DNA from: a virus
IMG/VR virus record: IMGVR_UViG_3300048835_000899
Coordinates: 1-28,779 of that record
DNA length: 28,779 bases
Strand: one strand, 5' to 3'
Below, one piece after another: positions 1-28,779 of this stretch. The position numbers were made by a program, and so were the translations under genes. Below the pieces are notes generated by a model, which saw only the letters and a program-made list of their open reading frames with translations, made no database searches and was not told where the DNA came from. The first letter of the stretch is position 1. Every line of letters begins with the position of its first letter.

Positions 1-1
1 C

Positions 2-658
2 GTCCTGCTGCAGACCTTCGCGCGGCGCATCCGCGTCACGCGGCCGATGCTGGTGAACGACGATCTGGGCGCCTTCACCGACTTCGCCGCGGCGATCGGC
101 CGCCGCGTCGCCGAGTTCGAGAACGCCACCGCCTACAACCTGTTGAATAGCGCCAATGGCGATGGTCCGACGCTGACCACCGGCAGCGCGCCCGTGTTCG
201 CCACCGGTGCGGCGCGGGCGAACAAGGCTGGCACCGGCACGGTGCTCGACACCTCGACCATCGGTGCCGGCCGCACCGCCATCATGAAGCAGCGCACGCT
301 GGACGGGCTGCCCATCTCGATGGGCCAGACCATGCGGCTGCTGGTCGGTCCGAACCTCGAACTCGCCGCGCGCCAGGCGACCGTGGTCGTGCAGGCAGCC
401 GAGATCGGCAAGGCGAACGTCTTTGCCGGCTTCGTGCAGCCAATCATCGAGCCGCTGATTGCGGCGAACCGCTGGTACCTGTTCTCCGACCCAGTCACCG
501 CACCCGTCTATGTCTACGGCTACCTCAACGGCGCCGAGGGGCCGCAGGTCACGACCGGGCCCGTCCAGGGCGCGGACGGCGTCGAGGTCTCGGTGATCTT
601 CGACTTCGGCGTCGGCGCCATCGACTGGCGCGGCGCCTGGTTCAACCCGGGCACCTGA
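2..658 (+). CDS. Phage major capsid protein, C-terminal part (5' end outside window)
   Basis: The open frame enters from the left edge in frame 2 and has no start in the window; the ATG at 47 is internal. About 218 residues are visible. The C-terminal half (aromatic/hydrophobic stretch RWYLFSDP, then a run ending in DWRGAWFNPG) resembles the end of gpT-like major capsid proteins, which in many alphaproteobacterial phages are fused behind a prohead protease. The protein would form the icosahedral shell. A DUF2190 cement protein follows directly, the usual neighbour of this capsid type. Family assignment rests on pattern recognition and gene order. Whether a protease domain lies upstream cannot be seen. 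Confidence 0.75.
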   Translation, partial: VLLQTFARRIRVTRPMLVNDDLGAFTDFAAAIGRRVAEFENATAYNLLNSANGDGPTLTTGSAPVFATGAARANKAGTGTVLDTSTIGAGRTAIMKQRTLDGLPISMGQTMRLLVGPNLELAARQATVVVQAAEIGKANVFAGFVQPIIEPLIAANRWYLFSDPVTAPVYVYGYLNGAEGPQVTTGPVQGADGVEVSVIFDFGVGAIDWRGAWFNPGT

Positions 659-688
659 TCCGTCTCACCACCGAAGCAGCTTCGTCGA

Positions 689-707
689 GGGCGCCCTGTC
701 GGGCGCC
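689..707 (+). terminator. GC-rich hairpin between capsid and cement protein genes
   Basis: GGCGCC (690-695) and GGCGCC (702-707) can pair around a 6-nt loop, followed by TTCGGCGTTTC. There is no clean U-tract, so it may be a weak attenuator or RNA-processing hairpin that lowers expression downstream of the abundant capsid gene. Confidence 0.3.
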
Positions 708-731
708 TTCGGCGTTTCAGGAGACCCTCCC

Positions 732-1082
732 ATGCGCAACTGCATCCGTCCCGACGCGCGCTCCATCCCGATAGTGGCGCCCTACGCCGGGGGCATCCTC
801 TCCGGCCAGGGCATGCTGGTCGGCGCCTTCTTCGGGGTGGCGGCGTCCGACGCCGCGCAGAACGCCAGCGTCGAGTGCGAGACCCGTGGTGAGTTCGAGC
901 TCACCAAGGAGCCCGCGCTCGCCATCAGCCAGGGGGCGCGGGTGTTCTGGGACAACACCAACCGCCGCATCACCACCTCTGCCACGGGCAACTACCAGGT
1001 CGGGCTCTGCACCGTGGCCGCACTCGCGGCCGATGCCTCGGTGCGGGTGATGCTGATCCGTGTTCCTGCGAGCGGCGCATGA
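732..1082 (+). CDS. DUF2190 family capsid cement/decoration protein
   Basis: The 116-residue protein matches the small DUF2190 family in size, in the N-terminal PYAGGILSGQGMLVG segment (turn-rich, followed by a hydrophobic beta stretch) and in the central VFWDNTNRRIT motif typical of these beta-sandwich proteins. Family members sit immediately after the major capsid gene and are thought to decorate and stabilise the capsid. The start is supported by a CAGGAGA ribosome binding site 7-13 nt upstream of the ATG. The stop overlaps the start of the next gene by 4 nt (ATGA), so translation of the two is probably coupled. Confidence 0.8.
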   Translation: MRNCIRPDARSIPIVAPYAGGILSGQGMLVGAFFGVAASDAAQNASVECETRGEFELTKEPALAISQGARVFWDNTNRRITTSATGNYQVGLCTVAALAADASVRVMLIRVPASGA

Positions 1083-1720
1083 GCCGCATCGATCCCAAGG
1101 CCACGCGGGGCTATCGCAACCGCAATCCCGGCAACATCGAGTATGTCCCGGCCAACAAATGGCAAGGGCTCGCCGATCCGCTCTCGGACGGGCGCTTCTG
1201 CCGGTTCGTGAGCCACGAGCATGGCATCCGCGCCCTGGCCGCCCTGCTCACCACATACCAGGATCGTCACGGCCTGCGGACGGTGCGCGGCATCATCGAC
1301 CGCTGGGCGCCGCCTGGCGAGAACGACACCGGCGCCTATGTCGCCGTTGTGGCACGGCGCATGGGTGTGGCCGCCGACGATCCGGTCGACCTGCACCGGC
1401 ATGAGCAGCTCCGCCCTATGGTCGAGGCCATCATCGCCCATGAATGCGCCGGGCTGGCCTATCCGCCCGCCGTCATCGATCGCGCCATGACCATGGCCGG
1501 CGTGCCGCCGCCTGCACCGGCGACGCTGCGGCAGGTCGCCACCACCACCGGCACAGGCCGCGGCGCGGTGGCAGTCGGCGCGGCCGGCGTGGCGACCGTT
1601 GCGGCTCAGGCGGCACCGGCGATCCAGGCGCTCGGCGGCTTAGCGCCGATGGTCGCCATCGCGGTGATCCTCGCCGCCATCTTCGGCGTCCTGCTGTGGC
1701 GCCTGCGGCGGCCGGCATGA
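1079..1720 (+). CDS. Phage peptidoglycan-hydrolase-like structural protein with C-terminal membrane anchor
   Basis: The 213-residue protein starts with the RNRNPGNIEY block. Next comes KWQGLADP...GRFCRF..HGIRALAALL (about residues 29-60), then a RWAPPGENDT block near residue 79. This pattern is widespread in phage proteins usually labelled structural protein or transglycosylase-like and thought to cut or bind peptidoglycan. Residues 150-205 are Ala/Gly/Val-rich and end in a clear membrane helix (about 188-208) followed by RLRRPA, so the enzyme part is probably tethered to the inner membrane. The next two genes encode spanins, making this the probable endolysin of the lysis cassette, although a virion role is possible. 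Start and stop both overlap their neighbours (ATGA). Confidence 0.6.
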   Translation: MSRIDPKATRGYRNRNPGNIEYVPANKWQGLADPLSDGRFCRFVSHEHGIRALAALLTTYQDRHGLRTVRGIIDRWAPPGENDTGAYVAVVARRMGVAADDPVDLHRHEQLRPMVEAIIAHECAGLAYPPAVIDRAMTMAGVPPPAPATLRQVATTTGTGRGAVAVGAAGVATVAAQAAPAIQALGGLAPMVAIAVILAAIFGVLLWRLRRPA

Positions 1721-1950
1721 CGGCGCTGCTCGCTGCCCTCTGCTCCCGCATCGGTGGCTGGGTCGCGGCTGTCCTGGCGGGCGCCATCGCGGTGATGGCA
1801 CTGCTGGCCATGGGCCGGCGGCAGGGCCGCGCGGATGTCGAACGCGAGACGGCGCAGGACAGCCTCGAGGCCAGGGAGAGAGCCGATGCGGCATCTGCCG
1901 AGTATCGCGCTGATGGCGCTGCTGGGCGCCTGCGCTCCGGCCGGTTCTGA
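1717..1950 (+). CDS. Rz/LysB-like inner-membrane spanin (i-spanin)
   Basis: The ATG at 1717 overlaps the previous stop (ATGA) and gives 77 residues. A membrane helix spans about residues 14-32 (GGWVAAVLAGAIAVMALLAM). A short charged segment rich in Glu, Arg and Ala (about 40-68) follows and could form the periplasmic coiled coil. That is the layout of i-spanins, though this one is short. The 3' third overlaps, in another frame, the lipoprotein gene starting at 1886, the classical Rz/Rz1 arrangement. Spanin pairs fuse inner and outer membranes in the last step of Gram-negative lysis. The identification rests on topology and nested architecture, since spanin sequences are poorly conserved. Confidence 0.6.
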   Translation: MTALLAALCSRIGGWVAAVLAGAIAVMALLAMGRRQGRADVERETAQDSLEARERADAASAEYRADGAAGRLRSGRF

Positions 1951-2104
1951 ACCGGCCTGCCTGGCGCTGGTGCCGTATTCCCGTGTCGTGCAGGTGCAGG
2001 CAGCGGAGGAGCTGGTGGCGCTGCCCGCCAACTCCGTGCTGGCGCGCATGATCGACGACTATGGCGACCTGCGCGCCCGCATCCGTGGAGCCTGCGGGCG
2101 ATGA
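1886..2104 (+). CDS. Rz1/LysC-like outer-membrane lipoprotein spanin (o-spanin)
   Basis: The 72-residue product starts at the ATG at 1886, preceded by a good AGGGAGAG site. The longer frame from 1835 lacks such a site. The N-terminus MRHLPSIALMALLGAC is a lipoprotein signal with lipobox L-G-A-C and cleavage before Cys16. The mature part contains CLALVPYSR and, near the end, LARMIDDYGDLRARIR, which resemble LysC-like Rz1 proteins. The gene begins inside the i-spanin gene in a different frame and its stop overlaps the next start (ATGA). It would bridge the outer membrane to the i-spanin in the periplasm. Confidence 0.7.
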   Translation: MRHLPSIALMALLGACAPAGSEPACLALVPYSRVVQVQAAEELVALPANSVLARMIDDYGDLRARIRGACGR

Positions 2105-2409
2105 GCGCCTTCGCCGCAGCGATGGCGGCCCTGGTCGCCGATCCGAATCTGGGCGCCGAGGCGGTCTATCGGCGGGGCGGCACCGGCCCTGCTGTTGCGG
2201 TCCGCGTCGTGCGGTCCTCGCCAGACCGCGTGGCTGATGGCTTCGGCACCGAGATCCTCTCGGCCAGCGACATCCTCGCCGTCGCCATCGCGACGCTGCC
2301 CGATCTCGCCGCCGGCGACAGCTTCGCCCTCGGCCCCGACCTGCTCACCGTCACCCATGCCGAGCGCGACGCCTCCGGCACCGCCTGGCGCGTGCTTTGC
2401 CAGCGATAG
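2101..2409 (+). CDS. Head-tail joining protein (lambda FII / Gifsy-2 type)
   Basis: The 102-residue, mainly beta protein resembles small FII-type head-tail connectors: a helical start (FAAAMAALVADPNLGAEAVYR), a strand with a VRVVRSSPD motif, and a C-terminal DSFALGPDLLTVTHAERDASGTAWRV-like region in which a DNA-end or tail-interface sheet would form. The wording used for homologues is head-tail joining protein. It would sit at the neck and allow tail attachment after DNA packaging. Position downstream of capsid and cement genes fits. It lies between o-spanin and holin-like genes, so the lysis cassette and neck genes are interleaved here. Confidence 0.6.
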   Translation: MSAFAAAMAALVADPNLGAEAVYRRGGTGPAVAVRVVRSSPDRVADGFGTEILSASDILAVAIATLPDLAAGDSFALGPDLLTVTHAERDASGTAWRVLCQR

Positions 2410-2421
2410 GAGCCCCACCCC

Positions 2422-2742
2422 ATGCCGCAGAACGCTCTCACCCTGCTGGAGATCCTGCGCGACCTGCTGCTGGGCGCCGCGGCTGGTCTCGCCGGCGGCT
2501 TCGTGCGGTGGAACAACCCCGAGCGTCGGCGCTTCGGCTGGTGCCTCGCTTGGGAGGTGCCGTCCGCCGCCCTGGTCGGCAGTGCCGGCTATGCCCTCGG
2601 CGGCTTTCTCGAGTTCAACGAGTACGGCCGGTTCCTATTCGCCTTCGTGTTCGGCTACCTCGGCCAGGCGGCGCTGCATGATCTCGCGGTCGCCATCATC
2701 CGCCATCGCACCGGCCTGCCGCCCGGCGGCGGCACGCCGTGA
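2422..2742 (+). CDS. Small phage membrane protein, putative holin
   Basis: The 106-residue protein has a hydrophobic segment at about residues 10-28 (LRDLLLGAAAGLAGGFV) and two more at about 46-62 and 68-90, joined by short charged loops, with a polar end (RHRTGLPPGGG). That topology and its place next to spanins and a putative endolysin suggest a holin that sets lysis timing. No family signature is certain. A GGAG site lies 11 nt before the ATG. The stop overlaps the GTG start of the next gene (GTGA). Confidence 0.5.
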   Translation: MPQNALTLLEILRDLLLGAAAGLAGGFVRWNNPERRRFGWCLAWEVPSAALVGSAGYALGGFLEFNEYGRFLFAFVFGYLGQAALHDLAVAIIRHRTGLPPGGGTP

Positions 2743-3467
2743 GGCTCGCCGCCCGTATCGTCGGCGACCTGCGCCAGGTGCTCGCCGCCGAGGTGCGCGC
2801 CGGCGAGCGCGCGGCCATGACGGCGATCCGCGCCGAGACCGATCAGGTTAAGTCCGAGTTGCGGCGGCAGGTCACCAGCAGCTTCGGCGGCAATGCACGG
2901 GGGATCGCCAATGCCTGGCGGTCGCAGGTGTTTCCCCGCGCGGGGCAGTCGCTGCGTCCCGCCGGCTTGGTCTGGACCAAGGTGCCGAACGTGATCGACG
3001 CCTTCGAGCGCGGTGCGCTGATCCGCGCCAAGGGCGGCCGAAAGTTCCTCGCGATCCCAACCGGCTTCAATGCGGCGCGGGGCCGCCGCGGCCGCGGTGA
3101 GAAGGGGATGCGGGTCACGCCGGCGCAGATGGTCGCCTCCGGGCAGGGCTTCCTGCGGCCGTTCCAGTCGGGGCGCGGCTTCGTCTGGTGCCTGCCGCTC
3201 CGCCAGGGCGAGCCGGCCGGTCGACGTCGCCGCACCCGGCTGGTCGCCGGCGGCCTCGCTGAGGTCGGCACCGGCAACCGCAAGGGCCGCGAAGCCTGGG
3301 CGCGCGGCATGCTCGCCCGCGGCATGGTGCCGATGTTCCTGCTCCTGCCGCAGGTGAAGCTCGCCAAGCGGCTGGACGTGAAGGGCGCCGCCGAACGCGG
3401 CCTGCGTCGTCTGCCCGGGCGGTTTGTCGCGGCGTGGGAGCGCGAGAGTGGGAGGGCGGCGCCATGA
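2739..3467 (+). CDS. DUF6441 family phage protein (probable neck/tail component)
   Basis: The 242-residue basic protein begins MRLAARIVGDLRQVLAAEVRAGERA and has a helical N-terminus, a SLRPAGLVWTKVPNVIDAFERGALIRAKGG segment in parts around residues 68-98, and a C-terminal helical region after MVPMFLLLPQVKLAKRLDV. This arrangement is characteristic of DUF6441 proteins, found between connector and tail tube genes of alphaproteobacterial siphoviruses. The role is unproven; position suggests a tail-terminator or neck function. The GTG start at 2739 overlaps the previous stop, and the stop overlaps the ATG of the next gene, so a translational chain runs through this operon. Confidence 0.6.
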   Translation: MRLAARIVGDLRQVLAAEVRAGERAAMTAIRAETDQVKSELRRQVTSSFGGNARGIANAWRSQVFPRAGQSLRPAGLVWTKVPNVIDAFERGALIRAKGGRKFLAIPTGFNAARGRRGRGEKGMRVTPAQMVASGQGFLRPFQSGRGFVWCLPLRQGEPAGRRRRTRLVAGGLAEVGTGNRKGREAWARGMLARGMVPMFLLLPQVKLAKRLDVKGAAERGLRRLPGRFVAAWERESGRAAP

Positions 3468-3910
3468 GCATGCGCGAGGCCGCGATCGCGGCGCTGCACA
3501 GCCGGCTCGCCACAGCCTTGGCCGGCAGAAGTCCGGCGCCGCTGGTGCTGCGCGGCGAGACCGTGCCGCAGCGCCTGCCACCGGGCGGGCTGGTCGTCAT
3601 CCGCGATGGCGAGACCGTGGAGGAGACGGCGATCCTCTCGCCGCTAGCTTGGGCGATCGAGCATCGCGCCGAGGTCGAGGTGACCGTCGGCGGCGTGACG
3701 CCGGCGGCGCGCACCGCGCTGCTTGACGCGTTGTTGGTGGACATCGCCTCAGCGACCACCGCTGACCGCACCCTCGGCGGTGCGGTGGAATGGGCGCAGC
3801 CCGGTGCGCCCGACTTCGAGGATGTCGAGTTCGAGGGCGCCGCGGCCGCCCGTGCCGCCTCCGTCCCCGTCGCCCTGTTCTTCACCGTCGCCGGCTCGCC
3901 GCTGGCCTGA
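3464..3910 (+). CDS. Tail completion-like minor protein
   Basis: The start chosen is the ATG at 3464, which overlaps the previous stop (ATGA) and follows a GGGAGGG site; this gives 148 residues rather than the longer frame from 3434. The N-terminal helix (MREAAIAALHSRLATAL) followed by alternating strands and a central helix resembles small tail completion or terminator proteins that cap the tail at the head-proximal end. Homologues at this position are sometimes mislabelled acyl-CoA transferase. No catalytic motif is visible. It precedes the tail tube gene, the expected order. Confidence 0.5.
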   Translation: MSMREAAIAALHSRLATALAGRSPAPLVLRGETVPQRLPPGGLVVIRDGETVEETAILSPLAWAIEHRAEVEVTVGGVTPAARTALLDALLVDIASATTADRTLGGAVEWAQPGAPDFEDVEFEGAAAARAASVPVALFFTVAGSPLA

Positions 3911-3944
3911 CGCTTCTCCCTCCCGCTGATCCCGGAGATCTCCG

Positions 3945-4901
3945 ATGCCCCGTGCCATCGGCGCCAATTGCCGTCTGCTCATGATCCCGGAGGCCACCTA
4001 CGGCACCGCGCCCGCGGGCGACTGGCTGCGCATGCCGTTCCTCTCCTGCGACCTCGGCGCCGAGCAGCCGCTGCTCGATGCCGACGTCATTGGCGTCGGC
4101 AGCAGCCGCGATCCGGCGGCACCCTTCCTCGACACCGTCACCGTGCAGGGCCAGGCGGTGGTGCCGGTGGACCTGGTCAACATCGGCCACTGGCTGCGCC
4201 TGCTGCTCGGCGCGCCGAGCACCACCGGCACCAGCCCCAACTTCATCCACAGCTTCGCCTCGGGCGCCGCCGCGCTGCCATCGAACAGCATCGAGATCGG
4301 CTACCCGGACGTGCCGAGCTACGATCTTTGCACCGGCGTGCGCGCCGATACGTTGGAGATCGACTTCTCGCCGACCGGTCCCGCCACCGCGACCTTCGGG
4401 CTGATGGGGCAGGGTTCCACACGTGGCGCGAGCAGCAGTGGTGGCACGCCGACCAGCGCCACCTACACCGCCTTCAACAAGGCGCAGGGCGCGATCAGCC
4501 GCAACGGTGCCGCGCTCGCGCAGGTGACGGGGGCGCGACTCACCTACGCCAACGGCATGGAGATGGTCCGCACCATCCGCGCCGACCGGAAGGTGGAGGG
4601 CGTGGATCCCGGCGTCGCCCGCGCCACCGGCCAGATTACCGCGCGCTTCGCGGACACCACGCTGCTGACGCAGGCGCAGAACAACGCCGCCGCGGAGTTC
4701 GCCTTCAGCTACACGATCGACGCGAACCGCAGCCTGACCTTCACGCTGCACGAGGTCTACCTGGCGCTGGCCAAGACGCCGGTCGAAGGCCCGGGTGGCG
4801 TCGAGGCGAGCTTCGAGTTCCGCGCGGCCTTCAACGCCACCGCCACCCGCATGATGACCGCGGTGCTGAAGAACCAGCTGGCGGGGACGGAATATACGTA
4901 A
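3945..4901 (+). CDS. Phage tail tube protein (major tail protein)
   Basis: The 318-residue beta-rich protein has features of the long phage tail tube family: an N-terminal LLMIPEATYGTAP segment, a QGQAVVPVDLVNIGHWLRLLLG block (residues about 66-88), a glycine/serine-rich middle and a C-terminal half with YANGMEMVRTIRADRKVEGVDPG followed by FSYTIDANRSLTFTLHEVY. Such proteins polymerise around the tape measure to form the tail. A GGAG site precedes the ATG. A diverged copy of the last ~223 nt of this gene occurs at 5626-5850, on the other side of a DarT-like cargo gene. Normally the chaperone genes follow directly; here they are 2.4 kb away. Confidence 0.8.
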   Translation: MPRAIGANCRLLMIPEATYGTAPAGDWLRMPFLSCDLGAEQPLLDADVIGVGSSRDPAAPFLDTVTVQGQAVVPVDLVNIGHWLRLLLGAPSTTGTSPNFIHSFASGAAALPSNSIEIGYPDVPSYDLCTGVRADTLEIDFSPTGPATATFGLMGQGSTRGASSSGGTPTSATYTAFNKAQGAISRNGAALAQVTGARLTYANGMEMVRTIRADRKVEGVDPGVARATGQITARFADTTLLTQAQNNAAAEFAFSYTIDANRSLTFTLHEVYLALAKTPVEGPGGVEASFEFRAAFNATATRMMTAVLKNQLAGTEYT

Positions 4902-5054
4902 GCCGCGGTCCCGTCTGCGAAGGCTGGATTGCGTCGGTTCCCGAGCTCACGCCGGAGATGGACTTGCGCTCCCGAGGACGCCGCGGTCGATGCCCGGGCC
5001 ACCGTGCAGAACCTCGCTGGCTATTCTGTCGAGGTCATTCCAGTATGTGTGACA

Positions 5055-5591
5055 ATGCCCTCTCGCCCCGACAACGTGTCGCTCCTTGTCGAGCACATTA
5101 TCAGCAAGATGCACGGGGCCCTTTTTCACGTGACCGATGAGAGGAACTTGGCATCAATTGCGAAGCACGGCTTGCTCTCAAAACAGGAGGCGGAGACCAG
5201 AGGGGTGACGCCAGTGTACCCCGGAGGCGACGGGCTCACCTGGTCACTCGATCGCCAGCACGGGCTATGGAACGACGTGTTCCTTGCCTTCCACACGTCC
5301 GTGGTGATGCCGAAGCAACCGGACGAGCGCTGGCGACGACCGCGCGTGCTCAGTGTCGATCCGCAGGTTCTGCACCTTCGCGGCGCCAAGGTCGCCCTCG
5401 GTCGCGCGAACCACTATCGCACCAAGACCTACTCTGTCGCGCGAGCGGTCGATCGCATGGATCACGAGGCGTTCCTGGGAGAGTTGGACCGGGATGACAT
5501 CTTCGTTCGGCACCGGATACATCGCGCCTCCAACTATGAAGTCCTGGTTCCGACCGTGGTACCGGCAGCCTACATCCTGGATTTCCAATAA
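5055..5591 (+). CDS. DarT/DUF4433-like ADP-ribosyltransferase (cargo gene)
   Basis: From the ATG at 5055 the product has 178 residues; the frame is open upstream to about 4929 but that part has no convincing start or site. Residues 22-42 (ALFHVTDERNLASIAKHGLL) carry the H-x-T...N-L...I...G-L-L signature of the DarT/DUF4433 clade, with H25, T27, N31 and G39. LWNDVFLAF at about 71-79 matches the conserved YVPF-like strand, and N160-Y-E162-V-L-V-P near the C-terminus supplies the expected catalytic Glu. DarT enzymes ADP-ribosylate thymidine in single-stranded DNA and act as toxins or antiphage effectors. No DarG-type macrodomain antitoxin is adjacent. Base composition is lower in GC than the flanking tail genes. 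The enzyme may instead modify RNA or protein. Confidence 0.6.
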   Translation: MPSRPDNVSLLVEHIISKMHGALFHVTDERNLASIAKHGLLSKQEAETRGVTPVYPGGDGLTWSLDRQHGLWNDVFLAFHTSVVMPKQPDERWRRPRVLSVDPQVLHLRGAKVALGRANHYRTKTYSVARAVDRMDHEAFLGELDRDDIFVRHRIHRASNYEVLVPTVVPAAYILDFQ

Positions 5592-5625
5592 CCCAAACCG
5601 CTGTCTCTGGATGCGTACGCCATCC

Positions 5626-5850
5626 GGAACAAAACGCCCGCCGAGTTCGCCTTCAGCTGCACGATCAATGCGAACCGCAGCCTCACCTCCACGCTGTACG
5701 AGGTCTACCTGACGCATCGCCAAGACGCCGGTCGAAGGACCCGATGGCGTTGAGGCGAGCTTCAAGCGCCGCGCCGCCTACAACGCCACGGCGACGTGAA
5801 TGATCACCGCGGTGCTGAGAAACCAGCAGGCGGGGACGGAGTACGCCTGA
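5626..5850 (+). pseudogene. Decayed duplicate of the 3' end of the tail tube gene
   Basis: This stretch aligns along its whole length with 4679-4901, the last quarter of the tail tube gene, at roughly 80-85% identity by eye. Shared blocks include GAGTTCGCCTTCAGCT, GACGCCGGTCGAAGG and GGCGGGGACGGA, and both copies end in a stop at the same place. The copy has an inserted base near 5717 and a TGA replacing sense codons near 5797, so it cannot encode the same C-terminus. It and the intact copy flank the DarT-like gene like an imperfect direct repeat. Confidence 0.8.
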
Positions 5851-5934
5851 CGTCGACCCGCGCCGCAAGGGCGGCTCTGGTGAGGAAGCTGAGGTAGCTG
5901 GCTCTGCGAGAGGGCACCCGACTTACAATGCAAA

Positions 5935-5958
5935 GCTGCCACCGATTGTGTCGGCAGC
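5935..5958 (-). terminator. Possible terminator of the reverse-strand cargo gene
   Basis: GCTGCC (5935-5940) and GGCAGC (5953-5958) form a 6-bp stem with a 12-nt loop. Read on the minus strand it follows the stop of the PIN-like gene and is followed by a short TTTG. It is weak and listed tentatively. Confidence 0.3.
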
Positions 5959-5975
5959 AGGTCTGTGAGAGGTGG

Positions 5976-7154
5976 TCAGGCCAAGCGGATATCCTTGGCC
6001 CATCGCTCTCCGTAGGGAGCGGGGAGGATTGCCGGATGTGGTACTAGCGAGCATCGAACCCCGCTGCCCGCTCGCTCAATCGCGCTGGCACCTATGCCAA
6101 CCCAAAACAGTGCGAGGTTGCGGTCCGCCGTGCAGAGCTGCGGCTCGATCTCCGGCTGAAAGGCGAAGCAGTGGAGGAGCAACTCGAGTGCCTGCAGATC
6201 ACTCAGCGCATTGTAGGCATCGCCGTCGTCGTACCTGGCGTGCAATTTGAGCAGCTTCTTCGCTGCGCACTCGCCGACAGGGTGAACGAGGGCGCTGAGC
6301 AGCGCCAGCACCAGCAGTGAGGTGCGCGGCACCTGGTGAGTGTCTGCCTCGTTCAGGACCGTCCACCAACGGGCGTCGATCTCTTGTCGCGGCGCAGGTG
6401 AGCATAGTCGTGGCGCTAATCGCCGCAGCAAAGCCTGCTTGCGTACGAATCCGGGCTGCATGTCATCGATGAGACCAAGGAGACCCCTATTCGTGCTCGG
6501 CCCGACCATTAGCGTGGCTTGAGGCAGCGCCCGGCCAAGCTTCGTCACCGCCTCATTGAGCTGGGTCCGCGCTACCTCTGCGGTCGGGATTTCGCGCCTA
6601 TTACCTTCGAGCGCCGCGACGAGCGGGCTGATGCGCACATTTTGATTCTCGAATAGGTCTAGGAAATCCGGCTCGCGCCTCACTGGTCTGCCGGCTTCGA
6701 ACCGACCGACGATGTCTGAGATGATGTTCCGATCGGGCAGGATAACAGCATTGGCACGCGTCGCCGCGAGCGCCGAAGGCAGCCAACCACCACGCACGAG
6801 ACCTATTGCCCGCGCAGTGAACGGACTCTCGAGAGTGGTGCTGATGCGCACATACTTCGTGACGTCGACATCCTTGATGTCGGTCTCAACGATGCGGCCA
6901 TTGTAGATCTCGAGCGGAATCGTCATCGCTTGGTGCAGCTTGGCCGAGGCAAGCTCCTCGTAGCCGAGCGGCTTGATATCGAACTCGGTGAAGGCAATCG
7001 TTCGGGGAGCACCGCCCTCCGGATGCTCGAGCTCCTTGATTTTGAGGATGCTCCCCCCCGGGCGGGGCGGCTCGAGCTCGGGAGGAGGCGATTTTTCCAT
7101 GCCTTTACCTATAGATGAGGCAAGTCTCCGGTCGAAGGGCTCAGCTTCGGGCAT
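5976..7154 (-). CDS. Uncharacterised cargo protein with PIN-like nuclease motifs
   Basis: The longest frame gives 392 residues from the ATG at 7154. The ATG at 7100 (374 residues) has an AAAGG upstream and may be the true start. The first ~35 residues are Pro/Glu-rich; residues 40-130 are unrecognised. From about residue 136 the pattern suggests a PIN-like fold: hydrophobic strand NAVILPD141-RNIISDIV, an acidic helix region near E183-E188, a helix with D319 in ALSDLQALELLL, and CTAD344-RNLALFW. PIN domains are metal-dependent RNases, and a D...E...D...D set is expected. The gene lies antisense inside the late tail operon, which fits a lysogen-expressed moron. A G7 run in the 5' coding part (7053-7059) could permit slippage. 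Assignment is tentative. Confidence 0.45.
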   Translation of the reverse strand: MPEAEPFDRRLASSIGKGMEKSPPPELEPPRPGGSILKIKELEHPEGGAPRTIAFTEFDIKPLGYEELASAKLHQAMTIPLEIYNGRIVETDIKDVDVTKYVRISTTLESPFTARAIGLVRGGWLPSALAATRANAVILPDRNIISDIVGRFEAGRPVRREPDFLDLFENQNVRISPLVAALEGNRREIPTAEVARTQLNEAVTKLGRALPQATLMVGPSTNRGLLGLIDDMQPGFVRKQALLRRLAPRLCSPAPRQEIDARWWTVLNEADTHQVPRTSLLVLALLSALVHPVGECAAKKLLKLHARYDDGDAYNALSDLQALELLLHCFAFQPEIEPQLCTADRNLALFWVGIGASAIERAGSGVRCSLVPHPAILPAPYGERWAKDIRLA

Positions 7155-7315
7155 CGACGATCGCGTTGAGCGTCACGGGCTCCCAGTTCGGAGCCGGCAC
7201 TGGTACGGCCGGAAAGCTCCGCATTCGGTCGTTGGACCCGGTTGCTGCACCCCCCCGAAATGCTCGTCCCACCGCTGAGTGGGTTGTCGATAACGCTTCA
7301 ATCTCGGAGTGACGC

Positions 7316-7693
7316 ATGCTCACCCTCGACCTCCTCGCCGAGCCGTACTGGCTCGACCTGCCGCGCGGCGTCCGCGTGGAGATCCGCCCTGTGACCACCG
7401 CGGTGATGGCCGCCGCCCAGGCCGCTGCCGCGCGTCGGTTGGCCGCGATCCGCATCGCCGATCCGGACCTCGACCCCGACATGTCGCGCGGCCTGTCCTT
7501 CGCGTTCCTGGTCAAGGCGCTGGCCCGGCACGCCGTCACCGCCTGGGACGGCGTCGGCGACGCTGCCGGCCAGAAGCTGCCGCTGTCGCCCGAGGCGGTC
7601 GAGCGGCTGATGGACCTCGACGACATCGCCGCCGCCTTCTGGGACCGCGCCACGGCCTCAGTCGCCGCGGTGACAGCCGAGGGAAACGGCTGA
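7316..7693 (+). CDS. Tail assembly chaperone, short form (gpG-like)
   Basis: The 125-residue, mostly helical acidic protein has LTLDLLAEPYWLDLPRGV at the start, a repeated Ala-rich helix in the middle and a C-terminal LSPEAVERLMDLDDIAAAFWD segment. It lies between the tail tube and the tape measure, the invariant place of gpG-type chaperones, which coat the tape measure until the tube assembles. The gene ends in GAG GGA AAC GGC TGA, so a G GGA AAC slippery heptamer sits two codons before its stop, and an open -1 frame continues to 8007. No strong ribosome binding site is seen (GGAGTGACGC precedes the ATG). Confidence 0.7.
   Translation: MLTLDLLAEPYWLDLPRGVRVEIRPVTTAVMAAAQAAAARRLAAIRIADPDLDPDMSRGLSFAFLVKALARHAVTAWDGVGDAAGQKLPLSPEAVERLMDLDDIAAAFWDRATASVAAVTAEGNG
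7681..7687 (+). promoter_or_regulatory. Programmed -1 ribosomal frameshift site (G GGA AAC)
   Basis: The heptamer GGGAAAC is in phase as X XXY YYZ with the zero frame of the chaperone gene (GAG GGA AAC). Slipping one base back re-pairs the tRNAs as GGG AAA and continues with CGG CTG AGG into the open -1 frame. A GC-rich stretch downstream (7693-7735) can supply a stimulating structure. Frameshifting here is conserved in long-tailed phages to make the G and G-T proteins in a fixed ratio. Confidence 0.75.
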
Positions 7694-8007
7694 GGGCTCG
7701 CGCCGCCTGGCACTTCGGCCGCGGGCCCGAGTACTGCCGCGGCTGCGCCGCCCTCGGCCGCGACTGCGCCGACGCCTGCCCCTACGCCTCGCACGCTCCT
7801 GCCAGCCTTGAAGGCCATGCCTGCTGGGCCGCCGGCACGGCCTGCGCCGAGGTCACGATGGCCGGCCTGACCCTCGACACCGCCGGCGCGCTGGCTGCGG
7901 CGCGCGAACTCGGCGCCACCGGCTGGCTCGCCGCCGAACTGCTGCTCGCGATCCGCATCGGCATGGCCGAGGGCACCGCTGCCCGCCGCGAGGGGGAGAC
8001 GACCTGA
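7687..8007 (+). CDS. Tail assembly chaperone frameshift extension (gpT-like part of G-T fusion)
   Basis: This frame has no likely start of its own and is reached by the -1 shift at 7681-7687, giving a fusion of about 230 residues (124 + 106). It begins RLRARAAWHFGRGPEYCRG, which is open and protein-like immediately after the shift. The extension contains seven Cys within about 42 residues (CRGC, C, C, C, C, C pattern), possibly a metal-binding module, then an Ala-rich helical end. In lambda the T part contacts the tail tube protein and brings it to the tape measure. The tape measure gene starts 2 nt after this stop. Confidence 0.65.
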   Translation, partial: RLRARAAWHFGRGPEYCRGCAALGRDCADACPYASHAPASLEGHACWAAGTACAEVTMAGLTLDTAGALAAARELGATGWLAAELLLAIRIGMAEGTAARREGETT

Positions 8008-8008
8008 T

Positions 8009-10177
8009 ATGGCCGACGCCACCCGCCGCGTCTCGGTCCGCCTCTCGCTGGACGATGCCGCCCGGGTCAAGGCCGGGCTGCGCGAGGTCGGCGAGACCGG
8101 CCAGCGCTCCCTCGACCAGATCAAGGGCGGCGCCGAGCGCGCCTCCCGCTCGCTCGACCTGCTCGACGTCGCCACGCGCAGTATCCAGATCGCCGGGGCT
8201 GCGGTCGCCGCCCGCGCCCTGGTGCAAGCCGGCGACGCGCTGACGCAGAGCCTCTCCCGCCTGCAGAACGCGACCGGCTCGATCGAGCGCGCGGGCCAGG
8301 TCTATGAGGCGCTGTACCGCAATGCGCTGGTCACGGGCGTTGCGGTTTCCGAGAGCGTCGACGCCTTCCAGCGCTTCTCGATCGCCGCGCGCGAGATCGG
8401 CGCCACCTCCGACCAGGTGGTCCGCCTGGTCGGCGGCCTGCAGCGCGTCGCCATTGTCTCCGGCGCCTCCACCCAGGAGATCTCCTCGGCCACGCTGCAG
8501 CTCGCCCAGGCGCTCGCGTCGGGCGTGCTGCAGGGCGATGAGCTGCGCTCCATCCTCGAGGCGATGCCGTTGCTGGCCGAGGGGCTGGCCAAGGAACTCG
8601 GCGTCTCGATCGGCGAGCTGCGCAAGCTCGGCTCCGAGGGCAAGCTCACCGCCGAGCGGGTCTTTCCCGCCCTGCTGCGCGCCACCGAGCGGCTCGGCGC
8701 CGAGCTCGATCGCGCCCCGCTCTCCCTCGGCCGCGCCTTCGGGCAGCTGACGGCAGCGACCGAGAACTTCCTCGGCCAGCTCGATCGCGCCATCGGCCTG
8801 TCCAACGCGCTGGCCCGCGCGCTGTCAGCCGCCGCCCGCGCCGTGGACGGTGTCCGCCAGGGCGCGGGCCTGCTCAGCGAGGAGGAACGCTTCGCCGGCA
8901 TGCGCCGCCAGGCCGAGGCGCTGGCGGCCCAGATCGCGCGGCTCGAAAGCCAGCAGGACGGTCGCGCCAGCCTCACCGCCCCGGTCCGCCGCGGCAGCAT
9001 CCGTCCCGGCCTGGTCGGTGCGGCCGAGCAGCAGGCCGGGGTCGATCGCGCCGCCCGGTTGGAGGAGCTGCGCCGGCAATACACGGAGCTCCAGGCCGAG
9101 ATCACCCGCGGCGAGCAGGCGGCCGGCGAGCGCCAGCGCAGCGAGCAGGAGAGTGCCGCCACCGCCGCGGCCGAGGCCCGGCGTCGTCGTGCGACGCAGG
9201 ACGTCCAGGAGCTCACCCGCGACCTCGACGACCGCTTCCGGATCAACCGGGAGTATGAGGAGCGCGTCCGCCGGCTGCGCGAGGCCGAGGCCGCCGGCGG
9301 CGTCACCGCCGCCGAGCGCACCCGCCTCGAGACCCTCGCACTTCAGGAGCGTGACGAGGCGCTGCGTCGGCTGGAGCCGCGCGTCGCCGCCGTCCGCCGC
9401 GCCAGCAATGAGGGCGCACGGGAGGCCCGCGAGGCCGAGCGCGAACTGAACGGGCTGCTGCGCGAGCGCGAGCGGCTGATCCAGCAGAACGAGACCGCCT
9501 ATGAGCGCTACCAGCGCCGCCTCGCCAGCCTGTCCAGCCTGGTCGAGCGGGCGGAACGGGCCGGCCGGGCGGTGCCCGATGAGACCATCCAGCGCGAGGC
9601 GGTCGCGGCGATGGAGGAGCTGGAACGGGCGGAGGAGAGTGTGCAGCGCGGCGCGGAACGCACCTCCGACGTGGTGCGGGAGCTGGGCCTGACCTTCTCC
9701 AGCGCCTTCGAGGACGCGATCGTCAAGGGCGAGAAGTTCTCCTCCGTGCTGGAGGGGTTGCTGCAGGACATCACGCGCATTCTCGCGCGAAAGGTCATCA
9801 CCGAGCCGCTCGGCGATGCGGTCTCGGCCGGCCTGTCGAGCATGGGCGCCGGTAGCTGGCTCGATTCCATCGGAACAGCGATCGGTGGGCTGTTCCGCGC
9901 CGAGGGCGGGCCGGTCGCCGCCGGCCAGCCCTATGTCGTCGGCGAGCGCGGGCCGGAATGGTTCGTGCCGCGCCAGGCCGGCACAGTGCTGCCGAACGGC
10001 ACCGCGCCGGGCGGCCCGACCATCCACACCAGCATCACCATTGATGCGCGCGGGGCCGATGCCGGCGTCGAGGCGCGGCTGCGGCTGCTCGCCGGCCAGA
10101 TTGCCCGCCAAGCCTCGGCCATGACCCTGGACGCCATCCGCCGCGGTGGGGCGGCCTACGACACCGTGCGCGGATAG
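8009..10177 (+). CDS. Tail tape measure protein
   Basis: The 722-residue protein has the tape measure N-terminal domain at about residues 80-215: ISIAAREIGATSDQVVRLVG, then LQLAQALASGVLQGDELRSI and a GVSIGELRKLGSEGKLTAERV block. A long Arg/Glu/Ala-rich coiled-coil region follows (about 290-560), then a hydrophobic, glycine-rich end (SAGLSSMGAGSWLDSIGTAIG) and a GEGGPV-like loop with VVGERGPEWFVP, common at tape measure C-termini. At about 1.5 angstrom per residue the tail would be near 110 nm. The start lies 2 nt after the chaperone extension stop. Confidence 0.85.
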   Translation: MADATRRVSVRLSLDDAARVKAGLREVGETGQRSLDQIKGGAERASRSLDLLDVATRSIQIAGAAVAARALVQAGDALTQSLSRLQNATGSIERAGQVYEALYRNALVTGVAVSESVDAFQRFSIAAREIGATSDQVVRLVGGLQRVAIVSGASTQEISSATLQLAQALASGVLQGDELRSILEAMPLLAEGLAKELGVSIGELRKLGSEGKLTAERVFPALLRATERLGAELDRAPLSLGRAFGQLTAATENFLGQLDRAIGLSNALARALSAAARAVDGVRQGAGLLSEEERFAGMRRQAEALAAQIARLESQQDGRASLTAPVRRGSIRPGLVGAAEQQAGVDRAARLEELRRQYTELQAEITRGEQAAGERQRSEQESAATAAAEARRRRATQDVQELTRDLDDRFRINREYEERVRRLREAEAAGGVTAAERTRLETLALQERDEALRRLEPRVAAVRRASNEGAREAREAERELNGLLRERERLIQQNETAYERYQRRLASLSSLVERAERAGRAVPDETIQREAVAAMEELERAEESVQRGAERTSDVVRELGLTFSSAFEDAIVKGEKFSSVLEGLLQDITRILARKVITEPLGDAVSAGLSSMGAGSWLDSIGTAIGGLFRAEGGPVAAGQPYVVGERGPEWFVPRQAGTVLPNGTAPGGPTIHTSITIDARGADAGVEARLRLLAGQIARQASAMTLDAIRRGGAAYDTVRG

Positions 10178-10192
10178 CGGGGAGGGCGAGCC

Positions 10193-10882
10193 ATGACCGA
10201 ATACGCCTGGCCCGCCGCGCTGCGGCCGTCGCGGCTGAGCTTCTACCTGCAGCACAACACGCTGCGCTTCGTCTCGCCGGTCAGTCGCGCCACCCAGGTG
10301 CTGCGCCGCGACGGGGCGCGGTGGATCGCCGAGGCCAGCTTTGATCCCCTCAACCGCATCCAGGCCGGCGTGCTGGAGGGGCTGCTCGCGGCGCTCGCTG
10401 GCTCGGCCAACACGGTCCGCATCTGGGACTGGCGGCGCGAGTACCGCACCGGCGATCCCCGCAGCCAGGGCGAGGTGCCCTCGGGGCCCTATTCCTTCTC
10501 GGACGCCACCATCTTCACCGATGGGACGGGGATGGTTGTGGGGAGCGGCACGCCGTCGCTGGCGGCCGGCGCGGCGCGCGGCGCTCTCTCCCTGCAAACG
10601 CAGGGCTGGTGGCCCAACGCCGTGGCGGTCGGGGCGGGGGACCATATCGGCCTCGCGGGGAGGCTCTACATGGCGACGGAACGTGTCGTGGCCTCCGGTA
10701 CCGGCACGGCGACCATCCCGATCGCCCCGCCGCTGCGCGCCGCCGCCTCGCTGGCCGAGCCGCTGGTGCTGACCACGCCGACGGTGGCCATGCGCCTCGC
10801 CTCCGACGACGAGGGCGCCAACCCCACCCGGCCGGGGCGCTTCACCGCCATCACCATCCGCCTCGAGGAGGTGTTGCCATGA
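10193..10882 (+). CDS. Distal tail / minor tail protein
   Basis: The 229-residue protein follows the tape measure. It begins with a beta-rich domain (SRLSFYLQHNTLRFVSP...QVLRRDGARWIAEASFDPLN) that resembles the N-terminal ring-forming part of distal tail proteins, and continues with IWDWRREYRTGD and GWWPNAVAVGAGDHIGLAGRLYM-type strands. The latter kind of segment (a loop plus 'gd.i...g.ly.v') recurs in distal tail proteins of alphaproteobacterial phages. It would join the tail tube to the hub. Function is assigned mainly from position. A GGAGGGCGAGCC site precedes the ATG, and the stop overlaps the next ATG. Confidence 0.55.
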   Translation: MTEYAWPAALRPSRLSFYLQHNTLRFVSPVSRATQVLRRDGARWIAEASFDPLNRIQAGVLEGLLAALAGSANTVRIWDWRREYRTGDPRSQGEVPSGPYSFSDATIFTDGTGMVVGSGTPSLAAGAARGALSLQTQGWWPNAVAVGAGDHIGLAGRLYMATERVVASGTGTATIPIAPPLRAAASLAEPLVLTTPTVAMRLASDDEGANPTRPGRFTAITIRLEEVLP

Positions 10883-11457
10883 CGGAGGGCATCACCGCTA
10901 CGCCGCGGCTCTCGCCCCAGGCCGTCGCCGCAGCGACCGCGCCGGTCGCCACACCGGTGGTCCTGGTCGAACTCGACTTCGCCTCGGGCCCCATCCGCGC
11001 CTGGACCGGGCTCGGCCCGCTGAATTGGGCGGGGACAGTCTACGAGGGCATGGGGACCATCGGTGCGGTCTCCGACATCGAGGAGACCGCCGAGCTCCGC
11101 GCGGTGCGCATCACCCTCACGCTGTCGCCGGTGCCGCAGGAGGTGGTGGACATCGCGCTGGCCGAGCAGTCCTTCCGGCTGCGCCCGGCGCGGCTATGGG
11201 GCGCGCTGCTCGATGCCGAGGGCGCCTTCGTCGCCGACCCGTTTCCGCTCTGGGCCGGGCTAATGGACACCATGCAGGTGGTGGACGGGGCGGAACCGCG
11301 CATCTCACTCACCTGCGAGAGCAGGCTTGTCGACCTCGAGCGCGCCGAGGTGCGCCGCTACACCGATGCCGACCAGCAGGCCGAGTATCCGGGCGATCGC
11401 TTCTTCGAGTTCGTCCCCGCCCTGCAGGAGGCGGAGATTCGGCTGCCGGCCAGCTGA
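10879..11457 (+). CDS. DUF2163-like baseplate/tail hub protein
   Basis: The start at 10879 overlaps the previous stop (ATGA) and gives 192 residues. The region PVVLVELDFASGPIRAWTGLG opens a beta-rich domain; LWAGLMDTMQVVDGAEPRISLTCESR and LERAEVRRYTDADQQAEYPGD (each a conserved hub-protein block) lie in the second half. The last block, with an R-Y-T-x-x-D-Q-Q motif and PGDRFFEFVPALQE, is typical of DUF2163-type proteins (the gene transfer agent gp13 group). They form the hub connecting distal tail protein and tip. The stop overlaps the next ATG by one base. Confidence 0.65.
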   Translation: MTEGITATPRLSPQAVAAATAPVATPVVLVELDFASGPIRAWTGLGPLNWAGTVYEGMGTIGAVSDIEETAELRAVRITLTLSPVPQEVVDIALAEQSFRLRPARLWGALLDAEGAFVADPFPLWAGLMDTMQVVDGAEPRISLTCESRLVDLERAEVRRYTDADQQAEYPGDRFFEFVPALQEAEIRLPAS

Positions 11458-11810
11458 TGGCCCGATTGCCGGACTGGCCTGCGCGGCTGGCAGCCCTGCT
11501 GGCCGCCGTCGAGACGCGCCCCTTCGATGCGCATCGCTGGAACTGCGGGCGGTTCGCTCTGGCCGCAGTGCAGGCCAGCACCGGTCGTCGACCAGGCTGG
11601 CGCAGCCTGCCCTCGCTGGAGGCGACGGCCGACAGCGCGGGCTTCCCGCGCATCCCGCCGAATTTCGCGCGGGCGGGGGATGTTGTCCTGGCGGGGGATC
11701 CGCCGCGGCTCGGCGTGGTGGTCGACGGCGGCCGTGCCGCCTTCGTCGGGTCCAAGGGCCTGCTCCGTGCCCCGCTCACCACTTGCACCACTGCCTGGAG
11801 GATTGGCTGA
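11457..11810 (+). CDS. DUF6950/NlpC-P60-like tail-associated protein
   Basis: The start at 11457 overlaps the previous stop (TGATG) and gives 117 residues. HRWNCGRFALAAVQASTGR (about residues 25-43) resembles the Cys-containing helix at the N-terminus of NlpC/P60-type peptidases and DUF6950 proteins, and AGDVVLAGDPPRLGVVVDGGRAAFVG is the strand region in which the catalytic His would be expected. A clear catalytic His is not evident there, so activity is uncertain. Family members sit before the tail tip gene and may open peptidoglycan during DNA entry. The stop overlaps the next start. Confidence 0.6.
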   Translation: MARLPDWPARLAALLAAVETRPFDAHRWNCGRFALAAVQASTGRRPGWRSLPSLEATADSAGFPRIPPNFARAGDVVLAGDPPRLGVVVDGGRAAFVGSKGLLRAPLTTCTTAWRIG

Positions 11811-13816
11811 TGCCGGCTGCAGTGCCGCTCATCGCTGTGGCCGCCGCCGGCATCGCCTCCGCCGCCGTCGGTGGCGGCATCATCGGTGCCGTGGTCGGCG
11901 CCGGCGCCGCCTTCATCGTCTCCGCCATCGGCCAGTCGGTCTTTCCCCAGAAGCAGAAAAAGCCAGCCAGCCTCAGCCCACAAGCGGCGGCGATCGCCGG
12001 CTTCGACGCCGGCCAGCCCGGCGCCGGCCGCACCCAGGCCTTCCGCCAGCCGGTCACCGAGCACCAGTTCGTCCTCGGCCGCTGCAAGGTCTCCGGCCCC
12101 ATCGTCTTCCTGCATTCGGCGACCGACGATGAGGGCCGCGCGGACGGTTACTTCTACTCGGTCGTCGTGCTGGCCGCGCACCGCGTGCGCGCCATCGGCG
12201 AGGTCTTCCTCGGCGACAAGGTCGAGAGCGACGGCTCGCTCGCCGGGCTGGTCCGCATCGACCGCCATCTCGGCGATTCGGACCAGGCAGCCAACGCCAA
12301 CCTCATCGCCGAGACCGCCGGGCAGTGGACCAGCGAGCATCGCGGCCGTGGCCGCGCCTATGTCGCGGTGCGGCTCAAGCTCACCGCCGAAGCGTTCCCC
12401 GCCGGCCCGCCCAACATCGCCGCCATCGTCGAAGGCGCCGACACCATCCTCGACCCACGCACCGGCAGTGTGGGCTGGTCCGACAATCCCGCCCTGCTGC
12501 TCGCCTGGTACCTCACCGCGCCCTTCGGCTGGCGCGCCTCCTGGTCCGACATCGACATCCCCGCGTTGATCGCCGCCGCCAACATCTGCGACGAACTGGT
12601 CGGCACTCGGGCCGGGGTCTACGAGCGCCGCTACACGGCCAACGGCGTACTGTCCCTCGCCGAGGGCAAGATCGCCATCACCCGCAAGCTCGCCGCCGCC
12701 ATGGCGGGCGCGCTGGTGGTCTCCGGCGGGCGGTTCTTCATCCATGCCGGCGCGCCGGCGCTGCCCGCCGCGACGCTCACCTCGGACGACCTGCGCGGCG
12801 ACGTCACCATCCAGGGCGCGCGGCCACGGCGGGATCTCTTCAACGGGGTGCGCGCCGTCTATGTCGAGCCCGCCGCCAACTGGCAGCCGACCGACGCCCC
12901 GCCGCTGCTGGCCAGCAACTACGTCGCCCAGGATGGCGGCGAGATGATCTACCGTGACCTCGAGTTCCCACTCACCACCTCGGTCAGCACCGTGCAGCGG
13001 CTGATGAAGGTCGAGCTGGAGCGCAACCGCCGCCAGCGCACCGTGGCCTTCCCCGCCAACCTCTCGGCGCTGCGGCTGCGGCCCTGGGAGGCAGCGATGG
13101 TGGCGCTCGACCGGCTGACGCCGTTCCCGGCGCGGGTCACCGCCTGGTCACTGGCGGCCGAGGGCGGTGTGGATCTCACCCTGGAGGAGGAGGACGCCGC
13201 GGTGTGGGACTGGAACCCGGCGGTCGATGAGCGCGCCACCGGCGCGAACCCCGCCGTGGTGCTGCCGAACCCGGGCGTCATCGCAGCACCCGCCAGCATC
13301 GCGGTGGAGACGCCACAGGCGACGGCCTTTGCCGTCCTGGCCGTGTCCTGGGCCGCGGTCGGCTCTTCCCATCTTGCCGGCTACCAGGTCGAGTTCCTGC
13401 CGGCCTCGGTGGCGGCCTGGCAGGGCTACGGCGGCTCCTTGGGTGCCACGGCGGCCGCCATCCCCACCGCCGAGCCGACCGGCTTCCGGGTGCGCGCGGT
13501 GGCGCGCAGCGGGGCAGTGTCGGGCTGGCGGCAGGCCCTCGTCCCCGCGGCGGTGGCGGCGCCCACGGCCACCGGCATCGTGGGCGGCATCCGTCTCTCG
13601 GGTGGGTTCCCGTCCGACGCGGTCCGTCTGCAGGTGTTCGAGGCGAGCACCAACAGCCTGGCCGCCGCCGTGAAGCTCGCGGCCGAACCGACCAGCCTCT
13701 TCTGGGACCGCACCGGCCTCACTGCCGGCGACACCCGCTGGTACTGGCTGCGCGCCGTCTCCGCCGAGGGCAACGTCTCGGCCCTGGCCGGGCCGGTCTC
13801 TGCCATCGCGCTCTGA
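11810..13816 (+). CDS. J-like tail tip / central fibre protein
   Basis: The true start is the ATG at 11810, overlapping the previous stop; the longer frame from 11327 is a shadow of upstream genes. The 668-residue protein opens with an Ala/Gly-rich hydrophobic stretch (about residues 5-42) of the kind common in tail tip proteins, followed by RQPVTEHQFVLGRCKVSGPIVF, a conserved J/tip motif. ALLLAWYLTAPFGWR and VYERRYTANGVLSL resemble hub domains. Residues about 490-665 look like two fibronectin type III repeats (AVSWAAVGSSHLAGYQVEF..., and WYWLRAVSAEGNVS). It would form the tail tip that contacts the receptor. It precedes the tailspike gene by 15 nt. Confidence 0.75.
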   Translation: MPAAVPLIAVAAAGIASAAVGGGIIGAVVGAGAAFIVSAIGQSVFPQKQKKPASLSPQAAAIAGFDAGQPGAGRTQAFRQPVTEHQFVLGRCKVSGPIVFLHSATDDEGRADGYFYSVVVLAAHRVRAIGEVFLGDKVESDGSLAGLVRIDRHLGDSDQAANANLIAETAGQWTSEHRGRGRAYVAVRLKLTAEAFPAGPPNIAAIVEGADTILDPRTGSVGWSDNPALLLAWYLTAPFGWRASWSDIDIPALIAAANICDELVGTRAGVYERRYTANGVLSLAEGKIAITRKLAAAMAGALVVSGGRFFIHAGAPALPAATLTSDDLRGDVTIQGARPRRDLFNGVRAVYVEPAANWQPTDAPPLLASNYVAQDGGEMIYRDLEFPLTTSVSTVQRLMKVELERNRRQRTVAFPANLSALRLRPWEAAMVALDRLTPFPARVTAWSLAAEGGVDLTLEEEDAAVWDWNPAVDERATGANPAVVLPNPGVIAAPASIAVETPQATAFAVLAVSWAAVGSSHLAGYQVEFLPASVAAWQGYGGSLGATAAAIPTAEPTGFRVRAVARSGAVSGWRQALVPAAVAAPTATGIVGGIRLSGGFPSDAVRLQVFEASTNSLAAAVKLAAEPTSLFWDRTGLTAGDTRWYWLRAVSAEGNVSALAGPVSAIAL

Positions 13817-13831
13817 CCTGGAGCTTCCTCC

Positions 13832-15658
13832 ATGCCCGCCCGCATCGATGACCTGCTGGTGCTCGACACCGCGGTCAGCAAGACCGATCTCGCCAAGTAC
13901 CTGCGCGACCGCGAGACGGTGCTGCCCGCCGACTTCGGCGGTCTCGGCGATGGCGTCGCCGATGATCGTGCCGCGATCCAGGGCGCCTTCGATCGTGCCG
14001 CGGCGGATGGGAAGTTCGCCGTCATCCCGCCCGGCACCTGGAACGTCGCCGCCGGCGTGGTCCTCGGCGGCGGCGCCCGCGGCCTCATCATGCACGGGGT
14101 GCTTCGCTACACCGGCACCGCCCCGGCCACCGTCCTGACGCTCGGCGATGGCGGCGCCGTCCGCAACGGCGAGAAGCACTATGCCGGGCTGCAGGTCACC
14201 CGGCAGACCCAGTCCGACTGGCTCGACGAGGCCGATATCGGCATCCTGGTGCGCAACATCGACGCCTCCGTGGTCGAGCTGCGCCTGGTCTCGGGCTTCA
14301 CCATCGGCATGCGGACGCTCGGCGACGGCCGCGGCGTCGAGGACAGTACCTTCCATCTCGGGCGCATCCTCAACAATAGGATCGGCCTCGACATCCGCTG
14401 CGCCACCGCGACCGCCTGGAACACCTCCATCCGCTACTATGGCGGCCACTTCGCGATCGCGACCGGGATCAATCCCTCGATCGACCGCTTCGGGATCCGG
14501 CTGTCCAAGGCGGACGGGGCCTACTCCAACCACAACCGGCACGTATTCGATGCGCCGAATTTCGAGCTGCGGCAGCTCGATCCCAACGTCGCCATCCCCT
14601 TCCTCAACGAGACCAGCGGCTCGGCCATCATCGGCCGGGCGCTGCGCATGGAGGCCTGCTCGCCGATCGTCGCTCGGCACACCGCCGCGGCGCAGGATTG
14701 CGAGTACGAGGTCGCCTGGTCCAACACCTACCAGGTCAGCATCGACTACACCGCGACCGCCACCCGCTGCGGCAACACCGTGCTCAACCGCCATCGGGCG
14801 CCCGCCTCGCGGCATCTGCGGCTGCTCGGGGCGGTGCCCAATGTCCGGGCCGCGGCCTTCCGCCACAGCGCGACCGAGATCGGCGTCGAGGGGCTGGCGG
14901 TGGTCGCCACCTCGACGACCAGCGCCACCACCCTCGCCGGCCTGTCCTTCAACGGGCTGGACGACATCACGCCGACCGCGCGAGGACTGTTGCTCGCCGC
15001 GCAGCGGGGGTTGGCCTTCGTGGTGGAGTGCGGGCAGGCGAAGGAGTTCGCGCTGGTCCATTCCCTCGTCGGCGGGGCGGATGGCGGACGGGTCTTCGTG
15101 CGTTGCTTCGATGCGGCGATGAACGTCCGCGAGAACGTCGCCGGTGACGCGCTGGCCTCGATCACCACGCTGCTGTGGAACATCCCGTCCAAGGCCTGGA
15201 CCGGCGGTGCCGCCATGGCCGACGCCTCCCTGAACAAGCGCATGACGGTGCGGCTCGGGCCCGGCGTCGCCTTCGCGCAGATCGGCATCGTCGGCTTCGA
15301 CGGGCAGATCGAGGTCGAGGCTGTCAGGCTATACGGCCTGCCGGAGGCCTCACCGGCGCTGCTCTGCGGCACGCCAATCCTGCCGGTCGGACAGCGGGAG
15401 TTTGCGGCGGAGGTAGCGTGGGATCTGCCCAACTGGGCGCCCGGCGCGACCAGCCTGCTCGATGTCACGGTCCCCGGCGCACGGCAGGGGGACCTTGCCC
15501 ATGCGGCGCTCGCCTCGTCGACGCGCTTCGTCGAACTCGACGCCGCGGCTTGGTCCAACAACACCGTCCGCGTCATGGCCAGGAACATCTCGCCGGCCAC
15601 CTTCGATCTCGGATCGGCGACGCTGTCAGTGCAGGTGACCAAGCGGCGCGCGCCGTGA
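13832..15658 (+). CDS. Tailspike with pectate-lyase-like beta-helix
   Basis: The 608-residue protein has, near residues 30-70, the ADFGGLGDGVADDRAAIQ...FAVIPPGTW motif of the Pectate_lyase_3 (right-handed beta-helix) domain of phage tailspikes. The N-terminal ~28 residues probably attach to the tail tip. Short hydrophobic repeats continue to about residue 330, and a separate beta domain follows (about 330-608), possibly for carbohydrate recognition. It would bind or degrade surface polysaccharide and determine host range. A TGGAG site lies 10 nt before the ATG. It ends the + strand late operon and is followed by a strong hairpin. Confidence 0.75.
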   Translation: MPARIDDLLVLDTAVSKTDLAKYLRDRETVLPADFGGLGDGVADDRAAIQGAFDRAAADGKFAVIPPGTWNVAAGVVLGGGARGLIMHGVLRYTGTAPATVLTLGDGGAVRNGEKHYAGLQVTRQTQSDWLDEADIGILVRNIDASVVELRLVSGFTIGMRTLGDGRGVEDSTFHLGRILNNRIGLDIRCATATAWNTSIRYYGGHFAIATGINPSIDRFGIRLSKADGAYSNHNRHVFDAPNFELRQLDPNVAIPFLNETSGSAIIGRALRMEACSPIVARHTAAAQDCEYEVAWSNTYQVSIDYTATATRCGNTVLNRHRAPASRHLRLLGAVPNVRAAAFRHSATEIGVEGLAVVATSTTSATTLAGLSFNGLDDITPTARGLLLAAQRGLAFVVECGQAKEFALVHSLVGGADGGRVFVRCFDAAMNVRENVAGDALASITTLLWNIPSKAWTGGAAMADASLNKRMTVRLGPGVAFAQIGIVGFDGQIEVEAVRLYGLPEASPALLCGTPILPVGQREFAAEVAWDLPNWAPGATSLLDVTVPGARQGDLAHAALASSTRFVELDAAAWSNNTVRVMARNISPATFDLGSATLSVQVTKRRAP

Positions 15659-15665
15659 GCCGGAT

Positions 15666-15698
15666 GGCGGGTGCGGCGCCGTCGCCTCCGCACCCGCC
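15666..15698 (+). terminator. Strong inverted repeat after the tailspike (late operon end)
   Basis: GGCGGGTGCGG (15666-15676) pairs perfectly with CCGCACCCGCC (15688-15698) around an 11-nt loop, 8 nt after the tailspike stop. No U-tract follows, so it may need Rho or act in both directions between the convergent late operon and protease gene. Confidence 0.55.
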
Positions 15699-15773
15699 TC
15701 CAACCATGCGGCGTCTCCAGCGGTCTCCTCGTTTCCGGGGCAACCTGCACTAAGCCCACCGATCCGCAATCTG

Positions 15774-16892
15774 CTAGACAACGTTCTCCCAAAACTGGGG
15801 TACGCCATTGGTGCGCATGCGCTTCAGGATCGGCCGCAACGGGATACCGCGGTTGTAGGTCCGTTGGCCGCGCCTGTCGCTTAGTGGCTCTGTGCCGTGG
15901 TGCAGGGCGGCGAGACGGAGATCAGAGGTAAACGCGGGTGATCCGGATGAGCCGGGCGTCGTATTCGCGTCGTAGCGCACACGTAGAGAGCGTGAATCGA
16001 AACCCAAGACGACGCCGGCAGCGATGCGTTGGGTACCCTCTTCCAAGTCCATTGTCTCCGCCGGATGCTGAACCACGTAGAGGATGTCTTGTGCCAGCAG
16101 CGGCGGCGGCTCGCCCGCGATGCGCAGCCAGCCTCGCTCGCTCCCGTTCGCGCCTGATGGGGCACGGCCAATTTCGCTGTCTAGCCTTACCAACGCGTAG
16201 TCAAGCTCCTCCTCGCTCGGCTCTCGCCCGCCCGCCTGCGTGTCGGATGGCGCGTGCGGCGCCTTGTCGACGCACCATCCCTCCGCGAGGCCCACGCTTG
16301 GACCACCTGCGCCCCCCTGTGTCGAGAGACGGTCGAAGCGGCAGACCACGGCGCCGCGCTCCAACTTACCCTGCGCAATCCGATCCACTACGTGATGGTT
16401 GGTCAGCATCAGGTCCGGGCCGACCAGGAAGCCAGTCCCGATCTGCGGATTCTCCTCCCTGTTGTCACGGAGGCCAATCCAGCAGACTGCGCGGGAGATG
16501 GCCTGCATCCGCTCGATGAGGGACTTCATGGGCAATAGTGGATGACGCCGGCGGACGAAGTCCTGCAACGCCCCGTCAGTCGGCGTAGCCAGGGGCGGAG
16601 GCGCAGGAGGCGGCGGTGGTAGCGGAACGAGGCCCAAGGAAGCCGCGACCTCCTTGAGCGGCACGGACAGCCGTGCGCCGGACATTGTAGCCCGCACAAA
16701 CTGCTCTATCCATTCCTGCCCTTCGGCAAGCTGGATGGCTTGGCCGAACACCGTTCTTTTTCCGGCGAGCATGTTGATGTCGTCGGCAAGATTGACGCCA
16801 GTCTTGATCCAAATGGCACTCGAGAGGCTCTCGGACGTGAGATACGCGCCGAGGAGAGCTTTCAACAGCCTCTCACGTTCTTCGTCGCTCAT
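15774..16892 (-). CDS. EAD1-linked trypsin-like serine protease
   Basis: The 372-residue protein starts at the ATG at 16892 with AAAAGG upstream. Residues 1-88 match the helical effector-associated domain EAD1: RERLLKALLGAYLTSESL, an IKTGVNL block, then VFGQAIQLAEGQEWIEQFV. A proline linker (91-100) leads to a trypsin-like domain (about 130-372) with a complete triad: H167 in LTNHHVVD, D231 in ELDYALVRLD, S316 in PGSSGSPAF. There is no signal peptide, so it should be cytoplasmic. EAD1 domains mediate homotypic contacts that bring effectors to STAND or other sensors in bacterial conflict systems. The nearby nSTAND1 operon holds a second EAD1 protein, its likely partner. It is the second gene of a leftward pair, 43 nt behind the other protease. 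Confidence 0.85.
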   Translation of the reverse strand: MSDEERERLLKALLGAYLTSESLSSAIWIKTGVNLADDINMLAGKRTVFGQAIQLAEGQEWIEQFVRATMSGARLSVPLKEVAASLGLVPLPPPPPAPPPLATPTDGALQDFVRRRHPLLPMKSLIERMQAISRAVCWIGLRDNREENPQIGTGFLVGPDLMLTNHHVVDRIAQGKLERGAVVCRFDRLSTQGGAGGPSVGLAEGWCVDKAPHAPSDTQAGGREPSEEELDYALVRLDSEIGRAPSGANGSERGWLRIAGEPPPLLAQDILYVVQHPAETMDLEEGTQRIAAGVVLGFDSRSLRVRYDANTTPGSSGSPAFTSDLRLAALHHGTEPLSDRRGQRTYNRGIPLRPILKRMRTNGVPQFWENVV

Positions 16893-16909
16893 CGACCTTT
16901 TCCCCGGCT

Positions 16910-16930
16910 ATCGCCCCGCAATGCTTACTT
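16910..16930. repeat. 17-nt repeat, copy 1 (matches 27204-27224)
   Basis: ATCGCCCCGCAATGCTT occurs exactly at 16910-16926 and at 27204-27220; both continue as one differing base then CTT (20 of 21 identical). Copy 1 is in the 43-nt gap between the two protease genes. Confidence 0.6.
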
Positions 16931-16935
16931 CACAC

Positions 16936-18195
16936 CTATGTCCACCGCATCGCTGCGGCTTGCTCGATCTCCCGACCGCCGCGCAGTGCCGGCACCGCTG
17001 CGAGCACATGTGCATAGTTCTGCAGAAGCCATTGGCCGCCCATGTGCAGCGCCAGGACGGGCAACCTGCCGTCCTCATCACTCTGCAGCATCGCTACCGG
17101 CGATCCCGAGTTGCCGCCAAGAGTCGTCGCGTCGTGTCCAAGAGCCCATGCCGGCTCGGCATCGCCCGCAACCGTTCCAAGGCGTCGATCTACGCGTCCG
17201 AGCGCTAGGCGCTTCACTTCGTATTGGAACCTGAAGATGCGTTCGAGCGCCGCGAGGACCTCTGGTTCAATACGGCCGTCTGCGGAGCGAGGCAGCCGCG
17301 ATGGCTTGGCGGGATACCCGACGATAGCGAGGTCTCGCCGTCCCTGTGCGGCCCCACTGTTGGACACGAGGGGAAGGGGCAGCGGCAACGCCGCATTCTG
17401 CGCGTTCCGCTCATCTACTGTCAGCAGCGCGAGGTCGAGCTTGCGAAGGTCTACGGTCTCGCCGATTTGCGCAGGCCCCGCGAATGCGACCCCCGTGATG
17501 CGGAAGGCGAACCTCTCGTGAGCTCCGAGCTCCGCTTTGAAGTCAACTTCGACGCGTCCCGCGAATTCCCAGCCACCAGCCCCCGAGGGGTCGAGGACCA
17601 GCGCCTCCAGCACATGGCGGTTGGTCATCAGCAGGGCTGGCGCCACCAACAGGCCAGTGCCGGTGTGTTGGCCGTCGAGCTCGATCCGCCCGACCGAGCG
17701 GATCACCTCCGGGATGCGGGGCCCAGCGACCGCCAGCGCGTCGGCCCAGTACTCGTCGATCTCCGGGTCGTCCGGGTCGAAAGTGCCGTTCTGCACGAGA
17801 AGCGCGGGGCGGCCTTTGGTGCGCACTAGCGCCTCCAAGGCGAACACGTCACGGCCGTCGAGCCGCGCGCCCGTCGGGTCGCGCGTCGCCTTTTCCAGCG
17901 CCCGCTCGGCGTCGCCCAGCACCTGCTGGCGCAGGCGCAGCGTCTCCAGGTCGGGAGCGCCGACACCACGATCCCCGGCCGCGAAGCGGCGCTGCAGTCG
18001 ATCCACCAGCTCTCGGATGGTGGGCCGCAACGCGCGAGCCGCCTCGGATGCAGCTTCGCCGGCGCTCACACTCTCCAGCGCGCTGCCGATGGCGCTGTGC
18101 CCAAGAATACGCAGATAGGCGGAGGCGGCACGGCCGCGCTCGTCCCGACGGTTGCTGGTGCCGGTGGAGCCGACAGCCGAAGAGATTTCTTCCAT
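16936..18195 (-). CDS. Trypsin-like serine protease with unassigned helical N-terminal region
   Basis: The frame is open from 18291, but the first 32 codons are AT-rich and not protein-like; the ATG at 18195 (MEEISSAVG) gives 419 residues and is preferred, though its ribosome binding site is weak. Residues about 20-165 are helical and charged (RELVDRLQRR, LRLRQQVLGDAERALEKA) and do not match EAD1. The protease domain has H194 in LMTNRHVLE, D254 in RKLDLALLTVD and S363 in LGGNSGSPV, an intact triad. No signal peptide is seen. It is the first gene of the leftward pair, facing away from the lysozyme-STAND operon across a short shared promoter region. It may be activated by, or process, partners in the same island. 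Confidence 0.8.
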   Translation of the reverse strand: MEEISSAVGSTGTSNRRDERGRAASAYLRILGHSAIGSALESVSAGEAASEAARALRPTIRELVDRLQRRFAAGDRGVGAPDLETLRLRQQVLGDAERALEKATRDPTGARLDGRDVFALEALVRTKGRPALLVQNGTFDPDDPEIDEYWADALAVAGPRIPEVIRSVGRIELDGQHTGTGLLVAPALLMTNRHVLEALVLDPSGAGGWEFAGRVEVDFKAELGAHERFAFRITGVAFAGPAQIGETVDLRKLDLALLTVDERNAQNAALPLPLPLVSNSGAAQGRRDLAIVGYPAKPSRLPRSADGRIEPEVLAALERIFRFQYEVKRLALGRVDRRLGTVAGDAEPAWALGHDATTLGGNSGSPVAMLQSDEDGRLPVLALHMGGQWLLQNYAHVLAAVPALRGGREIEQAAAMRWT

Positions 18196-18244
18196 CGGAT
18201 GGAAAGGTAGATCACATCGATCGCGATTTCGAAACGAAAAATGT

Positions 18245-18273
18245 TTGACACAGTATGTCGGTGCGTGTGGAAT
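18245..18273 (+). promoter_or_regulatory. Candidate sigma70-type promoter of the lysozyme-EAD1-nSTAND-RiPP operon
   Basis: TTGACA (18245-18250), a 17-nt spacer and TGGAAT (18268-18273) fit a sigma70 promoter, with transcription expected near 18280 and a leader of about 105 nt. The AT-rich divergent gap (18196-18385) between the leftward protease and rightward operon is the logical control region. Confidence 0.45.
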
Positions 18274-18385
18274 GCAGAAGAATTCGACCATTCATACCAG
18301 AATTGCGCTTGGGCGTGGCTAGGAAGTATTCGGTCTAGGGCCGAAGACTGAAATTTGCACGCAGCCGTGTATAGAGGTCCTCAGC

Positions 18386-20302
18386 ATGGATACGAACGCG
18401 CGCGCAAAATCGCTGAGCTTCGAGGAAATTCTCGACATTGCGTGCGCCGATGAGGACGCTGCCATCGCATCCACGACCGCTCGCGCCGACGACGTAGCAG
18501 CCGAGGTAGAGCTAGCCCAGCTTGAGCGGCCCGCGCTGCCCGGCGCGCCGAGCGAGACACAGGTCTCGGCGTCCGCAGCCGCCTTAGTCATCGCGTTTGA
18601 GGTGACCAGCCAGTCCGTCTACGAACGGCGCTACCGCGCGCCCATCTGGCCCCACGGCGCCTCGGGCGTCACCATCGGGATCGGGTATGATCTCGGCTAC
18701 GTGGACGCGGCGACCTTGGAGGAGGACTGGGGCGGCAGCCTCGAGCCGAGTGTGATCTCGCGCCTCGCGCGCGCCTGCGGCGTGAACGGCGAGGCAGCCC
18801 GCGATCTTGTTAAGGATTTCGCAGACATCTCGGTGCCATGGACTGAGGCGGAGCACGTATTTCGCACCAGGACGCTGCCGCTCTACACGGGTACCACCGA
18901 GCGGGCGCTGCCAAACACCAAATTGCTCAACGGCGACTGCCTCGGCGCCCTCGTCTCTCTCGTTTACAATCGCGGTACCTCCTTCCGGCGAGAGGGAGAT
19001 CGCTTCCGCGAGATGCGGGCGATTCGCGATCACATGCAGAGCGAGAACTTCGCCGCAATCCCGGGCGAACTGCGCGCAATGCGGAGACTCTGGCAGGACG
19101 TCCCGAACATGGCGGGCCTGCTGCGGCGCCGCGAGGCTGAGGCGGCGCTGTTCGAGCGCGGACTGGAGACCATGTTTGCTCCTTCCGGCGTCAGGGCGAA
19201 TGCGATTGCCGAGAAGGCGCCGCCCTTGCGGAGCATCGAAACCGCTGCGGCGGAGCGAGGGGGCGGCTGGTTATTGGGTTGGCTGCGGTCGGTGGTTGAG
19301 GAGCCTACGCGTGATCGGGTCTTCGCGGAGATCGGGCCGCCTGCAGGAAGGCCTGAAACGGGGGTGGAGATCGAGCCCGACACGAGCTACGTGGCCCTGC
19401 GGGTCCTCGCGGCCCGGATCGTCAACGCCCGCAGATGGACGAGCCGCTATCACGCTGCCGTGCATGCGCGCTGCGACATGATCTACGAGGGCGGAACTGG
19501 GCGAATCGAACGGCAGGCAGTGCTCGCGCCAGACGGCTTCCGAGATATCGATCCCGGTGGGCAGGGCAAGCTGCTGCAGATCGATCGGCCTGTTTTCGGC
19601 CCTGCGCCCTATAGGGGCGACCTGCGTCTGTCGCTAGGGCTGTTCTCTGTGAAGTCTAGTGATTTGGCAGGGCCCTACCTGACGCTATTAAGCCAACTGG
19701 CCGAGACGAGCGCTCTCGGCTTTCTCAAGGCAGCCGAAGCGTACGTCGCACCGCTACGTAGTGCGGCCGAGCTTCTTTTCGGCACGTCGGGCGCGGCAGA
19801 TCTCGAGTGTGGTGTCGTTCGGGGCTTCAATCCGCTTAGGACCGGAGTTTGGGTATCGATGGGCGCGCCTCGGGAGCAGGTGCCGGAGCCTGGGAGGCTG
19901 CGCCTCGATCCAAGCGACTTCCGTTTGCTCTGGCCCGACGGCCGGGCAGTCGTTGATCATCCATATGTTGTGTTCTCAGTCGAGCGAGCATCTCAGCGCG
20001 AGGATTGGTTGGCGGTCCCAGATCTGCGCGATGCTTGGGAAGCGGTACGAACCGCGGTTCACGTGCGCGGTGATGGTACAGAGGCACGCGCTGCCCTTGC
20101 GGCGTTCCGGCGCGTGTGTTTGACGAGCCCTGACTTGATTGGAAGCGACGCCAAACGTCTGGTGCGCCGCGCCGAAGAGCGCTTCGCCTTCGCCACTCAG
20201 GGCGCTGGAAGTGGCGAGTTGGAAAGCCCGGCGCCACCAACACTGGCGCTGCGTCGCCTGGGATCGTTCGCAGACCTCGACCTATATGGCCGGCGTCGAT
20301 GA
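18386..20302 (+). CDS. Pesticin/T4-lysozyme-like domain protein with uncharacterised C-terminal region
   Basis: The 638-residue protein starts at an ATG with GAGG 9 nt upstream. After an acidic N-terminus (1-58), residues about 62-262 resemble pesticin/T4-type muramidases. Residue E72 lies 7 residues before Y79, matching the E11-Y18 spacing of T4 lysozyme. Next come GVT96-IGIGYDLG, LNGDCLGALVSLVYNRG (182-197) and the closing LLRRREAEAALFERG. E72 and T96 fit two of the three catalytic positions. Residues 280-638 are unrecognised. There is no signal peptide, so either it is exported by another route or the fold acts inside the cell. It is the first gene of the STAND operon and overlaps the next start by 4 nt. 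It could be a wall-damaging effector or a peptidoglycan-fragment sensor. Confidence 0.7.
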   Translation: MDTNARAKSLSFEEILDIACADEDAAIASTTARADDVAAEVELAQLERPALPGAPSETQVSASAAALVIAFEVTSQSVYERRYRAPIWPHGASGVTIGIGYDLGYVDAATLEEDWGGSLEPSVISRLARACGVNGEAARDLVKDFADISVPWTEAEHVFRTRTLPLYTGTTERALPNTKLLNGDCLGALVSLVYNRGTSFRREGDRFREMRAIRDHMQSENFAAIPGELRAMRRLWQDVPNMAGLLRRREAEAALFERGLETMFAPSGVRANAIAEKAPPLRSIETAAAERGGGWLLGWLRSVVEEPTRDRVFAEIGPPAGRPETGVEIEPDTSYVALRVLAARIVNARRWTSRYHAAVHARCDMIYEGGTGRIERQAVLAPDGFRDIDPGGQGKLLQIDRPVFGPAPYRGDLRLSLGLFSVKSSDLAGPYLTLLSQLAETSALGFLKAAEAYVAPLRSAAELLFGTSGAADLECGVVRGFNPLRTGVWVSMGAPREQVPEPGRLRLDPSDFRLLWPDGRAVVDHPYVVFSVERASQREDWLAVPDLRDAWEAVRTAVHVRGDGTEARAALAAFRRVCLTSPDLIGSDAKRLVRRAEERFAFATQGAGSGELESPAPPTLALRRLGSFADLDLYGRRR

Positions 20303-21660
20303 CTGAGCCATTCGAAGACTCTGAGGCGCTCGATGAAGCCACGCGCCTGGCTTTGTACAACGCCCTCATGGACAGTATTGAGAATCCGAAGCGCTTAGCC
20401 GTCGCCATATACTTCAGGACGAATTTTCGCCTCGAGGATGAGGTGAGGATTGATAACGCGAAGTCTGTAGTGATCGGCGACGTGATCAAACTCGCTGTCG
20501 GGCAGAGGTGGGTTAGTAAGCTTATCCTTGCAGCGCTTGATGCGGCTCCGGCTAGTCTGCCGATACAGTCCGTCGCGGGGAAGCTAAGGGTCTGCTGGAC
20601 GCCAAGAGCCGTCGACAGCGAGCCTGAGGCGTCATCTTCCGACGCTGCCCGCCATCAGATCGACGGTAGCGCGAATCCGCCTCCAGCCCCGCCGGAGCGA
20701 AAGTGCTTGCTGCTGTTGGGTCACCCGACAGCCGGCGCTGCTTCAAAGCCAGTCAGCGAAGCTTCCGCTGAGCTCGAACGGATTGTGGCCGCCCGCGGGG
20801 TAAGCATCGATAAGACTGGTGACGGTTGGACCGCCATTGCGGATCCGAGCAGCCAGAGCCCTGCACTCACGTCGACTCAAGCGGCAAGGGCAATCGTTGT
20901 TCAGCCAGCAGCGGCACGAGAAGCGGTATCTTGGGCTCAGTCTGAAGCTATTGGGTTTCGCGACGATCTGTCTAGTGTGATCCAAAGTAGCGATAGAGGC
21001 ACCGCGGCATGGCGGCCAAGCCGCTTTATTATCTGGGTTCCCAAGACGCTAGACCATCCGAAACTTGGCCCATGCCTTGGGCCGCGGGCCGACGGCTTGG
21101 AGTTCATCCACGCCGACCCAGGGGGAATGGCTAACCTCATTGAGCCCCAACCATCGACAGATAAGCCGCTCCTGACGATGGAAGAGAGTTATGACGATGG
21201 CTTCGTTCTCCGTGAATCGCTTCGGGAAAGGGTCGCGACAATCGTGCACGCTGCCATCTCTGTCTCACCCAGTCTGCAGTGGTGGGAGGGTGGTGCGATG
21301 CTCGCCAGCCAGATTAGGGCCAGAACTCCCCGGAGAGTTATCGTCGTAGCGCATGATTTGAACGTGAAACCGACGTCCGATCTTGTTAGTGAGCTGCGCA
21401 GCAAGCTCGCGGCGATCACCGACAAGATCCGCGCCGCCGATGCTACTGACCGTCAACCCCCAACGCGGATCTTTGGGGCCGGTCTCCTACATCTCACGCG
21501 CGATCACCATCCCTACAATGAATACGCGCGACCCACCGATTTGCCCGAATGGCGCTTCCTCCATCTCGAAGGAACGCCGGAGGCGATGATGCCCGTTGCG
21601 GATTATGAGCGTGGCTTTCAGAATCGTCTGAGAGCTTGGTGGTTCGGTAAGTCACCCTGA
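20299..21660 (+). CDS. EAD1 adaptor protein with unassigned C-terminal region
   Basis: The ATG at 20299 overlaps the previous stop (ATGA), giving 453 residues. Residues about 8-98 match EAD1: EATRLALYNALMDSIENP, AVAIYFRTNFRLEDE, VVIGDVIKLAVGQRWVSKLI, closely paralleling the EAD1 of the protease at 15774-16892. From about 133 the protein looks alpha/beta (KCLLLLGHPTAG, RFIIWVP, RRVIVVAHDL strands), but I cannot name a family; a TIR-like or caspase-like fold is conceivable, and no catalytic motif is evident. It may be a sensor, adaptor or effector that links EAD1 partners to the STAND protein encoded immediately downstream, whose ATG overlaps this stop by one base. Confidence 0.75.
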   Translation: MTEPFEDSEALDEATRLALYNALMDSIENPKRLAVAIYFRTNFRLEDEVRIDNAKSVVIGDVIKLAVGQRWVSKLILAALDAAPASLPIQSVAGKLRVCWTPRAVDSEPEASSSDAARHQIDGSANPPPAPPERKCLLLLGHPTAGAASKPVSEASAELERIVAARGVSIDKTGDGWTAIADPSSQSPALTSTQAARAIVVQPAAAREAVSWAQSEAIGFRDDLSSVIQSSDRGTAAWRPSRFIIWVPKTLDHPKLGPCLGPRADGLEFIHADPGGMANLIEPQPSTDKPLLTMEESYDDGFVLRESLRERVATIVHAAISVSPSLQWWEGGAMLASQIRARTPRRVIVVAHDLNVKPTSDLVSELRSKLAAITDKIRAADATDRQPPTRIFGAGLLHLTRDHHPYNEYARPTDLPEWRFLHLEGTPEAMMPVADYERGFQNRLRAWWFGKSP

Positions 21661-24600
21661 TGAGCTCCTCGCCGCACCAAGAGGATCGGGCCGCGGGTGT
21701 TGCTGACCCAATGGCGCGCATGCTCGAGGCGTTTGACCGTCTTCAAAAAGGCGAATCGTTGCACGACGGAGGCGCACGATTGCCCCCGCGGCCCTATCCC
21801 GGGTTGCGCAGCTTTACACCAGCAGAAGGCGACGTCTTTTTCGGTCGCGAACGAATGCTGCGCTTGGTTCGGGAAGAACTCGCTGCGAAGCGCCTGCTTT
21901 TTGTCATTGGCGGATCGGGTTCGGGCAAGTCGTCGCTCGTCCGCGCTGGAATCATGCCGCGCCTGACCGGTGCCGACCGCATCCCGGGCCGAACAGGAAA
22001 CTGGTATGCTGCCGAATTTCGGCCTCGAACAGCGCCGATGGAGGAACTGGCCACCAGCTTGGGGGATCTGATAGCCGAGGAGTTTCCGGATCAATCGGGC
22101 GGTCGAGATCTCGACGCCGCGCCGGAAGGTGATGCAAAGCAGCGCGCGAAGGCGGCTCGCGACAGATTTATGGCGAACTTCTGTGTAGAGTCGGGCGCGC
22201 GCGCTGACATCAGCCCGGCAAGACGCTTGCTGGACTTTGTACTGAACGAGTTGAATGAGCGGGATGCGAGACTAACGCGCGGCTTCCGCTCCGGCAGGCC
22301 CAATCTGCTGCTCGTTATTGACCAGTTCGAGGAGGTATTCCGACCGGAGGTTGAGCTACTGGGACCGGCCGGATCAAGATCCCTGCACGAGATGCTCGTT
22401 GAACTGCACGAGCATCTGGCCGTCGAAAACAGGACGCTGGGTGACAAAAGCCCGCGCGGTGCCGGCGGGCTCTACGTTATCGCGACGATGCGGAGCGAAG
22501 AGTACCATCGTATTGCCGATCATCCCGGCCTAGCCCGCGTTGCAAACAGCGGCAACTTCATGATCGACTTGTTCGATCCCGGAAGCGAGGCATCAGCATC
22601 CGCCGCGCAAGACAGCGACGACCTGCGAGCCGCGATTGTCAGTCCGGCTCGGCGAGTCATGGTTGGGTGGGGGCTCGGTAGTGAAGCGCAACATGGACAA
22701 CAGGACTGGCCATTTGACCCGGACGCGGTAACTGAGCTGCTTGAAGCGGCTAGGCTGCTTTCGATGGGCATCGGACACAGGCCGGATGTGCTCCCGCTTT
22801 TGCAGCACGCGCTGCGCGTGTGGTGGGAAAAGGCCGTCGAAAGCTGGCGCGGAGCCGGTGCCGTGACCACTCCGCTCTTAGCCACCGCGATACTTCAAGG
22901 CGGTGGCACGGCCGGTGCTGAATCCGCGGTTGATCTCGTCGCCTGCTTGGAAAGCGGTGCGAATGAAGCCGCGCTCAAGGCCAAACATGCGTTTGTCCGA
23001 GTGCTTGGGTCCGACAAAGACGGCTCGACCGATGTACTAGCTGAGGCAGCTCTGCAGGCAATCTTCCGTGCGCTGGCCAGGGTGGATGATCGAGGTAACC
23101 TGGCGCGACGGTTCGCAGACTCAGCCGCGATCGCCGAATACTTGATCGCGGACCTGGAGGGGCGGCGCCTGGCGGTTCCGGAGGGATCGCGCATTCTCGC
23201 TGCGCTGGATGCCGCACTGAGGCAACTCAGCGACTACGGGTACATTGCGGGCGGAGAGTTGGTCGATGGCAGGCAGCGGCCTTGGGACATCTCTCACGAG
23301 GCTCTGCTGCGGAACTGGTCGCGGTGCCGCACTTGGCTCGCGGCGCCGATTGAGGCGGCGCGAGCGCTGGAGAGCATTGCGCAGCAGGCTCCCGCATTGC
23401 CACCCGACGCATCCCCGTCGGTATTGCGTTCGTCTGTGTCGAAATCCCTCATCTCAGCCCTCAAGACGGCCGTCGGGGATCGTCCAACCCTGCCGCAAGC
23501 CTGGACCGATCTGCAGCTTGAGGGGCTCCTGGCCCGTTCTGAAGTTGCTCGCTCATGGGGGGTCTCGCGTGCATCGCGCGACGATGTCGCTAATGTCCGA
23601 ACGCGCATTGAGACAACAGTCAGGTCTGCGGAGGTGGCGCACCGACTGGCGGATGATGAAAAAGCGGCTAGCGAGGCACGCGCCGATTGGCAAAAGCGTC
23701 TGATCAAGCTCGGCAAGATAGCTGGCGCAGCACTCCTCCTCGCTGCCGGCTTCAGCGGGTATCAGTGGTTAGAGGCGCGAGGCGCACACAAACAAACGCA
23801 GCGCATTCTTGAAAATAGTGTCGCGTATGGCCTTACGACTGCGGCGGTGCCCGCGCGTGCAGGCGAGTGGCCGCCGGTGCTGCTGGCTTACGTTCTCCTC
23901 GGAGCGGACCTGCTGCACGACGATCGCTTTAGAAACATGTTCGAGTTCCGTGATTTGCCAGAGCGGCAGCGGATAGCACGAAGTGACTGGGATTGGGCTG
24001 CACGTTCAGTTCTCGGGTTTAGATACCGTCTGATCGGGGCCACGGAATTTGGCAATACCCGCACGCCGGAGAGAACAGGCCGCCTCTTCTGCGTTACGCC
24101 GAGTAAGGACGATAGCCCTGAAAATTGGGGGCAGGCAGTCGCTTCCCTACCGCTCCCAAGTTCGCAAGGAAGCCAGTATGCGGGCGTGCGACTCAGCCAA
24201 GAAAGCCTGCTGCTCGGAACACGCGTCCGCAGCGGCGAGTCATTTCAGGCCGCTCGAACGGATTTTGGCATCCTAGTCACGCAGCAAACCAGAGCATGCC
24301 TCTCAGAGAATGGCACGCTTTTAGTGGTCGCCCAACCAAACAACCCCAAACCTGAGCTATATGAGCTACAATGGACGCCGTGCCCCGGCCAGCGCGAGTG
24401 CGATAGTGATCAAAATGGCGGACAGCTACATGCACGCTTCATCCCGGTGATCGCGGGCGCGAACGCTGGTTGGGAGCCCCCGCAGGGCAGCTTTCCGTGT
24501 GCTGTTTCGGTCGCCTACTACAGTGTGCCTGCCGATCCGGAGTATGGCGCTATCTCGGCGGCCTCGGAAGCATCTCTGGTTAGAATTAGCTTCGACCCGC

Positions 24601-25358
24601 GCCTCGACGGTGTGCCTTGCGACATCGTTGGAGCCATGCGCTCAGCTTTGGACGCGCGGAGTGTAGAGCTGGCGCCGACTATGTGGAAAGCGATCGAGGA
24701 GGCGACCTCGTTCAACACTCAACAACCCTTCGACATAGGGGCGGTGCGGAGAATGCTGAGTGCACGCGGTGTCAGCCTGCCGGCCGCCGCTTGGGAAGTT
24801 TTAGAAGAGCTTTCGGCGCGACGTTTCATTCTGGAGTACTATCAGGGCGTTTTCGGCTTTCGATCCCCACAAGTCAGCCGAGCACAACCCGGCCGGCCAG
24901 CCCAGCCAAACTGCGGCCAACCCAGCACAGTGGAGCCTGGATCGGCTAATCCAAGGCGCACCTGCGAGGTGCGCATTCCGGACCGACTTGGCGGCGGTAC
25001 AGCTAGGGCATTCGCGTATGTCGCGCCCGCTCCAGATAACCACCTGCGCATAGAATTGATACAGCCAGATGCTACGCGATTTTTCGTAGGCCTGTTACGC
25101 ATACCGAGTGCTGATATTAATTATGCTTGGATTGATGAGCTTTCTGGCGACTTAATCGTTGAAGACAGCCGCTCTGGCCAATTGTGGCGGATCCTCGCAG
25201 ATCAACGCGCCCTAGCCCGCCTCATGCGACTCAGAGCCTGCGACTCCCCGAATCAGGCCTTGCAATCACCTGCACTATTTGCTGGAATGCCGCCGAGGCG
25301 TGAACTGTGTCAGCGACTGGGGACCCCTAGTTCGCCGTCTCCACAGAGCCCGCCGTAG
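21660..25358 (+). CDS. nSTAND1-type signal-transducing NTPase with transmembrane helix
   Basis: The ATG at 21660 overlaps the previous stop. The 1232-residue protein opens its core with PYPGLRSFTPAEGDVFFGRE (residues 45-64), the nSTAND1 entry signature. Walker A follows, GGSGSGKSS (84-92, K90), then Walker B LLLVIDQFEE (217-225, D221), MRSEEYHRIA (278-287) and SHEALLRNW (about 545-553) at the end of the winged-helix region. A helical linker leads to one membrane segment at about 684-704 (GKIAGAALLLAAGFSGYQWL). The remaining ~525 residues, predicted periplasmic, carry no WD40 or TPR repeats that I can see and would be the sensor. STAND NTPases switch on by ligand-induced oligomerisation. EAD1 proteins nearby are its likely recruits. 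The RiPP precursor starts 14 nt after its stop. Confidence 0.85.
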   Translation: MSSSPHQEDRAAGVADPMARMLEAFDRLQKGESLHDGGARLPPRPYPGLRSFTPAEGDVFFGRERMLRLVREELAAKRLLFVIGGSGSGKSSLVRAGIMPRLTGADRIPGRTGNWYAAEFRPRTAPMEELATSLGDLIAEEFPDQSGGRDLDAAPEGDAKQRAKAARDRFMANFCVESGARADISPARRLLDFVLNELNERDARLTRGFRSGRPNLLLVIDQFEEVFRPEVELLGPAGSRSLHEMLVELHEHLAVENRTLGDKSPRGAGGLYVIATMRSEEYHRIADHPGLARVANSGNFMIDLFDPGSEASASAAQDSDDLRAAIVSPARRVMVGWGLGSEAQHGQQDWPFDPDAVTELLEAARLLSMGIGHRPDVLPLLQHALRVWWEKAVESWRGAGAVTTPLLATAILQGGGTAGAESAVDLVACLESGANEAALKAKHAFVRVLGSDKDGSTDVLAEAALQAIFRALARVDDRGNLARRFADSAAIAEYLIADLEGRRLAVPEGSRILAALDAALRQLSDYGYIAGGELVDGRQRPWDISHEALLRNWSRCRTWLAAPIEAARALESIAQQAPALPPDASPSVLRSSVSKSLISALKTAVGDRPTLPQAWTDLQLEGLLARSEVARSWGVSRASRDDVANVRTRIETTVRSAEVAHRLADDEKAASEARADWQKRLIKLGKIAGAALLLAAGFSGYQWLEARGAHKQTQRILENSVAYGLTTAAVPARAGEWPPVLLAYVLLGADLLHDDRFRNMFEFRDLPERQRIARSDWDWAARSVLGFRYRLIGATEFGNTRTPERTGRLFCVTPSKDDSPENWGQAVASLPLPSSQGSQYAGVRLSQESLLLGTRVRSGESFQAARTDFGILVTQQTRACLSENGTLLVVAQPNNPKPELYELQWTPCPGQRECDSDQNGGQLHARFIPVIAGANAGWEPPQGSFPCAVSVAYYSVPADPEYGAISAASEASLVRISFDPRLDGVPCDIVGAMRSALDARSVELAPTMWKAIEEATSFNTQQPFDIGAVRRMLSARGVSLPAAAWEVLEELSARRFILEYYQGVFGFRSPQVSRAQPGRPAQPNCGQPSTVEPGSANPRRTCEVRIPDRLGGGTARAFAYVAPAPDNHLRIELIQPDATRFFVGLLRIPSADINYAWIDELSGDLIVEDSRSGQLWRILADQRALARLMRLRACDSPNQALQSPALFAGMPPRRELCQRLGTPSSPSPQSPP

Positions 25359-25372
25359 TTGGAGGGGTCCTC

Positions 25373-25576
25373 ATGCTACCCATTGCAAGTGCGCTGCTTG
25401 TTGCGGGCCAATGCGTCTCGGGTGCTTCTGGCTTGTCTTCCGAGCCGGCGATCGCCAGATTGGATGCTATTCGCAGCGCCGTTCTCATCCGTGCGAGCGA
25501 TCGGGCATTCGAGCCGCTCCGAGTTGGCGTGTGTGACACGCGCCCATTAATTTTGGGGCAATTCAGAAACGGCTGA
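25373..25576 (+). CDS. Putative cyclophane RiPP precursor peptide (GrrA-like layout)
   Basis: The 67-residue peptide has GGAGGGG 8-14 nt before its ATG. It starts with a hydrophobic, signal-peptide-like stretch (MLPIASALLVAGQCVSGASG), then a helical segment (IARLDAIRSAVLIRASDR, about 27-44) and a short C-terminus ending LGQFRNG. F-R-N fits the aromatic-x-Asn pattern that GrrM/OscB-type radical SAM enzymes crosslink into three-residue cyclophanes. Known GrrA-type substrates share the layout of signal peptide, helical part and aromatic-x-Asn core but usually have several motifs in a Gly-rich tail; here there is one. The maturase gene begins 28 nt after its stop. The small size leaves room for a chance frame, but position and ribosome binding site argue for a gene. 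Confidence 0.6.
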   Translation: MLPIASALLVAGQCVSGASGLSSEPAIARLDAIRSAVLIRASDRAFEPLRVGVCDTRPLILGQFRNG

Positions 25577-25579
25577 TTA

Positions 25580-25597
25580 CCCCCCCCTCCCCCCCCC
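25580..25597. repeat. Poly-C tract (C8-T-C9) in the maturase leader
   Basis: Eight Cs (25580-25587), one T and nine Cs (25589-25597) fill the gap between the precursor stop and the maturase ATG at 25605. On the other strand this is a G8-A-G9 run. Length changes would alter spacing before the start codon, and no other ribosome binding site is visible. Confidence 0.9.
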
Positions 25598-25604
25598 GAG
25601 ATGG

Positions 25605-26795
25605 ATGGACAAGTCTAGGACCCTGGCCGGCCAGCAGATCGAGCCGAGTGCGCATCTCGTCGGTGTGACGCGTTTGCTGGTGCTTCAGGGAACTCCCTTT
25701 TGCAATATCGACTGTACATACTGTTATCTGCCTGACCGACGTTCTACACGACGAATGTCGCTAGAGGTTGTAAGCGCCGCTATAGATTGGATTTATGAGT
25801 CGAGGCTTGCGGCGAACCCGCTTGAGGTTCTTTGGCATGCGGGTGAGCCGCTTACGATCCCCTTGGCGTGGTACCGCTCCGCGATTGACCTCGCCGACGC
25901 CAGGAAGCCTTCTGGCGCTCGCATCATTTATTCTCTTCAATCGAATGGGATGCTTTTAGATCAGGCTTGGTGCTCCTTCTTCAAGGAGAAGGCGATCAAT
26001 TTAGGAATCAGTTTAGACGGTCCAGAATGGCTGCACGACGCGCACAGGAAAACTCGCGCTGGGAGAGGAACATACCGCCGCGTTGTGGATGCGGTTGCTG
26101 GGCTGCAGAGCCACAATGTTCCGTTCAAGGTTATTTGTGTGATTTCACGAGAATCGCTGCGCGCTCCCGAAGAAATCATCGATTTTTTTGGCGAATTAGG
26201 CGTGAAGATCCTGTGCCTAAACATCGAAGAGCGTGAAGGAGCTAATGAAACGTCTAGTATGGATTTCCCCGGAGCTCGTGCGCAGGTTTCTGAATTCTTT
26301 GACCGGGCTCTGAAAAGGGCACATCGATATCCGTGGCTAATTATACGCGAGCGAGATTCTCTGGTGTCTTGGCTTCATCACGAAGAATTTGGCTTGGTCC
26401 ACGGCAATGAACAGAATTTGCCGCTGCGCATTCTCACTGTGGCGGATGATGGTTCTTTGTACACATTTTCTCCGGAACTAGCAGGCATGAAACATCCAAC
26501 CCTTGGGAAATTGTCAATTGGTAATGTGCTAAGTTGCTCAGTGACCGACATAATACAGTCGCCACGGTATCTAGCAATGGCAGCAGAAGTAAAGGCCGGA
26601 GTTGACGCATGCAGTCGCTCTTGCCGGTATTTTCGCCTTTGTCGGGGCGGCGCACCCGCAAACAAAGTTGCTGAGCATGGGACTTTCAACGCGACAGAGA
26701 CGCTTCATTGCGCGCTTTCTGAACAGACTGTCGCCGACGCGGTTCTGCGCGGACTCGAGATGTCGCTGAGTAGCACTCCGGAGACTTTGCTGTAG
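25605..26795 (+). CDS. Cyclophane-forming radical SAM/SPASM peptide maturase (GrrM/OscB-like)
   Basis: The 396-residue protein has the radical SAM cluster motif C33-x3-C37-x2-C40 in TPFCNIDCTYCYLPDR, and the following RRMS matches the GrrM/OscB family closely. The C-terminal SPASM region has C336, C340 and C346 in CSRSCRYFRLCRGG, then NKVAEHGTFNATETLHC with C369, ligands for an auxiliary iron-sulfur cluster. The enzyme would use S-adenosylmethionine to join an aromatic side chain to a nearby beta-carbon in the precursor. The start at 25605 lacks a clear ribosome binding site because the C-tract precedes it; the ATG at 25601 is out of frame. The gene is visibly richer in AT than the phage genes. 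It is the last gene of the operon. Confidence 0.85.
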   Translation: MDKSRTLAGQQIEPSAHLVGVTRLLVLQGTPFCNIDCTYCYLPDRRSTRRMSLEVVSAAIDWIYESRLAANPLEVLWHAGEPLTIPLAWYRSAIDLADARKPSGARIIYSLQSNGMLLDQAWCSFFKEKAINLGISLDGPEWLHDAHRKTRAGRGTYRRVVDAVAGLQSHNVPFKVICVISRESLRAPEEIIDFFGELGVKILCLNIEEREGANETSSMDFPGARAQVSEFFDRALKRAHRYPWLIIRERDSLVSWLHHEEFGLVHGNEQNLPLRILTVADDGSLYTFSPELAGMKHPTLGKLSIGNVLSCSVTDIIQSPRYLAMAAEVKAGVDACSRSCRYFRLCRGGAPANKVAEHGTFNATETLHCALSEQTVADAVLRGLEMSLSSTPETLL

Positions 26796-26808
26796 CCGGA
26801 CTAGTCGG

Positions 26809-26825
26809 TTAGCGCGGTGCGCTAA
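26809..26825 (+). terminator. Hairpin after the maturase gene
   Basis: TTAGCGC (26809-26815) pairs perfectly with GCGCTAA (26819-26825) around a GGT loop, 13 nt after the stop. No U-tract follows, so termination is uncertain. Confidence 0.4.
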
Positions 26826-27114
26826 GTTCTGCTCCGACGCGCGTACAGGCTCAGGCGCACACGGGTGGCCTTTGAGACAGGCGCGAACGGTATTTTCACC
26901 GGTCGGTTACCGTCTCCGCCAATCGCTCTGCCCCAGAGAGAGTTGTGTTCTCGGTTCCTATCGCTGCTCCATTCTTCTCTCTCACAACCTGTCTCTCCCA
27001 CACGGTGCACCGCGCTGAGGCGCAGGTTTGGCCGTGGTTTGCGCGCGGACCTTGCTGGTTCGACGCCGAAACTACCGCCGAATTCAGGCCGGAGAGAGCG
27101 AAGAGTCTCCAAAC

Positions 27115-27143
27115 CTTGAGGGTAGGCCGATTTGACCCTCAAG
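27115..27143. repeat. 9-bp inverted repeat
   Basis: CTTGAGGGT (27115-27123) and ACCCTCAAG (27135-27143) are perfect complements separated by 11 nt. It lies about 160 nt upstream of the AT-hook gene and could be an operator or a terminator stem without a U-tract. Confidence 0.5.
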
Positions 27144-27203
27144 CTTAAACTATTGATATTAGGCGGCCTTTTCTCGGCGCGATCTTCAGAATTCAGTAAC
27201 CCG

Positions 27204-27224
27204 ATCGCCCCGCAATGCTTGCTT
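27204..27224. repeat. 17-nt repeat, copy 2 (matches 16910-16930)
   Basis: This is the same ATCGCCCCGCAATGCTT core as copy 1, in the same orientation, about 80 nt before the AT-hook gene start. The two copies bracket the first protease, the STAND operon and the RiPP genes. Confidence 0.6.
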
Positions 27225-27305
27225 AGTGCAAACTGTTGATCCGACCCCAACCTTACAATCAACGAATTGCAGCACCGCCGCAGGTATTTCAGAGACCGGA
27301 TCGAC

Positions 27306-28004
27306 ATGGACGACAAAGACCACGTCTTCGCCCGCTTCAAGGACGACAAGCCGGCGTCAGCTGATCGGCGAGAGACGCTGACCATCCCCCGACGCGCCGG
27401 CGCACCGGGAAGCAGGTCCGTTGAGGTGGTGCATGTGCGATCGGGCGGTGCTGTGAGAGACAGGCCGCAGCGCCAGGACCAGTATGTTCGCGCGGCCTCG
27501 TGGGACGGTGGCTTTCCGACGAAGCAGCCATCTCGGGCACCAATGCCGACCCTGCCGGAGGCTCCTGAAGCCGCAGAGCCGGTTACCCACGTCATGCCTG
27601 CCTGGGAGCCAGCGGCGACGGAGGCTGATGCGGCCCCGGTTGAGGAGCCTGTCGTCTCGGCACGTCGGGGCCGAGGGCGGCCTCGCAAGCATCCGGTTGG
27701 GGAGCCCGTGTCGGCACCGGCTGAGACAGCGCAAGTTGAAGAGCCTGCGACGCCGCGCTGGGGCCGCGGGCGGCCTCGGAAGTTGGTAGCGGCAACGGCC
27801 GGCGCAGCGCCCGCTGAGGAGCCTGTCGTCGAAGCAGGCCATGACCCAGGGCGGCCTCGCAAACAGCCGGCCAGCGCGCCGACAAGGCGCGTCGCTGACC
27901 CGTTCAACGCCTCCGACGACGGCGCGAACTGCATGCGCTGCGGCTACGCGATCGAGTCTGCGCGCGAGAAGCGTGGGATGATGACGTGCCTCTCTTGCGA
28001 GTAG
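27306..28004 (+). CDS. AT-hook protein with C-terminal zinc ribbon
   Basis: The ATG at 27306 (MDDKDHVFAR) gives 232 residues; a TTG at 27267 in the same frame is less likely. Three AT-hook motifs occur: RGRGRPRKHP (121-130), GRGRPRKL (153-160) and PGRPRKQP (181-188). They are separated by Ala/Pro/Glu-rich linkers that look duplicated (EEPVV recurs at 113-117 and 171-175). The C-terminus has C209-x2-C212 and C228-x2-C231, a likely zinc ribbon. AT-hooks bind the minor groove of AT-rich DNA, so the protein is probably a nucleoid-associated or regulatory factor, perhaps silencing AT-rich acquired DNA. It may be an ordinary host gene rather than part of the island. Confidence 0.7.
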   Translation: MDDKDHVFARFKDDKPASADRRETLTIPRRAGAPGSRSVEVVHVRSGGAVRDRPQRQDQYVRAASWDGGFPTKQPSRAPMPTLPEAPEAAEPVTHVMPAWEPAATEADAAPVEEPVVSARRGRGRPRKHPVGEPVSAPAETAQVEEPATPRWGRGRPRKLVAATAGAAPAEEPVVEAGHDPGRPRKQPASAPTRRVADPFNASDDGANCMRCGYAIESAREKRGMMTCLSCE

Positions 28005-28248
28005 GTCGCGCATCCAGACATTGGCTGGGAACTGCAGGTCCGCCTTGAACACCTTGGACATAAAGGCGGACCCCCCGCACAAACGGCTCCGAGGGTTCGG
28101 CTTCAAGTGCTTTAGTGCCAACGAGAGATCCACCGTAGTGGCCGCCACCGAGCCGCCAGCGGTTCCCCCGAAGAAGCCGTGACAGGTTTCCGATTGCACT
28201 ATGCTCCTAGCGAGGCAAGATTGGGGAACCTCTAAAACAGGGACAACT

Positions 28249-28779
28249 TTGCAGATTTTTAAGATCATCCAGGTCGGGGACGTCCATTACACCGACTTAG
28301 AGAACACGACATCGCCGGTCGACAACAAGGATCCAGGCTTTCCCGGCGCCTTGTCCGCAGCAATCGGCACTACTCCACTACAGTCGATCTTTCGCGCTGT
28401 TGCGAGATGTATAGAGGAAGAAGGCCCCGAAGTGGTGGCCTTCATGGGTGATTTCACCAACCGCGGCGACACTCAAGGCTTGAATGACTGCCTCAACTAT
28501 CTACGCGGGCTTTTCCCTACAAACTGGGGGCCTGGATCGGCACCGACATGTCAACTCCTCATCGGCAACCATGACGTTGACCGAAAGAAGGACCCGGAAA
28601 CGGAAGACCGCTACCACGACATTAACGTGGCCATCCAGAACGCAGGTTTCCCGTGCGCCAGCGTCCTTCAACCCGAAGAGCTGGTTTTTGGCGAAGCGTC
28701 CGCGGCCGAGCTTCGCGTGTATGGCATCAACAGTTCCCGAGGGTGTGGTCAGGTGCGCCTCCTCGGCGGATTGCTGGCC
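28249..28779 (+). CDS. Calcineurin-like metallophosphoesterase, N-terminal part (runs off window)
   Basis: The frame is open to the right edge, giving 177 residues. The TTG at 28249 is preferred as start because AGGGA lies 5-9 nt upstream and the product then begins directly with the first strand (QIFKIIQVGDVHY). The in-frame ATG at 28201 would add 16 residues but has no site. Metal-binding motifs in order are V-G-D-V-H (residues 9-13), M-G-D-F-T-N-R-G-D and I-G-N-H-D-V-D, the D-x-H / G-D-x5-G-D / G-N-H-D set of calcineurin-like phosphoesterases that bind two metal ions. Substrate cannot be told; family members cleave phosphomonoesters, phosphodiesters, nucleotides or DNA. It might belong to another defence module, since such enzymes occur there, but the rest lies outside. 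Confidence 0.75.
   Translation, partial: MQIFKIIQVGDVHYTDLENTTSPVDNKDPGFPGALSAAIGTTPLQSIFRAVARCIEEEGPEVVAFMGDFTNRGDTQGLNDCLNYLRGLFPTNWGPGSAPTCQLLIGNHDVDRKKDPETEDRYHDINVAIQNAGFPCASVLQPEELVFGEASAAELRVYGINSSRGCGQVRLLGGLLA

What the first reader, a model, noticed from the sequence alone, without database searches (positions are those of the whole stretch)
25373..25576. Short RiPP precursor with a single C-terminal F-R-N motif between a STAND gene and its maturase
The 67-residue frame has a good ribosome binding site, a signal-peptide-like start, a helical segment and ends LGQFRNG, one residue after the aromatic-x-Asn triplet. Known GrrA-type substrates carry several such motifs in Gly-rich tails; a single motif at the very end would be a minimal version, possibly tied to signalling rather than antibiosis. 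Two Cys (14 and 54) are also present.
Basis: partly seen in the sequence, partly recalled or inferred. Interest (0 to 1): 0.75.

Follow-up and report, generated by a model that had tools for sequence, protein, structure and literature searches.

The report
Crosslinked-peptide gene in STAND immune operon
A 67-residue gene in a prophage-linked region encodes a minimal precursor peptide, probably cross-linked at its Phe-Arg-Asn end by the enzyme encoded next to it, and five loci in all share the order STAND immune ATPase, peptide, enzyme, which suggests that a modified peptide works inside a bacterial immune-type signalling system.

Summary
In detail: 25373-25576 encodes 67 residues ending LGQFRNG, with a ribosome-binding site (GGAGGGG, 5 bases before ATG), 14 bases after an nSTAND1 gene and 28 bases before a GrrM/OscB-family radical SAM maturase. 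It is more than chance. A leader-helix profile from 13 other GrrM-linked precursors ranks it first of 244 window ORFs and above 20,000 shuffles. Leader motif plus terminal aromatic-x-Asn occurs in 2 of 94,574 random ORFs.

What was not foreseen: the closest maturases (four Rhizobiales loci, about 45% identical where measured) sit in the same order, nSTAND1 - precursor - maturase. These five maturases form one clade (support 99/99.8); 15 other GrrM loci show no nSTAND1 in the DNA held. Upstream lies a shared uncharacterised domain plus effector-type domains (trypsin, TIR). The other four precursors carry 3-8 aromatic-x-Asn motifs; the window has one.

Most likely this is a triceptide precursor (predicted Phe-Asn cyclophane) serving a STAND-governed conflict response. 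Whether as ligand, signal or toxin is unknown. Precursor status is strong; the chemistry follows from OscB; the role is inferred. New variant of a known kind: peptide-processing modules were described for other conflict systems (Kaur 2020), but I found no GrrM-nSTAND1 pairing reported in the library searched.

The parts
25373..25576 (+). Precursor peptide, 67 aa: hydrophobic start (res. 1-12), conserved leader helix IARLDAIRSAVL (res. 27-38), C-terminal core ...LGQFRNG
   Evidence: ORF; leader profile best of 244 ORFs and above 20,000 shuffles; joint motif 2/94,574 random ORFs; codon usage
25361..25367 (+). Shine-Dalgarno-like GGAGGGG, 5 bases before the ATG
   Evidence: sequence
25562..25570 (+). 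TTC AGA AAC = Phe64-Arg65-Asn66, predicted site of a Phe C4 - Asn C-beta cyclophane
   Evidence: sequence; chemistry by analogy with OscB/XncB (PMC11002830)
25605..26795 (+). GrrM/OscB-family radical SAM/SPASM maturase, 396 aa; CxxxCxxC at residues 33-40, SPASM-type Cys 336/340/346/369
   Evidence: TIGR04261 359.2 bits, cut-off 310; PF04055; cysteines; tree
21660..25358 (+). nSTAND1 NTPase, 1232 aa: N-terminal NTPase (res. 45-577), likely membrane helix around res. 680-705, weakly conserved C-terminal region
   Evidence: PF20703 5.8e-51; NTPase homology; alignment A6; helix passes a hydropathy cut-off only in two homologues
20299..21660 (+). EAD1-like domain (below Pfam cut-off) plus a shared uncharacterised C-terminal domain ('LLLGHP') found just upstream of nSTAND1 in all five loci
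   Evidence: EAD1 18.0 bits, cut-off 24.2; BLAST 3.6e-6 and 2.1e-6 between lineages; A5
18386..20302 (+). Lysozyme/endolysin-like effector candidate, 638 aa
   Evidence: phrog_28234 endolysin 1.1e-6; Phage_lysozyme 0.0011, below cut-off
16936..18291 (-). Trypsin-like peptidase, 451 aa, divergent from the operon
   Evidence: PF13365 1.3e-10; PADLOC 'nacht' set model PDLC03010 1.1e-36
15774..16892 (-). EAD1-like domain + trypsin-like peptidase, 372 aa
   Evidence: PF13365 8.8e-15; EAD1 20.3 bits, cut-off 24.2

Best explanation
25373-25576 is the precursor gene of a minimal triceptide (three-residue-cyclophane RiPP) in an operon governed by a STAND NTPase. Step 1 (shown by homology): the leader helix IARLDAIRSAVL is the conserved leader segment of GrrM-type precursors, and the enzyme encoded 28 bases downstream is its maturase. 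Step 2 (inferred from OscB chemistry): the maturase joins Phe64 C4 to Asn66 C-beta, giving a loss of 2 Da at the C-terminus. Step 3 (inferred): the modified peptide is exported or membrane-held through its hydrophobic N-terminus, which is clearer in the relatives than here. Step 4 (inferred): it acts within the response run by the probably membrane-anchored nSTAND1 protein, more likely as a ligand or licensing signal than as the killing agent, because the operons carry their own effector-type domains (trypsin and lysozyme here; TIR and patatin in relatives). Probabilities: precursor/maturase pair 0.9; Phe-Asn cyclophane 0.75; part of the STAND system's function 0.7; ligand/signal rather than toxin 0.55 given the previous steps. 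The confidence given is for steps 1, 2 and involvement in the STAND system, not for the ligand reading.
For: Maturase family. Leader profile and shuffles; joint motif rarity, with only the maturase-upstream ORF matching in each STAND locus scanned. Same order in five loci: window, G001, G288, G1180 and G1182. STAND-linked maturases are one clade, 99/99.8; nSTAND1 found in 5/5 of these and 0/15 other GrrM loci in the DNA held. Precursor coding sequence under constraint in G001/G1180/G1182 (dN/dS about 0.16-0.22), with AIDRLPEIRAVLR and DWPNWTNWGN invariant. Shared upstream domain. OscB/XncB make Phe C4-Asn C-beta cross-links (PMC11002830). Kaur et al. 2020 proposed that SPASM radical SAM-modified FxSxx peptides are toxins or signals amplifying related conflict systems (PMC7159879).
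Against: The window's own peptide has one motif and no basic n-region, and apart from the leader helix and the C-terminus it is not alignable with confidence to its relatives; it could be an eroding copy. No selection test is possible on it (its one near relative is identical). Only three independent lineages carry the arrangement (G001, G1180 and G1182 are close kin). No peptidase or exporter dedicated to the peptide was identified. The C-terminal part of the STAND protein gave no usable model (pLDDT 35), so a sensor outside the membrane is unproven. No experiment.
Confidence: 0.6

Rival explanations
1. A genuine GrrM-type precursor, but its product is an exported antibacterial or anti-competitor toxin deployed by the STAND system as one more effector.
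For: Kaur et al. 2020 name 'toxin or signal' as equal options for peptides of related systems; precursors of the STAND clade have Sec-like starts; some radical SAM cyclophane peptides such as darobactin and dynobactin are antibiotics.
Against: No immunity gene, dedicated protease or transporter recognised in the five cassettes; the cassettes already carry effector-type domains; one three-residue ring at a C-terminus is little scaffold for an antibiotic.
Confidence: 0.25
2. An eroding or pseudogenised precursor: the motif array and signal peptide have been lost and the maturase persists by hitch-hiking or serves another substrate.
For: Relatives in the clade have 3-8 motifs and basic n-regions; the window has one motif and no basic n-region; homopolymer C8-T-C9 tract just after the stop.
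Against: Frame intact with host-like codon usage, good ribosome-binding site, leader helix fully kept, stop placed one residue after the motif as in G001/G1180, maturase intact with the expected cysteines; no remnant motifs in the sequence read after the stop.
Confidence: 0.15
3. A chance ORF between STAND and maturase genes.
For: 67-residue ORFs are common in GC-rich DNA; overlapping ORFs exist in other frames.
Against: Joint leader and core motifs in 2 of 94,574 random ORFs; positional and leader homology in four further loci.
Confidence: 0.03

Closest known systems
GrrA/OscA1 - GrrM/OscB triceptide systems (TIGR04260 / TIGR04261)
   Same: Maturase passes the GrrM/OscB cut-off; same gene order (precursor then maturase); same leader helix; aromatic-x-Asn motifs.
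   Different: Window peptide fits no precursor model; one motif and no Gly-rich tail; operon has nSTAND1 and EAD1-like/trypsin genes; the 15 other GrrM loci checked have no nSTAND1.
FxsA/FxsB (FxSxx-COOH) peptide modules of VMAP ternary conflict systems (Kaur et al. 2020, PMC7159879)
   Same: A short precursor with a single C-terminal aromatic motif, a SPASM radical SAM enzyme, and a STAND/AP-ATPase conflict system.
   Different: Motif is FRN, not FxS; maturase scores 84.5 against a cut-off of 370 for FxsB; no VMAP, vWA, MoxR or zincin peptidase gene identified in the cassette.
'System 3' of Kaur et al. 2020 (trypsin/NucA, with EAD1, lysozyme and STAND components, mostly alphaproteobacteria)
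   Same: EAD1-like trypsin, a second trypsin, lysozyme-like protein and STAND NTPase together.
   Different: No NucA-type nuclease was identified in the proteins scanned; the section describing the system mentions no peptide or radical SAM pair.
AmcB (NF041718) cyclophane maturases
   Same: Second-best family match, 322 bits.
   Different: Below the family's cut-off of 425.

Membership tests
GrrM/OscB maturase | TIGR04261 score above curated cut-off (310) | tested here: met
   359.2 bits
GrrM/OscB maturase | Radical SAM CxxxCxxC and SPASM cysteines | tested here: met
   Cys 33/37/40; 336/340/346/369
GrrM/OscB maturase | Forms aromatic-Asn C-beta cyclophanes | not testable with these tools
   needs co-expression and mass spectrometry
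GrrA/OscA1 precursor (TIGR04260) | Match to the family model | tested here: not met
   no hit at E <= 1; two STAND-linked relatives also unmatched
GrrA/OscA1 precursor (TIGR04260) | Gly-rich tail with several aromatic-x-Asn motifs | tested here: not met
   one motif, FRN
GrrA/OscA1 precursor (TIGR04260) | RLxxIR leader helix and position upstream of a GrrM gene | tested here: met
FxsA/FxsB | C-terminal FxSxx and FxsB-class maturase | tested here: not met
   FRN; TIGR04269 84.5 bits against 370
nSTAND1 NTPase | PF20703 above gathering score (27.1) | tested here: met
   174.7 bits
Effector-associated domain 1 | PF19955 above gathering score (24.2) | tested here: inconclusive
   18.0 and 20.3 bits
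Kaur System 3 | NucA-type nuclease together with trypsin | tested here: inconclusive
   trypsins present; no NucA hit in the proteins scanned, but not every ORF was scanned

The most novel reading that the evidence does not exclude
A radical-SAM-crosslinked peptide is the dedicated ligand or licensing factor of a membrane-anchored bacterial STAND immune receptor: the operon makes its own chemically modified 'self' or alarm peptide, whose cyclophane controls firing of the NTPase and its EAD1- or TIR-linked effectors. The window copy would show the smallest signal needed, one Phe-Arg-Asn ring.
Probability: 0.3. Interest if true: 0.85.

Novelty: new variant of a known kind. Interest (0 to 1): 0.62.

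Why it matters
To my knowledge the functions of most triceptides are unknown, and how bacterial STAND proteins are triggered is known for few. A conserved operon that couples the two gives both questions one testable system, and the single-motif precursor is the simplest substrate to assay.

Tried and rejected
Cys-based modification: Cys14/Cys54 not conserved. Read-through or frameshift extending the core past the stop: nothing motif-like in the sequence after 25576, and the C-tract lies after the stop. Direct peptide search in relatives' genomes: only weak hits to unrelated places; too divergent, solved by motif and profile. First small full-leader profile: window peptide ranked first but at only 8 bits, and some shuffles scored higher; replaced by an 18-residue helix profile from 13 precursors. 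Pairwise peptide alignments: only the G288 precursor is significant, 34 of 5000 shuffles. Viral and phage collections: only the near-identical contig and distant radical SAM enzymes. Structure models of the shared upstream domain (pLDDT 50) and of the STAND C-terminus (pLDDT 35) were too poor; Foldseek gave nothing below E 0.1. Paper searches for GrrM, for nSTAND1 with radical SAM, and for STAND NTPase with radical SAM found no report of this pairing; the library lacks most subscription journals.

Full report
What is there. The frame 25373-25576 (+) encodes 67 residues ending LGQFRNG. It starts 14 bases after the stop of a 1232-residue nSTAND1 protein and stops 28 bases before a radical SAM/SPASM gene, with GGAGGGG five bases before the ATG. 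Codon usage in this frame resembles the neighbouring genes and is better than in the other five frames. A second viral-collection contig, L011/G002, carries the same peptide and maturase without a difference. The window is itself a virus record: 1-15658 hold head and tail genes, followed by the cargo discussed here. Where the phage ends and the host begins was not settled.

Is it more than chance. From 13 precursors next to other GrrM-family genes I built an 18-residue profile of the leader helix (R[LI]xx[IL]R). The window peptide is the best of 244 window ORFs (E 0.001; next 0.05) and beats 20,000 shuffles of itself. The combination of this leader motif with an aromatic-x-Asn triplet within three residues of the C-terminus occurs in 2 of 94,574 ORFs of random DNA of the same base composition. 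In the window and in the STAND-linked loci scanned it picks out only the ORF upstream of the maturase. An earlier, smaller full-leader profile gave only 8 bits and was not significant against shuffles.

The enzyme. The downstream protein scores 359 bits with the GrrM/OscB model (cut-off 310) and below the cut-offs of AmcB, FxsB, XyeB and YhhB. OscB and XncB are reported to join Phe C4 to Asn C-beta, residues i and i+2 (PMC11002830). Phe64-Arg65-Asn66 is such a triplet; Arg in the middle occurs in the last triplet of the G288 precursor (FRN-F).

Related loci. The nearest maturases found (about 45% identity for G001 and G288) lie in Rhizobiales genomes. G001 (Rhizobiales bacterium Y(2018)): TIR, TIR + shared domain, nSTAND1, 79-residue precursor ending DWPNWTNWGNG, maturase, patatin. 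G1180 and G1182, of the same family: the same cassette, with precursors ending WTNWGNG and WTNWGN. G288: trypsin, shared domain, nSTAND1, 94-residue precursor ending FPNFRNF, maturase. All five nSTAND1 proteins are homologous over the NTPase (31-34% between lineages). The C-terminal regions, behind a membrane-helix-like stretch, are only weakly alike. That stretch passes a simple hydropathy cut-off in two of the three STAND proteins tested and not in the window's.

Association with STAND. In a tree of 22 maturases the five STAND-linked ones form one clade (99/99.8), which fits a single gain of the association. nSTAND1 is found by tblastn in 5/5 of these loci and in 0/15 other GrrM loci in the DNA held, which for two of the 15 is only about 1.5 kb on either side. 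The five were found as the closest relatives, so this is not a random sample. Between G001, G1180 and G1182 the precursor is under purifying selection (dN/dS about 0.16-0.22); the helix AIDRLPEIRAVLR and the core DWPNWTNWGN do not vary, while the signal and linker parts do.

Surroundings. The gene before the STAND gene has an EAD1-like start (below Pfam's cut-off) and a C-terminal domain shared by all five loci. That domain matched no Pfam family, its structure model was poor and Foldseek gave no significant match. A sequence match to an amidase chain (E 0.00017 over 68 positions) was not followed up. Further upstream are a lysozyme-like protein and two trypsin-like proteins, one with an EAD1-like domain. 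This set resembles 'System 3' of Kaur et al. 2020, described mostly from alphaproteobacteria with EAD1, trypsin, lysozyme and STAND parts (PMC7159879). The same paper describes SPASM radical SAM enzymes with FxSxx peptides in VMAP ternary systems and proposes that the processed peptide is a toxin or signal amplifying the core system. A GrrM-type enzyme with nSTAND1 is not mentioned in the passages read or found by the paper searches.

How it probably works. Shown by sequence: precursor/maturase pairing and inherited linkage to nSTAND1. Inferred: a Phe-Asn cyclophane at the C-terminus; export or membrane retention through the hydrophobic N-terminus (weak in the window, clear in relatives); and action inside the STAND-governed response. 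I favour a ligand or licensing role because the cassettes hold their own effector-type domains and no recognised immunity or transport gene, but a toxin role is not excluded.

What the window adds. Its precursor has one motif, where the others have 3-8, at the position where their arrays begin. Either one ring suffices, or this copy is eroding. An intact maturase, an intact leader and the stop one residue after the motif favour the former; the missing basic n-region speaks for the latter.

Noticed in passing
window 25580-25597: C8-T-C9 homopolymer tract between peptide stop and maturase start, identical in L011; in the G001-type relatives the two genes overlap instead, so the tract could affect translational coupling or be slippage-prone.
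   Followed up: partly
window 28201-28779, continued in L011:8597-11865: Calcineurin-like phosphoesterase (434 aa) followed by an ORC-CDC6-like ATPase (PF24389, 7.8e-61): possibly a second defence-type pair beside the STAND cassette.
   Followed up: partly
window 20680-21657; L026:12231-13208; L041:4376-5365; L042:4382-5362; L027:5560-6570: Uncharacterised domain (starts LLLGHP) just upstream of nSTAND1 in all five cassettes, fused to EAD1-like or TIR domains; no Pfam family, poor model, weak sequence match to an amidase chain (E 0.00017).
   Followed up: partly
L006:7207-8361, L041:10296-11450, L042:10221-11381: Patatin-like phospholipase directly downstream of the maturase in the three close relatives, not found at that place in the window or in G288.
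   Followed up: no
L009:5977-7225: Competibacter GrrM-like gene split into two frames near a transposase-like ORF; no clear precursor.
   Followed up: no
L030:7071-9179: Streptomyces plasmid GrrM gene beside lantibiotic-dehydratase and LanC-like genes, with a 262-residue upstream protein that does not look like a GrrA precursor.
   Followed up: no
window 27267-28004: Predicted protein with repeated GRPRK (AT-hook-like) motifs between the maturase and the phosphoesterase; no Pfam hit.
   Followed up: no
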